Both the position numbers and the translations under genes were made by a program. From contig NZ_KQ758618.1 of the NCBI RefSeq assembly GCF_001457035.1, forward strand, positions 434,001 to 498,000: a DNA stretch of 64,000 nucleotides, given 5' to 3'. The notes beneath the pieces are model-generated. The model ran no database searches. It was not told the DNA's origin and saw nothing but the letters and a program-made list of their open reading frames with translations. This stretch comes from Fictibacillus enclensis (GTDB lineage: Bacteria; Bacillota; Bacilli; Bacillales; Fictibacillaceae). This document shows positions 1-64,000 of this stretch, in pieces (the stretch's first letter is position 1; every line of letters begins with the position of its first letter).

Positions 1-101
1 CAGGAATGCATGGTGCTAATTTCAGCAGAACAGTATGTTCTGAAAGATGAGAGCCGACGGTGTAAACTGCGACCTCTTCTTTTGGAAGGGGTCTTTTTTT
101 T
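1..101 (+). promoter_or_regulatory. SAM (S-box) riboswitch, 3' part, with terminator
   Basis: Bases 1-58 hold the conserved 3' half of an S-box aptamer (GGTGCTAATTTCAGCAG, then the closing GAAAGATGAGAG). A GC stem at 71-93 (GACCTCTTC / GAAGGGGTC) followed by eight T is the intrinsic terminator. The 5' half lies outside the window. In this class SAM binding favours the terminator, so the following sulfhydrylase gene is expected to be on when SAM is scarce. Confidence 0.85.
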
Positions 102-103
102 AG

Positions 104-1450
<1,347 letters not shown>

Positions 1451-1475
1451 GACGTCATACCCAACAAAGAAAAGA

Positions 1476-1514
1476 AAAAAACAGGAGGGGCAAGCCAGTA
1501 CCCTCCTGTTTTTC
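1476..1514. terminator. Bidirectional terminator between metY and the SASP gene
   Basis: A perfect 13-bp stem (AAAAACAGGAGGG / CCCTCCTGTTTTT) with a GCAAGCCAGTA loop serves metY on the plus strand and the convergent SASP gene on the minus strand. Confidence 0.85.
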
Positions 1515-1699
1515 TATGAAAGCTGTTGTTCTGCCATTTGAATGAGGCGTTTTGTGATTTCTCCACCTACTGATCCATTCTGTCTTGCAGCCGTATCCGG
1601 CCCAAGGTTAACGCCAAATTCTCTTGCAATCTCCATTTTCATTTGATCCAGTGCATTTTGTACGCCTTGAACAACTGTTTGGTTTGTATTTTCAGCCAT
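1514..1699 (-). CDS. Alpha/beta-type small acid-soluble spore protein
   Basis: A 61-residue SASP that would coat spore DNA. The two family signatures are visible: [11 protein letters not shown] (the germination-protease cleavage region) and the C-terminal [17 protein letters not shown]-like block, here [17 protein letters not shown]. The start was set at 1699 because AAAGGAGG sits eight bases upstream of MAENTNQ; a longer reading frame to 1750 lacks an RBS. A sigma-G-type promoter lies at 1720-1748. It is monocistronic and convergent with metY. Confidence 0.9.
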
Positions 1700-1719
1700 A
1701 TGATGCCCTCCTTTTTTTA

Positions 1720-1748
1720 TAGAATGTGTAGTATATGGAAAAATATAC
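1720..1748 (-). promoter_or_regulatory. Sigma-G-type forespore promoter
   Basis: On the minus strand, GTATA (1744-1748) and CATTCTA (1720-1726) are separated by 17 bases. This fits the forespore sigma-G consensus GHATR / CATNHTA. Its position just upstream of a SASP gene makes the call credible; it is inference from motif match only. Confidence 0.6.
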
Positions 1749-1842
1749 ATGATGAGGAAAATGATTGGTTTGCCAATCTCAATCTTTGTTAGAAACCGTT
1801 TATATTTGGTACACTAAAGCCGTTAATAAAAAAGGAGTCAAG

Positions 1843-2616
1843 ATGATGAAAAGTTATAAAGGATATTTGATTGATCTGGATGGAACCATGTACAGAGGAA
1901 AAGAACGAATTGATGAAGCGGTGGAATTTGTAAAAGAATTAAACCGCAGAGAGCTGCCATATCTGTTTGTAACCAACAATTCTTCCAAAACCAAAGAAGA
2001 AGTGGCAAGAGTGCTTCAAAATTTTGAAATTCCCGCAACATCTGACCATGTATATACGACCAGCATGGCAACGGCCAATTACATTGAAAAGCTGAAACCA
2101 AATGCAAGCGTATATTGTATTGGGGAAGAAGGAATTCGCCAGGCTCTTGAAGAGAAAGGCTTCACTCTGACCTCTGAACAGCCTGACTTTGTCGTGATGG
2201 GAATCGACCGCTCCATTAATTACGAAAAATTAGCACTGGCCTGTCTGGCTGTAAGAGGCGGCGCCCATTTTATTTCGACCAATGGAGACATTGCATTGCC
2301 GACGGAAAGAGGTCTTTTGCCTGGCAACGGTTCACTAACCTCCGTAGTTGCTGTTTCCACACGAACCGAGCCTGTGTTTATCGGCAAGCCTGAAGCAGTC
2401 ATTATGGAAATGGCACTTGAACAGCTTGGCACATCCAAAGAGGAAACCTTAATGATCGGTGACAATTACGATACCGATATTCTTGCCGGAGTCCGTTCCG
2501 GTCTTGATACTCTTCTTGTCCATACAGGGGTCACTCTTAAAGAACATCTCAGAGATGTAGAGGTTCAGCCGACCTATACCGTCAATGGCCTGGATGAATG
2601 GAAAGCATTTGAATAA
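1843..2616 (+). CDS. yutF: HAD-superfamily (class IIA) phosphatase YutF
   Basis: A 257-residue NagD-like hydrolase. Motif I is DLDGTMYRG (residues 10-18), motif II TNNSS, and the C-terminal motif IV is MIGDNYDTDI; the class IIA cap lies between. In this family the enzyme dephosphorylates small phosphometabolites such as AMP or sugar phosphates; the substrate cannot be read from sequence. The start was placed at MMKSYKG behind AAAGGAG, because a 26-residue upstream extension lacks an RBS. B. subtilis YutF has nearly the same length and the same yutG-yutH neighbours. Confidence 0.85.
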   Translation: MMKSYKGYLIDLDGTMYRGKERIDEAVEFVKELNRRELPYLFVTNNSSKTKEEVARVLQNFEIPATSDHVYTTSMATANYIEKLKPNASVYCIGEEGIRQALEEKGFTLTSEQPDFVVMGIDRSINYEKLALACLAVRGGAHFISTNGDIALPTERGLLPGNGSLTSVVAVSTRTEPVFIGKPEAVIMEMALEQLGTSKEETLMIGDNYDTDILAGVRSGLDTLLVHTGVTLKEHLRDVEVQPTYTVNGLDEWKAFE

Positions 2617-2617
2617 A

Positions 2618-2694
2618 AGAAACAGCACCCTGAAGGATACTCCTGTTGTTTTTCAACAATGGGAGGCATTTTCCTAAAAGGTGCTGTTTTTTAT
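2618..2694. terminator. Long bidirectional terminator after yutF/yutG
   Basis: The outer stem AAACAGCACC / GGTGCTGTTT encloses inner stems (GTTGTTTTTCAAC and a CTCC / GGAG pair) and is followed by a T-run. It separates convergent yutF and yutG. Confidence 0.7.
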
Positions 2695-3188
2695 TCTGTA
2701 TTTGCTGCACGGTGGGCAAGACGGCTCGATGCTGCGGCGGCAATCGCTCCCACAATATCATCCAGAAAGGTGTGAACTTTTCCACTGGATTTGTCATTCA
2801 GTTTTTCCAGTATACCGGGTTTTTGTTTATCAATAAATCCGTAATTGGTAAAACCGATCGATCCGTATATGTTAACAATGGATAATGCAATCACTTCATC
2901 GATACCGTACAGGCTCTCATCCCGTTCCAGAATTTCTTGAAGCGGTCCCTCAAGCATCTTTTTTTCGGCGAGCATGTCAAGCTGTATTCCAGTCAGTATG
3001 GCGTTTTGTACCTCCCGCTTGGCAACTACCCGTTCCACGTTATGCAGACAGACGGACAATTCCAGGTCCGGATGGTAAGGTACCTGAAGAAAATAAACAA
3101 GCTCTGCGATATCTTTTAATGTTACGCCACGCTCAGTAAGCAGGCGCATGGCCGTTTCCTCAACATTCTCTACCTTTTTCTCTCTCAT
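2691..3188 (-). CDS. yutG: YutG, PgpA-family phosphatase
   Basis: A 165-residue member of the phosphatidylglycerophosphatase A family. The core DDIVGAIAAAASSRL and the helical N-terminal half DIAELVYFLQ match YutG. The family hydrolyses phosphatidylglycerophosphate, but YutG lacks the strong membrane anchors of proteobacterial PgpA, so catalytic use is assumed from homology. Start ATG has an AAGGAG RBS. It is convergent with yutF and divergent from yutH. Confidence 0.8.
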   Translation of the reverse strand: MREKKVENVEETAMRLLTERGVTLKDIAELVYFLQVPYHPDLELSVCLHNVERVVAKREVQNAILTGIQLDMLAEKKMLEGPLQEILERDESLYGIDEVIALSIVNIYGSIGFTNYGFIDKQKPGILEKLNDKSSGKVHTFLDDIVGAIAAAASSRLAHRAANTE

Positions 3189-3330
3189 AAAAATCTCCTT
3201 ATCTTCCGCGACGTTTGGGTTTTTATAGTATATGTGTCCATACCTAACTTATGAGTCCAGCCAAAAATTAATAACCAACCGTGCAGTTGGGTCATAGACT
3301 ATAATTATTGATGAACTTGGGGTGAGGGCT

Positions 3331-4356
3331 GTGTTCGAAAGAGACGTTTATCATCATTATCAATTATATTGCGAAGGCAAGCGAAACATCAGCGGATACC
3401 GGTATTTTGTTTCTGGCGGGGAACCGTACCTTGTTGTTCCGCAAAAAAAGATCACGATCGACCGGATCGAAGAGATCGTGTACTTCAGCGATTATTTAAG
3501 ATATAAGGGAGAAACCGGAATTGCGGGGCTTTTTCCAACGATGACCAACATGCCCAATGCGAATATTGAAGGTGAATCCATCCTGTTGTTTAAGATTGAA
3601 CAATCCGAGCGGGATGCTTCTGAAAAAAAGCCAATGGGTGAGGAACTGGCCCTCTTTCACAGAAACGGTAAGGACCTGCCTCCGCCGCCTGTTCCGACTG
3701 AAAGTTATTTGTTTGGAAGCTGGGCGGTGCTTTGGATGAACCGGGTCGATCAGGCAAAGGAATGGTACCAGGAGGTTTTTTCCAAGCCGGTGAAAAACGA
3801 GTTTGATACCTTGTTTTTAACCACGTTTCCGTATTTTGAAGGATTATCCGAGAATGCCATTCAGTACATTATTGATTACAACCTGGAGGATTCCATGAGG
3901 GAGGAAGAAGGGCCCTCCATCGTGCACGAACGTTTTCAAGAGAACTCCTGGCTGCAGTTTGACAACGATTATGTAAAACTTCCTACTGGTTGGGTGCTTG
4001 ATCACCCTGTCCGTGATTTGGCAGAATGGATCCGATCATGCGTGTATCAAAGAAACTTCAGCCCGGACATTGTCACAACCTTCCTGGATGAGTATGAAAA
4101 GGTGACTCCGTTAAAAAGAGAAGGATGGAGATTGCTGTATGGAAGGCTTCTTTTTCCTGTCTGGTATTTTGATATGATCGAAAACCATTACAAAAATGAA
4201 CGGGAGATTGGCAAAGAACTGTCTCAGCATAAATTTACGGAGTATTTGCTGATGGAAGAACAGAATGAAGCGTTTTTACGCTCCTTTTTCCCGATGATCG
4301 GTCTTCCTGCAGACCGTCTGCAGATTCCCGTAGTGGATTGGCTGATCCCCAACTGA
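3331..4356 (+). CDS. yutH: YutH, spore-coat-associated kinase-fold protein
   Basis: A protein of about 341 residues, recognised as YutH of the CotS/YutH spore-coat family. These proteins have an aminoglycoside-phosphotransferase-like fold but usually lack complete kinase motifs; here I see FDNDYVKLPTGWVLDH in place of a full HxD catalytic loop. The N-terminus FERDVYHHYQLY is typical. GTG at 3331 is preferred because GGGGTGAGG ends a few bases before it; an in-frame GTG at 3322 lies inside that RBS. A terminator follows at 4360. Confidence 0.75.
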   Translation: MFERDVYHHYQLYCEGKRNISGYRYFVSGGEPYLVVPQKKITIDRIEEIVYFSDYLRYKGETGIAGLFPTMTNMPNANIEGESILLFKIEQSERDASEKKPMGEELALFHRNGKDLPPPPVPTESYLFGSWAVLWMNRVDQAKEWYQEVFSKPVKNEFDTLFLTTFPYFEGLSENAIQYIIDYNLEDSMREEEGPSIVHERFQENSWLQFDNDYVKLPTGWVLDHPVRDLAEWIRSCVYQRNFSPDIVTTFLDEYEKVTPLKREGWRLLYGRLLFPVWYFDMIENHYKNEREIGKELSQHKFTEYLLMEEQNEAFLRSFFPMIGLPADRLQIPVVDWLIPN

Positions 4357-4359
4357 CGT

Positions 4360-4389
4360 AAGTGCTCTATTTAAAGAGCGCTTTTTTCT
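4360..4389 (+). terminator. Terminator after yutH
   Basis: The stem AAGTGCTCT / AAGAGCGCTT with an ATTTA loop is followed by a T-run. Confidence 0.75.
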
Positions 4390-4444
4390 TTTGAAATGAA
4401 AGCAGAATCATGAGAAAATAAGGAAAAACGCTTGGAGTGCTAGC

Positions 4445-5419
4445 ATGAAACCGTATATATTTATTACAAGAAAAATTCCTGAAGCATCGTTGAACGAATT
4501 ACAGAGGATGGCCGATGTGACCATGTGGGAGGAGGAATTGAAGCCAGTGCCCCGTGACCGTTTGCTTAAAGAAGCAGCAAAAGCAACCGGCCTGCTTACC
4601 ATGCTTTCAGACAAAATTGATGCAGAGCTGATGGATCAGTCGCCAAATCTTAAAGTGGTTGCCAATCTCGCGGTTGGCTATGATAATATCGATATTCCTT
4701 ATGCTGATAAAAAAGGGATGATCATCTGCAACACACCAGACGTTCTGACAGATACAACCGCGGATTTGACGTTTGCTCTATTGATGGCCACGGCGAGAAG
4801 GATTACGGAGGCTGCACAGTATTTAAAAGAAGGAAAATGGACGGGCTGGAGTCCTTTGCTGCTTGCAGGGACAGATATTCATCACAAAACATTGGGTATT
4901 GTGGGAATGGGTCGCATTGGGGAAGCTGTTGCCAAAAGAGCGGCCGGTTTTGATATGAACATCCTGTACCACAATCGCAGCCGGAAAGAAGAAGCGGAAC
5001 GAAAGCTCGGATTGTCCTACCGCTCGTTTGAAGACTTGCTAAAAGCGTCGGATTATGTGGTTTGTCTTGCCCCCCTAACCGAAGAAACAAAAGATTTGTT
5101 TGATGAAAAGGCATTTCAAATGATGAAGTCATCCGCTTTGTTTATCAACGCGTCCCGTGGGGGAGTTGTGGTTGAAAATGCGTTGGACAAAGCTTTGACT
5201 AAAGGGTGGATCAAAGGGGCAGGGCTCGATGTATTTCGTGAAGAACCGATTCATCCGGAACATTTCCTATTAAAACATGACAATCTGGTTGCCCTTCCCC
5301 ATATTGGGAGCGCAAGCCTGGAGACGCGGATGCAAATGGCCCGGTTAGCGTGCAAAAATATTGAGAACGTTCTGCAGGGACTTACACCTCCTGCCCCAGT
5401 AAACGTCCAGGATGCATAA
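4445..5419 (+). CDS. D-2-hydroxyacid dehydrogenase (glyoxylate/hydroxypyruvate reductase-like)
   Basis: A 324-residue NAD(P)-dependent D-isomer-specific 2-hydroxyacid dehydrogenase. The nucleotide loop is GIVGMGRIGEAVAKRA; the catalytic set is the Arg in NASRGG, the Glu in FREEPIHP and the His in LPHIGSAS. It resembles GyaR/YvcT-type glyoxylate or hydroxypyruvate reductases, and its length excludes a SerA enzyme with an ACT domain. It is transcribed alone between yutH and hom, and the substrate is not determined by sequence. Confidence 0.85.
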   Translation: MKPYIFITRKIPEASLNELQRMADVTMWEEELKPVPRDRLLKEAAKATGLLTMLSDKIDAELMDQSPNLKVVANLAVGYDNIDIPYADKKGMIICNTPDVLTDTTADLTFALLMATARRITEAAQYLKEGKWTGWSPLLLAGTDIHHKTLGIVGMGRIGEAVAKRAAGFDMNILYHNRSRKEEAERKLGLSYRSFEDLLKASDYVVCLAPLTEETKDLFDEKAFQMMKSSALFINASRGGVVVENALDKALTKGWIKGAGLDVFREEPIHPEHFLLKHDNLVALPHIGSASLETRMQMARLACKNIENVLQGLTPPAPVNVQDA

Positions 5420-5512
5420 TGGGCAAGTCCTTCACTTCGAAGGTGGCTTCATCCGGTAAGGAGCAGTAAAATGGTGGCTTTTAACTTCAAGCTGCCCTTA
5501 TCTCCTCTGTGT

Positions 5513-5528
5513 TTGGAAACGCTTCCAA
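5513..5528. promoter_or_regulatory. Candidate cre (CcpA) site upstream of hom
   Basis: TTGGAAACGCTTCCAA is a near-perfect palindrome close to the cre consensus WTGNAARCGNWWWCA, with one weak position. It lies about 35 bp upstream of the candidate hom -35 box, so carbon control of the threonine operon is possible. Confidence 0.45.
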
Positions 5529-5548
5529 AATCTTTACAAAAATTCTGG

Positions 5549-5617
5549 TTGTGCCTAGCTTAAATTACGTCTACAATTGTCCTTAATATAAAAACAAATG
5601 TATTTCTAGTAAGGACA
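5549..5617 (+). promoter_or_regulatory. hom promoter and inverted-repeat leader
   Basis: TTGTGC (5549-5554) and TACAAT (5572-5577) are spaced 17 bp. TGTCCTTA at 5579-5586 is inverted as TAAGGACA at 5610-5617, just in front of the hom RBS (AGGACAGGAG). The pair could be an operator for a threonine regulator (ThrR controls hom in B. subtilis) or an RNA hairpin that hides the ribosome binding site. Seen: the repeat. Inferred: the role. Confidence 0.5.
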
Positions 5618-5629
5618 GGAGTGTTGGCA

Positions 5630-6928
5630 ATGGTTCAGAACGTATCTGTAGGATTATTGGGACTTGGGACAGTAGGGAGCGGTGTCGTTAGAATGGTGGA
5701 AGGGCATCAGGAAGAATTGCTCCATCGTGTAGGCTGTCCTGTCTACATAAAAAGAGTGCTTGTTCAAAATCTCGACAAGGAGCGGTCATGCCAAATCAAC
5801 CCCGAGCTGTTGACGAGTACGGCGGATGAGGTCGTTAGTGATCCCGAAATTGATGTAGTGATCGAAGTAATCGGCGGAATTGAGCGCGCCAGAGAATATA
5901 TTCTGCAGGCACTCAGCAATAAGAAGCATGTAATCACGGCCAACAAGGACCTGATGGCTCTCCACGGCGCTGAACTTTTATCAGCAGCTGAAGAAAATGG
6001 ATGCGACTTATTTTATGAAGCGAGTGTGGCCGGTGGAATTCCGATTATTCGTACGCTGGTGGATGGACTGGCATCCGACCGGATAACAAAAATGATGGGG
6101 ATTGTTAACGGAACCACCAATTATATATTAACGAAAATGGACAAGGAAAATTTAACCTTTAAAGAAGTATTAAAAGAAGCACAGGAACTTGGTTATGCGG
6201 AGGCAGATCCCACTTCTGATGTGGAAGGAATTGATGCGGCACGCAAAATGGCCATCCTGGCTTCTCTCGGTTTCTCCATGAACATTCATCTGGACGATGT
6301 AGAGGTTAAAGGCATTTCAAGCATCACAAGCGAAGACCTGGAATATGCCCGGCAGTTCGGTTATTCCATGAAGCTCATCGGAAATGCAAAAAAGGACAAT
6401 GGCAAGGTGGAAGTGAGTGTAGAACCGACGTTGCTGCCGGATACACACCCCCTTGCATCCGTGCAAAATGAATACAATGCCGTTTATATTTATGGCGAGG
6501 CCGTCGGAGAAACCATGCTGTTCGGCCCGGGTGCCGGCCAGCTTCCGACCGCAACCTCCATTGTCTCAGACTTAGTAGCTGTCGTAAGGAATATGCGCTT
6601 GGGCGTCAATGGCAAAAGCGTTGTAGCTCCCCAATTTGATAAACAGCTTAAGAAGGACGATGAAATTACTGGCAAGTATTTTTACCGTCTTCATGTGAAG
6701 GATGAAGCAGGCACGTTCTCTGCGTTGACATCAATCTTCGCCAATAATGAAGTAAGCTTGGAAAAGCTGCTTCAGAAGCCGGTTGGAGATAACGGTGTGG
6801 CTGAGGTTGTCCTAGTGACCCATACGACCAGCAAGCAGCAAAACGACAACATCTATCAGCAGCTCAGGGATTCCGGAGTTGTCAATCAAATCAAAAGCCA
6901 CTATCGCGTAGAAGGAGGAGCACAATGA
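5630..6928 (+). CDS. hom: Homoserine dehydrogenase
   Basis: A 432-residue NAD(P)-dependent enzyme converting aspartate semialdehyde to homoserine, the branch point to threonine and methionine. It shows the dinucleotide loop [10 protein letters not shown] at the N-terminus, the substrate segment [12 protein letters not shown] and [20 protein letters not shown], and a C-terminal ACT domain (about residues 350-430) that normally senses threonine. The start was moved to ATG 5630 because AGGACAGGAG fits there. Its TGA overlaps the thrC ATG, so it is the first gene of hom-thrC-thrB. Confidence 0.93.
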
Positions 6929-7986
6929 GCTACAAAGGATTAATTCATAAATATAAGGACTTTTTACCAGTTACAGATAAAACACCTGAACTTTCGTTAC
7001 AGGAAGGAAATACACCGCTTATTCCACTTGAACATCTTTCCAAAGAGTGGGGAATCGAGCTCTTTGTAAAATATGAAGGAGCTAATCCCACAGGATCCTT
7101 TAAAGACCGTGGTATGGTAATGGCCGTGGCCAAAGCCAAAGAAGAAGGCAGCAAAGCGATCATTTGCGCTTCAACAGGGAATACAAGTGCAGCAGCTGCT
7201 GCGTATGGGGCGAGAGCGGGACTTCGCTGTCTTGTGGTTATCCCGTCAGGAAAAGTTGCCCTTGGCAAGCTGGCGCAGGCAAAAATGTACGGTGCTGAAG
7301 TATTCGAGATCGAAGGGAATTTTGATGAAGCGCTCCAAATGGTGCGCAAATTGAGTGAAGAAGAACCATTAACGCTAGTCAATTCAGTAAACCCATTCCG
7401 TCTGGAGGGCCAGAAGACTGCAGCCTTTGAAATTGTGGATGCGCTTGGCTCTGCTCCGGATGTTCTTGCTATTCCTGTGGGAAATGCCGGAAACATTTCA
7501 GCGTATTGGAAAGGGTTCAAGGAATATCACGAAAAATTAGGAAGCGGGCTTCCTCAAATGCAAGGATTTCAAGCGGAGGGAGCAGCACCAATTGTAAACA
7601 AGGCCGTTGTGAAGAACCCTGAAACCATTGCGACTGCCATCCGTATTGGAAACCCTGCCAGTTGGAATTTCGCGCTGGAAGCCGTAGAGCAGTCAAGCGG
7701 CGGCGTTAATAGCGTTTCCGATGAGGAAATTGTGGAAGCTTATCATCTGTTGGCCAGAAAGGAAGGCGTCTTTGCAGAGCCGGCTTCCTGTTCTTCCATC
7801 GCAGGCGTATGGAAACTTGTCAAAAGCGGCCAGCTTGCTCCGGGAACAAAAGTTGTGGCGGTATTGACTGGAAACGGCTTGAAAGACCCTGAAACAGCGA
7901 TGGACACAGTTACGGTCAATCCTGTGAAAGTATCTAATCAACTGGAGGATTTGAGGGAGGCCATGAAGGGTTGTGTATTACAATGA
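6925..7986 (+). CDS. thrC: Threonine synthase
   Basis: A 353-residue fold-type II PLP enzyme that makes threonine from O-phosphohomoserine. The PLP lysine is K60 in GSFKDRGM, and the phosphate-binding glycine-rich [14 protein letters not shown] follows. The short length is the Bacillus ThrC type. The ATG overlaps the hom stop by four bases (ATGA), with GGAGGAG upstream; its own stop overlaps the thrB start, so the three genes are translationally coupled. Confidence 0.93.
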
Positions 7987-8894
7987 CATTTGCTCCTTTT
8001 TCCATCCAAGTGCCAGGAAGTACGGCTAATTTAGGGCCAGGATTTGACTCTGTGGGTATGGCGCTTTCGATGTATTTAACCGTCAATGTCTTTCCATCGC
8101 GCGAGCAGAAGATCACATACTTTGGCAAAGAGCTTCAGAGCCTGAATGGTGAAAAGGATAATTTGATACTCCAAGCTGCATCCATGGTAGCCGATGCCTA
8201 TGATAAAGAGCTGCCTTGCTGTTCACTTGAGGTGGAAAGCGAGCTCCCTTTATCCAGGGGGTTGGGAAGCAGTGCAGCAGCGATAGTGGCAGGGATTGAG
8301 TGGGCAAATCGTGTGCTTTCTCTGTCACTCTCTAAGGAGGAGAAAACGCTCTTTGCATGCAAGATGGAGGGGCATCCTGATAATGTAGTGCCTTCATTAA
8401 TTGGTGGACTGGCGATCAGCTGGTATGATGAAAACCAGGTGGAGACAGTTCATGTTACGGATTTATCGGTTGAATTGGTTCTCACCATTCCCTCTTTTGA
8501 GCTTGCTACGAGCATGGCGAGAGAAGCATTGCCTTCAAGTTTGGCGCACTCGGAGGCTGTTCAGGCCAGTGCGGTCAGCAATGTATTGGTAGCTTCACTG
8601 CTCAGGGACGATTGGAAAAGGGCAGGGAAGATGATGAACAAGGATCGGTTTCACGAGCCATACCGGCAGCAGTGGTTTCCCGATTTTACAGAGATCAAAG
8701 AAAAAGCCGCTGAAGCCGGCGCATACGGGTCCGCCATCAGCGGTGCGGGACCTGCCATGGTTTCTTTTGTACCTGCTGGTTCAGGGGAAAGGGTATGCGA
8801 ACAGATCGCCAACGCATTTGAAGGCTATGAATGCAAGGCGGTTTCTCCTGATGTGAAAGGCGTTCTTGTCCAGCAGCTTAGTCTTCCGGCATAA
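7983..8894 (+). CDS. thrB: Homoserine kinase
   Basis: A 303-residue GHMP-family kinase that phosphorylates homoserine for ThrC. The N-terminal [15 protein letters not shown] and the ATP loop [12 protein letters not shown] (residues 89-100) are diagnostic, and the C-terminal [12 protein letters not shown] is the third GHMP motif. ATG 7983 overlaps the thrC stop (ATGA); a TTG at 7971 is an alternative. A strong terminator ends the operon. Confidence 0.93.
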
Positions 8895-8897
8895 ATA

Positions 8898-8948
8898 AAA
8901 CCCCCGTGCCTATGAACTGTCACAGTTCACTGGGCACGGGGGTTTTTT
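8898..8948. terminator. Terminator of the threonine operon, also facing yutI
   Basis: The stem AAACCCCCGTGCC / GGGCACGGGGGTTT carries an inner GAACTG / CAGTTC helix and ends in a T-run; it works for both convergent units. Confidence 0.85.
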
Positions 8949-8959
8949 GTTGGCGATTT

Positions 8960-9199
8960 TTAGAATACTTGTTCCAATTCAACAACGCCAGGTACTTCCT
9001 CAAGCAAAGCACGCTCGATACCAGCTTTTAGTGTAATAGTGGAGGAAGGGCAGCTTCCGCAAGCACCCATAAGACGGACTTTTACAATTCCATCTTCAAG
9101 GTCAACGAGCTCCACGTCTCCGCCGTCACGAAGCAAAAATGGGCGTAATTTATCTAGAACTTCTTCAACTTGCTCACGCATAGAAACTTCAGTAGCCAT
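8960..9199 (-). CDS. yutI: NifU C-terminal domain Fe-S scaffold YutI
   Basis: A 79-residue NfuA-like domain that carries or transfers Fe-S clusters. The core [21 protein letters not shown] is followed by the cluster-binding pair in [19 protein letters not shown] lies upstream of MATEVSM. It is convergent with thrB and near yuzD and yutM, so the neighbourhood is rich in Fe-S assembly functions. Confidence 0.88.
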
Positions 9200-9362
9200 A
9201 ATAAAAAACTCCTTTCATAAACAACTTACCCTTATTATACGGGTTTTGATTCAAAAAATCCATGTGCGTGCATCACAACATTTAAAAAGTATTCACCTTT
9301 ATTAACTTCCCGGAATCGATTACAATTAAACGTGCAGGGACTTTTAAGCTGGGGTGAGGCGA

Positions 9363-9689
9363 ATGGAAATGAAACAGATTACGATCAAGGTATTCGGCGG
9401 TGAACAGAAATGTGCAAGCTGCGTGAATTTGCCATCTTCCAAAGAAACAGCGGAATGGCTGGAAGCGGCCATTTCACGTAAATATCCTGATCAACTTTTT
9501 ACCATCGAATATATTGATATCTTTTCATCGGTTGAAGGGGAGAATCAGAAGTTTGCACATCAAATTGTGGAAGAAGAGCTCTTTTATCCTGTGGTTGTTA
9601 TTAATGATGAAATTGTAGCTGAGGGCAACCCAAGGCTTAAGGATATTTATGCCATCATGGAACTGAACGGTTATAAGGATGCAGGCTGA
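9363..9689 (+). CDS. yuzD: YuzD-family (DUF1462) protein
   Basis: A 108-residue thioredoxin-like small protein recognised as YuzD. CASCVNLPSS near residue 18 gives a CxxC pair and a cis-proline-like segment FYPVVVINDEIV is typical of thioredoxin folds. Function is unknown; its place beside yutI suggests redox or Fe-S work. ATG 9363 is favoured over the upstream in-frame GTG because GGGGTGAGG would be the RBS. Confidence 0.75.
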   Translation: MEMKQITIKVFGGEQKCASCVNLPSSKETAEWLEAAISRKYPDQLFTIEYIDIFSSVEGENQKFAHQIVEEELFYPVVVINDEIVAEGNPRLKDIYAIMELNGYKDAG

Positions 9690-9711
9690 GACAATGTCTT
9701 TACCTTCTATG

Positions 9712-9746
9712 AAAACCCCGCAGGGATGAGCCCTGCGGGGTTTTTA
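9712..9746. terminator. Terminator between yuzD and yutJ
   Basis: The stem AAAACCCCGCAGGG / CCCTGCGGGGTTTT with an ATGAG loop serves both convergent genes. Confidence 0.85.
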
Positions 9747-9754
9747 CAATCATT

Positions 9755-10819
9755 TTAGTTTTGATATTTATAAAGCCATAGAATACCGGATTTCAAAAGA
9801 CGAGGCACACGTCCGATGAGAGAAGCACCGCCCATGGTTCCAAAACCGCTCTTCTTCCCTAAAGAACCCATAACTCCCTTAAGTTTAATTTCTTCGAGTT
9901 CAGGCATCGGCTGATTTTTCCACTTTTTAAGAAGAATATCTGAAATTTGCTCTGCTTGTTCCTCAGCAAGCTGGGCGCTTGGGGAGAAAGCCATGCTGGC
10001 ACAGTCGCCTACGACATACACATCTTCGTTATTCGGAAGGTGGTGGTACTTCGTCAGTTTAACACGGCCTTGTTGGTCTTTTTCCACATCAAGGTCGCGA
10101 ACCAGCTTGTTGGGCTGAATGCCGGCAGTCCACACAATCGCATCACATTCAATGGCTGTATCATGGTTGTACAGAACATTCTTTTCCACACGAGTAATGT
10201 TGGAATTATTAACAACTTCAACGCCATGCTGAATGAACCAGTTCTGAACATAGTTGCTCAAACGGGGTTTAAAACCATTAAGTATGATTGGACCACGGTC
10301 GAACAGAATAATTTTAAGGTCTGAACGGCTTTCATGCAGTTCACTGGCAAGCTCCACGCCGCTTAGGCCGGCGCCTACCACACCTACAACGCCATTATGA
10401 GGGAGATTGTTCAAGACCTGATACGTTTCACGAGACTTGTCCACACTCTGGATGCTCAATGTATATTCTTGCGCTCCAGGGACATTATGGTATTTATCCT
10501 CACAGCCAAGGCCAATGATTAATTCATCATATGCCACGGGTTCGTCATCTGCAAGCTGGACTTGTTTGTTGTTAAAATCAAGTTCAGTCACGATTCCGTA
10601 TTTTATTTTAAGCTGTGGGTGTTCCGGGAAAGGAACACGAATATGGTGGTCAGAAATCGTTCCAGCCGCCAGTGCATAATATTCTGTTTTCAAACAATGA
10701 TAAGGCTGCTTGTCAATTAAGGTAATTTGGACGTCGGTTGGAAGCTCTGGAGAATTTAACAGACGCTTTAAGATTCTCATTCCTCCATATCCTCCGCCAA
10801 GCAATACAAGGTGTTTCAT
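9755..10819 (-). CDS. yutJ: NADH dehydrogenase-like flavoprotein YutJ
   Basis: A 354-residue pyridine nucleotide-disulfide oxidoreductase of the type II NADH dehydrogenase family. The N-terminal FAD loop is LLGGGYGGMRI, the central NAD(H) loop VVGAGLSGVELASEL, and the second FAD motif VYVVGDCAS. There is no CxxC redox pair. The amphipathic tail (GRVPRLLKSGILWLYKYQ) could dock at the membrane. It is likely a quinone or other acceptor reductase; the acceptor is unknown. Confidence 0.8.
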   Translation of the reverse strand: MKHLVLLGGGYGGMRILKRLLNSPELPTDVQITLIDKQPYHCLKTEYYALAAGTISDHHIRVPFPEHPQLKIKYGIVTELDFNNKQVQLADDEPVAYDELIIGLGCEDKYHNVPGAQEYTLSIQSVDKSRETYQVLNNLPHNGVVGVVGAGLSGVELASELHESRSDLKIILFDRGPIILNGFKPRLSNYVQNWFIQHGVEVVNNSNITRVEKNVLYNHDTAIECDAIVWTAGIQPNKLVRDLDVEKDQQGRVKLTKYHHLPNNEDVYVVGDCASMAFSPSAQLAEEQAEQISDILLKKWKNQPMPELEEIKLKGVMGSLGKKSGFGTMGGASLIGRVPRLLKSGILWLYKYQN

Positions 10820-11049
10820 TGTCTTTCCCTTCTTTCTATGGCACTATGTGTAAATAATGGCAACAATAATCGCAATAATACCGCAGTTTTTAAGGCTTCA
10901 CAGGAAGCGATTTCACATTCAAACACTTCTTAGTATAGCATTTTACTATAAATTCTCAACTGTTTTCCTAAAAACAAAAGGAAGAAGTAAAAGGGTTTGA
11001 CGGACAAGCCGGAGCGATATACGATAGAAAAGTAAGGCGAGGTGATAAG

Positions 11050-11286
11050 ATGAGACCGATTATTGAATTTTGTGTCAGCAACCTGGCCAACGGTTCGCAG
11101 CGTGCACTTGAAAAACTGGAACAGGATTATGATCTCGATGTGATTGAATACGGCTGTCTCGGATATTGTGGTCAGTGTGCCCGTTCTCTATTCGCATTGG
11201 TTAATGGTGATATTGTGCGCGGGGAGACGCCGGACGAGCTGGTAGAAAATGTTTATAAATTTCTTGAAGAAAATCCAATGTTTTAA
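11050..11286 (+). CDS. yuzB: YuzB (DUF1450) cysteine motif protein
   Basis: A 78-residue protein with N-terminal [13 protein letters not shown] and central [10 protein letters not shown], the DUF1450 signature. Four cysteines suggest a metal or Fe-S site; no biochemical role is established. GGCGAGGTGATAAG provides the RBS. It is divergent from yutJ across a 230-bp gap and convergent with ribU. Confidence 0.75.
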
Positions 11287-11295
11287 TCATAATAA

Positions 11296-11330
11296 AAAGC
11301 TGGCTCATTCATCGAGCCAGCTTTGTTTTT
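11296..11330. terminator. Terminator between yuzB and ribU
   Basis: The stem AAAGCTGGCTC / GAGCCAGCTTT is followed by a T-rich run, for convergent genes. Confidence 0.8.
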
Positions 11331-11332
11331 AT

Positions 11333-11911
11333 TTATGATGAATGTTGATATTGTTTGTTCAGCCAAGGCTGGAGCCTTGAATACAAGATGACAAATAGGA
11401 TTGTGATGATCATGCCTTTAATCACATTAAACGGCGCAATACCTACCAGTATAAGGTTCAACATCGCTTCACCGGACATTTGCGGGGAGTTCAGGAACCA
11501 GGTGTAGGCAGGAAGAATCAGTACATAATTCAATAATGCCATCATTAAAGTCATCATGACTGTACCGACAATTAAACCGGCAGACAGACTTTTCGTTGAA
11601 CGGTGCTTTCTGTAGAAGTAGGACACAGGAACAATGAAGATGGTTCCGGCGATAAAATTCGCCATTTCACCAACAGGCACTCCGGTCATGTTGCCGACGA
11701 TCCCATAATGAAGAACGTTTTTAATTCCCTCAACTGCCAGGCCGGCAAGAGGGCCGAATACGATTGCTGCAAGCAATGCAGGAACTTCACTGAAGTCAAT
11801 CTGCAAAAAGGCAGGCAATCCCGGAAATGGAAAATCTAATAATTGTAGTACGTACGCAATGCTGCTTAGCATGGAAACAGCCACCATCTTATACACTTTT
11901 CCCTTGTGCAT
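11333..11911 (-). CDS. ribU: Riboflavin ECF transporter substrate-binding subunit
   Basis: A 192-residue membrane protein with about six hydrophobic segments, the S-component that captures riboflavin and works with a shared energy-coupling module. The segments SMLSSIAYVLQLLDFPFPGLP and FSEVPALLAAIVFGPLAG match RibU. The start is MHKGKVYKM with AAAGGAGAGA; the longer frame to 11950 lacks an RBS. The FMN riboswitch upstream fixes the ligand class. Confidence 0.9.
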   Translation of the reverse strand: MHKGKVYKMVAVSMLSSIAYVLQLLDFPFPGLPAFLQIDFSEVPALLAAIVFGPLAGLAVEGIKNVLHYGIVGNMTGVPVGEMANFIAGTIFIVPVSYFYRKHRSTKSLSAGLIVGTVMMTLMMALLNYVLILPAYTWFLNSPQMSGEAMLNLILVGIAPFNVIKGMIITILFVILYSRLQPWLNKQYQHSS

Positions 11912-11971
11912 GTTGAAATCTCTCCTTTGTTGCGCCATCTTTGATTTCAAATGCAGTGCATGCTTCTACAA

Positions 11972-12312
11972 TAGAAAACCCTTAGCGGATAGAACGCTAA
12001 GGGAGAGTAGTCAGGCATCGTCAAATAAACATTTCAAGGTGATGTGTATCTCCTTAAAACGTACTGAGCGAGGGCTCAGTCATTTTGCAATAGCTCACTT
12101 TATTGCAAATCAACCGAACCGTGCACCGTCATCTTCTCCCATCCAGACTGTACTGTCGGCTCTGGAATTACACCAGATCAGCAAATAAGAAAAGCAAAGA
12201 TGTCTAGCTTCAACGCCTAGACAGGCGTTGAAGCTTTTCTTACAGCTCACGGGCTGATGAAGAGGGAATCTTCAAATACCGCCGGTCGGGAATTTCACCC
12301 TGCCCCGAAGAT
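11972..12312 (-). promoter_or_regulatory. FMN (RFN) riboswitch with terminator, controlling ribU
   Basis: On the minus strand the aptamer (12312 to 12131) starts with ATCTTCGGGGCAGGGTGAAA, continues with the CCCGACCGGCGGT core and AGCCCG, and ends with GGATGGGAGAAGAT. The expression platform has an ACTGAGC / GCTCAGT stem near 12070 and a terminator CCCTTAGCG / CGCTAAGGG + TTTT at 11975-12003. FMN should shut ribU off. The variable P4 arm is enlarged by an inserted hairpin at 12206-12235. Confidence 0.9.
12187..12241. repeat. Hairpin repeat inserted in the riboswitch P4 arm
   Basis: A perfect 12-bp stem (AGCTTCAACGCC / GGCGTTGAAGCT, loop TAGACA) sits inside AAGAAAAGC / GCTTTTCTT. Its layout (GTCTAGC..GCCTAG..GCTTTTCTT) recalls short intergenic repeats seen in many Bacillaceae genomes. 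That family match is from memory and unverified. Confidence 0.5.
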
Positions 12313-12487
12313 GGATCGCTATTTTTTTATACTGAGATTATTATACTGCAGAAAAAAGATTTTGGAAACCATTTTGACTTACAAAAGTTTAGTGTTGATT
12401 TTTCAATCAGCAGGTTACTTTTAAGTGAGACTGGGGTAAAAGAAATCACACAGCTTTGTTGGCATGTAGTATACAATAGAAGAACAC

Positions 12488-12772
12488 TTGAAAATAAAAG
12501 GAGGGAAACCTGGCTTCATTCAGAAAAAGCCAGTAGTTATGCTAAACTTTGAACATTCTTGGCCCTACGAAAAAATGATGGATGATATTTATATAAATGA
12601 ATGCCCATACTGCCATACTTCCAATGTGCTGACCACATTTTCGGAAGACAAGCTGAATAATGCAAAGGAAGGGATCAAGCAGCTGCTTGTTATGCCCTGC
12701 TGTCACAGCAAGCTGACGATACTTAACGCTGATGAAGATTATTTTTGGACAGAGGAGAAGTTAAGATCATAA
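12488..12772 (+). CDS. Small CxxC / CCH zinc-binding-like protein
   Basis: A conserved-looking reading frame whose safe part begins at VVMLNFEHSWPYEKMMDDIY. It holds CPYC and a later MPCCH pair, suggesting a zinc site. I do not recognise a function. The start is unresolved: AAAGGAGG sits at about 12500, inside the longest frame, and the next in-frame ATG (12539) is over 30 bases away. The +1 frame begins with codons for ASFRKSQ right after the RBS and then stops, hinting at a frameshift near the 5' end. It ends at a terminator at 12776. Confidence 0.6.
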   Translation: MKIKGGKPGFIQKKPVVMLNFEHSWPYEKMMDDIYINECPYCHTSNVLTTFSEDKLNNAKEGIKQLLVMPCCHSKLTILNADEDYFWTEEKLRS

Positions 12773-12775
12773 AAA

Positions 12776-12800
12776 AAACTGCCGGAGGACCGGCAGTTTG
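12776..12800. terminator. Terminator between convergent genes
   Basis: The stem AAACTGCCGG / CCGGCAGTTT with an AGGA loop is flanked by A- and T-rich runs. Confidence 0.75.
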
Positions 12801-12804
12801 CTTC

Positions 12805-13899
12805 TTAATATTCTTTGATGACATTGTAGAATGTGTCGCGTTCGACTGGTTTTTTGTTGGCTGTTTTAATGAGGTGAACTAACTCTTTTCGAGTAATTCC
12901 CTGGGAAGTCAACGCCCCAACAGAGTGAGAAATTCGTTCCTCGATAAGCGTTCCGTGAATGTCATCCGCACCAAAGGACAGTGCCATTTGTGTTAACTGT
13001 ACGCCAATATTGATCCAGTATGCTTTAATGTGATCAAAGTTATCCAGCATCAAACGGCTGATGGCTATCGTACGCATATCATCATAAGCAGATGTACGGC
13101 GTGTCAGTCCCATAGTCGCTGTTCTCGGCTGCATGGCAAGCGGGATAAACACCATAAATCCATTCGTTTTATCTTGAAGCTGGCGTACACGGTCCATATG
13201 GATCAAACGCTCTTCTTTGGATTCAATGGAACCGTACAGCATTGTTGCGTGTGTGCGGAGACCCAGGCCATGGGCGAGCTCATGTGCTTCCAGCCATTGA
13301 TCGGTTGAGGCTTTGTCAGGGCTCATTTTCTCACGGTAGCGCTCGGTAAGAATCTCAGCTCCGCCTCCAGGCAGGGTGTCCAGTCCGGCTTTGACAAGCT
13401 CTTCGAGAACTTCTTTCATGGATAGGCCGGAAATTCGGGAAAAGAATTCAATTTCTGCCCCTGTATAGGCTTTAACTGTAGCGTTTGGATAATTTTTTTT
13501 CAGCACGCGGATGGTGTCCAAATAATAATCAAATGGAACTTCATTGTTATGGCCGCCTACAATGTGGAATTCTCGGATGTTATCGTTCCATCGTTTTTCT
13601 ACATATTCCAGAAGCTGTTCTTCATTCATTGTGTAGGCACCGTCTTCACCCGGCTTGCGCTTAAAGCCGCAGAAGCTGCAAGAAGCTTCGCAAACATTGG
13701 TCGGGTTAATATACATATTTTCAATGAAATAAACACGATCGCCGTTTTTCTGCAGGTTAGCCTCGTTTGCCAATTGAGCGACACTTAAAATATCGTTGGT
13801 TTCGTATAAAAACAAACCGTCTTCAATTGAAAGACGTTCACCGTGACGGATTTTTTCAGCAATGTCATGGATTCTTGTATCCTGTGTAATGATGGCCAT
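12805..13899 (-). CDS. mqnE: Aminofutalosine synthase MqnE (radical SAM)
   Basis: A 364-residue radical-SAM enzyme that joins a chorismate-derived enolpyruvyl benzoate to the SAM adenosyl group in the futalosine menaquinone route. The 4Fe-4S cysteines are C70, C74 and C77 in CEASCSFC. The N-terminus (IAEKIRHGERLSIEDGLFLYE) and TLPGGGAEIL are typical of MqnE. MqnC is a close paralogue but usually has a different N-terminal region. No other mqn gene is nearby. B. subtilis uses the Men route instead, so this marks a different quinone biosynthesis choice. Confidence 0.8.
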   Translation of the reverse strand: MAIITQDTRIHDIAEKIRHGERLSIEDGLFLYETNDILSVAQLANEANLQKNGDRVYFIENMYINPTNVCEASCSFCGFKRKPGEDGAYTMNEEQLLEYVEKRWNDNIREFHIVGGHNNEVPFDYYLDTIRVLKKNYPNATVKAYTGAEIEFFSRISGLSMKEVLEELVKAGLDTLPGGGAEILTERYREKMSPDKASTDQWLEAHELAHGLGLRTHATMLYGSIESKEERLIHMDRVRQLQDKTNGFMVFIPLAMQPRTATMGLTRRTSAYDDMRTIAISRLMLDNFDHIKAYWINIGVQLTQMALSFGADDIHGTLIEERISHSVGALTSQGITRKELVHLIKTANKKPVERDTFYNVIKEY

Positions 13900-14240
13900 T
13901 ACTTTTCCCCCGTTTCTTATTGGTATGTATATATGTTTTATTGTGCAGGGTCTGAACCTGCTGACTCAAACATGTGAAGTATTCCGCCACCTGGTTTGGG
14001 TCAGCGAATACGGTGTCTATTATACGCTCATTTATTTGGAAGGACAAGAAAGGAACCATTTCCCCTTGATGTCACATGAATGTAACATAGGTTACGTCTT
14101 GTTTACGTTTTGGAAAGAGTATCCACAAATGCGATAAAATATTGCAAAATACAGAGGGGTACCAGGTGATTGTCAATATATTGAATTTAGAGTAAAATTA
14201 TGGTACAGCCAGGTATGGAACGAACCAGGGAGTGTTGCAC
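13900..14240. other. Intergenic region between mqnE and the Spo0E-like gene
   Basis: I see no convincing coding frame. It should hold the divergent promoters. A small inverted motif TGTAAC-ATAG-GTTACG occurs near 14090; I cannot assign it. Confidence 0.5.
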
Positions 14241-14426
14241 ATGACAAATTTATTGGATGTCGAACGACTTGATAAATATAATGAACAGATCGAACACCTG
14301 CGCCAGCAAATGATTGATACGGCCAACAGTTTGGGCCTGAATCACCCTCAAGTATTGAACTACAGCCAGAAAATAGATGAAACACATAATTTAATCTTAA
14401 AGATGGAACAAGGAAAACAGTATTAA
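14241..14426 (+). CDS. Spo0E-like aspartyl-phosphate phosphatase
   Basis: A 61-residue helical protein with the Spo0E-family signature SQKIDETHNLIL (family SQxLD) and an N-terminal helix that pairs with it. Family members dephosphorylate Spo0A~P and delay sporulation. Isoleucine replaces the usual leucine in SQxLD, a mild change. ATG 14241 has GGGAGTG upstream. It is monocistronic, directly before yutM. Confidence 0.75.
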   Translation: MTNLLDVERLDKYNEQIEHLRQQMIDTANSLGLNHPQVLNYSQKIDETHNLILKMEQGKQY

Positions 14427-14507
14427 TAAAGGCAGATGCCTTGAGAGTTTTCTTTAGCACTTGTATACTATAAGTATAAAACCTTCAATGAAGGAGAGTG
14501 GATAATA

Positions 14508-14864
14508 ATGATCGTAAACTTTACTGATGCTGCAATCGGCCAAATCAAAGAAATGATGGCTGCAGAAGAGGAAACAGGGCTATTTCTCCGTGTCGGTGTA
14601 AAAGGCGGCGGATGCAGCGGCCTTTCGTATGGCATGGGATTTGATAAAGAAACACAAAGCACAGATCACGAGGAAGAAATCAACGGGCTTAAAATTGTCG
14701 TTGATGCGGAAAGCGCGAAAATTCTTAACGGAACTACGGTTGACTTCAAGCAAAACATGATGGGCGGAGGATTCACCATCGACAACCCGAACGCCATCGC
14801 GTCCTGCGGATGCGGATCTTCCTTCCGTACAGCCGTCAATGCCGGAACTCCTGAAGAGTGCTAA
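14508..14864 (+). CDS. yutM: HesB/IscA-type Fe-S carrier (ErpA-like) YutM
   Basis: A 118-residue A-type Fe-S carrier. The three cluster cysteines lie in GGGCSGLSY and the C-terminal [19 protein letters not shown] precedes the ATG. The last 100 bases form one copy of the direct repeat flanking the 17.7-kb element, so the C-terminal 33 codons, including both C-terminal cysteines, probably come from the element's att site and restore the gene exactly. The native terminator has been moved to 32585. Confidence 0.92.
   Translation: MIVNFTDAAIGQIKEMMAAEEETGLFLRVGVKGGGCSGLSYGMGFDKETQSTDHEEEINGLKIVVDAESAKILNGTTVDFKQNMMGGGFTIDNPNAIASCGCGSSFRTAVNAGTPEEC
14765..14864 (+). repeat. attL: left copy of a 100-bp direct repeat
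   Basis: The 3' end of yutM through its TAA is identical to 32471-32570 over 100 bases. Flanking bases differ on both sides. This is the classic product of a tyrosine integrase recombining within the 3' end of a gene. Confidence 0.95.
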
Positions 14865-14879
14865 GCGGTAAAGCCCGGT

Positions 14880-14930
14880 ATATCAACGTTTTAAGCACCG
14901 AGATATTATTTCGATAATCTCATCGGCAAC
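14880..14930. promoter_or_regulatory. Possible attP-arm sequence at the left end
   Basis: GAGATATTATTTCGATAATCTCA is a near-palindrome around a TTCG loop. Parts of it (GATATTAT, ATAATCTCA) recur at 32443-32466 inside the right end of the element. Shared motifs on both arms are what an integrase arm-binding site would show; function is inferred. Confidence 0.35.
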
Positions 14931-15038
14931 TTATCCGAAATAACACGGAGGGTTGCGGATGACAGTGCGAAAATGACGATAAACAATTCCGAATCGGTAC
15001 GTTAACATCCCCGATTTGGAGCAATAAGGGTTAATAAC

Positions 15039-15083
15039 TACGACTTTCTTGACGGAAATAACGTCTAGGAGGTCGTATTTTTT
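15039..15083 (+). promoter_or_regulatory. Leader hairpin hiding the integrase RBS, terminator-like
   Basis: TACGACTTTCTTGACG (15039-15054) pairs with CGTCTAGGAGGTCGTA (15062-15077) through a GAAATAA loop: 16 positions with one mismatch and two G-U pairs. The 3' arm contains the integrase Shine-Dalgarno TAGGAGG, and six T follow immediately before the ATG. It should act as a terminator for transcripts arriving from yutM and also block translation of the integrase. Confidence 0.75.
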
Positions 15084-16103
15084 ATGCCGTTAAAGAAACG
15101 CGTTAAACGAACGCAAACCAGCAGCGCGGATTATCCGCAATTAACGTTTGAACAGGCGATCGATTTAGTGATTGCCGGAAAGAGAGCGGAAGGGTTACGG
15201 GAGAGAACGCTTAAAGACTACGTGAAGTCTTGGGAGTACTTCGTAACATGGATCCGAGTGAATTACGATTATGAAACAGTGGACAAGCTTACAGTCGATG
15301 TTTTCCGCAATTACATCAATTATCAAAAGTACGATGCAAAGCGATATGACGGACATAAGTACATTGCATCCGATCAACAGCGTGTTGGACTGTCGGATAC
15401 TACCATTAATATTAGGCTGCGCGTATTAAAAGCGGTATTTAATTACCTGGAGCGCGAAGAACTGATCGAGGTAAATCCGATTGAGAAAATAAAGTTGTTG
15501 CGCCAAGATATGGATTTAACTAATTGCCTATCGGAAGAAGAAATAAAAGCGTTGCTTAGACAACCGGAACAGAAGGATTATGTAGGCTTCCGTGACTTTG
15601 TTGGCATGAATCTGTTATTAGACTCAGGGTTGCGCGGTCAGGAGATGTTGAGTTTGCGGACAGGCGATATCGACTTTCAATCAAGATTTATAACTTTAAG
15701 CGCGGAAATCAGTAAAAACAGAAAGCCTAGGTTAGTACCTATTTCCGCGCAAGTATCTAAGTTGTTACTGCAGTTGATTTCTGAAAATCGGCAGCACTTT
15801 AAAACAGATCGTATTTTCTTATCTTGTTATGGAGAACCATTAGGCCACAATCAGTTTAATAAACGATTAAAGTATTATGGCTTAAAGGCTGATATCGATG
15901 CGAAGAAAATGACCTGCCACGTTTACCGCCACACTTGGGCGAAGAATATGATTTTGAATGGGTGCGATCCTTTTACGCTTCAAAAAATGGGAGGATGGAG
16001 CGATATTAGGACTATGCGCAGATATATTCAGATGGATACAAAAGACATTCGAAGAAGTCACGACGACTTTTCGCCAGTTATGCGATTGAGAGGACGGAAC
16101 TAG
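15084..16103 (+). CDS. Tyrosine site-specific recombinase (integrase)
   Basis: A 339-residue integrase with an N-terminal SAM-like core-binding domain (about residues 20-130) and a C-terminal catalytic domain. The catalytic set is R184 (SGLRGQEM), H279 and R282 (HVYRH), W305 in the usual His/Trp position (GGWSDIRT) and nucleophile Y314 (MRRYIQM). It lies 219 bp inside attL and reads into the element. Its RBS is buried in the leader hairpin. No excisionase is obvious; the 39-residue basic ORF downstream is a weak candidate. Confidence 0.93.
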   Translation: MPLKKRVKRTQTSSADYPQLTFEQAIDLVIAGKRAEGLRERTLKDYVKSWEYFVTWIRVNYDYETVDKLTVDVFRNYINYQKYDAKRYDGHKYIASDQQRVGLSDTTINIRLRVLKAVFNYLEREELIEVNPIEKIKLLRQDMDLTNCLSEEEIKALLRQPEQKDYVGFRDFVGMNLLLDSGLRGQEMLSLRTGDIDFQSRFITLSAEISKNRKPRLVPISAQVSKLLLQLISENRQHFKTDRIFLSCYGEPLGHNQFNKRLKYYGLKADIDAKKMTCHVYRHTWAKNMILNGCDPFTLQKMGGWSDIRTMRRYIQMDTKDIRRSHDDFSPVMRLRGRN

Positions 16104-16117
16104 TGACCAAAAAGAAC

Positions 16118-16146
16118 GCCCGGTGTTAACGCACTGGGCTTTTTTA
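16118..16146 (+). terminator. Terminator after the integrase
   Basis: The stem GCCCGGTG / CACTGGGC with a TTAACG loop is followed by TTTTTT. Confidence 0.8.
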
Positions 16147-16245
16147 TTTACGCAGAAAACGTAATCCCAACGAGGAAATACGATTTAGTAAACGAGTATA
16201 AGGCGCAAACGTCAGTGGTACATTTTAACGGGGGTGATAATTAAT

Positions 16246-16365
16246 ATGAAGAAACCGAAAAAACTCGTACCGACTTCGGAGCAAATGCGGAAGATAGCGG
16301 ATATATTAAAGCCTGAAATACGGGAGCTAATTAAGAAGCGCAAAGCAGATAGAAACAAACGATAG
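16246..16365 (+). CDS. 39-residue basic peptide, possible excisionase or DNA-binding accessory
   Basis: A short reading frame with GGGGTGA nine bases upstream of its ATG. The product is strongly basic (MKKPKKLVPTSEQ start, KKRKADRNKR end) and mostly helical. I do not recognise a family. A small basic protein right after an integrase could be a recombination directionality factor, but there is no winged-helix signature, so that is speculation. Confidence 0.45.
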   Translation: MKKPKKLVPTSEQMRKIADILKPEIRELIKKRKADRNKR

Positions 16366-17020
16366 TGGTGCGGCGTCCAACGAAGAGTTTAAGGTAGGGT
16401 GTGGCGTCATCGTTACGTTGTAACATATTTATGACCAGGTACTAATAATGCGTAAACGCTTGCGGCTGTAAGGATTATCGCGATGATACAGGTGTAACGC
16501 AACGTTACGCTATTTACATACGTTTACGAAATACGGCTACCCACGGCTTCCCATTTCGTCAGCACGAGGCGGCTGGGGCGGACAGCCGTCCGAAACCGGG
16601 GGTAGTTACGTTATGTTACCGCCGGCAGCCCCGGTATTATTTATGCAAGAAACGCGGGAAATAATCGAGGGGATAACGGTAGAAACCGCGCCAGATCAAT
16701 GATGTATAAAACCGTGCATAATTAAGAATAACGGGGATCAACGCAAAGCTAGACGTAGCAAGGGTTTCGAATAATCGTTGGTTCCCGAGAATTAGTATTA
16801 TGTTAACAAGATTTTGCATGCGAAATGAATAATTGAATAAAATTAAATTATTTAATAAATGATTCTGCGTTCTGCCGGGGTAATAATTTTGTTTACCCCC
16901 ATGCCACTTCGAATAATTCGCGTTGTTTGATGATTGGAAAATCCGCGCAATTTTTTAAACACACGGGAGAATTTGATGAAATTAAATGTGAGTCTGCGCT
17001 TCGTACTATTATATAGGAAT
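16366..17020. other. Non-coding stretch with repeated GTTACGTT motifs
   Basis: I find no supported gene. Three related motifs stand out: GTTACGTTGTAAC (16412-16424), GTAACGCAACGTTAC (16494-16508) and GTTACGTTATGTTAC (16605-16619), built from GTTAC / GTAAC half sites. They could bind a replication or recombination protein of the element. The right half is AT-rich and featureless to me. Confidence 0.45.
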
Positions 17021-17054
17021 AAAAAAAGAGCGCCTCTTGCTATGCTATGGCGCT
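17021..17054 (-). terminator. Terminator of the reverse-strand membrane protein
   Basis: On the minus strand, AGCGCC / GGCGCT encloses an ATAGCATAGCAAGA loop and is followed by TTTTTTT. Confidence 0.75.
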
Positions 17055-17065
17055 TTTAAGGAAAC

Positions 17066-17755
17066 TCAATAATCGATATCAAAATTTCTTGCTTGTTCCA
17101 AAAGTTGTTTTTTATTATATTTTTCAGTGGTTTGTTTCAAAGTTGGTCTTAACCAAACTTCAAATAAGTTAATTGCTTCATTAATTTTTGGGGTTAATAA
17201 ATCGTATTTAGAATTTTCTCCAGAGTAATACATCATTTCTCTTAAATCCCTTTTCTTCTTTTCGATTTCCTTCAAATAAAAAGGATCTTTTAGTGATTCT
17301 AAATAGTCCCTAATTGATAAATTAAGAACTGTCTTACATTGTCTGAGAGGTCTAATAACATATTGATAATCGGGGCCCCATTCAACTTGGGCTTCCAGGT
17401 TTAGTCTTTCAAGTTTTATAAATGCCTCATTTAAACCTTTAAAACGATTTTGATATACATAAACACTTCCTTCATACTTATGCTCGTCTTTTAAGTTGCC
17501 AGTCAATGGACCTTGAGTGATGGTCTTGTTTTCAGGGTATTCAAACTGATACACTAGTGGATTGCGCACATCCATAAATGCATCTCTGACTTCATAGACA
17601 GCAATTAAAAGTGATTTCGCGATTTCATATCTGGATTTTCCTATAAGCTGTTTTCTCCAGATATTGACCCCCCTATATGCAAGGTACGCTGTACCTAAAG
17701 TTGCTAATGCTACTATTTGGTCTGAATTTTCCCCTAGTGCGTGCCAAAAGTTCAT
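17066..17755 (-). CDS. Membrane-anchored cargo protein of unknown function
   Basis: A 229-residue protein with one N-terminal membrane segment (about residues 11-30, IVALATLGTAYLAYRGVNIW) followed by a helical cytoplasmic domain starting WRKQLIGKSRYEIAKSLL and containing VRDAFMDVRNP. The start was moved to 17755 because AGGAGG lies eight bases upstream; the 29 extra residues of the longer frame have no RBS. It is reversed relative to most of the element, AT-richer than its neighbours and has its own terminator, as accessory cargo often does. The single-TM-plus-helical layout occurs in some phage-defence or exclusion proteins, but I cannot assign it. Confidence 0.7.
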   Translation of the reverse strand: MNFWHALGENSDQIVALATLGTAYLAYRGVNIWRKQLIGKSRYEIAKSLLIAVYEVRDAFMDVRNPLVYQFEYPENKTITQGPLTGNLKDEHKYEGSVYVYQNRFKGLNEAFIKLERLNLEAQVEWGPDYQYVIRPLRQCKTVLNLSIRDYLESLKDPFYLKEIEKKKRDLREMMYYSGENSKYDLLTPKINEAINLFEVWLRPTLKQTTEKYNKKQLLEQARNFDIDY

Positions 17756-18087
17756 AAAGTAATCCTCCTGCATTATGTATGAGAATAAAAAAAGACGCAC
17801 TAGGGCGCCGGATCTGGTTATTCTCTTTGCTAGACCACTCATTCAGTATTGTTGGACTAGGTTTTTTAAAAACGAGTGTCAGGAAAATAATTGATAGTTC
17901 GAATCCTTGAAACATATCCCATAGTGTTTTCATAAGCAACACTCCCATCGTTAGGATATTTTCTGATATGAGATGGTCCGCGAAGGCCTTGGCCCAGCAA
18001 AAAGAATAACTTGTATAATATCATTATAACATAATTAGTAAATATTGTCAAGTTTGTATCTTACAATACAGTAGTGATGCTCCAAAA
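17756..18087. other. Intergenic stretch upstream of the 229-residue protein
   Basis: It contains the RBS and presumably the promoter of the reverse gene. A hydrophobic reading frame on the minus strand begins MKTLWDMFQGF near 17933, but it reads through T-rich sequence and lacks a convincing stop; I do not call it. Confidence 0.4.
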
Positions 18088-18089
18088 AA

Positions 18090-18128
18090 TTAAGCGCCGC
18101 TGCAGCCGCAGTGTGCGCTTTTTTGTCG
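18090..18128. terminator. Bidirectional terminator
   Basis: AAGCGC and GCGCTT enclose a GC-rich CGCTGCAGCCGCAGTGT loop; T-runs occur on both sides. On the minus strand it would end the transcript of the two small membrane-protein genes at 18226-18697. Confidence 0.65.
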
Positions 18129-18225
18129 TCTGTACAACCGTTTAAGCTGTACGTTTGGCGTGCCTTCTCGCCTCAGCTTATGCGTGTGGGACGCTAATAA
18201 TGCAGGTACCGCGTTAATAAAAATT

Positions 18226-18291
18226 CTACCCAAAAATACGAGTAAGTAGAGCGATCACTCCACCGGTAATAAGTCCAGCGATAATATGCAT
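18226..18291 (-). CDS. 21-residue hydrophobic peptide
   Basis: The frame begins ATG CAT ATT and encodes a single hydrophobic helix with a central AGLITGGVIALLTRIF segment. A strong AGGAGG lies nine bases upstream. It follows the 112-residue membrane gene in the same transcript. The spacing of Gly and the terminal basic/aromatic residues recall Fst-type toxins, but a membrane accessory for its neighbour is equally possible. It is below usual gene-finder limits. Confidence 0.5.
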   Translation of the reverse strand: MHIIAGLITGGVIALLTRIFG

Positions 18292-18358
18292 GTCTCTGCG
18301 CCTCCTAACGTTTGTAGTATAACGTCTGTAGTTTGCGCAAAGGTGATCAGTTTATACG

Positions 18359-18697
18359 TTATAGTCTCGCCAGAAAGTCGCGTATGTCTATAGCGTGGCG
18401 AATAACGATGTAACCGCAAACGGTCGATAAGACGTACTCGAGCGCCTTGGTACGATTTCCTAGCATCCACAAACCACCTCCGAACATTAACGTTCCTACG
18501 CAAAGCCAATCGGCTAATTTAATGCCGGTATGATATAAAGTGCCGAATGTATCTGGATCCGCTGCAAAGCCAATAGTGGGTGCGAGTGCGATGTATATGG
18601 CTGCGTTAATCAGTATCGGCTTAACTAACGATTTATTGCTTTTCTCCCCATTATCTCCGTTAAGAAAGCCCCGAAAGTTAATCGTTGTTGTTTTCAT
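18359..18697 (-). CDS. Small membrane protein with signal-like segment, VirB2/TrbC-like layout
   Basis: A 112-residue protein. A hydrophobic stretch (about residues 27-44) ends in a plausible signal peptidase site GFAADP, followed by two hydrophobic helices (LADWLCVGTLMFGGGLWML and LEYVLSTVCGYIVIRHA). This order resembles VirB2/TrbC pilin-like subunits; a holin is an alternative. CGGAGG RBS lies upstream. No other conjugation gene is present, so a transfer role is unsupported. Confidence 0.6.
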   Translation of the reverse strand: MKTTTINFRGFLNGDNGEKSNKSLVKPILINAAIYIALAPTIGFAADPDTFGTLYHTGIKLADWLCVGTLMFGGGLWMLGNRTKALEYVLSTVCGYIVIRHAIDIRDFLARL

Positions 18698-18761
18698 TTT
18701 AACGCCTCCGTTTCGCGATATACCTTTAGCGTATGACTTTAGAAGTTTTACTATTACATAA

Positions 18762-18800
18762 TAAAAAGCACCTCCGACTTTTTGGAGAGTGCTTATTTTT
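18762..18800. terminator. Terminator of the repressor gene
   Basis: The stem AAGCAC-CTCC / GGAGAGTGCTT with T-runs on both sides lies at the 3' end of the reverse-strand HTH gene. Confidence 0.7.
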
Positions 18801-19032
18801 TGTATATAAAAATGTCACTAATTTCTATGTCACGTGTGATACCGCGTTTTGTTTTCATTCCGTTTAGCGAGTCCAAGATTGCAAGTAGAGTTTTAAATTC
18901 AACACGTTTTGGTAATCCATTCACCATGTCTTGAATCGTAGCTGGCCTAACTTTCGCATCAACGGCCAAAGCATTTCTGGTGATATCCAGTTCTTCTAAG
19001 GTTTTGTCTAAAAGCCATTTTATCTCACTCAT
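18793..19032 (-). CDS. XRE/Cro-type repressor of the element
   Basis: A 79-residue helix-turn-helix protein (LDITRNALAVDAKVRPATIQDMVNG is the HTH), followed by a short dimerisation tail. RBS AGGAGG is seven bases from the ATG. It is transcribed divergently from the 116-residue gene across a 137-bp region holding repeated GTATTAC / GTAATA sites, the arrangement of a phage CI or Cro switch. It probably holds the element silent. Confidence 0.75.
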   Translation of the reverse strand: MSEIKWLLDKTLEELDITRNALAVDAKVRPATIQDMVNGLPKRVEFKTLLAILDSLNGMKTKRGITRDIEISDIFIYKK

Positions 19033-19097
19033 TTGGCACCTCCTGGACCAAATATAGCATGCGGATAAATTAAAGTAAAACTTTTTTAGAAATACTA

Positions 19098-19145
19098 TTG
19101 ACGTATTACTCTAAACGTAATATATTGTTACTACAACCGTAATAC
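19098..19145 (+). promoter_or_regulatory. Rightward promoter and operator of the genetic switch
   Basis: TTGACG (19098-19103) and TATATT (19121-19126) are 17 bp apart. GTATTAC (19103-19109), GTAATAT (19117-19123) and GTAATAC (19139-19145) are inverted or direct half sites that overlap both promoter boxes, the expected binding sites for the adjacent repressor. Confidence 0.65.
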
Positions 19146-19169
19146 ATTTTAAGAAAGGGATTGATTATA

Positions 19170-19520
19170 ATGGCGTGGACAGTCTTGAATGGCCCTTTAG
19201 ATGTAAAGAAAGTAAACATTAATAATGAAGACGAATCTTTCGATGGGTTCGCGGTAGGAGCTAGTACAGCGGTTTATAAAGTATACGGAACGGTGTTTCT
19301 TACTCAAGTCAGATGGTTAGATGACAACACGGTCCGCGCAGAAAGTTCCGGTTTGATACTAGAAGAGAACTATAGCAAGAAATTAACGAAAGCCACCGTT
19401 AAAATCCTCGTTAATAAGTTAAGCCATTTAAATGGTTGGATACTGTTGACTAAACTTATGGCCCATTCGGTTAACGAGCATGCGAATTTCAACTTACTAA
19501 ATTTTGAAGGAGTGAGATAA
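19170..19520 (+). CDS. First rightward gene of the element, unknown function
   Basis: A 116-residue soluble protein; I do not recognise it. ATG 19170 is favoured (AAGAAAGGGA nine bases upstream) over an upstream TTG. It is transcribed straight from the switch promoter, so it is an early gene. It is mixed alpha/beta in appearance with no membrane segment or metal motif. Two bases separate it from the next gene. Confidence 0.6.
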   Translation: MAWTVLNGPLDVKKVNINNEDESFDGFAVGASTAVYKVYGTVFLTQVRWLDDNTVRAESSGLILEENYSKKLTKATVKILVNKLSHLNGWILLTKLMAHSVNEHANFNLLNFEGVR

Positions 19521-19522
19521 CA

Positions 19523-19855
19523 ATGAAAAAAATCGTAATGTTAATCGACCTAGGGAACGAGTACGAAGCAAATGAGGGGCTTTTAATGGACGATGGTAAG
19601 CATGGAGTCTTCCACGAATCAAATAAGTTATGTATGGTACGCGTTAGTAAAACGGAGGATCCGGACGTGTACCGTCAAAACGGTGGAAGCATGATAATCG
19701 GCGATTTCGAAGGTAACGACTTCGCACCGGCCGTAGCGGGATTTGTTGCGCGAATGAGACGTAAGAGCGCGCTAGACTTTTTCACCGAAACGATTATTCC
19801 TGCGGACGAGGATATCACGTTTAATCTTCTCGGTACCAATCGTTGCTCGCGTTAA
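19523..19855 (+). CDS. Second rightward gene, unknown function
   Basis: A 110-residue protein beginning MKKIVMLIDLGNEYEANEG, with an acidic middle and a basic end. I do not recognise it. It follows the previous gene with GGAGTGAGAT as RBS, so the two form an early operon. The protein-free region starts immediately after it. Confidence 0.6.
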   Translation: MKKIVMLIDLGNEYEANEGLLMDDGKHGVFHESNKLCMVRVSKTEDPDVYRQNGGSMIIGDFEGNDFAPAVAGFVARMRRKSALDFFTETIIPADEDITFNLLGTNRCSR

Positions 19856-20900
19856 CATGGACGGCAATGATGCGGGCATGTAACGGCGATAGAAACTGTC
19901 AGGCGCTTTGGACGGCGACCATAGCGCTGGATATTCTTCCTATAATTACGTATTAAGGTTCGTACGTTCATTCGGGCGCACAACGTATGAGCCCCGGCTA
20001 AGACCGGTTATAAAGCGGAAATAGAGCGGCAACTCTTCCCGTTGGATAACCGGCCTGGGATTCCGGTTGACCTGGCATACCTCGGTAAAAGATGCTCGGA
20101 AACGGGCGTTTTTTTTTTTGGTACCCTTTTCGTAAAAACTGTATCAGTCTAAAAATCGTATATAACACAAACTGTACTAGTTTCGGTACGACGTCCACAG
20201 ACGCCCTAGAACGCCCGTAGAGCAATTTTAACGGCTTGGGGCTTTGCGTAGGGGTTAAACACCGCTTAAAAGCCGAATACGACGCCGTAGAGACGGTAAG
20301 AACACGTTTAAAAACGGCTGGCGAAACCGTATAAAAACGCCGTACGTGTTTTAAGCGTCCTAGAAGGCCCGTAGAGCGATTTTAGCGTCTGGGGGTTGCC
20401 TAGGTATTCATGCGGCTAGAAAAACGCCAGAAGCACGCTTAAAATGCTTGAGAGACACGTGCAAATCGATATGAGACGTCTAGTACGCCGAAATTCGAAA
20501 AAATAGCGGTAACCCTAACCGAGATATTCAAAACGATTTAAAACCCCGTGACGGCGCTTCTAGGGGCCTTAAAATCGATTCTAAAGGCAGACAAAGAACT
20601 TTAATTACTCAAAGGCATTTTTTAAAGTGCGTAGATGTTTGTTCCGCTTGCGCTACACAAACTTTAGATACCCCTTCGCTTATCCCTTGCCTGCCTCGCG
20701 ATTTTGTGGCCCCTCTACTCTGTGAAGGGGCGCAAAAATCACAAGTCAGTCAAGTGATTACGCGAAGCCGCCGACGATAAAATAATCAAAAAATGAGCTT
20801 AAAATCGGGTCTGGAGCTTTATTTTTAGAGTGTTTTGGTACCCTTTGTCGTAAAAAACATCACTTTTTTAAAAATATTTTTTTAAACTTCGTAAAAAAAC
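19856..20900. other. Protein-free region, left half, with dispersed repeats
   Basis: No supported gene in over 1 kb. It contains TTTTGGTACCCTTT..CGTAAAAA at 20116-20138 and again at 20833-20856; AAACTGTATCAGT (20136-20148) and AAACTGTACTAGTTT (20169-20183); CGTAGAG at 20216, 20286 and 20370; and a diverged duplicate CCTAGAACGCCCGTAGAGC / CCTAGAAGGCCCGTAGAGC about 150 bp apart. A strong hairpin, GATTTTGTGGCCCCT / AGGGGCGCAAAAATC, lies at 20699-20745. This could be a replication origin or another structured RNA. Confidence 0.55.
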
Positions 20901-20903
20901 TTC

Positions 20904-20932
20904 TTGACATTTAATCTACAGTATGTTATTTT
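20904..20932 (+). promoter_or_regulatory. Strong promoter opening the protein-free transcript
   Basis: TTGACA (20904-20909), 17-bp spacer, TATTTT (20927-20932) with an extended TGT before it. It has no protein start within 600 bp downstream. Confidence 0.6.
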
Positions 20933-20988
20933 AAAAGATTTTTAAAGTTCTTTAAGTTCTTTAAAAGATTTAAGATCTTAAAAGATTT
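20931..20988. repeat. Three TTAAAAGATTT direct repeats
   Basis: Exact 11-mers start at 20931, 20961 and 20978, with two TTCTTTAA copies and the palindrome TTAAGATCTTAA between them. AT-rich iterons of this kind are typical of origins; they would also form the 5' end of the proposed transcript. Confidence 0.65.
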
Positions 20989-21380
20989 AAAACATACCGA
21001 CTCCCTATGGTCGTCGGCGCATATTTTTAATAAAACCTTTACTACGTTAAAGTAATTTTCGCGAAAATGTATTAAGACATAAAAGAATTATGTGCCAGGA
21101 GTGAGGAACGAACGACTGGAAGGTTTGAAGTACTTAAAACATAGCACTCCTAAAGTCGTGCTGACAGAAGTTTATTATCGAGCAGATCGGCGCCGCAACT
21201 TTGTACAGGTCACGATTTTAAGACGTGTTTTAACCGCGTAGAGTCAACGCAGGAGCAACGTTTGGGTCTTCCGAGGGGTAAGACAGCCTAGCGCCTTAAA
21301 CCTCCTAATTTCGCGCGTAGAGACGCCTTGAAAACGAAGGGGTTTCTGTAAGCCGACGAAACGATGCGGTACCATACGTA

Positions 21381-21419
21381 AAACTAGTACAGTTCGTCTG
21401 AGACGATTAGTACAGTTTT
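21381..21419. repeat. Paired TAGTACAGTT operator-like sites
   Basis: AAACTAGTACAGTT (21381-21394) and GATTAGTACAGTTTT (21405-21419) are direct repeats separated by a small hairpin. They are the reverse complement of AAACTGTACTAGTTT at 20169, so two pairs of sites in opposite orientation flank about 1.2 kb of protein-free DNA. Confidence 0.55.
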
Positions 21420-21533
21420 TTAAAACGTGACATTTTTACACAATAGCAACGGTTTCCCTTCGCGTGCAGCGATCATCTTTACAAGTACGGGAGTAAATCC
21501 GTTTTATAAATTTCTGCTTGGTGGCGCAGAAAA

Positions 21534-21577
21534 GCTGTCGTCTGGACTACATGCCTGATAGTCCGGGCGGCTTTTTT
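21534..21577 (+). terminator. Terminator of the protein-free transcript
   Basis: GCTGTCGTCTGGACTA pairs with TAGTCCGGGCGGC (13 bp including G-U pairs, loop CATGCCTGA) and is followed by TTTTTT. Confidence 0.8.
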
Positions 21578-21631
21578 AATACCGTTATGGTAAGGTTTTT
21601 TACCAATTTATTTAAAGGGGGGTGAAGCAAG

Positions 21632-21868
21632 GTGGAAATTAGCTCAGTCGAATTTCGTAAGATCCGCGAAACATTCCGGATGTCTCAGTCGGTATTCGGG
21701 CAAGCACTCGGTATTTCTGCAGCGCAAGTTAATCGTATTGAACGAGACAAACGCAATCTAACCGACCGTGTTAAACGTACATTAATCGATGAATTCGTAC
21801 TCACTCCGGAAACATTAGCGGAAACACTAGCGATTCACGACAGATATAAAAGACCGAGCTGCGGCTGA
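21632..21868 (+). CDS. XRE-family HTH regulator
   Basis: A 78-residue protein with a complete Cro/CI helix-turn-helix (IRETFRMSQSVFGQALGISAAQVNRIE). The GTG start has AAAGGGGGGTGA upstream. It lies just after the non-coding transcript and begins the second rightward gene block. It could bind the TAGTACAGTT sites 210 bp upstream; that link is inference. Confidence 0.7.
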   Translation: MEISSVEFRKIRETFRMSQSVFGQALGISAAQVNRIERDKRNLTDRVKRTLIDEFVLTPETLAETLAIHDRYKRPSCG

Positions 21869-21985
21869 CACCTTGCTGCATCTCCTAAAGTCGATGCCAC
21901 ATATACATTTTCGAGCGCCTGTTTCGCGGTTAACCCGTTGAAATTGGCGTTTTTAATATGCAAAAAAACGAGGAGGAAATTGAGT

Positions 21986-22315
21986 ATGAAATTAAATGTT
22001 AAACATCAAGTCACGCGCAAGTCAGACGGTATTTACGGGTTTTGCGAACTGTCTAATCCAGACGGTGGGGTATTAATGACGTTTGAAAAGACATTTGACC
22101 GCGGATCCAATGAAATTTACGCGGCTTATAAGTCGTTCCAGGCGGTTATTCCGACAGCTCGCCGACTGCGTGCGGAGTACTTAGACATCGAAAGCAACAA
22201 CGCATGTTTTCTAAATGAAATTCGCGGCGATCGTAACGTTAATTCGCGACTATATGAACAAACAATCGACCGGCTTTACACGATTGAAATAGTATCCGTA
22301 AAACTGGTCGGCTAA
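21986..22315 (+). CDS. Unknown 109-residue element protein
   Basis: Begins MKLNVKHQVTRKSDG behind AGGAGG; the longer frame to 21938 has no RBS. Contains a conserved-looking middle FEKTFDRGSNEIYAAYKSFQ and a long helix. I do not recognise a family, and no membrane or metal-binding motif is visible. It directly precedes the HNH gene. Confidence 0.55.
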   Translation: MKLNVKHQVTRKSDGIYGFCELSNPDGGVLMTFEKTFDRGSNEIYAAYKSFQAVIPTARRLRAEYLDIESNNACFLNEIRGDRNVNSRLYEQTIDRLYTIEIVSVKLVG

Positions 22316-22345
22316 AAATAAAAAATGGAAAAGGGAGAATGGAAA

Positions 22346-22924
22346 ATGAAAAACGAAAAAAAGTGTACAAAATGCGAGCAATTAAAGTCTAAAAAGGAAT
22401 TTCATAAAGACAAAGCGAGCAAGGACGGTCGTATGAATATTTGCGCTGATTGTCGTGCTATCAGCCGAAAGGAAAACGATTTTCAGTTTAAACAACGATA
22501 TTACCACATTCGCAACAAAATGAAGACGTTAGGTTGTACGGACACCCTAACTTTTGCGGAATATAGCGAGGTAGCAAAAGCTACTACTTGTACCTATTGC
22601 GGCCGTGCACGAGAAGAAGGCGAGATTTTCCACATTGAGCACGTGATGAGTCCTTCGCTAGGTTATCCGAACAGTCGAGCTAATATTGTTCCGAGCTGCG
22701 AGGCATGTAATCGTTCCAAGTATAATCAGCCGGTTTTAACGTTTTATGAGCGGTCAGACACGTTTACTCCCGAATTATTCCAGTCGTTCTTAGAGGACTT
22801 CGCGGCAAGAAACGGTCATTCACCGGATGAGATGTTAGGGATGCTTTGCACGCATCAAGCTGGGGAAAAAATGATAAAAGAACGTAAACAGGCGCGCAAG
22901 GCCTCCAGAAAGGTCGGTGCGTAA
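22346..22924 (+). CDS. HNH endonuclease with N-terminal zinc ribbon
   Basis: A 192-residue protein. The N-terminal CTKCEQLKSKKEFHKD...CADC ribbon is common in phage-encoded HNH proteins. The HNH fold follows: TCTYCGR, then HIEHVMSPSLGYP and NIVPSCEACNRSK, giving both zinc CxxC pairs and the catalytic His. The start at 22346 follows AAGGGAGA. It may be a homing-type nuclease or a packaging/recombination helper; HNH genes often sit beside terminase genes in phages, but none is here. The stop overlaps the next ATG. Confidence 0.8.
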   Translation: MKNEKKCTKCEQLKSKKEFHKDKASKDGRMNICADCRAISRKENDFQFKQRYYHIRNKMKTLGCTDTLTFAEYSEVAKATTCTYCGRAREEGEIFHIEHVMSPSLGYPNSRANIVPSCEACNRSKYNQPVLTFYERSDTFTPELFQSFLEDFAARNGHSPDEMLGMLCTHQAGEKMIKERKQARKASRKVGA

Positions 22925-23040
22925 TGGAAAAGCTCACACTAGAAACTGTTTACGATATCCGTGAATTATTAGTCCGCATAGAAACAAAGCTCGATATTAT
23001 GAGCGAAAAGCGAGGTGATTGCGATGCCTCGCAAGACTAG
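22924..23040 (+). CDS. 38-residue coupled peptide
   Basis: Starts in the TAATG overlap with the HNH stop. The product is one amphipathic helix (ETVYDIRELLVRIETKLDIM) with a polar tail. Short helices of this type resemble the N-terminus of XhlA-like proteins, but it lacks the membrane segment. Function unknown. Confidence 0.45.
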   Translation: MEKLTLETVYDIRELLVRIETKLDIMSEKRGDCDASQD

Positions 23041-23227
23041 GCGGCAAGTAACTGCCGGTGATCCTGTGAACATCCGAAAGAAATTATCAAATAAGCGATT
23101 TGGTCGCGCGGTAAGAAGAATCGAGGGGGAGTGCGCTAGTGGCACGAAAGAGCAGCGGAAAAGTGCGTCAATCGAATATGAGTCAACGGCAACAACGGAG
23201 ACTGGAGAAGAAAAAGAAGAACAGTAA
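23024..23227 (+). CDS. 67-residue basic peptide
   Basis: Begins MPRKTRRQVTAGDPV with GAGGTGA nine bases upstream, overlapping the previous gene. The N-terminal half is highly basic, the C-terminal acidic (TTETGEEKEEQ). Unknown role; possibly nucleic-acid binding. Confidence 0.45.
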   Translation: MPRKTRRQVTAGDPVNIRKKLSNKRFGRAVRRIEGECASGTKEQRKSASIEYESTATTETGEEKEEQ

Positions 23228-23294
23228 TCCACGTAGGGATCGGTTTGATTGGACGTATATAGTAATGAAAAAACTTCGGGAGGCTAGTCAATGA
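23139..23294 (+). CDS. 51-residue very basic peptide
   Basis: GTG start with GAGGGGGAG upstream, in another frame within the previous gene. Arg/Lys-rich (QRQQRRLEKKKKNSNPRRDR) with an aromatic end FDWTYIVMKKLREA. The good RBS and the chain of overlaps suggest it is real. It may be RNA- or DNA-binding. Confidence 0.45.
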   Translation: MARKSSGKVRQSNMSQRQQRRLEKKKKNSNPRRDRFDWTYIVMKKLREASQ

Positions 23295-23341
23295 AAAAAT
23301 CCATTGGCAGACGGTCCTGGGACGAGGGGGAAAACGAATGA
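23291..23341 (+). CDS. 16-residue leader peptide
   Basis: ATGA overlap at both ends: it starts in the previous stop and its TGA overlaps the next ATG. It encodes MKKSIGRRSWDEGENE. Its likely job is translational coupling to the 139-residue gene rather than a product. Confidence 0.35.
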   Translation: MKKSIGRRSWDEGENE

Positions 23342-23757
23342 AAAAACTGATTATCACGAATATAGAACGGGTGGAAGACACGGAATTTCTGGTCGCCGTA
23401 CTTTACGGCAAGGACGGATTTATCGCGGACGAAATAATCACGCCGTTCGAAGGCTACGAAAGGGCAGTCGATAAGCTGCTGGAACTAGCAGGCGGAGATA
23501 CGACGGACGTATGGACGGCTAGTGGACGGATTTTCAAAGAGTGCCTTATGATCGGTGGCCTGGCACCACAAATAAAACATTCCAGCGACGTTAAGGACAC
23601 GAAAGAACGCTGCGAACGATACTACGACATTTTACTGGATGTACACGAATTAAAGCCACTACGCAAACCCTCCAAAATGAGGGTTATTTTAGTGCGCATT
23701 TTTAGAGGAATCACAAAACTAATCGAGGGAGATGGATTTGATTATGATGAAGTTTGA
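23338..23757 (+). CDS. Unknown 139-residue element protein
   Basis: RBS GAGGGGGA precedes MKKLIITNIERVEDTEF. Acidic N-terminal half, then a basic helical C-terminus (LRKPSKMRVILVRIFRG). I do not recognise a family; its place at the head of the structural block allows a tail-assembly or chaperone role but nothing in the sequence proves it. Its stop lies inside the next gene. Confidence 0.55.
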   Translation: MKKLIITNIERVEDTEFLVAVLYGKDGFIADEIITPFEGYERAVDKLLELAGGDTTDVWTASGRIFKECLMIGGLAPQIKHSSDVKDTKERCERYYDILLDVHELKPLRKPSKMRVILVRIFRGITKLIEGDGFDYDEV

Positions 23758-24355
23758 TAAATTGGATGCTTATTTTGAGCAAAAAGAAAGCCAACAAAGC
23801 AGCTTTGACGCGTTAGTAGAGCGTGAACAAAAGGTACAAGAAGAACTTGTCGCTTTAAAACACAAATATGAAACGCTTTTCACGGAATCCCTAAAAACCG
23901 GAGTGGATAAGTCGAAGGAACTCGACAGCCTATCGGTAAAAATCGAGGAGACGGATCGCAGTTATAAAAACCGCCAAAAAGAACGATCCGTTTACACAAC
24001 GCTAGTACCCCATAAAATTACCGCGGAATCCTTGAAGGCGGACTTTATGCAGTTTAAGAAAGAATTCGAAAAAGCGGAAGTACAACCGAAGCTCGACGCC
24101 ATCTTAGAAGTGAAAAAGCAATTTACCCGGGCGGTATTCGATTACATCGCGGTACTTGACGCGTACCAAGCGGAGAAAAACGCTGTAGAAGCCGAAATCG
24201 GCCGCGACTGGGCGTTCGATATCCTTGGATCCGTCGGCCCGCAAACTACCGCAGAAGTCGAGCGCTATTTCATTACGCCTGATGCCATAAGACAAATTGA
24301 ACGCGGACATTTACCGGCAGGCGTAACAGAAGACGACATTAGGGGGACGAAATAA
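23744..24355 (+). CDS. Coiled-coil protein, possible structural or scaffold role
   Basis: About 203 residues. Residues 1-130 are a long heptad-rich coiled coil (EREQKVQEELVALKHKYETL and similar), followed by a compact end with AEIGRDWAFDILGSVGPQ. RBS GAGGGAGA fits ATG 23744 or 23747. Its TAA overlaps the next ATG, so it is coupled to the repeat protein and tailspike genes. The scaffold idea is inference from shape only. Confidence 0.55.
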   Translation: MMKFDKLDAYFEQKESQQSSFDALVEREQKVQEELVALKHKYETLFTESLKTGVDKSKELDSLSVKIEETDRSYKNRQKERSVYTTLVPHKITAESLKADFMQFKKEFEKAEVQPKLDAILEVKKQFTRAVFDYIAVLDAYQAEKNAVEAEIGRDWAFDILGSVGPQTTAEVERYFITPDAIRQIERGHLPAGVTEDDIRGTK

Positions 24356-24804
24356 TGGAAAAGTTTATTAACGAATCAGAACTAGAAGCGCTAAAACTCC
24401 AGGCGCGCGGCAATCCTGCGAAAATGGCGGCGTACGCCACCGCAAAACGCGAGTACCAGGCGCAGGTAGACGCGCACTTTACCGAAGAACACCCGTTTAA
24501 TAACACATTTAGCGAGTCACACCTAGAGTCTTTGCGTAAGTTTGCGGAAGAAAATCCGGAAGATGATTCCGCGCAAGCTCGGTTTATCATTCAGCAAAAC
24601 CGTTTTGACGCGCAAGAAAAGGCGAAGACAGCGCAAATCGATCGGCGTTTACTGCAGAGCGAACTAAGTAGGAAATTGACGGCCGGAGAAGTAAATAAAA
24701 CCGACCTTGAACGCGCAGCACTACTCGCAAAGACAAACGGCAATCCGGAGAACAGAGCACTTTACGCGTCAATAAAAAATCAACTAAACAGAGGTAATGA
24801 ATAG
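24355..24804 (+). CDS. Three-repeat helical protein upstream of the tailspike
   Basis: A 149-residue protein built from three imperfect units of about 30 residues, each reading roughly L..L...A..NP..+A.Y...K...: at 8-38 (ELEALKLQARGNPAKMAAYA), about 55-85 (HLESLRKFAEENPEDDSAQA) and about 118-146 (DLERAALLAKTNGNPENRAL). The repeats suggest a helical rod or binding scaffold. It is coupled by overlaps to both neighbours, which makes a tailspike adaptor or chaperone attractive but unproven. Confidence 0.6.
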   Translation: MEKFINESELEALKLQARGNPAKMAAYATAKREYQAQVDAHFTEEHPFNNTFSESHLESLRKFAEENPEDDSAQARFIIQQNRFDAQEKAKTAQIDRRLLQSELSRKLTAGEVNKTDLERAALLAKTNGNPENRALYASIKNQLNRGNE

Positions 24805-27209
24805 TGGCGACAAATAAGACGGCGAATCTCGGGCTAAACAGTTGGATCGGTTCGGATAGTGTTAAACGGGCGGAAATCAACGAGAACTTCGACAAGCTCG
24901 ATGCGAAGGCGAAAGAAAATGCGGATAAAATTAACGTCCTAAACAGCCAACAAATTAACGTAAAAGACGCAGCTTACGGCGCAGTAGGTGACGGTATTAA
25001 CGTAGACTTTCCTGCGATCGATGCGGCTTTGACTGCGACTAACGGAACCATTAAAGAAGTCGTTATACCTGACGGCGTTTATCTAATCAACAACACAATC
25101 GTTGTACCACGTAACGTACGGTTGAAACTCGGGCAGAACGCGGTAATCAAGCCGGTTACCGGTGACTTTAACGTCTTCCAGTTAAAACCGCAGTCGAGTA
25201 TTTCCGGAGGCCAAGTCGACCTTTCGGGCGTCACTTTTACGAAGGCGATTTTCTACTTTGATGCGGACGATGTATTTCAATTTTACGGTCAGTCTCATTA
25301 TCTCGAAAACATCAATTGCTTGGCGGCTAATCCGGGCAATGGTGCTTTCACAGGGACCGGAATTCTTATGGAAGCCAAAGCGCCAGGATCCGTAGCCATG
25401 CCGTTTATTGATAACGTTAAGTGTAATAATCTAACGTTTATCAACTTAGAGAAAGTCATTCACTTGCGAGTGGATTCGGCTTGGGAAGCGGCATACGCGT
25501 CCGACAATACCAAGATGGCGTGGGTGAACGCGAACTATTTCCATCAGATCACAGCGCAAAACTTTAAGTACGGAATTTATCTCGAAGGCACCAGTAATGT
25601 TCCGCGCGACGTAGCCGGTAACTACTTCCACGGTCAGTTCCAAGCGGAGCCAACTACCGAAGCGGTGTTGTATTGCGAATCAGCTTATAACATTTTCGAT
25701 ATTTTCCTTTGGGACGTTCACAAAATGCCGAAAGACAAACCGGCAATTTGGTTCGGAAGCAAGGCGAAATTCAATCGGGTTATTTCCGCGACAACACTCG
25801 AAATGGCGAATAACTGGCGCAATGACAATCCGGGTGGTCAAAACCATATTGATGCGCCAGGTAATTTTACGCAATCGAAAATGTTCGCGAGTGGTCTAAA
25901 CATGCCATATGCCGCGAATATGTACGGAAATCAAGACGATGCACTTGTACGAGGCAACCTTCGAGGCTACACGATTACGCAAACTAAAGGGCCGGCAGGC
26001 GTCGGAAATTTAGCAGATCTTTTAAATCCGGACACGGAGTACGGCGTGACGTGGGACACTTCGACGACTGACTATAACAATCCGATTGTTCTCGAGATAA
26101 ATATGACGTCTGATCCGGTTTGGTATCTGCAGTATTTCGGCGCGAGTAGCCCGTATTTTCAACTCCCAGAAGGTTTATTGATGGAAGGCTACGACGGCAA
26201 TACAGCGGAGTGGATATGGCTGCATGAATTCGGTGGCAATAAGTCAAGCGCGGTAAATATTTCGCCGCCTTACTCGGTAGTTGATAAGTGTACGAAATTA
26301 CGGCTAACTTTTTACGGTTGGGTATTGTCGGCAAAGAACACGCAAAAGAAAGTTACTATTTCCCGTCTTTTCGCAACGTCCGGCAATAAGGGCGGCAATA
26401 TGTACATGGAAAGATTCGCGAGTAAGCTGGAAATGGTTGACCCTGACGGCGTACCTAGAACGCTTGTAATGGGTGCTAACGGACAGCTAGGCGCAGGTGG
26501 GGCGGCATCTAACACGGTGTCCAGTTCATTACCGCCGACACAATCCGGTAAGCCGCAGATGATCGGAAACCAAGACGACGTTCTTGCGAATCTGCCTTCG
26601 TGGGCAACATATACCGTTAACTTAGCAAAAGCCGCAGGAGAACACATTAATATGTGGGATATTCGCGCAGAAAACTTCGCTTCTTACAATACGCCTACCG
26701 TTGCGTCTCCGTTAATTATCGAAATGGACTTCACAGCAAACCCTCTTTCGTTTGTAGAATCGCTAGGAGTCGCGATGCAATGGGGCGAGTCGGCGAAAAA
26801 CGTAAAGTTCGAAGTCGTAAAAACGTCAGGCGGTGCGTATTCCGTCGCTAAAGACATCACCGGAAATACGGACGATGTAGTACAGATTGCGTATAGAGCG
26901 TCCGCGATTTACAAAATAAAAATTACACTAAGCGAAGTAAATAACACGACGACAAACCGAGTTAAGATCGGACGTATTTTTGCGACAAGTGGCAAGTCGG
27001 AAGCTACGGCATTTATACCGCGACATGGCGGTAATATGTACGGCCCATTAGGGATTGCAAAGGTTACAACGCTACCAACAGCGTCTGCAGCCTACCGCGG
27101 TCAAATGTTGCGAGTAGAGGGCGGTACTAGTGTAGCGGATAAGATTTACGTGTGTCTGAAATCCGCAACAGAAACGTATTCATGGGTTCAATTCTCAGCA
27201 GGAAGTTAA
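24804..27209 (+). CDS. Beta-helix tailspike / receptor-binding protein
   Basis: An 801-residue protein. Residues 1-50 form a short N-terminal adaptor (LGLNSWIGSDSVKRAEINENFDKLD). About 55-340 is a pectate-lyase-3-type right-handed beta-helix, opening with the classic DAAYGAVGDGINVDFPAIDAAL. Two similar C-terminal domains follow: about 373-530 and 586-737, each beginning GNQDD and ending in a FATSG motif, probably carbohydrate-binding. The last 45 residues are a common fibre tip. Such proteins bind or cut cell-surface glycans. GTG overlaps the previous stop (TAGTG). Confidence 0.82.
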   Translation: MATNKTANLGLNSWIGSDSVKRAEINENFDKLDAKAKENADKINVLNSQQINVKDAAYGAVGDGINVDFPAIDAALTATNGTIKEVVIPDGVYLINNTIVVPRNVRLKLGQNAVIKPVTGDFNVFQLKPQSSISGGQVDLSGVTFTKAIFYFDADDVFQFYGQSHYLENINCLAANPGNGAFTGTGILMEAKAPGSVAMPFIDNVKCNNLTFINLEKVIHLRVDSAWEAAYASDNTKMAWVNANYFHQITAQNFKYGIYLEGTSNVPRDVAGNYFHGQFQAEPTTEAVLYCESAYNIFDIFLWDVHKMPKDKPAIWFGSKAKFNRVISATTLEMANNWRNDNPGGQNHIDAPGNFTQSKMFASGLNMPYAANMYGNQDDALVRGNLRGYTITQTKGPAGVGNLADLLNPDTEYGVTWDTSTTDYNNPIVLEINMTSDPVWYLQYFGASSPYFQLPEGLLMEGYDGNTAEWIWLHEFGGNKSSAVNISPPYSVVDKCTKLRLTFYGWVLSAKNTQKKVTISRLFATSGNKGGNMYMERFASKLEMVDPDGVPRTLVMGANGQLGAGGAASNTVSSSLPPTQSGKPQMIGNQDDVLANLPSWATYTVNLAKAAGEHINMWDIRAENFASYNTPTVASPLIIEMDFTANPLSFVESLGVAMQWGESAKNVKFEVVKTSGGAYSVAKDITGNTDDVVQIAYRASAIYKIKITLSEVNNTTTNRVKIGRIFATSGKSEATAFIPRHGGNMYGPLGIAKVTTLPTASAAYRGQMLRVEGGTSVADKIYVCLKSATETYSWVQFSAGS

Positions 27210-27210
27210 G

Positions 27211-27236
27211 GCGGGCTTTTGCCCGTCTTTTTATAT
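27211..27236 (+). terminator. Terminator after the tailspike
   Basis: GGCGGGC-TTTT-GCCCGTC followed by TTTTTA. Confidence 0.8.
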
Positions 27237-27259
27237 TTTGAAAAGGAGGTGATACGAAA

Positions 27260-27598
27260 ATGAACTATAAAGATAAAGTCGCGCGTTATAACAAATGCCT
27301 AGACATCATGATTGAAATTAACGAATTAAGACGCGAATACAGTCCGTCCATTCCGGAAGTAATTGAATTCCGGAAACTTGGCCAGGACTTCAAGCGGTCT
27401 GAGGATCCGAATTTAAAGCTTCTGGGCGCTCGTACTATCGATTATGTACGCGAGCTACACGAGATGGCAACGTTATTGCACTATTTCTCTCCAGACAGCC
27501 GGGCAGTTCGCAAACAAGAAGCGTTACTGAATAAAGCAAAAAGCGGGATGACCGTTGCCATTTTAAGAATACAAGGGGGTGAGTTAGGTGGCGTTTGA
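27260..27598 (+). CDS. Helical protein upstream of the tape measure
   Basis: A 112-residue, all-helical, charged protein starting MNYKDKVARYNKCLD behind AAAGGAGGTGAT. It overlaps the tape-measure gene by eleven bases. In siphophages the small gene before the tape measure is often a tail assembly chaperone; position is the only evidence here. It shows no programmed frameshift pair that I can see. Confidence 0.5.
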   Translation: MNYKDKVARYNKCLDIMIEINELRREYSPSIPEVIEFRKLGQDFKRSEDPNLKLLGARTIDYVRELHEMATLLHYFSPDSRAVRKQEALLNKAKSGMTVAILRIQGGELGGV

Positions 27599-29393
27599 TC
27601 TCAAAGCAGTCATAAGAATGACAGACAAAATTTCTAAACCTTTAAAGCAAATTCAAAGAAATACCGAAACACTATCTAAATCAACGACGGCTCTATCTAG
27701 CAACATCTCCAAGACGTCCAGCGTCGGTAAACGTGAGTATTCATCACTAATGAATTCTATGGGCGTACAAACCGACAAATTTGCGAACATGAGTGCCGAA
27801 AAAATGGCGTTCTATAAAGAGAAGTTTATCGCCAACGTTGAAGCCATGCAGAGGAAAGCTGGGCAGAGTTCGAAAATGCTCGATATGCTCGGGAACCACC
27901 CTATGTTCACTGTTTCGCGTGGTCTATTGCGTGTAACGCGTGGCCTAGACGAGATTGCTAAAAAGGGGGATCCTGCGTATGTAGCGTTAAAGCAATTAGG
28001 CAAGGGCGCTAATCTTAAACAGATACATGATCGCATTAAGCTGATTAACAGCGGTCTTACCCGTATGAATCAGATACTGCTGTTCGGAGGACTGGGCTTC
28101 ATCGGTCTGAACTATGGACTCGTTAAAGCATCTAATGCGCTTGATGGACGTTTGATACCGGCCCTGGATGCGCTGAAAAAGGCGTGGGCACCGGTGATTA
28201 AACCGTTCGTGCAGGCGTGGACGACGGTTGTTGTCTACATCATGAAAGGCGTTACGGCGATGGGTAAATTTTTGGGGAAGCTTTCCGAAACGCATCAAAC
28301 GATATCTAAGCTGGCGGGCGCCTTTATCTATCTAACGTTCTTATTTACGTTACTACTTTCGCCTCTGGCAATATGCGGTAAGTTGGTGCCGGGACTCGCA
28401 ATAGCGTTCCGATCGTTATGGCTGGCCGTGAGTCCGTTTATTATCGGGCTTGGTACGGTAGTCGGTGTGGCTGCGCTTGTGGCACTTGCTGTTATCGGTA
28501 TCGGTGTGGCGCTGGTTATTGCGTATAAGAAGGTCGCGTGGTTCCGAAATGGTGTAAACGCGGCTTGGAATTGGATTAAGACGCAGACTGTCGCAGCTTA
28601 TACGGCGGTCGCTAACTTCATTAAAGCGAAATTGGACCAAATCAAACAGTTTTGGGCGTCAAATGGAGCGATGATTAAAGAAGCGATGGGTAACGTAGGT
28701 ACCGTGGTAAAAGGCATAGCGATGGGTATTTTCGCTGTGATGTCGTTTGTATGGCCGGCTATCAAGTCGTTAATATCATCGGTCTGGAGCGGGATTAAAT
28801 CGATTATCTCCGGTGCGGTTAACGTGATACTTGGCGTAGTTAAGCTATTCGCTTCTGTTTTAACCGGCAACTGGTCCGCGGCTTGGTCGGCAGTTAAACA
28901 GATTCTGAAGGGAGCTCTACAAATCGTTATTGGCGCAGTAAGAACAACGTTCGGCAGCGTAAAAGATGCAATTGCATCGGCGATGGCTTCTGCGAAAGAC
29001 AAAGTTGCGGGGTTCTTTAGTCCGTTGCTTGGTTTTATTGACCAGGTGAAGTCGGCTTGGAGCGGTATGGTTTCTTCGATTCGCAGCTTTAAGATGCCGA
29101 GTATCGGAATGCCGAAGTTTCTGGGCGGTAACGGGCTAATTCAGTCTGGTAAATCACATGCGGGCGGTCTTTCAAACGTTCCGTATAACGGTTACCAGGC
29201 TACGTTGCACAAAGGAGAACGTATATTAACTCCAGAAGAAAATAAGGCGTTTAATAACGGTAAAACGGGCGGAAATACGTTCAAGTTTGGCGATATCCAT
29301 ATTAACGGCGGGCCGACTGACAAACATACGGTTAGACGCTTGATGGATGTAATGGTTAAAGAAATCGAAATGGCCGGCTTGGCAGGCTCGTAA
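27588..29393 (+). CDS. Phage tail tape-measure-like protein
   Basis: A 601-residue protein. The N-terminus AVIRMTDKISKPLKQIQRNT is a typical tape-measure opening; about 225-315 and 370-470 are long hydrophobic segments; the C-terminal SHAGGLSNVPYNGYQATLHKGERILTPEE is highly characteristic. It is short, which would set a short tail if the usual length rule holds. RBS GGGGGTGAG; GTG start. Unusually, the gene lies downstream of the tailspike and no tail-tube, Dit or Tal gene is found. A non-phage hydrophobic-repeat protein is an unlikely alternative. Confidence 0.8.
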   Translation: MAFDLKAVIRMTDKISKPLKQIQRNTETLSKSTTALSSNISKTSSVGKREYSSLMNSMGVQTDKFANMSAEKMAFYKEKFIANVEAMQRKAGQSSKMLDMLGNHPMFTVSRGLLRVTRGLDEIAKKGDPAYVALKQLGKGANLKQIHDRIKLINSGLTRMNQILLFGGLGFIGLNYGLVKASNALDGRLIPALDALKKAWAPVIKPFVQAWTTVVVYIMKGVTAMGKFLGKLSETHQTISKLAGAFIYLTFLFTLLLSPLAICGKLVPGLAIAFRSLWLAVSPFIIGLGTVVGVAALVALAVIGIGVALVIAYKKVAWFRNGVNAAWNWIKTQTVAAYTAVANFIKAKLDQIKQFWASNGAMIKEAMGNVGTVVKGIAMGIFAVMSFVWPAIKSLISSVWSGIKSIISGAVNVILGVVKLFASVLTGNWSAAWSAVKQILKGALQIVIGAVRTTFGSVKDAIASAMASAKDKVAGFFSPLLGFIDQVKSAWSGMVSSIRSFKMPSIGMPKFLGGNGLIQSGKSHAGGLSNVPYNGYQATLHKGERILTPEENKAFNNGKTGGNTFKFGDIHINGGPTDKHTVRRLMDVMVKEIEMAGLAGS

Positions 29394-29401
29394 AAACAAA
29401 T

Positions 29402-29437
29402 AGCCGTCATTCTTTCGTAAGGGTGGCGGTTTTTTCA
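29402..29437 (+). terminator. Terminator after the tape measure
   Basis: GCCGTCATTC / GGGTGGCGG with a TTTCGTAA loop and TTTTTT. Its 3' part, TCTTTCGTAAGGGTGGCGG, recurs at 31222-31240. Confidence 0.65.
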
Positions 29438-29494
29438 TTGTTCTGTTATAAGAAGATGGACATAATATAGTTTTAAGTAGGGGTAAGAGGGAAG

Positions 29495-29529
29495 TATACT
29501 TGTAAACAATTATTGGCTATACTTGTAAA
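29495..29529. promoter_or_regulatory. Direct-repeat operator before the toxin-antitoxin pair
   Basis: TATACTTGTAAA occurs at 29495-29506 and 29518-29529, 23 bp apart start to start, about 80 bp upstream of the antitoxin-like gene. Spacing of two helical turns suits a dimeric autoregulator. Inference. Confidence 0.4.
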
Positions 29530-29607
29530 GTTTTTACTTTTTTAAAAGGTTTTTGGTGCCTTAATGGGGAATTTATGTTAATATTAAGCACAGGAAGGGG
29601 ATGTCTT

Positions 29608-29865
29608 ATGACAACACTATATAAGACCGCTACGCTCGATATTGACACTCATCAAAGGGCACGGTACGCTAAATCGTCCGAAGGAGTGAGTGTAGTTATG
29701 CAAGAAAGAAAAGATATTGAGGAAATTAAAGAAATTTTAGGTTTTAATAACACTGAACCGATTGCGCTATCTCCTGGAGATCGTGAAGATGCCGAGGAAA
29801 AAGGTGACGCGTTTGCAGAGTGGTACGAAGAGGAGTTGCGAGAATTCTATGAGCGCGGAGAATAG
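29608..29865 (+). CDS. Antitoxin-like acidic protein
   Basis: An 85-residue protein (MTTLYKTATLDIDTHQRARY start) with a very acidic C-terminal third. ATG 29608 follows GGAAGGGG; the longer frame to 29575 lacks an RBS. It overlaps the toxin-like gene by 17 bases, the usual antitoxin-first order. It has no close antitoxin-family signature that I recognise, so the call rests on context. Confidence 0.5.
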   Translation: MTTLYKTATLDIDTHQRARYAKSSEGVSVVMQERKDIEEIKEILGFNNTEPIALSPGDREDAEEKGDAFAEWYEEELREFYERGE

Positions 29866-30226
29866 GCATAATCTTAAAAAGCTTAGTAAAGTCGCCTTAG
29901 ATCGCCGTAACGCCGATCAGGGCGATTTTTTCTTTGGGAAAATTATGTTACAGGGAAATCTCTGTTCCCGTCCTGTTTTTGTGGTGGGAAAGCATGGAGA
30001 TTCCAATGATACTAAAGATGTAATTATTTGCATAGGTACAACGCAACCTCAAAAATCCGATTACGATATTCCTGTACAACTACGTGAGAAGACATACATA
30101 CGAACAAATAAAATATACACTATAGGCAGGCATCAATTAGAATTTAAAATTAAACATTCAGTTAATCCTGTAGATATTCATACCATATGTGAAAACGTAG
30201 AGAAAGCCATAAGATTTAGACAATAA
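29849..30226 (+). CDS. PemK/MazF-like toxin
   Basis: About 125 residues. The barrel pattern QGDFFFGKI...RPVFVVGKHG...DVIICIGTTQ...NKIYTIGRHQ follows the PemK/MazF fold (GD at the first strand, RP before the second, IT/GT near the third). MazF toxins cut mRNA at short sequences. ATG 29849 is chosen from the overlap with the antitoxin; the longer frame to 29762 duplicates antitoxin coding sequence. A terminator follows at 30230. Likely stabilises the element. Confidence 0.6.
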   Translation: MSAENRHNLKKLSKVALDRRNADQGDFFFGKIMLQGNLCSRPVFVVGKHGDSNDTKDVIICIGTTQPQKSDYDIPVQLREKTYIRTNKIYTIGRHQLEFKIKHSVNPVDIHTICENVEKAIRFRQ

Positions 30227-30229
30227 TAC

Positions 30230-30265
30230 AGAGGACGCGATGAATATCGGTTCTCTTTTTTTTTT
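30230..30265 (+). terminator. Terminator of the toxin-antitoxin operon
   Basis: AGAGGAC-GCGAT / ATCG-GTTCTCT stem with a GAAT loop followed by a long T-run. Confidence 0.75.
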
Positions 30266-30369
30266 GAATATAAGACATTTATTCCTGGATTCCCACTAAT
30301 TCCCTGTAGCGTATTGCTAACCGTCACCGCCCGCTATTTGCTACGTTATACAGCGGAGAGGTGTTTTTT

Positions 30370-31161
30370 ATGACGTTCGTAAGTCCGATGTTACTCGGTA
30401 AAATTGACGCACCGTTTGATGACTCGCAGTACATAGCCGAACTGAAACTCGATGGTTTCCGCTTGGTCTATTCATCGTTGGGCGCCAAACCCCGCCTGTA
30501 TACCCGCCATAACACCCATGTCACTTCGCGATATCCTGAATTAACCGCGCTAGACCTTCCGCCTGGTATCGTTTTAGACGGTGAGCTAGTCGTATGTGAC
30601 GCCGACGGCAAACCCGATTTCGAAGCTTGTATGTCGCGGTTCAGCTCGCGTAAATCGAAGCAAGCGGTTACGTATTGCGTATTTGACGTGTTATATAGCG
30701 ACAACCAGTCCGTTATGCATCTACCGTTAGTCGAGCGCAAGGCTTTATTAGACGCAATCATACCAGTAAACAGTCCAACGCTAACAAAGGTCGGCGTCAT
30801 TGACGGCTTGCACGCCCGCCAGCTTTATGACGTATGCTGCGCGCAATCCTTAGAAGGCGTAGTACTTAAGCGAAAGGACTCCGCATATCTTACCGGCAAG
30901 CGATCCGATACATGGCTAAAGATCGTCAATTACACGTTTACTGACGTATGGGTGGCCGGCTTAACCGCAAACGGCGACTGGCTGCTCGAGTTTGATGACG
31001 GAACCCCCGCCGGTATTTGCGAATTTGCTCCGCCGTTAGCGCGTAAGACCGTTTACCGCAATTTCGAAGGCCGTGGCGAACCGATTAAAGTACGCGTCAA
31101 ACACCGTAGTCTTACGAAGGGCGGGTACTTGCGCATACCCTCGTTTTTACATTTTTTATGA
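30370..31161 (+). CDS. ATP-dependent DNA ligase (minimal, phage-type)
   Basis: A 263-residue enzyme that seals nicks. All nucleotidyl-transferase motifs are present: I ELKLDGFR with nucleophile K26, III DGELVV (70-75), IIIa FDVLY (105-109), IV EGVVLKR (162-168), V WLKIVNY (182-188), then an OB domain. ATG 30370 with GGAGAG is preferred over the GTG nine bases upstream. Small ligases of this type occur in Bacillus phages and plasmids. No polymerase or primase is encoded nearby. Confidence 0.88.
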   Translation: MTFVSPMLLGKIDAPFDDSQYIAELKLDGFRLVYSSLGAKPRLYTRHNTHVTSRYPELTALDLPPGIVLDGELVVCDADGKPDFEACMSRFSSRKSKQAVTYCVFDVLYSDNQSVMHLPLVERKALLDAIIPVNSPTLTKVGVIDGLHARQLYDVCCAQSLEGVVLKRKDSAYLTGKRSDTWLKIVNYTFTDVWVAGLTANGDWLLEFDDGTPAGICEFAPPLARKTVYRNFEGRGEPIKVRVKHRSLTKGGYLRIPSFLHFL

Positions 31162-31221
31162 TCAAATACAACTATAAGCTGTTGGATTCCGGTGTAATTA
31201 ATGATAACCGAAATTCCACAC

Positions 31222-31240
31222 TCTTTCGTAAGGGTGGCGG
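31222..31240. repeat. Second copy of a 19-bp repeat
   Basis: TCTTTCGTAAGGGTGGCGG matches 29411-29429 exactly. The two copies bracket the toxin-antitoxin and ligase genes. Confidence 0.7.
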
Positions 31241-31249
31241 ATTCTTACA

Positions 31250-31288
31250 TTGAAAAAACCACCCCATAGATTGGAGTGGTTTTTTTAT
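31250..31288. terminator. Bidirectional terminator after the ligase
   Basis: AAAAAACCAC-CCCA / TGGAGTGGTTTTTTT around ATAGAT; convergent with the zinc-ribbon gene. Confidence 0.8.
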
Positions 31289-31290
31289 TA

Positions 31291-31467
31291 TTACTGATTA
31301 AACCCTTTATCAAAGTACATATCCTCTTGTCCAATTAGGATTTCTTGCTTGCAATTTGGACATTTAGCCTCATTATTTTCAATCCTTGAACTTCTAAAGG
31401 AAACTTCGTCCAATTGAATAGGAGAAGTAAAAGACTTTTTGCATTTGGGACATTTAACCATCAACAT
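31291..31467 (-). CDS. Small zinc-ribbon protein
   Basis: A 58-residue protein with CPKC near the start and CPNC about 32 residues later, a standard zinc ribbon. AAAGGAGG is 11 bases from the ATG at 31467; an ATG at 31479 is too close to the RBS. It is the only reverse-strand gene in this half of the element. Function unknown. Confidence 0.6.
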   Translation of the reverse strand: MLMVKCPKCKKSFTSPIQLDEVSFRSSRIENNEAKCPNCKQEILIGQEDMYFDKGFNQ

Positions 31468-31566
31468 TCGATCATACACCTCCTTTGGTAATTTACAATT
31501 TTCTACAACTAAAAAGGAAATTCCTTCTAATTGTCGAAAAGTTAGGTATGAAAGGAGAGATATTTC

Positions 31567-31854
31567 TTGAACAAGAAAAAGCTAAGATTTGCAATTTTAA
31601 AAGAGATTGATGCTGGAAACGCTCCTTTGAATGAACACGACTTTTCTGTGAGCGAAGAGGAATTCGATGAAGCAATTAATTTCCTTACCAGAGAAAAGTA
31701 CCTGATTGGTATTACTTGGGGAGACAACAGACCTATCGTGAGCTTGATTGGCCCAATAGTTACTGAAAAGGGTGAAACATATCTCGAGGAAAACAGTTTG
31801 TTGGCAAAAGCATATAAAGGATTAAAAGAAGCTAGAGAATGGATTAAGTTATAA
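31567..31854 (+). CDS. YjcQ-family protein
   Basis: A 95-residue winged-helix-like protein. MNKKKLRFAILKEIDAGN and the later FLTREKYLIG and VTEKGETYLEEN match YjcQ of B. subtilis, a prophage-associated family of unknown function with a DNA-binding-type fold. The TTG start has AAAGGAGAGA upstream. It is monocistronic, between the ligase/zinc-ribbon pair and yolD. Confidence 0.75.
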   Translation: MNKKKLRFAILKEIDAGNAPLNEHDFSVSEEEFDEAINFLTREKYLIGITWGDNRPIVSLIGPIVTEKGETYLEENSLLAKAYKGLKEAREWIKL

Positions 31855-31909
31855 TTTGGTAACATTTGTTAACCTTGGTCATCGAATTAGAAAAGTGAGT
31901 AACATATGG

Positions 31910-31940
31910 AGAATCGGCAGCACAAAGTCGGTTCTTTTTT
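31910..31940 (+). terminator. Terminator after the YjcQ-like gene
   Basis: AGAATCG / CGGTTCT stem around a CAGCACAAAGT-type loop, then TTTTTT. Confidence 0.6.
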
Positions 31941-31948
31941 ATTTCCTG

Positions 31949-31978
31949 TTTACAAGAACATGTGTTCGGTAATAATAT
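31949..31978 (+). promoter_or_regulatory. yolD promoter with LexA/DinR box
   Basis: TTTACA (31949-31954) and TAATAT (31973-31978) flank GAACATGTGTTC (31956-31967), a perfect match to the Bacillus LexA core GAAC-N4-GTTC. The box lies between -35 and -10, an ideal repressor position, so the YolD gene should be DNA-damage inducible. Confidence 0.75.
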
Positions 31979-31999
31979 AGAATAAAGGAGTGATTTACT

Positions 32000-32332
32000 A
32001 TGTTAAAGGATCGCGGTGGAATCAAATGGACTTCTTTAATGTTACCTGAACACGTAAAAGCCTTGCGCGAATTTGATTGGGACATAACGAAAATTGAGCG
32101 GCCGGTATTAGATGAACAACAACTCGAGGAAATAAATGAAACGATATGCGCAGCCATGGAGTTCAATAAAGCGGTTAAGATTGCGTATTATAAATCCGGT
32201 CGAATCGAAACTACAAACGGCCATATTCATTATCTTGACGTGCATAACAAGCAAGTACGCCTCGTCAACAAAGGCGGCACGATAAGCCGTATTAAATTCG
32301 AGGATATAACGGAATTAACCATTGATGAATAG
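32000..32332 (+). CDS. yolD: YolD-like protein
   Basis: A 110-residue YolD-family protein: MLKDRGGIKWTSLMLPEHV, then the DEQQLEEINETI helix and a beta-rich end with GHIHYLDVHNKQVRL. YolD proteins usually sit beside a Y-family polymerase (UvrX/YqjW) and belong to the SOS response. Here it stands alone as the last gene before attR, but it keeps a LexA box. RBS AAAGGAG. Confidence 0.85.
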   Translation: MLKDRGGIKWTSLMLPEHVKALREFDWDITKIERPVLDEQQLEEINETICAAMEFNKAVKIAYYKSGRIETTNGHIHYLDVHNKQVRLVNKGGTISRIKFEDITELTIDE

Positions 32333-32470
32333 GCGCAGTTTGGGTATTATAAGGTTATCGCAATACACCGTCTTGAACGGTTGTAGTTATCGACCCTTTG
32401 CGCAAATAACAATCGTCTGAAACGTACATAAACGTTGATATTATCGTAAATAATCTCACGCACAACATAC
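32333..32470. promoter_or_regulatory. Right end of the element, possible attP arm
   Basis: No gene. GATATTAT and AATAATCTCAC (32443-32465) resemble the left-end sequence at 14890-14925, and several TTATCG motifs occur. Candidate integrase arm sites. Confidence 0.35.
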
Positions 32471-32570
32471 CGGAGGATTCACCATCGACAACCCGAACGC
32501 CATCGCGTCCTGCGGATGCGGATCTTCCTTCCGTACAGCCGTCAATGCCGGAACTCCTGAAGAGTGCTAA
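32471..32570 (+). repeat. attR: right copy of the 100-bp direct repeat
   Basis: Identical to the last 100 bases of yutM. It is the original chromosomal 3' end, now without a start, still followed by its own terminator. Confidence 0.95.
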
Positions 32571-32584
32571 TAAGCTATACACGG

Positions 32585-32613
32585 TAAAACCCCTGACGAG
32601 TCAGGGGTTTTTT
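32585..32613 (+). terminator. Native yutM terminator, displaced by the element
   Basis: AAAACCCCTGAC / GTCAGGGGTTTTTT right behind the attR gene fragment. Confidence 0.85.
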
Positions 32614-32676
32614 ATGCGAACATTTTAATCCCGCTGTGAATACCTTTGTATCATTAAAGGAGGAAGCATAGCGGGA

Positions 32677-32946
32677 ATGACAAAATATATTGTTGAAGTG
32701 AGAAGACAATTAAAAAACAGGCCGGGCCTTACCGTTGAAATCGAGTTCCCAACACAAGAAGAAGCCGAAGCCTATATTCAAACGGTGTATGATGATTATG
32801 TAAAAGGACAGGAAGATCAAGTGGATTATGAAACCCTCACATACAGTGAAGAACAGTTTCAAAAAGAAATCCTTGTCCGCAAAAGGAATGAAAAAGGAAA
32901 AACCATTTTCTGTCTATTGCTTACAACCTACATGAAAACTATGTGA
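32677..32946 (+). CDS. Small conserved-looking core protein, unknown
   Basis: An 89-residue acidic protein: MTKYIVEVRRQLKNRPG, then an amphipathic helix (FPTQEEAEAYIQTVYDDYV) and a basic hydrophobic end. AAAGGAGG is upstream, though spaced 13 bases. I do not recognise a family. It is the first chromosomal gene after the element. Confidence 0.55.
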   Translation: MTKYIVEVRRQLKNRPGLTVEIEFPTQEEAEAYIQTVYDDYVKGQEDQVDYETLTYSEEQFQKEILVRKRNEKGKTIFCLLLTTYMKTM

Positions 32947-32950
32947 ATGA

Positions 32951-33112
32951 TTAATTCCCCAAAAATAAAAGAAAAACAAGGCCCGCCAAGTCAGAAAGAA
33001 TGGAGCCTCCCACATACAGCCACTTTTTCCGGCCAACATGGCGGCTACTTGCCATCATGAGTCCTGTCCCCAGTATAAAGAATACAATACCGATGATAAT
33101 GAAGATGTTCAT
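32951..33112 (-). CDS. Small membrane protein, two hydrophobic segments
   Basis: A 53-residue protein starting MNIFIIIGIVFFILGTGLMM behind AAAAAGGAG, with a polar turn SSRHVGRKKW and a second segment GLVFLLFLGN. The longer frame to 33157 passes through a terminator hairpin. Unknown function. Confidence 0.5.
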   Translation of the reverse strand: MNIFIIIGIVFFILGTGLMMASSRHVGRKKWLYVGGSILSDLAGLVFLLFLGN

Positions 33113-33137
33113 AAAGAAAAACTCCTTTTTCAATAAA

Positions 33138-33166
33138 AAAACCCGGTGCGCCAACACCGGGTTATC
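33138..33166 (-). terminator. Terminator of the upstream reverse-strand gene
   Basis: AACCCGGTG / CACCGGGTT with TTTTTTT on the minus strand. Confidence 0.75.
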
Positions 33167-33240
33167 GTTATGGGTTTATGAGCAGCACTTGTCTGCTACA
33201 GCTAGTATAACACACACGCTTTGTGATACCAACTGTTAAT

Positions 33241-33411
33241 TCAATCCAGTGCGCGCTCGACTTCCTGCAACAGCTGTTTCAGCTTGGGCAGTGCTTCTTT
33301 CACATCTTCCAGAAATGATTCATCAGAAATGTGAAGAGTCGCCGTCTTCCGCTGTAGCTCCTGAAGCAGCTCAGCCACCTCAATTTCATCTTCGGTCCAT
33401 TGACGGTTCAA
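33241..33411 (-). CDS. 56-residue helical protein
   Basis: TTG start with AAAAGGAGG 12 bases upstream. Acidic amphipathic helices: NRQWTEDEIEVAELLQELQ, then FLEDVKEALPKLKQLLQEVE. Clean stop, own terminator at 33138. No family recognised; likely missed by gene finders because of length and start codon. Confidence 0.5.
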   Translation of the reverse strand: MNRQWTEDEIEVAELLQELQRKTATLHISDESFLEDVKEALPKLKQLLQEVERALD

Positions 33412-33468
33412 ATTCGTCTCATTCCTCCTTTTCGCACATTAAAGAGCCGGCGTTAACCGGCTCGGAAA

Positions 33469-34449
33469 TTAAAACAAGCTTGTGCTGTGCTGGGGCTGTG
33501 TTTTTGCTTTTGGATCAATATACGTTTTTGCATTGTTCACAGCAGTAGGGGCTTCCCCAAATCCGGCAGCAATCAGTTTAACTTTGCCATCATAGGTACA
33601 AATATCACCGGCGGCGTAAATGCCAGGAATACTTGTTTCCATTTTGGAATTGACAATAATGGAATTGCGTTCAATATTAAGGCCCCAGTTCTTGATTGGA
33701 CCAAGAGAGGACACGAAGCCATAGTTGACAATAACCGCGTCCACTTCGACTTTTTCTTCCACATCTTCGTTTTCTAAAAGAACATGGGTGATCTTTTCAT
33801 TATCGTGGATCAATTCTTTGATCTGATAGGGTGTTTTCACCTTCACAGATGAATTGAAGAGCTGTTCTACGCTGTGCTCGTGAGCACGGAATTTGGCACG
33901 CCTGTGGGTCAGTGTCACCTCTTCGGCAATCGGTTCAAGCATAAGAGACCAATCGAGTGCAGAATCACCGCCGCCGGCCACGAGAACTTTTTTGCCGGCA
34001 AAAGCTTGGAGGTCGTTAACAAAATAAAGGAGTGATTTTCCTTCAAACTGTTTCGCGTTCTCCAGTTCAATTCGTCTTGGCTGAAAAGCCCCAACGCCTG
34101 CTGTGATGATGACCGCTTTTGAATAATGCGTGTCTTTATCTGTGGTCAGTTCGAAGTGGTCTTCTTTTTTCTCCACGGTCTGAACCGATTCCTCAAGCAC
34201 CACATCAGGGTTAAATTGTTCAGCCTGGACTTTAAGGTTATTCACAAGATCCTGAGCCAGCACTTTAGGAAAACCGGCCACATCATAGATGTATTTTTCA
34301 GGGTATAAAGCGGAAAGCTGTCCGCCAAGCTGAGGCATGCTTTCAATAATTTTAACCTTCATTTGCCGCATTCCACCATAGAACGCCGCAAACATACCGG
34401 TGGGACCGCCGCCGATTATCGTAATATCATACAGATTTTCTTCCGTCAT
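33469..34449 (-). CDS. yumC: Ferredoxin-NADP+ reductase (TrxR-like) YumC
   Basis: A 326-residue flavoprotein. FAD loop [17 protein letters not shown], central NADPH loop [13 protein letters not shown], and C-terminal [14 protein letters not shown]. The thioredoxin reductase CxxC pair is absent, which separates this FNR family. It transfers electrons between NADPH and ferredoxin or flavodoxin. It is reverse-oriented and divergent from yumB, the same pairing as in B. subtilis. Confidence 0.9.
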
Positions 34450-34797
34450 TTTTCCACCCCCGGGGTAATTTACTCTCCCTTCATTATAGATAGAAAGTGT
34501 ATGAAAAGAAAGGATAATACCATATTCGCCAATCCATCAAAACCCTTATGGGACTTGAAAGGGCTTTTATCTTGTTTTATTAAAAATTATGCGCTCCGTT
34601 TATTAAAATTTTCTTAAAAACGGTTGAAACTTGTCCGGAAAAGGAATAAGATTATAGAGGAAAAAATATGGTGAAATTGTGACAATTTTCGTCTTTATCT
34701 ATCCTACTACGTGAAATACGTCACAAACTTTTTTGGCCTTTCATATTTCAATCCATGTTAGGTCAAACTAAAAAAAATCTGAAGTGGAAGTGATCAT
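34450..34797. other. Divergent yumC-yumB control region
   Basis: No gene. It contains a hairpin AAAACCCTT / AAGGGCTTTT (34539-34568) of unclear use and the Rex-like site at 34709-34727. AT-rich promoter sequence for yumB fills the rest. Confidence 0.5.
34709..34727. promoter_or_regulatory. Candidate Rex operator upstream of yumB
   Basis: ACGTGAAATACGTCACAAA fits the redox sensor consensus TTGTGAAATA..TCACAA in the right half and most of the left. Rex represses NADH dehydrogenase genes in Bacillus, which suits the downstream gene. Motif match only. Confidence 0.4.
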
Positions 34798-36000
34798 ATG
34801 AGTAAGCCAAAAATTTTGATTATTGGTGGAGGATATGGCGGTATGATGTCCGCTGTACGACTGGAGAAAGAGCTTGGATTGAACAATGCTGAGATTACGC
34901 TTGTAAACAAGCACAACTATCACTACCAAACAACATGGTTGCACGAAAACGCAGCCGGTACGTTGCACCATGACCGTACACGTATCATGATCGATGACAT
35001 CATTGATACAAATAAAATCAACTTTGTACAAGATACAGTAGTTGAAATCAAAAAAGACGAAAAGCGTGTCATTCTCCAAAATGGTGAATTAACATACGAT
35101 TACCTTGTTATTGCTCTTGGATCTGACCCTGAAACATTCGGTATCCAAGGACTTAAGGAAAATGCAATGAGCATTCGAAGCATTAACTCTGTTCGTGAGA
35201 TCCGCGAGCATATCGATTATAATTTTGCCCGTTACAACAATGAAGGACAAAAACAGGAACTCATCAATATTGTTGTCGGCGGTGCTGGCTTTACTGGTAT
35301 CGAGTTTGTCGGTGAATTGGCAGACCGAGTTCCTGAACTCTGCAAGGAATATGATATTCCACGTGAAAAAGTACGCATCATCAACATTGAAGCAGCACCA
35401 AATGTACTGCCAGGATTTGATGAAGAACTTGTGGAATACGCAATTAATAATCTTGAACGCCGTGGTGTGGAATTCCTTGTGAACACTCCAATTAAAGAGT
35501 GTAACGAAGACGGAGTACTTCTTGCATCTGGTGAAGAAATCAAGGCTGCAACCGTTGTTTGGACGGGTGGAGTGCGCGGTAACCATCTTGTGGAAGAAGC
35601 TGGCTTTGAAACCATGCGCGGACGTGTAAAAGTGGACAAAGACCTTCGCATGCCTGGTTATGAATATATCTTCGTAGTTGGTGACTGTGCGTTAATTATT
35701 AATGAAGAGATCAACCGCCCTTATCCTCCAACTGCACAGATTGCAATCCAGCAGGCATATACCCTCGCGCGCAACCTGAAAACGTTGATCAATGGCGGAG
35801 GAAAGATGGAAGAATTCACTTTTGACAACAAAGGTACAGTAGCTTCTCTTGGTAAAGGTGAAGCGATTGGAGTAGTCGGAAACAAGAAGTTGTTCGGTTC
35901 CACTGCTTCAGCAATGAAAAAAGTCATTGATAACCGTTACCTCTTCTTGCTTGGGGGCGTACCAATGGTCGTTAAAAAAGGTAAGCTTAAATTATTTTAA
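34798..36000 (+). CDS. yumB: Type II NADH dehydrogenase-like YumB
   Basis: A 400-residue membrane-associated flavoenzyme that passes electrons from NADH to quinone without pumping protons. FAD loop [18 protein letters not shown], second loop [18 protein letters not shown]-terminal FVVGDCALI, then the quinone-site segment [18 protein letters not shown] and a hydrophobic tail. Start ATG follows GTGGAAGTG. Terminator at 36022. Confidence 0.88.
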
Positions 36001-36021
36001 TTAGCATAACCAACATAGTAA

Positions 36022-36056
36022 AGCAGAGTTCCCTTCGGAGCTCTGTTTTTTTTATA
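36022..36056 (+). terminator. Terminator after yumB
   Basis: AGCAGAG / CTCTGTT stem with TTTTTTTT. Confidence 0.75.
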
Positions 36057-36095
36057 TAATAGAGCATAAAGGTATCGTGAAGGAGAGGTAGGGAC

Positions 36096-36578
36096 ATGAG
36101 TAATAAGAAAAACAGAGGCAGTGTTTGGCTCGCGGCAGCCGGACTCGTCATTCAGGATGGCAAATGGCTGATGGTCAAAAAGAATTACGGCGGGCTTAAA
36201 GGAAAGTGGTCCATTCCGGCAGGGTTTGTGAATGCCGGTGAGACAGTGGATGAAGCGGCAGTCCGAGAGGTAAAAGAAGAAACGGGAATGGCAAGCCGGC
36301 CAGTTGGAATCCTGGGAGTAAGAACAGGTGTGATCAATCATGAAATCAGTGACAACATGGTTATTTTTCTTCTTGAACCTGAAGGAGGATCCCTCATTCC
36401 GCAGGATAGAGAAATCCAGGAGGCGCAGTTTTTGAGTCCTGAGGAACTGCGGAATGATCCGGCAACTTCGGTTATGGTTCACCATTTTCTAAATGAAAAA
36501 GAATCAGCCCTGTTGGAGCACATTAACCCTGGTGATATTTTTGGGTACACTTCTTATAAAATATTTGATAACCGATGA
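36096..36578 (+). CDS. Nudix hydrolase
   Basis: A 160-residue Nudix enzyme with an intact box [20 protein letters not shown] followed by TG. It hydrolyses a nucleoside diphosphate linked to another moiety; the substrate is not evident. RBS AAGGAGAGG. It is monocistronic between yumB and yuiA. Confidence 0.85.
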
Positions 36579-36720
36579 TATTGTAAGAAAATCGTACAAA
36601 GATTCAGATATTTATTGATGTTTGCGCTTACATAGGCGATATGAACGAAAATGCCACCTTTTCAAGTTTTCCGTTTCCTGTTATATTATCAGAAAATTCA
36701 AACAAGGGGAGTGCCGTCTA

Positions 36721-36855
36721 ATGACAACATCCACTCGTACAAAAACACAAGAGAAGTGCCAATACTGTGAAGGAAAAGGCTATTTCCAACTATTATTAGG
36801 TGGCTCAGAGACTTGTGAAGAGTGCTGCGGCAGCGGTAAAAAGAGAAAGGCATAA
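36721..36855 (+). CDS. yuiA: YuiA, DnaJ-like zinc-finger peptide
   Basis: A 44-residue protein: QYCEGKGYF and ECCGSG form two CxxCxGxG-like halves as in the DnaJ zinc finger. The start follows AAGGGGAG; the longer frame to 36622 has no RBS. YuiA has the same place in B. subtilis. Function unknown. Confidence 0.75.
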   Translation: MTTSTRTKTQEKCQYCEGKGYFQLLLGGSETCEECCGSGKKRKA

Positions 36856-36859
36856 TAAA

Positions 36860-36900
36860 GAAGAAGGAGCATCAGCAATCAGATGATGCTCCTCTTTTAT
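36860..36900 (+). terminator. Terminator after yuiA
   Basis: AGGAGCATCA / TGATGCTCCT stem and T-run. Confidence 0.8.
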
Positions 36901-36963
36901 TATCCTTATATTGACTTTAACCGCCTGTTTCAGTAAACTAGCTTTGAATACGGGGGTGAAGAA

Positions 36964-37281
36964 ATGTATTTACCGCAGTTGTTTATTTCCATGCTTTTAT
37001 TTATTGTACTGTTCTTTGGAATCGGTTTCCTTTTAAACATGCTGTTGCGCTCGACATGGGTAATGGCTGTGATTTATCCCGTTGTCGTTGTCATGATTGT
37101 GGATCATGTTAAATTTTTTACATATTTCTCAAGTCCGGCAAAAAGCTTTTCTCAGCTTGGACAGGACTTTATTCATTTGCAAGCGGTCGATATCGCTATT
37201 CTGGCATGCGGGATGATTGGGGCCATGATGGCCGGAGTTGCCATCCGTATGCTGCGGGTAAGAGGATATCAAATGTTTTAG
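36964..37281 (+). CDS. yuiB: YuiB membrane protein
   Basis: A 105-residue protein with three hydrophobic segments ([53 protein letters not shown]). Recognised as YuiB by sequence and its position between yuiA and yuiC. Function unknown. RBS GGGGGTGAAG. Confidence 0.75.
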
Positions 37282-37382
37282 AATCTTCTGTTTACACAGG
37301 AAGGTTCTTTTTTTATGCCTACTTACCGCAGTATAAAATTTACTTCTCTTGGAAAATACTACGTGAAGAGAGGAGTGAGGGT

Positions 37383-38078
37383 TTGCGTTATCTCATAAAG
37401 AGTGCCAAAAGGCTAATGATGACTGTGCTATTGGTGTGGGCCATTCTTGCTACCTTGTCTTCCATATCAGGAGTAGAAGCAGCAGATGTCTCACACTGGG
37501 CAGCCGTAAGCCTGCAGGAACCGCAAAAGAATATTTTCGAGCGTGCAGGAACTAAAACGATTCTGGTTTTGTCCCAAGCCATGGAAAAGACTACCGGCAT
37601 ATGGGCGCATGAATTTAAGGTGAATGCGGAGTCATTGGCCCCGAAAGAGACAGCCTTGGATCAATTTGATGTTTCACCTTATCCATCGGTTAAAGTAACC
37701 GCCACCGGTTATACTGCCGGGGTGGAATCCACCGGTAAAAGCAAAGCACATCCTGCTTACGGAATTACCAAATCAGGACTCAGGGTCAAGCGGGACCTTT
37801 ATTCTACAATCGCAGCGGATACGAACATCTTTCCGATTGGCACCATCCTGTTTATACCGGGCTACGGTTTTGGTGTGGTTGCTGATACCGGTTCAGCCAT
37901 TAAGGGCAGAAAGATAGATTTGTATTTTGAAACGATTAAGGATGTTTATGAAAAGTGGGGCAAGAAAACCTTGAGCGTGTATGTCGTCCAAAAAGGGTCC
38001 GGCAAACTAACCGAAAAGGAACTGAAAACATGGAACGAACAGAAATCCATGCAGCATTATCGTAAACAATTATATTAA
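37383..38078 (+). CDS. yuiC: YuiC, 3D-domain peptidoglycan hydrolase-like
   Basis: A 231-residue secreted protein. N-terminal signal ([19 protein letters not shown], cut near VEA-AD). C-terminal 3D domain (about residues 105-215) with VTATGYTAG and the three-aspartate motif [17 protein letters not shown], the MltA-like double-psi barrel. YuiC-type proteins are lytic transglycosylases. TTG 37383 with GAGAGGAGTGAGG is the start; the longer frame to 37206 overlaps yuiB. Confidence 0.8.
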
Positions 38079-38079
38079 A

Positions 38080-38113
38080 AAAAGCTTCAAGCGCGATGGC
38101 TTGAAGCTTTTTG
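38080..38113. terminator. Terminator between yuiC and the BtuF-like gene
   Basis: AAAGCTTCAAGC / GCTTGAAGCTTT stem with T-runs in both directions. Confidence 0.85.
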
Positions 38114-38115
38114 CT

Positions 38116-38910
38116 TTAATTAGCCGTTTGGGTGGGCTGTTTCCGCTTCCATAATACTTGATGCAGCTTTTGCAGTCCGTCGATCAGACGAGGGGATGGC
38201 CGGCAAAAAAGGTGCTCATCAAGAATATGCACCTTATTCGCCTTGACCGCCCGCAGCTCTGACCAGCCTGGACGTTTTTCCAGTACTTCCGGTTTCACTT
38301 TTTGTTTTCTTACACCTACCCAAGCGATGCAAATCTCGTCAGGATCACGTTTGATTACATCTTCCCAGGTGGTCTGGATGCTTGGCTGCTCCATATCCTC
38401 AAATACGTTAACCGCTCCAGCCAAGTGGGAGATCTGGGTCAGCCAATTTTGCTTTCCTGGTGTAAATACAGGTTTTGGCCACCATTCCCAGTAAAGCTTC
38501 TTCTTTTCTTTAACACACGCAGCGAACGTTTTGTATTCATTTATCAATTCTTTATATTGAGAAACAAGGTAATCCGCACGCTTTTCGACACCTGTTCTTC
38601 GGCCGAGGTCGTTTAGATCCTCTGCAATGTCTTCGAGCGTGTTTGGGTTGTACACGACATGTGGAATGTTGCGCCGTTCCAACTCAGCGATGTTTTTTTC
38701 CATTCCCGGAACACTTAGGGAAGCGATCACAAGATCCGGCTTTAATTCTTCCACCATATCCATATTGATCGACAGATCCGGGCCCACCTTCGGCAGCGTC
38801 CGGACCCGTTCCGGCCAGTCGGAAAAATCGTCAACAGCCACCAGCTGTTCCGTTAACCCCAAATAATCAACAAGCTCAGTATTGCTCGGACAGATAGACA
38901 CTAATCTCAT
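38116..38910 (-). CDS. BtuF-like periplasmic-binding-fold protein
   Basis: A 264-residue protein of the class III substrate-binding fold (MRLVSICPSNTELVDYLGL start, LSVPGMEKNIAELERRNIP, LAGAVNVFED). It resembles cobalamin- or siderophore-binding proteins, yet it has no signal peptide or lipobox and no ABC transporter genes beside it. A cytoplasmic role is therefore likely. It lies just downstream of yuiD. Confidence 0.7.
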   Translation of the reverse strand: MRLVSICPSNTELVDYLGLTEQLVAVDDFSDWPERVRTLPKVGPDLSINMDMVEELKPDLVIASLSVPGMEKNIAELERRNIPHVVYNPNTLEDIAEDLNDLGRRTGVEKRADYLVSQYKELINEYKTFAACVKEKKKLYWEWWPKPVFTPGKQNWLTQISHLAGAVNVFEDMEQPSIQTTWEDVIKRDPDEICIAWVGVRKQKVKPEVLEKRPGWSELRAVKANKVHILDEHLFCRPSPRLIDGLQKLHQVLWKRKQPTQTAN

Positions 38911-38923
38911 GAATCTTCACCCC

Positions 38924-39406
38924 TTAAATAACGAAGAAAAGCCAGTATACAATCAGTGTTTGGACAATCCCAAGCAAGGCGCCGTAAAATACTTCGTCTG
39001 GCTGATGTCCAAGAAGCTCCTTTAATTGCTTGTGCTTTTCTTTTACGTCGGTTTTTTTCATTGCTTGGCTGACTTCCACATGCTCGCGAAAATCAGTTAC
39101 TAACTTATTCAATACGGCTGCTTGTTCTCCTGCATGCCACCGTATTCCTTTTGCATCATACATGACAATGATGGCAAACATGCAAGCTACGGCGAATATC
39201 GAGCTGCCCAAGCCTTCTCTAAGAGCAACTCCAGTTGCAAGCCCGGTAACTGCGGCAGAGTGTGAACTTGGCATCCCTCCTGTACTGATAAACAAATCCC
39301 ATCTCACTTGTTTTGTCTCCAGGTACGTAATTGGTATTTTTAAAAATTGAGCCATTAATATTCCTAATAAGGAAGCAAGTAAAGGAAAATTAAAAAACAG
39401 GTCCAT
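38924..39406 (-). CDS. yuiD: YuiD, divergent PAP2-family membrane protein
   Basis: A 160-residue membrane protein of the acid phosphatase/vanadium-dependent haloperoxidase-related family. GGMPSSHSAAVTGLATG is the PAP2-like PSxH motif and YDAKGIRWHAGEQA the second. Substrate unknown. It is upstream of and co-directional with the BtuF-like gene, with a 13-bp gap. Confidence 0.82.
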   Translation of the reverse strand: MDLFFNFPLLASLLGILMAQFLKIPITYLETKQVRWDLFISTGGMPSSHSAAVTGLATGVALREGLGSSIFAVACMFAIIVMYDAKGIRWHAGEQAAVLNKLVTDFREHVEVSQAMKKTDVKEKHKQLKELLGHQPDEVFYGALLGIVQTLIVYWLFFVI

Positions 39407-39571
39407 AGATCGTCTCCTCGCAGCCTTTTTTCTACAAAGTATAGAGATAAGTTTGTTCTAATGCTCTCATAATACCCTTTTTTTTCTGTCTGCAATCTTG
39501 TTGTTCAGTGGGGAAAAAATAAAGTGATGCAGAAGCAATTTGGTATGATAGGAATGAAAGCAGGTGGGGGA

Positions 39572-39958
39572 ATGAACTATCCAATGGAGTACTATCAGTT
39601 TTTTATATCATTCAATGAAGGAGACTACTATACCTGCCATGATCTCCTTGAGGAAATGTGGATGACGGATAAAAGCAATTATTTTTTGAAGGGGCTGCTG
39701 CAAATGTCAGTGGCTGTGTATCATTACGAATATGGAAATGTAAAGGGAGCCCGAGTCATGATGGAGGCAGCCCGTCATTATTTAACAGACTATCGTCCGT
39801 TTCATTGGGGATTGGATTTGGAGCATGTTTATAATTTTATTGTAGAGTGCTTGAGGAGAATGCCAAAACAGATAAACATGGTTTCGTTTGAAGAGGTGGA
39901 TTCCTTGCCGGTCCTGCCGGAGCTGATCCTGCTACTAAAAGAGAACGAAGAAGAATAA
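39572..39958 (+). CDS. DUF309 family protein
   Basis: A 128-residue helical protein with the DUF309 signature CHDLLEEMWM and a second helix pair (LKGLLQMSVAVYHYEYGN). GGTGGGGGA is directly before ATG 39572; the longer frame to 39524 lacks an RBS. Function unknown. It is co-directional with pepA, 35 bp upstream. Confidence 0.75.
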   Translation: MNYPMEYYQFFISFNEGDYYTCHDLLEEMWMTDKSNYFLKGLLQMSVAVYHYEYGNVKGARVMMEAARHYLTDYRPFHWGLDLEHVYNFIVECLRRMPKQINMVSFEEVDSLPVLPELILLLKENEEE

Positions 39959-39993
39959 ACTGAATTTAACACACCTCGCAAAGGAGGATTTGC

Positions 39994-41490
39994 ATGTTTA
40001 CGATAAAAGAAAACTGGAAGAAAGCAGATACAGAGGAAGCGCTGCTTGTCGGCCTTTGGGCCGATTATAAAAAATTGGAAGGCATTCCTGCAGAGCTGGA
40101 TAAAGCGTTCAACGGCCACATTACACAGCTTTTGCGAGAAGGGGATATACTGACACATGCCAAGTCTGTAACCAAGGTCCATACATTCGGAATCGTCGGA
40201 GCCAAGCGGATCTACTTTATAGGGTTAGGGCGCCGGAATGAAGCAAAGTATGAAACGATGAGAGAGGCTTTTGGGAGAGCGGTGGGGCAGCTTACCCGGG
40301 AAAAACGGGAAAAGGCGGCCATTGTAATGGAAACCTTTGAAAATGAGAGGATTGCTCCTGAAAGGCTCGCACATGCTTTGGCTGAAGCCGTCACTGCGGC
40401 CAGCTACGCATTTGAAAATTACAAAGAACGAACCAACGAGCGGGACAAAAAGCTTACAGAGATCAGGGTCTACAGTTCCGACAGCCGGACGGGGAATGGG
40501 CTTTCGACCGGTTACGCCTTTGGAACAGGAGTCAATACGGCACGCAACCTCATCAATACACCAGGAAATCTGATGACCCCCACCGATTTGGCCCAGGCTG
40601 CCATGGGGATTGCAAGGAAATACAGGATGGACTATGAGATCCTCGAGCGGGAAGATATGGAGCGGCTTGGCATGGGGGCGCTTCTTGCTGTTTCACAAGG
40701 ATCGGAGGAACCGCCTAAATTGATTACGGTCAAATACAAGGGAAGGGACTCATGGGATCATGTGCTGGCCCTGGTTGGAAAAGGCCTTACCTTTGATTCG
40801 GGCGGGTATTCGATCAAGCCAGCATCCAATATGCATGAAATGAAAAGTGATATGGGAGGCAGCGCCGCAGTCCTCGGCGCCATGGAGATTGTCGGACAGC
40901 TAAAACCGCAAACCAATATCCTTTTTGTCATCCCCTCAAGTGAAAACCTCATTAACGGGAAAGCGATGAAACCGGGAGACGTTTTTACCTCACTCAGCGG
41001 TAAAACGATTGAAGTAAGAAATACGGATGCTGAGGGAAGGCTCATCCTGGCTGATGCCATATCATATGCGAAAGAAATGGGGGCCAATTATCTGGTAGAT
41101 GTGGCGACACTGACTGGAGGCGTAGTGGTCGCTTTAGGTGATACCACGACAGGAGCAGTGACAAATAACGAAGCTTTTTTTGAGCAGGTGAAGGCTTCAG
41201 CTGATCATGAGGGGGAATATCTTTGGCAGCTTCCCAGCCATCCTCATTTTAAAGAAATGCTGCGCTCAAGTGATGTGGCAGATTTGAATAATTCCACCGG
41301 ACGCCTGGGCCACGCCATCACCGGAGGTCTTTTTGTGGGAGAATTCGCAGGTGAAACTCCGTGGGTTCACCTCGATATCGCTGGAACGGCTTATTCGTCC
41401 AAACCATCAGCGCTCGGGCCAAAAGGGGCAACGGGAGTAATGGTAAGAACATTGGCAGGTTTAGCGATGAGCTTTCAAGATAAGGAATAG
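39994..41490 (+). CDS. pepA: Leucyl aminopeptidase (M17)
   Basis: A 498-residue cytosolic metallo-aminopeptidase. The family signature NTDAEGRL lies at about 343-350, and the metal ligands are in VGKGLTFDSGGYSIKP and MKSDMGGSA. The N-terminal macro-like domain is present, so it is full length. It removes N-terminal residues from peptides. RBS AAAGGAGG. Equivalent to YuiE in B. subtilis. Confidence 0.92.
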   Translation: MFTIKENWKKADTEEALLVGLWADYKKLEGIPAELDKAFNGHITQLLREGDILTHAKSVTKVHTFGIVGAKRIYFIGLGRRNEAKYETMREAFGRAVGQLTREKREKAAIVMETFENERIAPERLAHALAEAVTAASYAFENYKERTNERDKKLTEIRVYSSDSRTGNGLSTGYAFGTGVNTARNLINTPGNLMTPTDLAQAAMGIARKYRMDYEILEREDMERLGMGALLAVSQGSEEPPKLITVKYKGRDSWDHVLALVGKGLTFDSGGYSIKPASNMHEMKSDMGGSAAVLGAMEIVGQLKPQTNILFVIPSSENLINGKAMKPGDVFTSLSGKTIEVRNTDAEGRLILADAISYAKEMGANYLVDVATLTGGVVVALGDTTTGAVTNNEAFFEQVKASADHEGEYLWQLPSHPHFKEMLRSSDVADLNNSTGRLGHAITGGLFVGEFAGETPWVHLDIAGTAYSSKPSALGPKGATGVMVRTLAGLAMSFQDKE

Positions 41491-41501
41491 GAGTTACCAT
41501 T

Positions 41502-41532
41502 AAAAAGCATGGCACCTGTCATGCTTTTTTAC
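41502..41532 (+). terminator. Terminator after pepA
   Basis: AAAAGCATGGCA / TGTCATGCTTTTTT. Confidence 0.75.
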
Positions 41533-41587
41533 ATAAAATAAGGGCAAAGAAAAAGATTGCGGTAAGGAAAAGGCTATACTATAATAT

Positions 41588-41611
41588 AATTATTATCATT
41601 TTATAATAATT
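41588..41611. promoter_or_regulatory. Palindromic operator upstream of the CDF exporter
   Basis: AATTATTAT and ATAATAATT form a perfect 9-bp inverted repeat with a six-base spacer, 29 bp before the start codon. Its AT-rich form suits a metal-sensing repressor such as CzrA or a Fur-family protein; which one is unknown. Confidence 0.5.
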
Positions 41612-41640
41612 TTAAAATAATAAAGAAAGGGGACTCATTT

Positions 41641-42579
41641 ATGGCTGATTACGATTATCACCATCTCCCTCACGTAAAGGTGCAAAGCCGTTCAAAAAAG
41701 ACACTGTGGGTCACTTTGCTGTTAACCCTGTTTTTCACCATTGTTGAAGTGATCGGCGGTTTGATCTCCAATTCTCTGGCGCTTTTATCCGATTCAGCCC
41801 ACATGGTCTCCGACGTACTTGCATTAAGTTTAAGCATGCTCGCCATTTACCTTGCCACAAGGCAGCCAAACGCCAAATTCTCGTTTGGTTTTTTGCGTTT
41901 TGAAATTATTGCTTCATTCTTAAATGGTCTTGCGCTTGCCGTTATTGCTCTTGGGATTTTTATCGAAGGCATCAAGCGGTTTATCCATCCGGAAACCATT
42001 AACTTTCTGTTGATGCTCATCATTGCGTTCATTGGTTTGGTTGTCAATATTGTGCTTACTATTGTTTTGAGCCGCAGCATGAAGGAAGAAGAAAATCTAA
42101 ACGTAAAAAGTGCGCTTTGGCATTTTATCGGGGATCTTCTCAGCTCCATAGGTGTTATCTTGGCTGCTTTTCTGATAAAACTGACCAATTTTTACTTTTT
42201 TGATCCGCTGATCAGCTTGATCGTCGGAGCCATCATTTTTACTGGCGGTTTTAAGATTTTAAAAGAGTCCTATTTAATCTTGATGGAATCTGTTCCGGAA
42301 GGGCTGGATTTGGACGAAATCCGAGCGGATATTGCTAAAGTGGAAGGGGTAGAGGATGTACATGAGCTGCACCTATGGACCGTCACAACCGATCACCATT
42401 CCCTGACTGCCCACGTCTTTATTAATGAGCATATTCAGCCGTTTTGTGTCATTCTGGCCGTTAACGAAATGCTGAAAGAAAAGTACAAACTGAAGCATAC
42501 CACTGTCCAGATTGAACATGCCACGATCCACCATCATGGAGAATATGGAAAGCAGTTTTTAGAAGCACAAAAAACATAA
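41641..42579 (+). CDS. Cation diffusion facilitator (CzcD-like) metal exporter
   Basis: A 312-residue six-helix exporter. Metal-site motifs SDSAHMVSDVLAL (helix II) and HFIGDLLSS (helix V) carry the paired His/Asp residues, and a cytoplasmic domain with VHELHLWTVTTDHHSL follows. His-rich ends (DYDYHHLPH, IHHHGEYG). This arrangement fits Zn(II) or Co(II) export. RBS AAAGGGG. It is monocistronic, behind a palindromic operator. Confidence 0.88.
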   Translation: MADYDYHHLPHVKVQSRSKKTLWVTLLLTLFFTIVEVIGGLISNSLALLSDSAHMVSDVLALSLSMLAIYLATRQPNAKFSFGFLRFEIIASFLNGLALAVIALGIFIEGIKRFIHPETINFLLMLIIAFIGLVVNIVLTIVLSRSMKEEENLNVKSALWHFIGDLLSSIGVILAAFLIKLTNFYFFDPLISLIVGAIIFTGGFKILKESYLILMESVPEGLDLDEIRADIAKVEGVEDVHELHLWTVTTDHHSLTAHVFINEHIQPFCVILAVNEMLKEKYKLKHTTVQIEHATIHHHGEYGKQFLEAQKT

Positions 42580-42617
42580 AAAAGAGTCCTTCATTTTCGT
42601 GAAGGACCCTTTTTTTG
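42578..42617. terminator. Terminator between the CDF gene and the M6 protease
   Basis: AAGAGTCCTTCA / TGAAGGACCCTTTTTTT with a TTTTCG loop. Confidence 0.8.
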
Positions 42618-44597
42618 TTATTTTTTATTTCCCGGGACCACGGTCTGTACAACAGTAGAGCTTTGGCTTTGGTCGGTTTCAGATGTGCTTGTAAAGGTGA
42701 GTCTGGTCAGTTTTGGGTTGTCTTTTCCGTCTGGAATTTTAACATAAACGGGAACCTGTACGCTTTTTCCCGGTGCTAATTCTATGACGTTGTTTTGCAA
42801 CTGAACCTCCCAGCCTGCTTCTGTTTTGGCATGAAGGCGAATAAGGTCTTTTGCTCCTCCAGTGTTGGTTACAACATATTTGTATTCAGCAACCCGCCCG
42901 GGAGCAGCAAACTGATAAGGGCCTCTTTGGGCTTTCACACCCCGTTCGTACGATCCTGAGCCATCCATATTTCTGACAGCCACACGGTAGGTGAGGACAC
43001 CCTGGCCGTCGGTTTTCTTTTTCAGGATGTAAAAATGCAGGCGGTTGTAGGAATCTTTATACTCACTGACGACCCCGTCACCTGTTCCTGCTTTAAAGAG
43101 GGAGTCGGCAAGCTGCTGGAAATCTCCTTTGGAAAGCATGGCTGACGATCCGTCGGGCCGTTTGAAGTCGGTTTGATTAATGTCCTCTTTATGGGAATCA
43201 ACCACCCAGATATTTGGGGCTGCTTCTGTATTTTTTGTTTTGGCCAGCAATACACCCGAGTCTGGCACAAAGGAGTCATAGCCGACTCGGTCAACGACTT
43301 CGAGGGTGTAGTTGTTATACCATTTGGCTCCCCGCTGCATATCCGCACGCCAGTCATCGTCAAGCGAATTTGGTGGCGTTAAATCTTCCATTTTAATGTT
43401 GATGCCATACAAACCCTGCCTCCTGAATTCCTTTCCGCTTGGTACTTCGCGGGATAATATATTGGCGAAAACAGGACCTGTCTGTGCAAGTTCATCACGA
43501 TCGATATTTAAGTACTGATCTTCGGATAAAAATCCCTGTTTGATTTTGTTCCTGAGCATATGGTGGGAGGGAGCCGAGGCACCAAGAGTTCCGGGAACCA
43601 TCCAGCGGGTGTGAGGGCCTCCGGGGCCGTTGAAGCTTCCGCGGCTCATCAGCTCCCATGGACCGGAATATGAACGGGATACGGGCTTTCCATAAGGGTT
43701 GTTGTAATTGTCACCTAGGGCCATGATATGCCCGAATTCATGGGCGAACGTTCCCATCCCGTCATTTTCTCCCTGTATGGACGTTCCGCCACCAGCGCTG
43801 GACCAGATACCTTTTGCCGCATACCAGGACGTCCATGGCACATAGCGGGTGTTCGCAGAATTTGGCATATTAGGATTAGGAGGGCCGAATGCATCTGTCA
43901 CACTTTCTGGATTTTGGAACATCATTTCGCCAAGCTCCTGCCACACTCCCGATTCGTCATAGCCGGCGTGAACCACAAATTTAAAATCGTACTTTTCACC
44001 AGAAGCCTCGATATCTGCCTGTGCTTTCTGGATGGCTTCAGAGCGAAGGTTTTTTCCTGAAAAACCTGGAGGCATATTTTGCATCTGGTTGAATTCATTC
44101 AGTCCATATTGAAATTCATTGAAATCCATGCGGTATGTACCAAAGGCGTCGAGGTCAACAGCCCATTTACCAAAGGAGTTTTCTCTCCAATATTCATTGA
44201 TCGTTCTGTAGTTATTCAGCGCTTGAGGCTTGTTCAGAAAATCGAGCCAAAATTGTCCCATTTTATCACGCGGTATATTTCCTGTTTTGATGGGATTGCC
44301 AGCAATTTCAGAGCCTTCAGGATGGCTCAGCATAAATTCACGATCCGGAAAGTCAACGATGATCAACGCGCCTTTCAGTACCCTTTCCGGTTTGACATCT
44401 GAATTTCTCCAGTCTATTCCGGGTACAGGGCGATAATCATTCCAGGTCATGTCACGGGGAAGCTTCCAAGACTCCTTGTCCACGGGTTCAGGGAACGTTT
44501 TTAAACCAGGCTGATCCGCATAGGCAGGGGCAGAAATTGACATAAGCAGGAAAAAAGAGAGGGGCAAAACAAAGGACTTTTTTCTCACCATAGGCAC
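42618..44597 (-). CDS. Secreted M6-family metalloprotease (immune inhibitor A-like)
   Basis: A secreted zinc protease of about 659 residues. The signal peptide (VLPLSFFLLMSISAPAYA-DQ) is followed by the M6 catalytic domain with FAHEFGHIMALGDN at about residue 285, then a beta domain and a C-terminal NEW3-like Ig domain ending VVPGNKK. Immune inhibitor A relatives degrade host peptides; this one is shorter and has no VEG or cell-wall anchor. GTG 44597 or ATG 44591 (AAAGAGG upstream) can be the start. Confidence 0.82.
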   Translation of the reverse strand: MPMVRKKSFVLPLSFFLLMSISAPAYADQPGLKTFPEPVDKESWKLPRDMTWNDYRPVPGIDWRNSDVKPERVLKGALIIVDFPDREFMLSHPEGSEIAGNPIKTGNIPRDKMGQFWLDFLNKPQALNNYRTINEYWRENSFGKWAVDLDAFGTYRMDFNEFQYGLNEFNQMQNMPPGFSGKNLRSEAIQKAQADIEASGEKYDFKFVVHAGYDESGVWQELGEMMFQNPESVTDAFGPPNPNMPNSANTRYVPWTSWYAAKGIWSSAGGGTSIQGENDGMGTFAHEFGHIMALGDNYNNPYGKPVSRSYSGPWELMSRGSFNGPGGPHTRWMVPGTLGASAPSHHMLRNKIKQGFLSEDQYLNIDRDELAQTGPVFANILSREVPSGKEFRRQGLYGINIKMEDLTPPNSLDDDWRADMQRGAKWYNNYTLEVVDRVGYDSFVPDSGVLLAKTKNTEAAPNIWVVDSHKEDINQTDFKRPDGSSAMLSKGDFQQLADSLFKAGTGDGVVSEYKDSYNRLHFYILKKKTDGQGVLTYRVAVRNMDGSGSYERGVKAQRGPYQFAAPGRVAEYKYVVTNTGGAKDLIRLHAKTEAGWEVQLQNNVIELAPGKSVQVPVYVKIPDGKDNPKLTRLTFTSTSETDQSQSSTVVQTVVPGNKK

Positions 44598-44839
44598 AGC
44601 AACCTCTTTCTATAATTTATTTGATTATTCAAAAAATACCATATTTGGTTGCTGTATTCCTGAATTAATTATCAATTGTCGAAAGAATAGGGAATATTTA
44701 CCTGTCTTATTGTATATGGGGACGTTGTTTATAGGCTTAATGGCATGGAAGAAGTAGAAAGAAAGAAGAACCTTATTAGACAAGAGGAATGATTCCCTTT
44801 ACAATAAAAACGAGACGTTTTACTGTAAAGGGGCTAATT

Positions 44840-44950
44840 ATGAACGAAAAAAAATCCATCGGAGCGCAAATTCTGTGGGGGATCATTCTCCTTATTCCGA
44901 TTTTGATCATTGTGTTTTCCATTGTCGCAATTTTTAGGTATATCTTTTGA
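44840..44950 (+). CDS. 36-residue single-span membrane peptide
   Basis: AAAGGGG seven bases before the ATG. Starts MNEKKSIGAQILWG, then one hydrophobic helix (IILLIPILIIVFSIVAIF). No family recognised; typical of small Bacillus membrane peptides. Confidence 0.5.
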   Translation: MNEKKSIGAQILWGIILLIPILIIVFSIVAIFRYIF

Positions 44951-44960
44951 TCTAGGGGAG

Positions 44961-45285
44961 CTACCTGGCCAGTAAACGTTTGATTTTGGCCAGTACATTT
45001 TCAATTCTCGCTATTAAATCTTCCAAACTGGACGTATATTCTTGAAACCGGCTTGTAACCAGTTTCTTCAGGGAAAATAGATGGCTTTGCTCAACGCTTT
45101 TCAAGGAGTGGGCGCGTGCTTTCAATAGAAAAAAGAAAAACCAGCCGTATTTGGCTGGTTTTTTTCGCAATGATTTTAAAAAACGAATGAGTAACAGCAC
45201 TATACTTAATAGGATGATAAAAATCCATGAAATTAAGGGGAAGCCAGTGCTATAAAGTGCAACAGCTGCGGCCGCAAATACAATA
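44961..45285 (-). pseudogene. Possible degraded two-span membrane protein
   Basis: On the minus strand an open frame from about 45280 reads hydrophobic (VFAAAAVALYSTGFPL, then WIFIILLSIVLLLIRFLK) and ends in an amphipathic helix (LEDLIARIENVLAKIKRLLAR). It has no normal start codon and crosses a perfect terminator-like hairpin at 45133-45165. It may be a remnant or an artefact. Confidence 0.3.
45133..45165. terminator. Terminator-like hairpin
   Basis: AAAAACCAGCC / GGCTGGTTTTTTT with a GTATTT loop. No clear gene ends here on either strand except a degraded frame. Confidence 0.6.
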
Positions 45286-45335
45286 AGCTAAAAGAGCTGT
45301 CCTCCAAAGAGGAGGCAGCAGTAAAGAGGCTTTAG
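45252..45335 (+). pseudogene. Zinc-ribbon-like fragment without a normal start
   Basis: The frame reads KCNSCGRKYNKLKELSSKE and ends at TAG; AAGGGGAAG lies at RBS distance, but the codon in start position is ATA. This looks like a 27-residue zinc-ribbon peptide whose ATG was lost, or a rare ATA start. Confidence 0.3.
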
Positions 45336-45458
45336 GAGGAAAGAAAGGTTCTCCAAATGAATGCAACAAAAAGCGGGGCAGCGAGACATAAAATATATTT
45401 TTCAAATCCGCTTGTTAACCATTGGATTTATCGCAGCAATGGTGTTATAGCAAAGAAA

Positions 45459-45499
45459 AAGAGGTAAACCCTAATTACAAGGGATTTACCTCTTTTTTT
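45459..45499 (-). terminator. Terminator after bioY
   Basis: AGAGGTAAA-CCC / GGG-ATTTACCTCT with T-runs, at the 3' end of bioY. Confidence 0.75.
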
Positions 45500-45500
45500 G

Positions 45501-46094
45501 TTAAGCCGCGTTGTGATTGAAGCGGTTTTTGCGATTTTTCGAGACAGCTTTATAGATTCGTGGTGATATAAAGGCTGTAACTGCCGTCAGAAGGATATCC
45601 TTCGGAAGAAAAATCAGCATCCCCTTCCATGTTCCAAGGTACGTTACTCCTTCGATGGCTGCCCAATTGGTGAGTGCCACATAAAGGAGGGTTGTTCCAA
45701 CCGCATAGTTTATAATCAAGCCGATAAATGAGGCAGCAAGGAAAACCGGAAAGCCGGGCTTCTTTGCTTTTTCAAGTACCATGCCTGCAGCATAAGCAGC
45801 GACAATATATGATAAAATAAAGCCGAATGATGGACTGAAAACGGTGGATATGCCGCCCGAAAACTTGGCAAACACAGGAGCACCCGCGAGTCCGACCAGC
45901 ATGTAGACAATCATAGAAACGGCACCCAAACGGCTGCCGAGGAGAAGCCCTGCCAGGATACAAAAGAAGGTTTGCAGCGTAATCGGCACCGATCCGAAAG
46001 CCAGTGCTGGAATCCATGATGTAATGTTTGCACCCACGGCCATTAATGCCGCAAACATGGCTGCAAGTGTTAAATCGCTCGCTTTAAATTTCAT
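45501..46094 (-). CDS. bioY: Biotin transporter BioY
   Basis: A 197-residue six-helix ECF S-component for biotin. Diagnostic stretches: ITLQTFFCILAGLLLGSRLGA, YMLVGLAGAPVFAKFSGG and FLPKDILLTAV. The start is ATG 46094 (GGGGTGA upstream); a GTG nine bases earlier overlaps the RBS. The BirA box at 46155-46186 confirms biotin control. Confidence 0.92.
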   Translation of the reverse strand: MKFKASDLTLAAMFAALMAVGANITSWIPALAFGSVPITLQTFFCILAGLLLGSRLGAVSMIVYMLVGLAGAPVFAKFSGGISTVFSPSFGFILSYIVAAYAAGMVLEKAKKPGFPVFLAASFIGLIINYAVGTTLLYVALTNWAAIEGVTYLGTWKGMLIFLPKDILLTAVTAFISPRIYKAVSKNRKNRFNHNAA

Positions 46095-46154
46095 AATGTT
46101 CACCCCAAAAGTAAATAATTAATCTATCCTGATGGTAATTGAAGGGTATATCTA

Positions 46155-46186
46155 TTGTCAACTTAAATTTTATAAAAGGTTAACAA
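46155..46186. promoter_or_regulatory. BirA (biotin repressor) operator
   Basis: TTGTCAACT and GGTTAACAA flank a 14-bp AT-rich spacer, a close match to the Bacillus BirA box TTGTTAACC-N15-GGTTAACAA. It lies upstream of bioY on the minus strand and ends 24 bp before the yuiH start on the plus strand. Confidence 0.8.
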
Positions 46187-46210
46187 ATGAAAATTGAGGG
46201 AGGAACGAGC

Positions 46211-46807
46211 ATGTTTTTTGGAAAACCCAAAGTTAAAAAAGAGAATGACCGGGTACCGCCAAATCAAAATGTCACAACGAAATGGCCGGTGCTTCACGTT
46301 GGTAATGTTCCCTACTATCCGGACCTGACTGACTGGGATTTAAAAGTCTATGGAATGGTGGAGAAACCAACGACTTTTACATATGATGAACTTCTTACTT
46401 TGCCAAGAGCCACTGCACAGAACGATATCCATTGTGTGACCGGCTGGTCAAAGCTTGATAATGTTTGGGAAGGTGTAGCAGTAAAGGATATAGTTAAAGA
46501 TGTAGGAATCCATCCATCTGCTAAATACGTTTTATTGCATGCGGAAGAGGGTTGGACGACGAATCTCCCACTCGAAGATTTCTTAAAGGAAAGCAGTCTC
46601 CTCGCCCATACACATAATGGCGAATCCCTTTCACCCGAACATGGCTATCCTTTGCGGGCAGTTGTTCCACATTTGTATTTTTGGAAAAGTGCCAAATGGC
46701 TCCGTGGAATTGAGTTTCTGCCACTGGAAACCCCGGGCTTCTGGGAGAAAAATGGATATCATATGTATGGAGATCCATGGAAAGAAGAACGCTTTAGCTG
46801 GGACTAG
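46211..46807 (+). CDS. yuiH: Molybdopterin-binding oxidoreductase YuiH
   Basis: A 198-residue member of the sulfite oxidase/MsrP-type molybdopterin fold. The likely Mo ligand is the Cys in DIHCVTGWS; YPLRAVVPHLYFWKSAKW is the second signature. No signal peptide, so it is cytosolic unless exported otherwise. RBS GAGGGAGG precedes ATG 46211. The physiological substrate is unknown. Divergent from bioY. Confidence 0.85.
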   Translation: MFFGKPKVKKENDRVPPNQNVTTKWPVLHVGNVPYYPDLTDWDLKVYGMVEKPTTFTYDELLTLPRATAQNDIHCVTGWSKLDNVWEGVAVKDIVKDVGIHPSAKYVLLHAEEGWTTNLPLEDFLKESSLLAHTHNGESLSPEHGYPLRAVVPHLYFWKSAKWLRGIEFLPLETPGFWEKNGYHMYGDPWKEERFSWD

Positions 46808-46877
46808 ATGGTGAATATTTTGAAAAACATGGAAATCTACACAAGGAACCGATAAATAAAACAAAGGTGCCCGAGGG

Positions 46878-47045
46878 CTGAAACAAAGGAAAGAAGTCCC
46901 TTTAAATCAATATCTTCAAACCATTTGCGAACTGATGGACAAGCTCAAGGAACGATTCTATGCCTTTTGTGAAACAGCTGCCGATTATTCGGATCCAGTC
47001 ATTGTTAAAATCAGCCAGGAGCTGGATGAGCTGATGATGTTGTAG
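46878..47045 (+). CDS. Second Spo0E-like aspartyl-phosphate phosphatase
   Basis: A 55-residue helical frame carrying the Spo0E signature ISQELDELMML with a first helix TICELMDKLKERFYAFCE. The family dephosphorylates Spo0A~P. The start is uncertain: CTG 46878 follows a GAGGG, and the first ATG (46935) would remove part of helix one. It is too short for most ORF callers. Confidence 0.6.
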   Translation: MKQRKEVPLNQYLQTICELMDKLKERFYAFCETAADYSDPVIVKISQELDELMML

Positions 47046-47077
47046 CAGCATTATATGAAGCAAAGCTGGTCCTATTA

Positions 47078-47115
47078 AAGAAGAAGCAGCAAAGAATTAT
47101 GGCTGCTTCTTTTTG
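47078..47115. terminator. Terminator between the Spo0E-like gene and the beta-lactamase-fold gene
   Basis: AAGAAGCAGC / GCTGCTTCTT stem with a T-run; it overlaps the 3' end of the reverse gene. Confidence 0.65.
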
Positions 47116-48428
47116 CATTCCTCTGCTCTTGTTAAGGTCTTTATTGTTCCATCTGAATCATGATGGTGAATGAATAGCTTATTATCCTCCTTAATGATTT
47201 GTATGCTCTCAGGGGTGTTGCTTGAAATCATTAGAACCGATGAAGAAGAGGATGAAATTTGTTTTACCGGTAGAGTGTAAACAACTCCATATCGTTTAGG
47301 GAGAGTCATAAAGTACGTGCTGCCTTCTCTGTACAGTGTTATGAGGGCTTCACCATCTTCGGAATAATAGGTTCCCTGAAAATCAAAAGGCAACGAAGCG
47401 TATAATGGTTCATCCATTATCCAAGGAGTGGTGTCTTCTCTTTCGTTGCACAGGATCGCAGCCAGGTCCCGATTTATTCTCGTGACCGGTGTTATATTGA
47501 AATTACTTAACACGATGACGGTTACGTCTCCGTCCAGGCTTCTCAGCATCTCACTGCAAAAGCCATTGACATCCCCAAAGTGGCAGACTACTTCTCTTTC
47601 TGAAAGTTTGTCAAAACCCCAACCATATCCGTATTTCCCTTTATAGGGGGTACACATCTTTTTCAGGGAACGTTCGGTAAGCATCCTTCCGGAAAACAGA
47701 GCTTCAGTCCAAGTAAACAAGTCTTTTACGGTGGAGTACATACCATAAGCACCCAATGGAAAACTCATGTCGATATATTCACTATATATTATCACTTTAT
47801 CGATGGAATACCCGGTGGCCAGATTTTTCACAATGGTCCTTCCATCTAAAACACCAGAGTCATGCAGACCGAGTGGCTTCAACCATTCTTTTTGGATAAA
47901 TGAAGAATAAGATTGACCGCTCACCGTTTCTATTACAGCTGTGAGTATGATGTAGTTTGAATTGCTATAGCTATATTGACTGCCGGGTTCAAAGTGAAGC
48001 GGCTGATTGACAATCCGTTCAATCAACTGGGAAACGGTCGCAGGAAGCCTCATGTGTTTTTCCCAATAGTCCGGTTGAGCTGCAAAGTCGGGAATTCCGG
48101 AAGTATTGGAAAGAAGGTGGTGAAGGGTCACGTTTATTAGAGAGGAACAGCCGGGCAGATGCCATTGTACCGAATCTTCCATATTTAACAAACCCTGTTC
48201 TTCAAGTCTGAGAATAGCAGCAGCCGTAAAAGATTTCGTCAGCGAACCGATGGGAAAGCGCGTGCTGGGCGAGTTGGGAACCTCAAAGGTCCGGTTGGCG
48301 GTCCCGTACCCTTTAGAGAGCAGAACTTCTCCTTGATATGCCGCAAGAACACAGCCGCTAAAGTGGTCGAAGTTGTCGAGGTTTCTCATGTACTGGGTTA
48401 GGTACGATATTATTTCGGATTTATTCAT
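47097..48428 (-). CDS. Class C beta-lactamase-fold serine hydrolase
   Basis: A 443-residue protein of the beta-lactamase/PBP4 family (PbpE/EstB-like). Catalytic SxxK is SLTKSF (about residue 62), then YSYSNSNY (YxN) and HFGDVNG (the KTG equivalent, HxG). No signal peptide, so a cytosolic esterase or D-aminopeptidase is more likely than a cell-wall enzyme. A C-terminal beta domain follows. A cre-like sequence lies upstream at 48565. Confidence 0.8.
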   Translation of the reverse strand: MNKSEIISYLTQYMRNLDNFDHFSGCVLAAYQGEVLLSKGYGTANRTFEVPNSPSTRFPIGSLTKSFTAAAILRLEEQGLLNMEDSVQWHLPGCSSLINVTLHHLLSNTSGIPDFAAQPDYWEKHMRLPATVSQLIERIVNQPLHFEPGSQYSYSNSNYIILTAVIETVSGQSYSSFIQKEWLKPLGLHDSGVLDGRTIVKNLATGYSIDKVIIYSEYIDMSFPLGAYGMYSTVKDLFTWTEALFSGRMLTERSLKKMCTPYKGKYGYGWGFDKLSEREVVCHFGDVNGFCSEMLRSLDGDVTVIVLSNFNITPVTRINRDLAAILCNEREDTTPWIMDEPLYASLPFDFQGTYYSEDGEALITLYREGSTYFMTLPKRYGVVYTLPVKQISSSSSSVLMISSNTPESIQIIKEDNKLFIHHHDSDGTIKTLTRAEECKKKQP

Positions 48429-48564
48429 ATGTTCCTCCTATATAAAAAATCTTAATTCGATACTTCCTGGTTCGCCTCCTTTTTTCCGACCTAAAAATAT
48501 CAAACAAAAACCTAAAATCTTCCCACTTGTTTTAAGAGCAATAAATCTTTTATAATACATTTTA

Positions 48565-48578
48565 AGAAAACGCTTTCA
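48565..48578. promoter_or_regulatory. Candidate cre site upstream of the hydrolase
   Basis: AGAAAACGCTTTCA differs at one base from the cre core TGAAAACGCTTTCA. It lies 137 bp upstream of the reverse gene. Confidence 0.4.
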
Positions 48579-48703
48579 ACATCTGGTGAAAAAATGAAAA
48601 TTAGGTAAAAAGAAAGAAGGGTTTTTATCAGAAATATCAAACAATAGTAAAGAATAAACAGTCTTCTTTTTAGAATATACTAGGACAGAAGGAGGCGGGT
48701 TCA

Positions 48704-48856
48704 ATGGATTTTGTGAATAATGAAGAAAACCGCACGAACGATCATCTTAATGCCCAGTCAGAGTACTGCATGGTATGCAACAATGAGCTTTCGAACTGGG
48801 AAGAAAAAGAAATATCCATTTGCGACCATTGTGTCAGTAAAGCCATTGGCGATTAG
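48704..48856 (+). CDS. 50-residue zinc-ribbon peptide
   Basis: AAGGAGG precedes MDFVNNEENRTNDH. CMVC and CDHC, separated by about 19 residues, make a zinc ribbon. Terminator GCATTCC / GGAATGC follows at once. Unknown function; a missed small gene. Confidence 0.6.
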   Translation: MDFVNNEENRTNDHLNAQSEYCMVCNNELSNWEEKEISICDHCVSKAIGD

Positions 48857-48881
48857 CATTCCAAACCGGAATGCTTTTTCT
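48856..48881 (+). terminator. Terminator after the zinc-ribbon peptide
   Basis: GCATTCC-AAACC-GGAATGC then TTTTTC. Confidence 0.75.
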
Positions 48882-48946
48882 TTAGGAATCAGATAGACAC
48901 TTTTTTCACACACTATAAACAAGATCAATGAGGAGGAAATGAAATC

Positions 48947-49099
48947 ATGGCTAAACGAAAACAGTCCAAGGATGCTGCTGCAAAGAATAATCACACCCCG
49001 ACTGAAAGTATGACCGACATCGAATTTTCTGATGACAAGTTTGTGGATGACCTGCCAACACGTGATACCCAAAGCCCGAAATCAAAAGGTGAGGCATAA
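48947..49099 (+). CDS. 50-residue hydrophilic peptide
   Basis: GAGGAGG before MAKRKQSKDAAAKNNHT; the rest is acidic and disordered-looking (DIEFSDDKFVDDLPTRD). It has the look of a small spore protein but I cannot name a family. A terminator follows at 49098. Confidence 0.55.
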   Translation: MAKRKQSKDAAAKNNHTPTESMTDIEFSDDKFVDDLPTRDTQSPKSKGEA

Positions 49100-49137
49100 A
49101 AAGGAGGCCCGGCACATGAGTCGGGACCTCCTTTTTT
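49098..49137. terminator. Bidirectional terminator before the CapA-like gene
   Basis: AAAAAGGAGG / CCTCCTTTTTT with an inner CCCGGC / GTCGGG helix. Confidence 0.8.
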
Positions 49138-49145
49138 AATAAGTA

Positions 49146-50309
49146 TTAAAGCGAAAATTGCAATTCGGGTACATATTGGTTCATATGTTTTTTGATTTCT
49201 TTGTATTTCTGTTGCTGTGAAGGAACTTGCTCTATCGGATGTACATGCCAGGAACGGTCAACCCAGGTCGGCAAATAGGATGGCTTCTCCAACGTAATCT
49301 TTTCCTTTTTCCCTGTTACTGTCTTTTTTACATGAATTTCCATCATGCCTCCTATGTTTTTATAGGGACCGGTTTGTCCCGAAAAGAAGTTGCCAAGAGA
49401 ATAAGCGACAAAGGCGCGCCCTCCGTTCTTTTTCTTAATCCAGGCGACCGGCTGCAGGACATGAGGATGATGGCCGATGATAATATCCGCCCCGGCATTG
49501 GCGGCCATACGGGTTAGCTTCTTTTGTTCCTCATTGGGCATCCGTTCGTATTCATTACCAAAGTGCAGACTCAGCACGACAACATCAGATATCTTTTCCG
49601 CCTGTTGGATTCCTTCTTTTATTTTAGTCTCATCAATCAAATTGACAAGATAGGGTTTATCCTTGGGAACTGGAATTCCATTTGTGCCGAACGTGAAGCT
49701 CAAGAATGAAAACGTAATGTCATTACGCTTTAAGGTTCGAATGGTTTTTTGATCCTCTGTGGATTTAAACGCTCCGGTATAAGGCATGTTAATTTTGTTC
49801 CAGTGCTCAATCGCACTGAGGATGGCTTTTTCCCCGCGGTCGATAGTGTGGTTGTTTGCCAAGGTCACCAAATCCACGCCATTTTCCTTCAACGCATCTC
49901 CTACTTCCTGTGGCGAATTAAAGGAAGGATAGGAAGATAACCCTATTTTTTCCCCGCCAATCATTGTTTCCTGATTAGCCACGGTAATGTCAGGTTTTTC
50001 CAAATAAGGCTTAACCTCTTTTAGCATCGGATTAAAGTCATACGAGCCGTCCTTTGTTTTAGCTTTATTGTAGACCCGGTCGTGAATCAGGATATCACCG
50101 ACTGCTCCGAGGGTGGCCTCATGAGTAATCGTTTTTGGTTTTTCTGGCCGTGAGGGCGCCTCCTGTTTGTTGGTGTTTGTTTTCTGGCCGCTAGTTTGTT
50201 CTTTTTCATTTACTGAAGGCGCTTCCGTTTTATTGGCATAGAACGGTAAAAAAATGGCCAACAAAATGATCACGACAATTCCTGCATAAACCGTTGTTTT
50301 TTTCATCAT
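49146..50309 (-). CDS. CapA-family (PgsA/YwtB-like) membrane-anchored phosphoesterase
   Basis: A 387-residue protein with an N-terminal anchor (TVYAGIVVIILLAIFLPFY), a Lys/Thr/Pro-rich linker, then the CapA metallophosphatase domain: GAVGDILIH, NQETM, LANNHTIDRG, GHHPHVLQP and AYSLGNFF. CapA proteins act in poly-gamma-glutamate export; no capB or capC is adjacent, so the role here may differ. It is divergent from tapA. Confidence 0.8.
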   Translation of the reverse strand: MMKKTTVYAGIVVIILLAIFLPFYANKTEAPSVNEKEQTSGQKTNTNKQEAPSRPEKPKTITHEATLGAVGDILIHDRVYNKAKTKDGSYDFNPMLKEVKPYLEKPDITVANQETMIGGEKIGLSSYPSFNSPQEVGDALKENGVDLVTLANNHTIDRGEKAILSAIEHWNKINMPYTGAFKSTEDQKTIRTLKRNDITFSFLSFTFGTNGIPVPKDKPYLVNLIDETKIKEGIQQAEKISDVVVLSLHFGNEYERMPNEEQKKLTRMAANAGADIIIGHHPHVLQPVAWIKKKNGGRAFVAYSLGNFFSGQTGPYKNIGGMMEIHVKKTVTGKKEKITLEKPSYLPTWVDRSWHVHPIEQVPSQQQKYKEIKKHMNQYVPELQFSL

Positions 50310-50374
50310 ATAATGTCCCCCTACCTACAATAGTAGGGGATTTTGTTTGAATTTCAAGAAAAATTTAACGTATT

Positions 50375-50390
50375 GTTCTATAAAATGAAC
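50375..50390. promoter_or_regulatory. SinR-like box 1 upstream of tapA
   Basis: GTTCTATAAAATGAAC is an inverted pair of GTTC half sites, matching the SinR motif GTTCTYT on one side. A single AAAGAAC half site also lies near 50470. Confidence 0.45.
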
Positions 50391-50534
50391 AAAATTCATT
50401 GTGGATATTACAAAAAATTGCGATAAATCGCGATAAATGGAGAAAAATAGAAATTATGTCTGTTAAAAAGAACGAAAATCCTTAAATTAACGTTTTCTTC
50501 TCCCTATAAAACATGCCATACTACAGTAAGAATG

Positions 50535-50554
50535 TTGTTCTTAGTAGAGAACAA
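50535..50554. promoter_or_regulatory. SinR-like box 2 upstream of tapA
   Basis: TTGTTCTTAGTAGAGAACAA is a strong inverted repeat whose halves fit the SinR consensus GTTCTYT. It is 32 bp before the tapA start, well placed to repress transcription of the matrix operon. Confidence 0.65.
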
Positions 50555-50585
50555 CGAAATAAACATTTTGTTTGTAAGGGGGAAG

Positions 50586-51191
50586 ATGAACATCAAACGT
50601 TCTCCATACTGCAGTTGGTTTTTGCGGTTGACAATAAAACTGTCAATCATTTGTTATAGTATCGTTTTCGCTTTTATATATCTATATTCGCCTACGAACG
50701 CTTCCTTCAGTGATACGGAAGTAGTTACTGGAACAATCACAGCAAAAGTGATGGATTCTTCGGACTGTGTCACAGAGAAAGATCAGCAGAAATCTTCTTC
50801 ACAAAGCGACAAAAAAGTCTCCTGTGACAAAGCCGGTGAACCAGCTGATAAGAAAGAGGACGGTAAAGACAAAAAACAGGAAGTGAAAAGCAAGGCAGAA
50901 AAACCAGCAGAAAATAAGGATCAGACTGACAAAAAGCAACCGGACAAACCGGCAGTCCAAACACAGAAGCAGCAGGAAACCACAACAGAAACAAAGCCAC
51001 CTTCCGAAACCAATCCGGAAACAAACCCGGAAAAGACATCAGAAAAAACACCAGAAGATCAGCCGGATAAAAAAACAGACGAAACGACTGATGATGCCGT
51101 TTCCAGCCAATCTGTGCAGACTAAAGAGCAAAAGCAGGAAGAAGGGAAGCAAGACCAATCAACAGGGAATGAGGAGACGGAAGAACAGTAA
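50586..51191 (+). CDS. tapA: TapA-like TasA fibre assembly/anchoring protein
   Basis: A 201-residue protein. One N-terminal hydrophobic segment (IICYSIVFAFIYLYSPT) ends in NASFSDTE, the SipW-type site shared with TasA; the rest is a long Lys/Glu/Pro/Thr-rich tail (DKKQPDKPAVQTQKQQE and similar). It lacks much of the folded domain of B. subtilis TapA, so it is a divergent or shortened form. The start at 50586 follows AAGGGGGAAG. First gene of tapA-sipW-tasA. Confidence 0.72.
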   Translation: MNIKRSPYCSWFLRLTIKLSIICYSIVFAFIYLYSPTNASFSDTEVVTGTITAKVMDSSDCVTEKDQQKSSSQSDKKVSCDKAGEPADKKEDGKDKKQEVKSKAEKPAENKDQTDKKQPDKPAVQTQKQQETTTETKPPSETNPETNPEKTSEKTPEDQPDKKTDETTDDAVSSQSVQTKEQKQEEGKQDQSTGNEETEEQ

Positions 51192-51230
51192 CAAACCCCT
51201 TTATTCCTTTACTAAGGAGTGGTGCAGCTT

Positions 51231-51788
51231 ATGGCAGCCCTAAGAAAATGGATCAGTAATCTGATTACAGGTGTCCTTTTAATTACCTTGCTATTTATGT
51301 TGTTCGTTGTTATTTCATCGAGAGCTTCAGGTGGAGAACCCGCCTTCAACGGGTATCAGCTGAAAACTGTCTTATCCGGTTCCATGGAGCCTGGTATTCA
51401 AACCGGTTCAATCATTGCAGTAAAGCCTGGTGGAGACATGACCCGTTTTCAAAAAGGGGATGTGATCACCTTTAAGGCTTCTGAAAATAAATTGATTACC
51501 CACCGCATTTATAAGGTGGAGGGCAAGGGTGACAACGTCAGATATGTCACCAAGGGGGACAATAACAACGCGCCGGATCCAGAACCGGTTCTGTCAGCCA
51601 ATGTTGTCGCCCAGTATAACGGCTTTACCTTCCCTTATATCGGGTATGGAATGGAATTTGCTCAGTCCAAAAAAGGAACCATGTTACTTATGATTATCCC
51701 AGGAATTCTACTGCTCATTTACTCTGCCATCACGATTTGGAAAGCCATTCGGGAAGTCGAAATTTCAAAAAAAGAAAGTACTCTCTAA
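51231..51788 (+). CDS. sipW: Signal peptidase I SipW (ER-type)
   Basis: A 185-residue signal peptidase with N- and C-terminal membrane segments. The catalytic Ser is in VLSGSMEPGI; His replaces the bacterial Lys in LITHRIYKV, the ER/archaeal-type Ser-His pair that defines SipW. It processes TasA and TapA. RBS AAGGAG. It lies between tapA and tasA as in B. subtilis. Confidence 0.9.
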   Translation: MAALRKWISNLITGVLLITLLFMLFVVISSRASGGEPAFNGYQLKTVLSGSMEPGIQTGSIIAVKPGGDMTRFQKGDVITFKASENKLITHRIYKVEGKGDNVRYVTKGDNNNAPDPEPVLSANVVAQYNGFTFPYIGYGMEFAQSKKGTMLLMIIPGILLLIYSAITIWKAIREVEISKKESTL

Positions 51789-51886
51789 TGTGAAACACGG
51801 ACCGATTGTTCACTGCACTGATTATCTTTGCAGGTTCAATATAAAAAAGTCATATTCCCATTTACATGGGAGAGGGAGGATTAGAC

Positions 51887-52471
51887 ATGAGTTTGAAAAA
51901 GAAATTAGGACTGGGTGTAGCATCAGCAGCATTGGGGCTGTCTTTAATCGGTGGAGGTACATATGCATATTTCAGTGATTCTGCAGAAGCTTCCAGCACA
52001 TTTGCAGCAGGTACACTGGATATCAATATAGACCCATCAACCATTGTAGAGCTCTCGAATATGAAGCCGGGAGATTATATCCTTCGTTCATTCGACCTTA
52101 AGAATGATGGAACTCTTGATGTCAAAAAAATTCTTTTGAACACAAACTACACGGTAACGGATGCTAAAGGAGATAACGCGGGAGAAGATTTTGGACGACA
52201 CATCCAAGTTGATTTCCTCTACAACTCTGACAAAGACAATGATGTGATCTACAGCACAACGTTGGCTGACCTTAAGAAGCAAAAGAATCCTGATGCGGTT
52301 GCCAAAGGATGGATGGGCGAGAAAAAAGGCCTAAAAGCAGGGGATAGCGATGAAATGCTTGTCATGTTCACATTTGTTGATAATGGCCAGGACCAAAACA
52401 AATTCCAGGGAGACTCTTTATCTCTGAAATGGACATTCAATGCACAACAAGGTGCTGGAGAAGCGAAGTAA
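51887..52471 (+). CDS. tasA: TasA/CalY-family biofilm fibre protein
   Basis: A 194-residue camelysin-like protein. Signal SLKKKLGLGVASAALGLSLI, SipW cleavage context GGGTYAYFSDSAEASS, then the M73 beta-sandwich (FAAGTLDINIDPSTIVELSN, PGDYILRSFDLKNDGTLDVK). It forms extracellular fibres of the matrix. RBS GGAGGATT; the longer frame to 51866 is not used. It is about 70 residues shorter than B. subtilis TasA, nearer CalY. Confidence 0.85.
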   Translation: MSLKKKLGLGVASAALGLSLIGGGTYAYFSDSAEASSTFAAGTLDINIDPSTIVELSNMKPGDYILRSFDLKNDGTLDVKKILLNTNYTVTDAKGDNAGEDFGRHIQVDFLYNSDKDNDVIYSTTLADLKKQKNPDAVAKGWMGEKKGLKAGDSDEMLVMFTFVDNGQDQNKFQGDSLSLKWTFNAQQGAGEAK

Positions 52472-52571
52472 GGATTGAGGCAAAGGTGGGAATTTATTCT
52501 CACCTTTCCTTTTTACAACCAGAGGAAAAAGCGGCTAGCAGCTTTTAGTTTCAGTAAAGGAAGTCAAAGCC

Positions 52572-52913
52572 TTGCAAAATTTCATCGGAAAACAAATCAA
52601 ACGCATGCGGCAAAAAAAGGGATGGAGCATCACCAAATTAGCAGAACGCTCCGGCGTATCCAAAGGGTATGTCAGCAGTATTGAAAACCATAAAACAAAT
52701 CCATCTGCGCAAATGATTATGAAGGTTGCCAGAGCCTTGGAGGTACCGGTGGAAAAATTAGTGAATAATAATGAATATACCCTTGATCACGGTTGGGTAG
52801 AGCTGATCGTGCAAGCGAAGGAAATTGGGATTGACCGTGAGGAAATCAGAGAGTTTTTGGCCTATGAAAGCTGGAAAATCAAAAATAAGGGAATGTCAGA
52901 TGATTCGGTTTGA
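52572..52913 (+). CDS. SinR/SlrR-like transcription regulator
   Basis: A 113-residue protein with an XRE domain (IKRMRQKKGWSITKLAERSG, VSKGYVSSIENHKTNPSAQ) and a C-terminal SinI/SinR-type dimerisation hook (LDHGWVELIVQAKEIGIDREEIREFL). It is a paralogue of the sinR below, perhaps playing the SlrR part. TTG start with AAAGGAAG. It follows tasA in the same direction, an unusual place for a SlrR. Confidence 0.78.
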   Translation: MQNFIGKQIKRMRQKKGWSITKLAERSGVSKGYVSSIENHKTNPSAQMIMKVARALEVPVEKLVNNNEYTLDHGWVELIVQAKEIGIDREEIREFLAYESWKIKNKGMSDDSV

Positions 52914-53139
52914 AAATGGAATCTACCGGAGTGTGCTACAGGGAAATACGGTAGAGATTGTTTACAAAGGGGCAAACGTTTGTGAAATCTACCTCAATAA
53001 CGTTTATGAAGGAATAGCCCCCTTTGATTATGTCAGGCAGAAACTCTATCAACAAGAGAAAAAAAGACGGCTGGCAGCCGCTTATTATAAACACTATGAA
53101 TATAAAGAATTTGTACCCATTATTGATGTATCTATTTAA
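52900..53139 (+). CDS. 79-residue protein coupled to the SinR-like gene
   Basis: Starts inside the end of the SinR-like gene (14-base overlap, AAGGGA upstream). Sequence MIRFENGIYRSVLQGNTVEIV, a beta-rich first half and a Lys/Arg/Tyr-rich helix (KLYQQEKKRRLAAAYYKHYE). No family recognised. Its coupling suggests a partner or antagonist of the regulator. Confidence 0.55.
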   Translation: MIRFENGIYRSVLQGNTVEIVYKGANVCEIYLNNVYEGIAPFDYVRQKLYQQEKKRRLAAAYYKHYEYKEFVPIIDVSI

Positions 53140-53165
53140 ACAAGCCGACATGTACAAATGTCGGC

Positions 53166-53492
53166 TTAACTTTGCTTATTTCTCCATTTATTGAACTCAA
53201 GGAACTCTTTAAACTGATCCTTGCTGACTCCTGAATCCATGGCTTCCTTTACAAGCTCCGCCCATTCATAATCAAGTTCATTCTCATTCACTTCTGATTT
53301 TTCATTCAAAAGCTTCTCTACTGGAATATCGAGTACTGCTGATAATTTTTCCAACAATTGCACAGATGGATTGGTTTGGATATTTCGTTCCAGAGAGCTG
53401 AGATAGGACTTGGCGATACCTGCTCGTTCCGCTAACGCTGATAAAGAAAGGCCTTTCTCTTTTCGATACTTTTTTACAAGTTCACCAATCAC
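53166..53492 (-). CDS. sinR: Biofilm master repressor SinR
   Basis: A 108-residue SinR orthologue: MIGELVKKYRKEKGLSLSAL, AGIAKSYLSSLERNIQTNPS, then the SinI-binding hook YEWAELVKEAMDSGVSKDQFKEFLEFNKWR. It represses the matrix operon; boxes are visible upstream of tapA. It lies directly downstream of sinI on the minus strand, convergent with the SinR-like gene. Confidence 0.9.
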   Translation of the reverse strand: MIGELVKKYRKEKGLSLSALAERAGIAKSYLSSLERNIQTNPSVQLLEKLSAVLDIPVEKLLNEKSEVNENELDYEWAELVKEAMDSGVSKDQFKEFLEFNKWRNKQS

Positions 53493-53572
53493 TATTATCC
53501 CTCTTTTTTACTACGAATTTGATTATATTATACAATTAAGGTCAGCATCATGTAAATAGAAGGAAAGCGGCA

Positions 53573-53725
53573 TCACAAGGATCTCTCTTTTATGTAAGTT
53601 TTTGCAGGAGGAGTAATATAGGTCTTTCGTAGGTATAAACGAACTTCTTCAATACTTAATCCCATTTTTTTAGCTTGCAGAATTAAATGAATCCACTCTT
53701 GGTCCAAGTGTTCATTGCTTGTCAT
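53573..53725 (-). CDS. sinI: SinR antagonist SinI
   Basis: A 50-residue protein with LDQEWIHLILQAKKMGLSIEE and VRLYLRK, the helix pair that binds SinR. GAGGAGG sits before MTSNEH. It is under the usual length cutoff. Gene order sinI-sinR next to tasA is the same as in B. subtilis. Confidence 0.85.
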   Translation of the reverse strand: MTSNEHLDQEWIHLILQAKKMGLSIEEVRLYLRKTYITPPAKTYIKERSL

Positions 53726-53937
53726 TATAAATTCCTCCTCTTTCTGCTTTCTCCATTAAAATCAGTACCAGCGTTCTCAATGGTAAACAAAACCCTCATT
53801 TTTCAGCAGTCAAACAAGTTGTGCTTATTATACATTTTTCTCCAAATAGTAGTTCGTTTTTCATAGTTTTTATTATAAATGGGAATCCTCCGAAATTATG
53901 TCGTAATTTGACTGTTACATAATTGTAATATTTGAAA

Positions 53938-53951
53938 AGAAAACGGTTTCA
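53938..53951. promoter_or_regulatory. Candidate cre site upstream of kynU
   Basis: AGAAAACGGTTTCA, one base off the cre core, followed by a weaker AGAAAGCGCTTAA at 53957. Both are within 80 bp of kynU, so carbon repression of tryptophan breakdown is plausible. Confidence 0.4.
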
Positions 53952-54013
53952 TTGAGAGAAAGCGCTTAATTGTTTAAGATAGAAGGAGAAATGAAAAAAG
54001 GGGCACATAAACA

Positions 54014-55279
54014 ATGAAACAAGCATATTGGACTGAAATGGACGGAAAAGATGGGCTCAAGCACTTTAAAGAAGAATTTTATGTCAAAAAAGGTGTCTTG
54101 TATATGGACGGCAACTCATTAGGCCTTTTGTCGAAAAATGCCGAGAAGACGCTTGCAGAGGTTTTAACTGACTGGAAAGAATATGGTATTGATGGCTGGA
54201 TGGCAGGTACACATCCCTGGTTTACGCTTAGCGAAAAACTTGGAGGAAAAATGGCTCCGCTTATTGGTGCCCATAAAGACGAGGTAATCGTCACTGGTTC
54301 AACGACCGGAAACCTTCATCAGCTTGTATCTACCTTTTTTCAACCTGCTGGCACCAAAACCAAAATTTTGGCCGATGAACTGACGTTTCCATCGGACATT
54401 TATGCGCTAAAAAGCCAGCTCCATCTAAAATCTTTAACCCCCGCTGATCATCTGTTATCCGTAAAAAGCCAGGATGGCAGAATGATAGAGGAAGAGGATA
54501 TCATTTCCTCGATGACAGAGGAGGTAGCCCTCATTGTGCTTCCTTCTGTTCTCTACCGTAGCGGACAACTGCTTGATATCCAGCGGCTGACAGCAGAAGC
54601 ACACAAAAGGGGAATCCTGATCGGCTTTGATTTATGTCATTCCATTGGAGCCGTTCCTCATGAATTGTCCAATTGGGAGGTGGACTTCGCTTTTTGGTGC
54701 AATTACAAATATTTGAACGGAGGTCCCGGCAGTGTTGCCGGACTCTATGTAAACCGCAAACATTTTAAAACAGCACCCGGTCTTGCTGGCTGGTTTGGTT
54801 CAAACAAAGAAAAGCAGTTTGATATGTCTCTTGAATTTGTTCCGTCAGATACGGCGGGCGCTTTCCAAATGGGGACTCCTCATGTATTAAGTACTGCACC
54901 GCTCATCGGGTCGCTCGAACTTTTTGCAGAAGCAGGAATGGGTCGGTTAAGGGAGAAATCGCTTCAGCTTACCCGCTATATGATGGAATTGATTGAAACG
55001 GAGCTATCTTCCTTTGGTTTTCACATTGGCAATCCAAGAGAAGATGAACGCCGCGGAGGACATGTATGCCTTGAGCACTCTGAGGCAGCAAGAATCTGCA
55101 AAGCATTAAAAGAAAATCAAGTTGTACCTGATTTCCGGGCGCCGAACGTCATCCGGCTGGCTCCCGTTCCACTTTATACTTCATTCCAAGATGTGCATGA
55201 TACAATAGTACGGTTGAAGAAAATCATGAGTGAAAAGCAGTATGAGAAATTCCCTAATGTTAGAGAGGTGATTGCATAA
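54014..55279 (+). CDS. kynU: Kynureninase
   Basis: A 421-residue PLP enzyme that splits kynurenine into anthranilate and alanine. PLP site: the Asp in [13 protein letters not shown] and the lysine in [14 protein letters not shown]-terminal [11 protein letters not shown] and [12 protein letters not shown] are typical. RBS near GAAAAAAGGGG. Its stop overlaps the kynB start, so the two are one operon. kynA is not in the window. Confidence 0.9.
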
Positions 55280-55899
55280 TGGGAAAACTGATCGATGTTT
55301 CCATGCCGCTAAGTTCAACCGTTCCCATCTGGCCTGGTGATACGCTATTTGCCTATGAATTGACATGGACGAAAGAAGAATCAGGTTCTGTAAATGTTGG
55401 ACAAATTACGATGAGCACCCATACAGGCACCCATATTGATGCTCCCTTTCACTTTGACAGCCAAGGAGAACGGGTGTTGGAATTAGATCTTGATTTGTAC
55501 GCCGGAACAGCGCTGGTTGTTGATGTCAGGGAGAGAGACTGTGTAAGGCCGGAAGATTTGGAAAGCGAACAGCTTGACGGTATTCAGAGGGTCCTGCTTA
55601 AAACCGGTTCATGGAAGGATCGAAGCGTGTTTCCGGCAGGCATCACCTGTCTTCATGAATCCCTTGCACCTTATTTATTTGATAAGGGAGTCCGTCTGAT
55701 TGGTGTAGATGTGCCTTCCGTGGATCCCCTTGACAGCAAAGAGCTTCCCGCTCACCATGCTCTTCATGGTAAAGGAATTCATATCCTTGAAGGACTTGTG
55801 CTTGACGATATCGAGCCGGGAGAATACCATCTCATGGCATTGCCTCTTCCCTTAAAAGAAGGCGATGGCAGCCCGGTTCGTGCGGTATTAAGCCGATAG
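55279..55899 (+). CDS. kynB: Kynurenine formamidase (cyclase-family)
   Basis: A 206-residue zinc hydrolase that turns N-formylkynurenine into kynurenine. Signature HTGTHIDAPFHF gives the metal ligands, with GVDVPSVDPLDSKELPAHH near the end. ATG overlaps the kynU stop. A terminator follows at 55908. With KynU it supplies the lower two steps of the kynurenine-to-anthranilate path. Confidence 0.9.
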   Translation: MGKLIDVSMPLSSTVPIWPGDTLFAYELTWTKEESGSVNVGQITMSTHTGTHIDAPFHFDSQGERVLELDLDLYAGTALVVDVRERDCVRPEDLESEQLDGIQRVLLKTGSWKDRSVFPAGITCLHESLAPYLFDKGVRLIGVDVPSVDPLDSKELPAHHALHGKGIHILEGLVLDDIEPGEYHLMALPLPLKEGDGSPVRAVLSR

Positions 55900-55907
55900 A
55901 TCATCCT

Positions 55908-55940
55908 GGACACTGGTGCACGATGCGCCGGTGTCTTTTT
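55908..55940 (+). terminator. Terminator after kynB
   Basis: GACACTGGTGCA / TGCGCCGGTGTC stem with a CGA loop and TTTTTC. Confidence 0.75.
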
Positions 55941-56118
55941 CTTCTTAAAAGGAGCTTGCGCCTGATGGGCTCAGCGCACGCTGCGAAGCCCTGTAAAAGC
56001 GAGGAACCTGGAACGGAAAACAACACTTTCAAGACCAGCAAGCAACCCGCCACCTTTGTTTCCTGAACATGGATTGTTTATAATAAGAGAGAAGCTTAAT
56101 GTCATACGGGGGAACATT

Positions 56119-56406
56119 ATGTACAAGTATGGATTTCAAAATTACTTCGAAGCGAATTTTACTGCATTATATCCTGAAGTCGTGAAAAGCGGACACTGGA
56201 TCAATGTGTATTTGACTTTCGAATTTTCAAAAGACACGATGCTGCCGGCTGATCTGACCGACCCGAGCGCATTGGTTGTGTTTGATCTGGAAGGCGAGGT
56301 ACAGGATTTTATTGTCCATGATGAAGGGGTAGACAGTGAGTATAAATTCACGGATACCGAAAAGAAGAAATTGCTGGATTTTATTACCCAGCAGAACTTG
56401 ATTTGA
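56119..56406 (+). CDS. Small acidic protein upstream of the CvfC-like gene
   Basis: A 95-residue protein beginning MYKYGFQNYFEANFTALYPE with GGGGGAAC upstream; the longer frame to 56056 lacks an RBS. Beta-rich, acidic. It ends 12 bp before the next gene, so it is likely co-transcribed. I do not recognise a family. Confidence 0.6.
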   Translation: MYKYGFQNYFEANFTALYPEVVKSGHWINVYLTFEFSKDTMLPADLTDPSALVVFDLEGEVQDFIVHDEGVDSEYKFTDTEKKKLLDFITQQNLI

Positions 56407-56418
56407 AGGAGTGAAAGC

Positions 56419-57555
56419 ATGAAGATTAAAGGCATTGAACCAACGCCAAGTCCAAACTCCATGAAAATAAATATGGATGAAAGCCTGCCGGGAAACAAAA
56501 GGTACAACTATACAAAGGATAACCTGGAGGGCGCACCTGATTACATTAAAGAAATCTTTCAGGTAGAAGGGGTTAAAAGTGTATATCATGTGGCAGACTT
56601 TATCGCACTCGACCGCCATCCGCGTGCCGATTGGGAGGATGTACTTGCTGGCGTACGTGAAGTATTTGGAGATTCAGAACCAACACTGGAACAGGATAGC
56701 ACTGAAGAGAACAAGGACGATGAGTATCTCGAAATTACCGTGTTGATTCAAATGTTCAGAGGACTGCCGATGCAGGTGAAATTAAAAACAGACAAGGAAG
56801 AGCGCCGTGCGGGTTTGCCTGACCGGTTCATGAAGGCGGCTCTCGAAGCACAAAAAGCATCGGATAACCTCGTTATGGAGCGAAAGTGGGAAGAACAAGG
56901 TGTCCGTTATGGAACCTTTGAGCAAATCGGTCAGGAAGTCGTCGATGAAATCTCTGCTGCTTATGATGAAGAACGGGTACACAAGCTTGTGGAGCAGGCG
57001 TTTGTCAGCGAGGAAGGGAAAAAAGCGCCAGAGGAAACCGTAACTTCCACTGAAGTAGCTGAAAAAATGAGAGATGAAGACTGGCAAACACGGTATGCAG
57101 CCTTAGAACGCATGAATCCAACAGTAGACGATATTATGGTGCTGAAACAGGCGCTGAAGGATCCAAAGCCTTCCATACGCCGGCTGGCCGTCGTATATCT
57201 TGGCATGATTGAAGACGAAGCGGTTCTTCCGCTGTTATATGCAGGATTAAAAGATAAGAATGTAGCAGTAAGACGAACAGCTGGGGACTGTCTGTCAGAC
57301 CTGGGAAATCCAAAAGCGATTCCTGCCATGTGTGAAGCATTGGAGGATAAAAATAAACTGGTTCGATGGCGGGCGGCACGATTCCTGTTTGAAGCAGGAG
57401 ATGAAACCGCCGTTCCGTCTCTAAAAGCGGCAGAAGACGATCCTGAATTTGAAGTTCGGCTGCAGGCGAAAATTGCGCTCGAGCGAATTCAAAGCGGAGA
57501 AGAGGCGGCCGGTTCTGTCTGGCAGCAGATGATGAGAAGCAGAGAAAATCAATAA
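56419..57555 (+). CDS. CvfC-like (conserved virulence factor C) HEAT-repeat protein
   Basis: A 378-residue protein. Residues 1-90 are a NifU-N/Nfu-like domain (GIEPTPSPNSMKINMDESLP, VEGVKSVYHVADFIALDR). About 215-365 are HEAT/PBS-lyase repeats (DPKPSIRRLAVVYLGMI, DKNVAVRRTAGDCLSDLG, DKNKLVRWRAARFLFEAG). It matches CvfC of staphylococci and a Bacillus relative. The biochemical role is unclear; the Nfu-like part suggests Fe-S or protein binding. Confidence 0.78.
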   Translation: MKIKGIEPTPSPNSMKINMDESLPGNKRYNYTKDNLEGAPDYIKEIFQVEGVKSVYHVADFIALDRHPRADWEDVLAGVREVFGDSEPTLEQDSTEENKDDEYLEITVLIQMFRGLPMQVKLKTDKEERRAGLPDRFMKAALEAQKASDNLVMERKWEEQGVRYGTFEQIGQEVVDEISAAYDEERVHKLVEQAFVSEEGKKAPEETVTSTEVAEKMRDEDWQTRYAALERMNPTVDDIMVLKQALKDPKPSIRRLAVVYLGMIEDEAVLPLLYAGLKDKNVAVRRTAGDCLSDLGNPKAIPAMCEALEDKNKLVRWRAARFLFEAGDETAVPSLKAAEDDPEFEVRLQAKIALERIQSGEEAAGSVWQQMMRSRENQ

Positions 57556-57560
57556 ATGTC

Positions 57561-57602
57561 AAAGAAGCGATCTTAGACCGGAGTCTGGATCGCTTTTTTT
57601 TT
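57561..57602. terminator. Terminator between cvfC-like and the hydrolase gene
   Basis: AGCGATC / GATCGCT stem with a long T-run. Confidence 0.75.
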
Positions 57603-58451
57603 GCCTGGCAGTGAAAGGAAGTTTTTTATGTCCTGTGCCAGTTCTTTCGGTTTTTCTTCCATAATCAAGTGCCCCGTATCTTTGTATACGATCAGTCTGG
57701 AATTCTTCAAATCACCGTTTAGCCGTTTCCCTGTAGTTAACGGAATGACTTGGTCATCGTCACCATGGATCAGCAATATAGGATGCAAAATAGAATTGAG
57801 TTCAAACGGCTTCAAATCTCCTTCACGATGCCTGAGAAGACGGATTAAACTGTCAAAAAATCCTTCTTCCAAAAATTGCGCCCTGTAATCTCTGATCAGC
57901 TCATCGGTGACCAGGTTCATATTGTGAAGCACGCCGCTTAAATTGTTCTTGATGTCCTTTTTCAATACCCATTGCTTCAACCCCCAGGAAAAGAAAGGAA
58001 GATAGGAGCAGCAAATAATGGGAGTACCTGCCCGTTTAATATAACCACAGCAGCCAATAAGAATGAGCTTATCTATTAGTTTGCCGTCCTGGCGTGAGGC
58101 ATGCAATGCGACCTGGCCGCCCATCGAGTGGCCAACCAGTACCACATTGGACCAGCCCATTTCCTCAATGAACGATAATACAAGCTTTCCATAGTTGGCC
58201 AGTGAATACGTAAAGCGCTTTGATTTTTCGCTTTTCCCAAATCCCGGGAGGTCGATGGCCACCACATGGTAGTCATCCGTCAAATAGGGGATCAGCTGGC
58301 GAAAGCTGATGGTGGAAGACAAAAATCCGTGAATAAGGATCAGAACTTGTGCCTCAGGGTTCGGTTGGTGAAAATCTTCATAATGAATCGTAACATCGCC
58401 GATCTTTTTCCGAAATGCCGGAGTAAGCAGCGGCGTATTTTTTGTTTCCAT
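57573..58451 (-). CDS. Alpha/beta hydrolase (YugF-like)
   Basis: A 292-residue alpha/beta-fold hydrolase. Oxyanion region LIHGFLSSTISF, nucleophile elbow VGHSMGGQVA, Asp in IHGDDDQVIP and His in DTGHLIMEEKP. Substrate unknown; an esterase. B. subtilis YugF has the same size and lies in a related neighbourhood. It is convergent with the CvfC-like gene. Confidence 0.8.
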   Translation of the reverse strand: METKNTPLLTPAFRKKIGDVTIHYEDFHQPNPEAQVLILIHGFLSSTISFRQLIPYLTDDYHVVAIDLPGFGKSEKSKRFTYSLANYGKLVLSFIEEMGWSNVVLVGHSMGGQVALHASRQDGKLIDKLILIGCCGYIKRAGTPIICCSYLPFFSWGLKQWVLKKDIKNNLSGVLHNMNLVTDELIRDYRAQFLEEGFFDSLIRLLRHREGDLKPFELNSILHPILLIHGDDDQVIPLTTGKRLNGDLKNSRLIVYKDTGHLIMEEKPKELAQDIKNFLSLPGKKKAIQTPV

Positions 58452-58624
58452 TGCATTCCTCCATCATCTTTTCGTCTTAGTTACTTTGCCCCATCCTGTT
58501 TTCTTTACCAAAAGAAAAAATTTCCTCGAACAGGCACAAAATCCGCACTTGCCTCTCTTCCTCTTTACCCCGGTCTGACATATTTTATTATGTGAGGACG
58601 TAACAGATGAAGGAGGTTTGTAAT

Positions 58625-58792
58625 ATGGCATATCCTTATGGTGGCGGTTTTCCGTACTATGGCTATGGTTATGGCTATGGCGTAGCCGGTGGTGGCGGAT
58701 ATGGCTATGGTTACGGCTGGGTTTGGGCCGTATTGATTATCATATTTATACTTCTCCTTATCTTTGGAGGTTTATGGTGGTTCTTTAGATAA
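58625..58792 (+). CDS. YjcZ-family glycine/tyrosine-rich sporulation peptide
   Basis: A 55-residue protein: a Gly/Tyr-rich half (FPYYGYGYGYGVAGGGGYGY) and a hydrophobic end (WAVLIIIFILLLIFGGLWWF). This is the YjcZ/sporulation-specific small protein type found in spores. AAGGAGG precedes ATG 58625. Confidence 0.8.
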   Translation: MAYPYGGGFPYYGYGYGYGVAGGGGYGYGYGWVWAVLIIIFILLLIFGGLWWFFR

Positions 58793-58833
58793 GGATGTGA
58801 AGGGCTTGAAGTTTCGAGCTTCAGGCTCTTTCT

Positions 58834-59160
58834 ATGAATAAAGCTGGCGAAAAAGGGGATAATGTATCAAAAAAATGGAGCGATCGGCGAATGCATAGCA
58901 AACATACCGTATTATATATATGTGAAGAATACTTAAGCGGCAATTGTTATTATTACAAAACCGAGCTGATTACCCATGATTCCTGGAGAAACCCGGAGTC
59001 TATTTCCTGGTCCCGCCCGCGTCCCATTTCAAAAGCGACTTTCATGAAACAGAAAAAGGCCGGATTCCGGACAGAACACCGAAAAATAAAAAAATCTCCA
59101 GCTGTGGTCATCGCTTTACATAAGGAAAGGGATGACCTGGCATCCATTGAATCAAGTTAG
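58834..59160 (+). CDS. Unknown 108-residue basic protein
   Basis: The frame MNKAGEKGDNVSKKWSDRRM leads to a likely folded part from MHSKHTVLYICEEYLSGNCYYYK to the end. The start is uncertain: ATG 58834 has no RBS, ATG 58891 a weak one. Rich in Lys, Arg and Trp. I do not recognise it. A terminator follows at 59165. Confidence 0.45.
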   Translation: MNKAGEKGDNVSKKWSDRRMHSKHTVLYICEEYLSGNCYYYKTELITHDSWRNPESISWSRPRPISKATFMKQKKAGFRTEHRKIKKSPAVVIALHKERDDLASIESS

Positions 59161-59164
59161 CCTT

Positions 59165-59191
59165 AAGTCTCTTGCAAAGAGGCTTTTTTTG
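59165..59191 (+). terminator. Terminator
   Basis: AGTCTC-TTGCAAA-GAGGCT then TTTTTTT. A second perfect hairpin, GCAGGCATG / CATGCCTGC, lies at 59235-59258 without a T-run. Confidence 0.65.
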
Positions 59192-59398
59192 GTGGAATAA
59201 AAAAACAGACGAGCCTGATTTTTTGAAAAAAAAAGCAGGCATGTGGTGGCATGCCTGCAAAGAAAAAGGGGATATCGAATGCTGCCTTATCAGTATGGAC
59301 AGAGTCTCAAAAGATAAACCATAAAATGTGAAAAAAGAGGGAATACAAAAAAATGAGGATATGCGGTTTAACCGTAAAGTGATGAAAGGAGATGCATG

Positions 59399-60781
59399 AT
59401 GACGGAATACAGAACAGCAAAAGATACGCTTGGAGAAGTTCAGGTGCCAAAAGAGGCCTATTATGGGGCCCAAACCCAGCGGGCAGTGGAAAACTTCCCA
59501 ATCAGCGGGCAACGGCTTCCTTTTGCTTTTGTAAAAGCACAAGCGATCATTAAAGCGAGCGCAGCCGCCGCAAACCGGGACTGCGGAGAACTGGATGAGA
59601 AGAAAGCCAACGCTATTATTCAGGCAGCGGAGGAAGTAATGGAAGGAAAGCTTGCCGATCAATTTGTGGTTGATGCTTATCAGGCGGGAGCGGGTACTTC
59701 ACAGAACATGAATGCGAATGAAGTCATAGCAAGCCGTGCATCCGAGCTTCTTGGCGGTGAGAAAGGGGATTGGAGCAACGTCCATCCCAATGACCACGTA
59801 AACATGGCACAATCCACGAATGATACGATTCATGTGGCCATCAACATCAGTACCGCACAGGAACTTTATGCTAAGCTGTATCCTGCTCTTGAAGAAACCA
59901 TTGTGGCTCTCCGAAAAAAACAAGAGGAATTTCATGACATCATCCGATCCGGCCGGACCCATCTGCAGGATGCGGTTCCAATGAGGCTTGGCCAGTCGTT
60001 TGGAGGATACGCAGAAAGTCTTCAAAAAGTGCATGATGCGCTTAAACAAAGCGAGCCCTTCTTGTTTGAAATAGGCCTGGGAGGAAACGCAGTCGGCACA
60101 GGAATCAATGCGCATCCCGATTATAGTGAAAAGGCAATTAACGAAGTGGCAACGCGCACCGGTCTTTCGTTTACACAGCCAACCGACCGCTTCCGTTTTA
60201 TGCAAAATAATGGCGCGGCGATCCAGGTCAGCGGGCATTTAAAGGAATTGGCCATTCATCTTATCAAAATCTCTTCGGACTTGCGATTGCTGAGTTCGGG
60301 GCCGAGAACCGGCATTGCAGAAATCCTGCTGCCAGCGGTACAGCCAGGTTCTTCGATCATGCCAGGAAAGGTGAATCCGGTCATTCTTGAAAATTTATAC
60401 ATGATTTGTGCGCAGGTTATTGGCAATGATACGTGTGTGACAACCGCGGGAATTGGCAGCCAGTTGGAGATCAATGTCATGATGCCGGTGATTGGTCTCA
60501 ACCTCCTTCATTCCATTACGATTCTTTCTTCAGGGATGAGGACCTTCACTGAACGCTGCCTTAGCGGCCTGGAGGCCAATGAAGAGCGGATTAAAGAATT
60601 GATGGAGCAGAGCCTGGCTATTGCGACTGCACTGAATCCAAAAACAGGCTATGAAAAAGCCGCAGAAGTGGCGAAAGAAAGCTTCAGTTCAGGTAAGACG
60701 GTCAAGGAGATTGCCGTTGAAAAAGGATATATTACAAAAGAAGAGGCAGAAACATTGCTGAATCCAGAACGGTTGGTTTAA
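59399..60781 (+). CDS. fumC: Fumarate hydratase class II
   Basis: A 460-residue fumarase of the aspartase/fumarase family, interconverting fumarate and malate in the TCA cycle. Signature GSSIMPGKVNPV (about residue 320) holds the catalytic Ser loop, with SGRTHLQDAVPM and NMNANEVIASRA upstream. AAAGGAG fits the second of two adjacent ATGs. Full length. It is monocistronic. Confidence 0.92.
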   Translation: MTEYRTAKDTLGEVQVPKEAYYGAQTQRAVENFPISGQRLPFAFVKAQAIIKASAAAANRDCGELDEKKANAIIQAAEEVMEGKLADQFVVDAYQAGAGTSQNMNANEVIASRASELLGGEKGDWSNVHPNDHVNMAQSTNDTIHVAINISTAQELYAKLYPALEETIVALRKKQEEFHDIIRSGRTHLQDAVPMRLGQSFGGYAESLQKVHDALKQSEPFLFEIGLGGNAVGTGINAHPDYSEKAINEVATRTGLSFTQPTDRFRFMQNNGAAIQVSGHLKELAIHLIKISSDLRLLSSGPRTGIAEILLPAVQPGSSIMPGKVNPVILENLYMICAQVIGNDTCVTTAGIGSQLEINVMMPVIGLNLLHSITILSSGMRTFTERCLSGLEANEERIKELMEQSLAIATALNPKTGYEKAAEVAKESFSSGKTVKEIAVEKGYITKEEAETLLNPERLV

Positions 60782-60950
60782 CGAGAAAAAGTTTCCAATA
60801 ACGCCAAATATGGGTATGGGGATGAGGTGAAACTCAAACTTATGGCCCTATTTGCTTGAAATTGGGCATGGGTTATCCTGTTACATTCATTTTCTTTTAT
60901 CACCGGGTGTGTTATACTTAATAGGTTAAAAAATAGTTAGGAGTGTTTTC

Positions 60951-61349
60951 ATGAATTTTGAAGTAGGTAGCATCGTTGAAGGTAAAGTAACTGGAATTAA
61001 ACCGTTTGGTGCTTTCGTCGCTTTAAACGACGAAGTTCAGGGATTGGTTCATATCTCTGAGGTTTCTCATAGCTTTGTTAAAGATATTAACGACGTATTA
61101 AAAGTGGGGGATATTGTACAGGTAAAAATTCTTTCTGTTGACGAAGATTCAAAAAAGATTTCTCTTTCCATCCGTCAAACTCAGGAAGCACCAGCCCAAG
61201 CTCCTAAAAAAGAACGTCGTCCGGCACCTAAGAAGCAAGCGGCTCAAGATTCTTCCAAAGGCTTCAACACACTTGAAGCAAAGCTTAAAGAATGGTTGAA
61301 AGAGTCTACAGACCGTCAAGCTCAACTTAACAAGCGTCTTAAGAAATAA
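60951..61349 (+). CDS. yugI: S1-domain RNA-binding general stress protein YugI
   Basis: A 132-residue protein: residues 1-72 are an S1 domain (VEGKVTGIKPFGAFVALNDE, GLVHISEVSH, VKILSVDEDSKKISLSIRQT), then a basic linker (KKERRPAPKKQA) and a C-terminal helix. It binds RNA or ribosomes; known as general stress protein 13 in B. subtilis. The promoter and the RBS TAGGAGTG lie upstream. Terminator at 61353. Confidence 0.88.
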   Translation: MNFEVGSIVEGKVTGIKPFGAFVALNDEVQGLVHISEVSHSFVKDINDVLKVGDIVQVKILSVDEDSKKISLSIRQTQEAPAQAPKKERRPAPKKQAAQDSSKGFNTLEAKLKEWLKESTDRQAQLNKRLKK

Positions 61350-61352
61350 TTG

Positions 61353-61390
61353 AAAAAAGCTCTTCCACCTGGGAAGAGCTTTTTTTTTAT
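61353..61390. terminator. Terminator between yugI and yuzA
   Basis: AAAAAAGCTCTTCC / GGAAGAGCTTTTTT with a ACCTG-type loop. Confidence 0.85.
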
Positions 61391-61403
61391 TGTTGTGGTT
61401 TTG

Positions 61404-61640
61404 TTACACGCGATTGGTTTCAACGCGGTCTTCACGTTCAACTTCATGAGATGGTTTGAAAAGAAGAGTCAGGCAATATAAACCGGATAGTCCAACCAAT
61501 CCATAAACGATTCGGGAAAGTGCTGCATCCTGACCGCCGAAAATGGCTGCTACGAGATCGAATTGGAAGAACCCGATAAGACCCCAGTTGATTGCACCGA
61601 TAATGACTAAAGCTAATGCAGTACGTTGTAATCCATTCAT
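61404..61640 (-). CDS. yuzA: YuzA, DUF378 membrane protein
   Basis: A 78-residue protein with two hydrophobic segments: TALALVIIGAINWGLIGFFQ and RIVYGLVGLSGLYCLTLLF, the DUF378 pattern. Acidic/basic tail. Function unknown. RBS AAGGAGG. It is convergent with yugI. Confidence 0.85.
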   Translation of the reverse strand: MNGLQRTALALVIIGAINWGLIGFFQFDLVAAIFGGQDAALSRIVYGLVGLSGLYCLTLLFKPSHEVEREDRVETNRV

Positions 61641-61879
61641 GGTATTGCCTCCTTAAGAATGAAATTAATTGCAGTAATAGGATGACTTCTCTTTGTTACA
61701 TTTATACATTTCCACATGAACGAGAAGAATAAACCCATTTTTTGTTAATATTCAACTTTTGTTTAGTGTATTGTTCAATATTTGTTCATGTTAAATTGGG
61801 TTCAAGCCAATTTCTTTACTTTTAAAATCGGCATGATGGATAATACTAACGAAGTATTGGATCACTGGGAGGTAAAATA

Positions 61880-63043
61880 ATGAATTCATTTGCGTACTAT
61901 AACCCAACTCGATTAGTGTTCGGGAAAGGACAACTCAGCCAGCTCTCCTCTGAAATGGAGCCATATGGTAAAAAGGTATTGCTTGTTTACGGCGGTGGCA
62001 GCATTAAGCGCAGCGGCCTGTACGACCAGGTAACAAGTGAACTGAGAAAAATGGGGGCTGAGGTTCATGAACTTTCCGGAGTAGAGCCTAATCCACGATT
62101 AACTACCGTTAAAAAAGGTGTAGAAATCTGCAAGGAAAATAATATTAATTTCATTTTGGCCGTTGGTGGCGGAAGTGTTATTGACTGTACCAAGGCAATT
62201 GCTGCAGGTGCTAAATACGATGGCGACGTTTGGGATTTCGTCACGAAGAAAAGTACACCGAAAGAAGCGGTCCCATTTGGAACTGTGCTGACACTTGCTG
62301 CAACAGGTTCTGAAATGAACTCTGGATCGGTTATTACCAATTGGGAAACCAATGAAAAATATGGATGGGGAAGCCCGCTTGTGTTCCCTAAGTTTTCAAT
62401 TCTTGATCCAGTGAACACATTTACTGTGCCAAAAGACCATACCATCTATGGCATGGTTGATATGATGTCGCATGTGCTTGAAACGTATCTCAACCATACA
62501 GAAAATGCGCTTCTTCAGGACCGTTTTGCTGAATCCATTTTGAGAACGGTAATTGAAACAGCACCAAAAATGGTGAAGGATCTTGAGAACTATGATCTTC
62601 GCGAAACCATCCTTTATAATGGAACAATGGCATTGAACGGAACGATCGCAATGGGCGTTCAGGGTGACTGGGCTACTCATAACCTTGAGCATGCCGTTTC
62701 TGCTGTTTACGATATTCCTCATGCCGGAGGATTAGCTATTTTGTTCCCGAACCTGCTTAGACATGTTCTTGATGAAAACCCTGCTCGCTTAAAGCAGCTG
62801 GCTGTTCGAGTGTTCAATGTGGACGCTGAAGGTAAATCAGACCGTGAAGTAGCTCTTGAAGGAATTGATAAGCTGTCTGCTTTCTGGACTTCCATCGGTG
62901 CTCCGAACCGTCTTGCGGATTATGATATTGATGACTCCAAGCTTGACCTTATTGCTGATAAAGCAATGGCTAATGGCGAGTTTGGCAATTTTAAAAAATT
63001 AAATAAAGAAGATGTGCTTGAAATTTTACGCATGTCCCTGTAA
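61880..63043 (+). CDS. Iron-containing alcohol dehydrogenase (YugJ/YugK-type butanol dehydrogenase)
   Basis: A 387-residue group III alcohol dehydrogenase. The NAD(P) loop is [16 protein letters not shown]; metal ligands lie in [13 protein letters not shown] and [20 protein letters not shown]. Such enzymes reduce aldehydes such as butanal. RBS GGGAGG. It is next to pgi as yugJ-yugK are in B. subtilis; I cannot say which of the two paralogues it is. Confidence 0.88.
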
Positions 63044-63090
63044 AGGATAGGGAAAGTAAAAGATGACCCACTTTACTTTTTAACGCAAAT

Positions 63091-63118
63091 CAGGAAAGCC
63101 GTTTTCTAACGGTTTTCT
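63091..63118 (+). terminator. Terminator after the alcohol dehydrogenase
   Basis: AAAGCCGTT-TTCT-AACGGTTTTCTT; short stem, weak T-run. Confidence 0.5.
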
Positions 63119-63181
63119 TGAATTGTACTTTTTCGTTCTGTAAAGTAAAGAAGACTAATACAAAAAACGGAGGCGTGTACA

Positions 63182-64000
63182 TTGGCCAGCAAACTACGTT
63201 TTGATTACAGCAAAGCTTTACCTTTTTTAGGAGACCATGAAGTAACGAATTTGTCAGCATTGGTGAAAGCCGCACATGAACAAATCCATAATAAAACAGG
63301 CGCGGGCAGTGACTTCTTAGGATGGGTGGATCTTCCAACCGAGTACGACAAAGAAGAATTTGCCCGCATTCAAAAAAGCGCAGAAAAAATTAAAAATGAT
63401 TCCGATGTATTGATCGTCATTGGAATTGGCGGTTCTTATCTGGGAGCACGGGCAGCGATTGAAATGTTGAACCATTCTTTCTCTAACATGCTTTCCAAAG
63501 AAGAACGCAAAGCGCCACAGGTGATCTTTGCCGGACAAAATATTTCTTCTACGTATATGAAGGATTTGCTTCAATTGATTGAAGGCAAAGATGTTTCTGT
63601 AAACGTGATTTCAAAATCAGGAACAACAACCGAACCGGCTATTGCATTCCGTATTTTCCGCAAGCTGCTTGAAGAGAAGTATGGAAAAGAAGAAGCACGC
63701 ACGCGCATTTATGCGACAACAGACCGTGCGAAAGGCGCTTTGAAAACATTGGCGGATGAAGAAGGCTATGAAAGCTTTGTTATCCCTGATGATGTGGGGG
63801 GACGTTACTCCGTCCTGACGGCTGTAGGACTTCTTCCAATCGCGGTTAGCGGTGTGAATATTGAAGAAATGATGAGCGGGGCAGCAGATGCGAGCAAGGC
63901 ATATTCTTCTCCAGAACTTGCTGAAAACGAAGCATACCAGTATGCAGCAGCCCGAAACGCATTGTATAACAAAGGAAAAACCATTGAATTAATGGTGAAC
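63182..64000 (+). CDS. pgi: Glucose-6-phosphate isomerase, N-terminal part
   Basis: The first 273 codons, cut by the window end. TTG start with ACGGAGG upstream. [20 protein letters not shown], the substrate loops [18 protein letters not shown] and [18 protein letters not shown], and [15 protein letters not shown] identify the enzyme, which interconverts glucose-6-P and fructose-6-P. The remaining part lies beyond 64000. Confidence 0.92.

Follow-up and report, generated by a model that had tools for sequence, protein, structure and literature searches.

Introduction

Why should a bacterial chromosome carry genes for a phage tailspike and a phage tape measure side by side, and not those for the head and packaging machinery to which a tail is normally joined? 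The question is posed by a locus of Fictibacillus enclensis, analysed here within a stretch of 64,000 nucleotides that we call the window. An earlier note, made from the letters alone, had marked out positions 22346..29393 as an element that could supply tail length and receptor specificity to the particles of a helper phage, and had named a deleted prophage as the simpler rival. Here, we delimit the element, describe its genes and relatives, and weigh these and other explanations. The 17.7 kb element is probably an integrated phage satellite that would lend its tape measure, tailspike and scaffold-like proteins to helper-built particles, and the recurring elements related to it can be read, from their sequences, as a satellite family with its own tape measure and, in some members, further tail parts.

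Boundaries and insertion site

A 100-nt direct repeat, 100% identical between 14765-14864 and 32471-32570, frames an integrated element of 17,706 bp. The left copy (attL) lies at the 3′ end of a host HesB/IscA-type gene (14508-14864) and the right copy is attR. The empty site is seen in the same-genus genome G003, while in a second genome of the genus, G004, a remnant some 1.5 kb long occupies this insertion site, from which it follows that elements at this HesB/IscA-type site do decay. The interval given in the earlier note contains real genes, all of its named open reading frames (ORFs) being present and open, but it begins within an HNH gene, and the true unit runs from 14765 to 32570.

Integration, regulatory and cargo genes

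The tyrosine integrase (15084-16103, forward strand; Pfam Phage_integrase, E=1.3e-34) shares 73% identity with that of the G049 element, which uses the same site, and 68% with that of G557. Three genes then lie on the reverse strand: a 258-aa protein to which no function is assigned (17066-17842; no Pfam family and weak PHROG matches only), a small hydrophobic protein (18359-18697) whose C-terminus resembles phrog_5422 (E=1.2e-14 over residues 69-111) and whose family member in G108 adjoins FtsK/Replic_Relax, and a Cro/C1-type regulator (18793-19032; HTH_26, E=2.4e-7). The remaining genes are on the forward strand, beginning with two small element genes (19161-19520 and 19523-19855; 46% and 38% to proteins of the G005 and G008 elements, respectively). 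After 1.8 kb with no recognisable gene (19856-21631) come a second Xre-type regulator (21632-21868; HTH_3, E=1.5e-6), a small protein without a family in Pfam and PHROGs scans (21938-22315) and the HNH endonuclease (22325-22924; HNH, E=2.1e-8; phrog_1035, E=4.2e-20), which is 70% identical to that of the G005 element.

The gene-free stretch bears AT-rich repeats at about 20850-21000 and is possibly an origin or a decayed replication gene. No primase or replication initiator of the kind found in PICIs was recognised in it at E<=0.01; among the matches listed in the replication search, the best E-value was 0.001, for a 50-aa ORF, and the G005 primase reached 3.9.

Downstream of the structural genes, an overlapping pair (29575-30226), the second product of which is MazF-like (phrog_1936, E=3.5e-4), is possibly toxin-antitoxin cargo. 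It is followed by a cargo ATP-dependent DNA ligase (30361-31161; Pfam, E=7.4e-31), a YjcQ protein (31567-31854; Pfam, E=6.8e-18) and, adjoining attR, a YolD protein (32000-32332; Pfam, E=1.5e-29; 65% to the YolD of the G005 element). Scans for tRNA genes and Rfam families gave zero matches. In p24355, the HNH gene and the integrase gene, dN is 0.21-0.26 and dS is saturated and not computable, which suggests purifying selection; constraint is weaker in the short p23015 (dN 0.10, dS 0.17).

The structural block

The conserved block, encoded throughout on the forward strand, opens with p23338 (23338-23757), whose profile matches seven of 397 genomes of the order, its own included. Next is p23732 (23732-24355), a charged, coiled-coil-like protein, listed in the earlier note as a coiled-coil protein; it belongs to no known family, occurs in 9/397 genomes of the order and 17/398 of the class (own included in both), and serves as the family marker. 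PDB profile searches with the p23732 and p23338 families returned just weak matches to unrelated proteins, and p23732 is a candidate assembly redirector.

The third protein, p24355 (24355-24804), is likewise without a family and is 64% identical to its counterpart in a Fictibacillus gelatini element. Three repeats had been claimed for it: the last is recognised by profile and the first two score at chance level, although at the DNA level the first repeat agrees with the last at 70% over 30 nt. The C-terminal repeat resembles a scaffold C-terminus; the p24355 profile matches the G112 scaffold at E=5.6e-4, a link that is weak, with the Lietuvens scaffold reaching only E=0.36.

The tailspike (24804-27209) matches phrog_12123 over residues 39-760 (E=9.1e-189) and contains a pectate-lyase-like Pfam domain (E=2e-6), in agreement with the glycan-type tailspike first proposed; a PDB profile search gave no match to it. 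Its residues 1-46 are 57% identical, over 46 residues, to a tail-fibre gene of a contractile prophage. The small protein p27260 (27260-27598), which overlaps the start of the tape measure gene by 11 nt, is predicted by AF2 to form four helices (mean pLDDT 89.8), as its description as a small helical protein had anticipated. It would occupy the position of a tail assembly chaperone; a PDB profile search with its family found no chaperone, just weak matches to unrelated proteins. The 601-aa tape measure (27588-29393), also correctly named at the outset, matches phrog_58 at E=3.5e-25.

Absence of recognisable head, packaging and replication genes

Scans covered 25 ORFs of the element, 19 of them with both Pfam and PHROGs and six with PHROGs only; none encodes a recognisable capsid, portal, terminase, tube, baseplate or lysis protein, which upholds the absence first noticed. 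The nearest approach to a head or tail gene is a chance-level match of 23015-23227 to a 'neck protein' (E=0.041), and a BLAST marker set run over 14701-32600 found zero head or tail markers. TerL, portal, sheath, tube and baseplate-J markers were absent from every element locus searched. Of nine earlier loci, eight had no head or tail marker and the ninth, G112, had the MCP only, without TerL or portal, and the same search was empty in 16/16 new loci; among the 12 control phages, 10 showed at least one marker. This absence of markers from homologous loci leads us to reject full prophages as the block's source. The idea that the unknown proteins are ordinary head genes is rejected as well, since Pfam and PHROGs show none and the PDB profile matches are weak and unrelated. 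Neither TerS nor another packaging redirector was recognised in the window element by Pfam or PHROGs, nor were FtsK/Replic_Relax or replication genes, which some relatives have.

Recurrence in other Bacilli

The block p23338-p23732-p24355-p27260-tape measure, often joined by a small terminase subunit, recurs whole or in part in other Bacilli genomes, in elements of even size. The order p23338-p23732-p24355-TMP-TerS is kept in the five loci in which all five genes are recognised, loci that had been found by p23732 alone. With the window included, 12 tape-measure-bearing elements with att repeats measure 15.1-17.7 kb (15.1-17.3 kb for the 11 relatives). Searches for ends gave exact repeats of 42-156 nt in the window element and seven relatives, all 15.1-17.7 kb, and an open repeat search added the tape-measure-bearing G112 (16.4 kb), G755 (17.2 kb), G612 (16.1 kb) and G495 (15.6 kb). 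The att repeats of the relatives are intact and differ in sequence, and comparable repeats were absent from eight control stretches. Eleven of the 16 new loci, together with G158 and G368, gave no repeat in the open search, but as pieces of at most 19.9 kb that may miss an end they were not scored as att-less. Excluded from the 12 are G676 (17,735 bp, tape measure not recognised), G046 (13,867 bp), and G386 and G404 (8.2 and 8.8 kb, without a tape measure).

The relatives also carry genes not seen in the window element. TerS is present in G049, G377, G112 and 11/16 new loci (two weakly). A capsid protein of SU10 type and a scaffold-like gene occur in G112, an AEP primase in the G005 element, and DUF2577 and LysM/Dit-like tail-cluster proteins among the relatives. 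Some phage structural types do thus turn up in the family: G612 also has a neck/tail-completion-type gene (phrog_5, E=1.7e-10) and the LysM protein of G563 belongs to a family labelled endolysin. Counts based on p23732 are lower bounds because some members lack a recognisable copy (G005, G008 and G131, with G108 matched by p24355 and not by p23732); as a single sequence p23732 had zero matches in 35 relatives. A genome-contig scan with p24355 found only two loci, both already known. Membership was not confirmed for G500 (L124), a weak p23732 match.

The tape measure and the class of helper

Satellite tape measures were compared with five contractile and six siphovirus tape measures (two of the latter cut). 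A contractile-phage protein was the best match for 16 of 18, ten of which had zero siphovirus matches at E<=1e-4. The margin between the classes was small for G377, G139, G755 and G495, G139 tending by one bit towards the siphovirus side, and the N-end profile picked up siphovirus KLEB27-1 too. The window tape measure goes against the contractile lean: it is a mosaic in which both ends match satellite tape measures best and the middle is of siphovirus type. Taken together, the satellite tape measures and the tailspike anchor lean towards contractile phages as helpers, as far as sequence similarity can indicate.

For p23732 and p24355, both a set of 50,697 phage records and IMG/VR pattern scans came up empty, so packaged copies are unrecorded. 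IMG/VR scans with p24355, p23732, the window tape measure, the G377 p27260-type protein and G377 TerS yielded zero confirmed relatives, and the G112 scaffold had no match in the phage records. A search of the host genome for TerL (phrog_2) gave one weak partial match and no helper phage.

A model for tail takeover

In the model that we favour, the integrase would place the element in the 3′ end of the HesB/IscA gene. When a helper phage grows, one more probably contractile-tailed than otherwise, the element would leave the chromosome, be copied and express its morphogenetic block. The helper procapsid would be the target of the scaffold-like p23732 and p24355, while p27260 and the tape measure would displace the helper ruler, with the tube, sheath and baseplate of the helper assembling around the satellite tape measure. 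The tailspike would sit on the helper baseplate by its phage-type N-terminal anchor, where it would bind or cleave a glycan of the host surface and thereby confer receptor specificity. Tentatively, and with rather more doubt than confidence, we suggest that a satellite with its own tailspike and ruler on a helper baseplate reaches hosts that the helper misses and so sets the host range of its own transfer, the ends of the mosaic ruler docking to the helper tail and its middle being freely swapped.

The original idea, that of a satellite contributing tail parts, is thus supported, by the recurrent family and by the PLE precedent (PMC12987554), with its details changed. To call the element the reverse of known satellites, which redirect packaging or borrow tails, is too simple: TerS in relatives, the capsid and scaffold-like genes of G112 and the weakly scaffold-like C-terminus of p24355 indicate that the redirection of packaging or of capsids probably belongs to one and the same programme. 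The supply of tail length is doubtful as well. Satellite tape measures span phage-like lengths (644 aa in G377 against 648 aa in phage MRSA107), and replacement of the ruler may therefore outweigh any change in length.

Among the alternatives, the one that survives best accepts the family as described and takes the window copy to be an immobile relic that merely retains its structural genes. Its case is that TerS, FtsK/Replic_Relax and a replication gene, all present in some relatives, are not recognised here; the perfect att repeat, the open integrase and other long ORFs, and the G005 element, which likewise has YolD and not TerS after its tape measure, make it rather unlikely, and satellites are able to borrow the replication and packaging of a helper. 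The ejected tape measure might instead help to form a membrane path, the satellite ruler adapting DNA injection to the recipient. Tape measures reportedly take part in genome injection in HK97, and with lengths in the phage range a change of length need not be the purpose; this role, which is compatible with chimeric tails, does not by itself account for the tailspike or p27260, and we consider it improbable. It is more improbable still that the tape measure, p27260 and tailspike are poison parts that jam or mis-anchor the tails of superinfecting phages. Mobile-element defences that act on tail assembly are known, namely Tai (PMC11364771) and Rta (PMC12987554), but full-length tape measures that keep their ends while the middle differs, and the tail-cluster genes and TerS of relatives, suit building more, and defence would not need a full tailspike. 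Least credible is the deleted prophage, a complete phage that lost its head, tail tube and lysis genes and kept a tailspike and tape measure by chance: the missing replication and FtsK genes, the 1.8-kb gene-free stretch and the G004 remnant speak for it, but the block recurs in other Bacilli in elements of near-constant size with intact, sequence-different att repeats, which makes a lone deletion unlikely, the window repeat is perfect over 100 nt, p24355, HNH and integrase appear to be under purifying selection, and neither the irregular size nor the head, tube, sheath or lysis remnants of a defective prophage are seen.

Should the satellite reading hold, the family would extend satellite-made tails, borne by elements whose gene block can be recognised, to Gram-positive bacteria, and taking over tails would be a more widespread strategy among satellites. 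With a satellite-borne tailspike, if real, host range would belong to the satellite itself. Given an even size of 15-18 kb and a scaffold-like gene, packaging into small capsids can be tested directly.

Comparison with known systems

Contractile phages of Bacilli (MRSA107, Sporosarcina phage Lietuvens and the G032 prophage) share with these elements tape-measure similarity, the tail-fibre anchor and DUF2577, and also resemble the capsid and scaffold of G112 and the FtsK of G377; unlike the satellites, they have genes for sheath, portal and other head-tail proteins. PICIs are about 10-20 kb, far smaller than their helper phages, and the window element resembles PICIs and SaPIs in its size, its site-specific integration between att repeats and its Xre-type regulators, with TerS in relatives. 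The scaffold-like p24355 brings SaPI capsid redirection to mind. Unlike PICIs, which have no structural tail genes of their own, it carries a tape measure and tailspike, and TerS is not recognised in it. cfPICIs have their own capsid set with portal and TerL; G112 approaches them in its SU10-type capsid protein and scaffold-like gene but has no TerL or portal marker, and the window element lacks capsid, portal and TerL.

The experimental precedent, by published description, comes from the PICI-like elements of Vibrio cholerae (PLE1/4/11; Nature 2026), with which the window element shares a satellite-encoded tape measure. The PLE tape measure and hub enter chimeric tails, deletion of tmp lowers transfer by 96-99.9%, and PLE11 adds a tail chaperone and a baseplate hub protein (PMC12987554). 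The same paper states that other satellites encoding a tape measure were previously unreported, and shows putative tmp genes in further Vibrio elements as well as in some cfPICIs (PMC12987554, Extended Data Fig. 10 legend). The present family differs from PLE in its occurrence in Bacilli, its p23338/p23732/p24355 block, the TerS of relatives and the tailspike of the window element. The satellite-borne tailspike would be the newest part.

Gene content and boundaries of the element

The earlier note had described an element with tail genes and no head, and all of the open reading frames (ORFs) that it claimed are present and open. Its list of missing functions also held: the 25 element ORFs scanned yielded no recognisable capsid, portal, terminase, tube, baseplate or lysis gene, and the match of 23015-23227 to a neck protein was at chance level (E=0.041). 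Nor was a small terminase subunit (TerS), FtsK/Replic_Relax or replication gene recognised in the window's element. PHROG scans assign residues 39-760 of the tailspike (24804-27209) to phrog_12123 (E=9.1e-189) and the tape measure protein (TMP; 27588-29393) to phrog_58 (E=3.5e-25), and Pfam/PHROG scans place a pectate-lyase-like domain within the tailspike and an HNH endonuclease at 22325-22924. These scans gave no convincing family for p23338, p23732, p24355 and p27260 (ORFs named by start position); p27260 is a candidate tail assembly chaperone by its location and its predicted structure of four helices (pLDDT 89.8). Small overlapping genes at 29575-30226, the second MazF-like (E=3.5e-4), are possibly toxin-antitoxin cargo. 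A 1.8 kb stretch (19856-21631) has no recognisable gene, AT-rich repeats around 20850-21000 and a 40-nt repeat in two copies (20202 and 20356, 85% alike).

The element is bounded by a perfect 100-nt direct repeat (14765-14864 and 32471-32570), formed by the 3′ end of a HesB/IscA-type gene, and is therefore 17,706 bp long; an integrase gene (15084-16103) lies just within one end. Among other genomes (G-numbers; loci taken from them are L-numbers), both flanks are contiguous in G003, of the same genus, and thus an empty site exists. G004 holds a remnant of ~1.5 kb between duplicated site ends; this remnant (L073, L080), at the HesB site, contains a short stretch resembling the start of the integrase and a 288-aa ORF. 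Related integrases occur at the HesB site in G049 (Calidifontibacillus erzurumensis; 73% identical), G557 (68%; one site end only found) and G676 (69% over 235 residues; ORF split).

A family of compact elements

With the tape measure as query, matches were found in 45 of 149 genomes, own genome counted. Fourteen neighbourhoods were examined, and these divide equally into compact elements without a head set (G005, G008, G049, G108, G112, G131, G139) and ordinary prophages (G014, G018, G029, G068, G075, G098, G137); G008 is Fictibacillus gelatini, class Bacilli. Profiles of p23732, p23338 and p24355 matched 9, 7 and 6 of the 397 genomes of the order, and p23732 matched 17 of 398 genomes of the class (own counted throughout). 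The class-wide p23732 search supplied 16 new loci. Fifteen of them matched p23732 again, 12 have a p24355-type C-terminus, 11 TerS, 10 p23338 and nine a tape measure. All five genes are present in five loci, and the shared order is p23338-p23732-p24355-TMP-TerS; TerS is upstream of the tape measure in G557 and G112. A Halobacillus halophilus plasmid (NC_017669.1; 16,047 bp) contains p23338, p23732 and p24355, with no tape measure recognised. The G377 satellite has an actin-like (ALP_N) protein gene (L055:1939-2787) upstream of an FtsK-type gene. No description of this putative satellite family was found in searches of a collection of open-licence literature, including the available portions of PMC4936722, PMC3398947, PMC10219371, PMC11364771 and PMC11389934.

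Element size is even. Seven relatives whose ends were searched have exact repeats of 42-156 nt spaced 15,081-17,311 bp apart, and an open repeat search gave 16,403 bp for G112, 17,175 bp for G755, 16,096 bp for G612 and 15,628 bp for G495, together with 17,735 bp (G676) and 13,867 bp (G046) where no tape measure was recognised. Eight control stretches contained no 24-nt repeat at a spacing of 13-19.5 kb (8-14.7 kb in the shortest). In all, 12 elements with tape measure and att repeats (window counted) measure 15.1-17.7 kb; capsid-limited packaging would produce such even sizes. The open search also returned elements of 8.2-8.8 kb in G386 and G404 without a recognised tape measure. These 8-9-kb elements (G404, L059/L072; G386, L061/L063) have p23732 and att repeats that look tRNA-like by eye, and are possibly reduced satellites.

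Head genes and the capsid

BLAST markers comprised the large terminase subunit (TerL), portal, sheath, tube, capsid (MCP) and baseplate J, controls being tested minus their own markers. At least one marker was detected in 10 of 12 phage or prophage controls (L027 and L031 were missed) and at least three in 5/5 contractile loci. No marker was found in the window, in any of the 16 new loci or in eight of the nine earlier element loci, the ninth, G112, having MCP only. The G112 capsid is SU10-type (Pfam E=1e-85); its gene lies between an upstream scaffold-like gene and a downstream TerS. This 16.4 kb element (capsid region L029:5447-7448) also has a tape measure and no portal or TerL marker, and is a half-way capsid-forming satellite.

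The last repeat of p24355 is found on its own in G200, G377 and G108. Its profile matched the C-terminus of the G112 scaffold (E=5.6e-4; 4.5e-5 in a smaller set, where the minor capsid protein of siphovirus KLEB27-1 also scored 1.1e-3). The G112 scaffold in turn matched that of the contractile Sporosarcina phage Lietuvens (E=2.4e-6), and p24355 against the Lietuvens scaffold directly gave E=0.36. These similarities offer a lead that p24355 may bind capsid protein.

Tail genes and the class of helper

Five reference phages were classed as contractile by their sheath genes, and a contractile reference was the best match for 16 of 18 satellite tape measures; for ten of these 16, no siphovirus tape measure reached E<=1e-4. 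The other two are that of G139, which differs by one bit, and that of the window; the contractile-over-siphovirus margin is small for G377, G755 and G495. The G557 tape measure is 57% identical to that of contractile phage MRSA107 over its whole length. In the window, TMP residues 1-60 and 506-601 best match satellite rulers (G005; 52% over 54 and 66% over 82, respectively), and residues 61-505 a siphovirus prophage ruler (37% over 401). We read this mosaic, from sequence, as docking ends that would have been retained around an exchanged ruler; siphovirus KLEB27-1 also matched the N-end profile (E=8.9e-6, 13-sequence search). Searches of the own genome did not point to a helper, the one for an SU10 capsid being uninformative, nor did they turn up another tape measure of this kind.

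Over tailspike residues 1-46, identity is 57% to the product of a gene in tail-fibre position in the G032 contractile prophage, and over residues 1-70 it is 37% to a protein of MRSA107, no others being reported. Other satellites carry further tail genes: a DUF2577 tail-cluster gene in G131, G425, G529 and G563, which in Lietuvens sits between tail protein and baseplate genes; a LysM/Dit-like protein in G563, whose PHROG is labelled endolysin; a G005 protein 41% identical to the G032 product that follows the tail-fibre gene (PHROG label sulfurtransferase); and, directly upstream of the G612 tape measure, a tail-completion/neck-type protein (L117:8570-9019; phrog_5, E=1.7e-10). Two ORFs with similar starts lie in satellite blocks (L115:7334-8656, 440 aa; L111:3393-4637, 414 aa), the former with phrog_32308 at its C-terminus and a weak tail-fibre match, and are possibly additional tail appendages.

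Comparison with PLE

The genes of PLE11, a Vibrio cholerae satellite, include TMP, TAC and BhuB, and virions held PLE11 TMP and BhuB together with ICP1 tail parts (PMC12987554). Deletion of tmp in PLE11, PLE1 and PLE4 lowered transfer by 96-99.9% (PMC12987554). The tailspike of the window's element goes beyond PLE, for which the available portions of that paper mention no receptor-binding protein (PMC12987554). Judged by anatomy, the family described here should act as PLE does.
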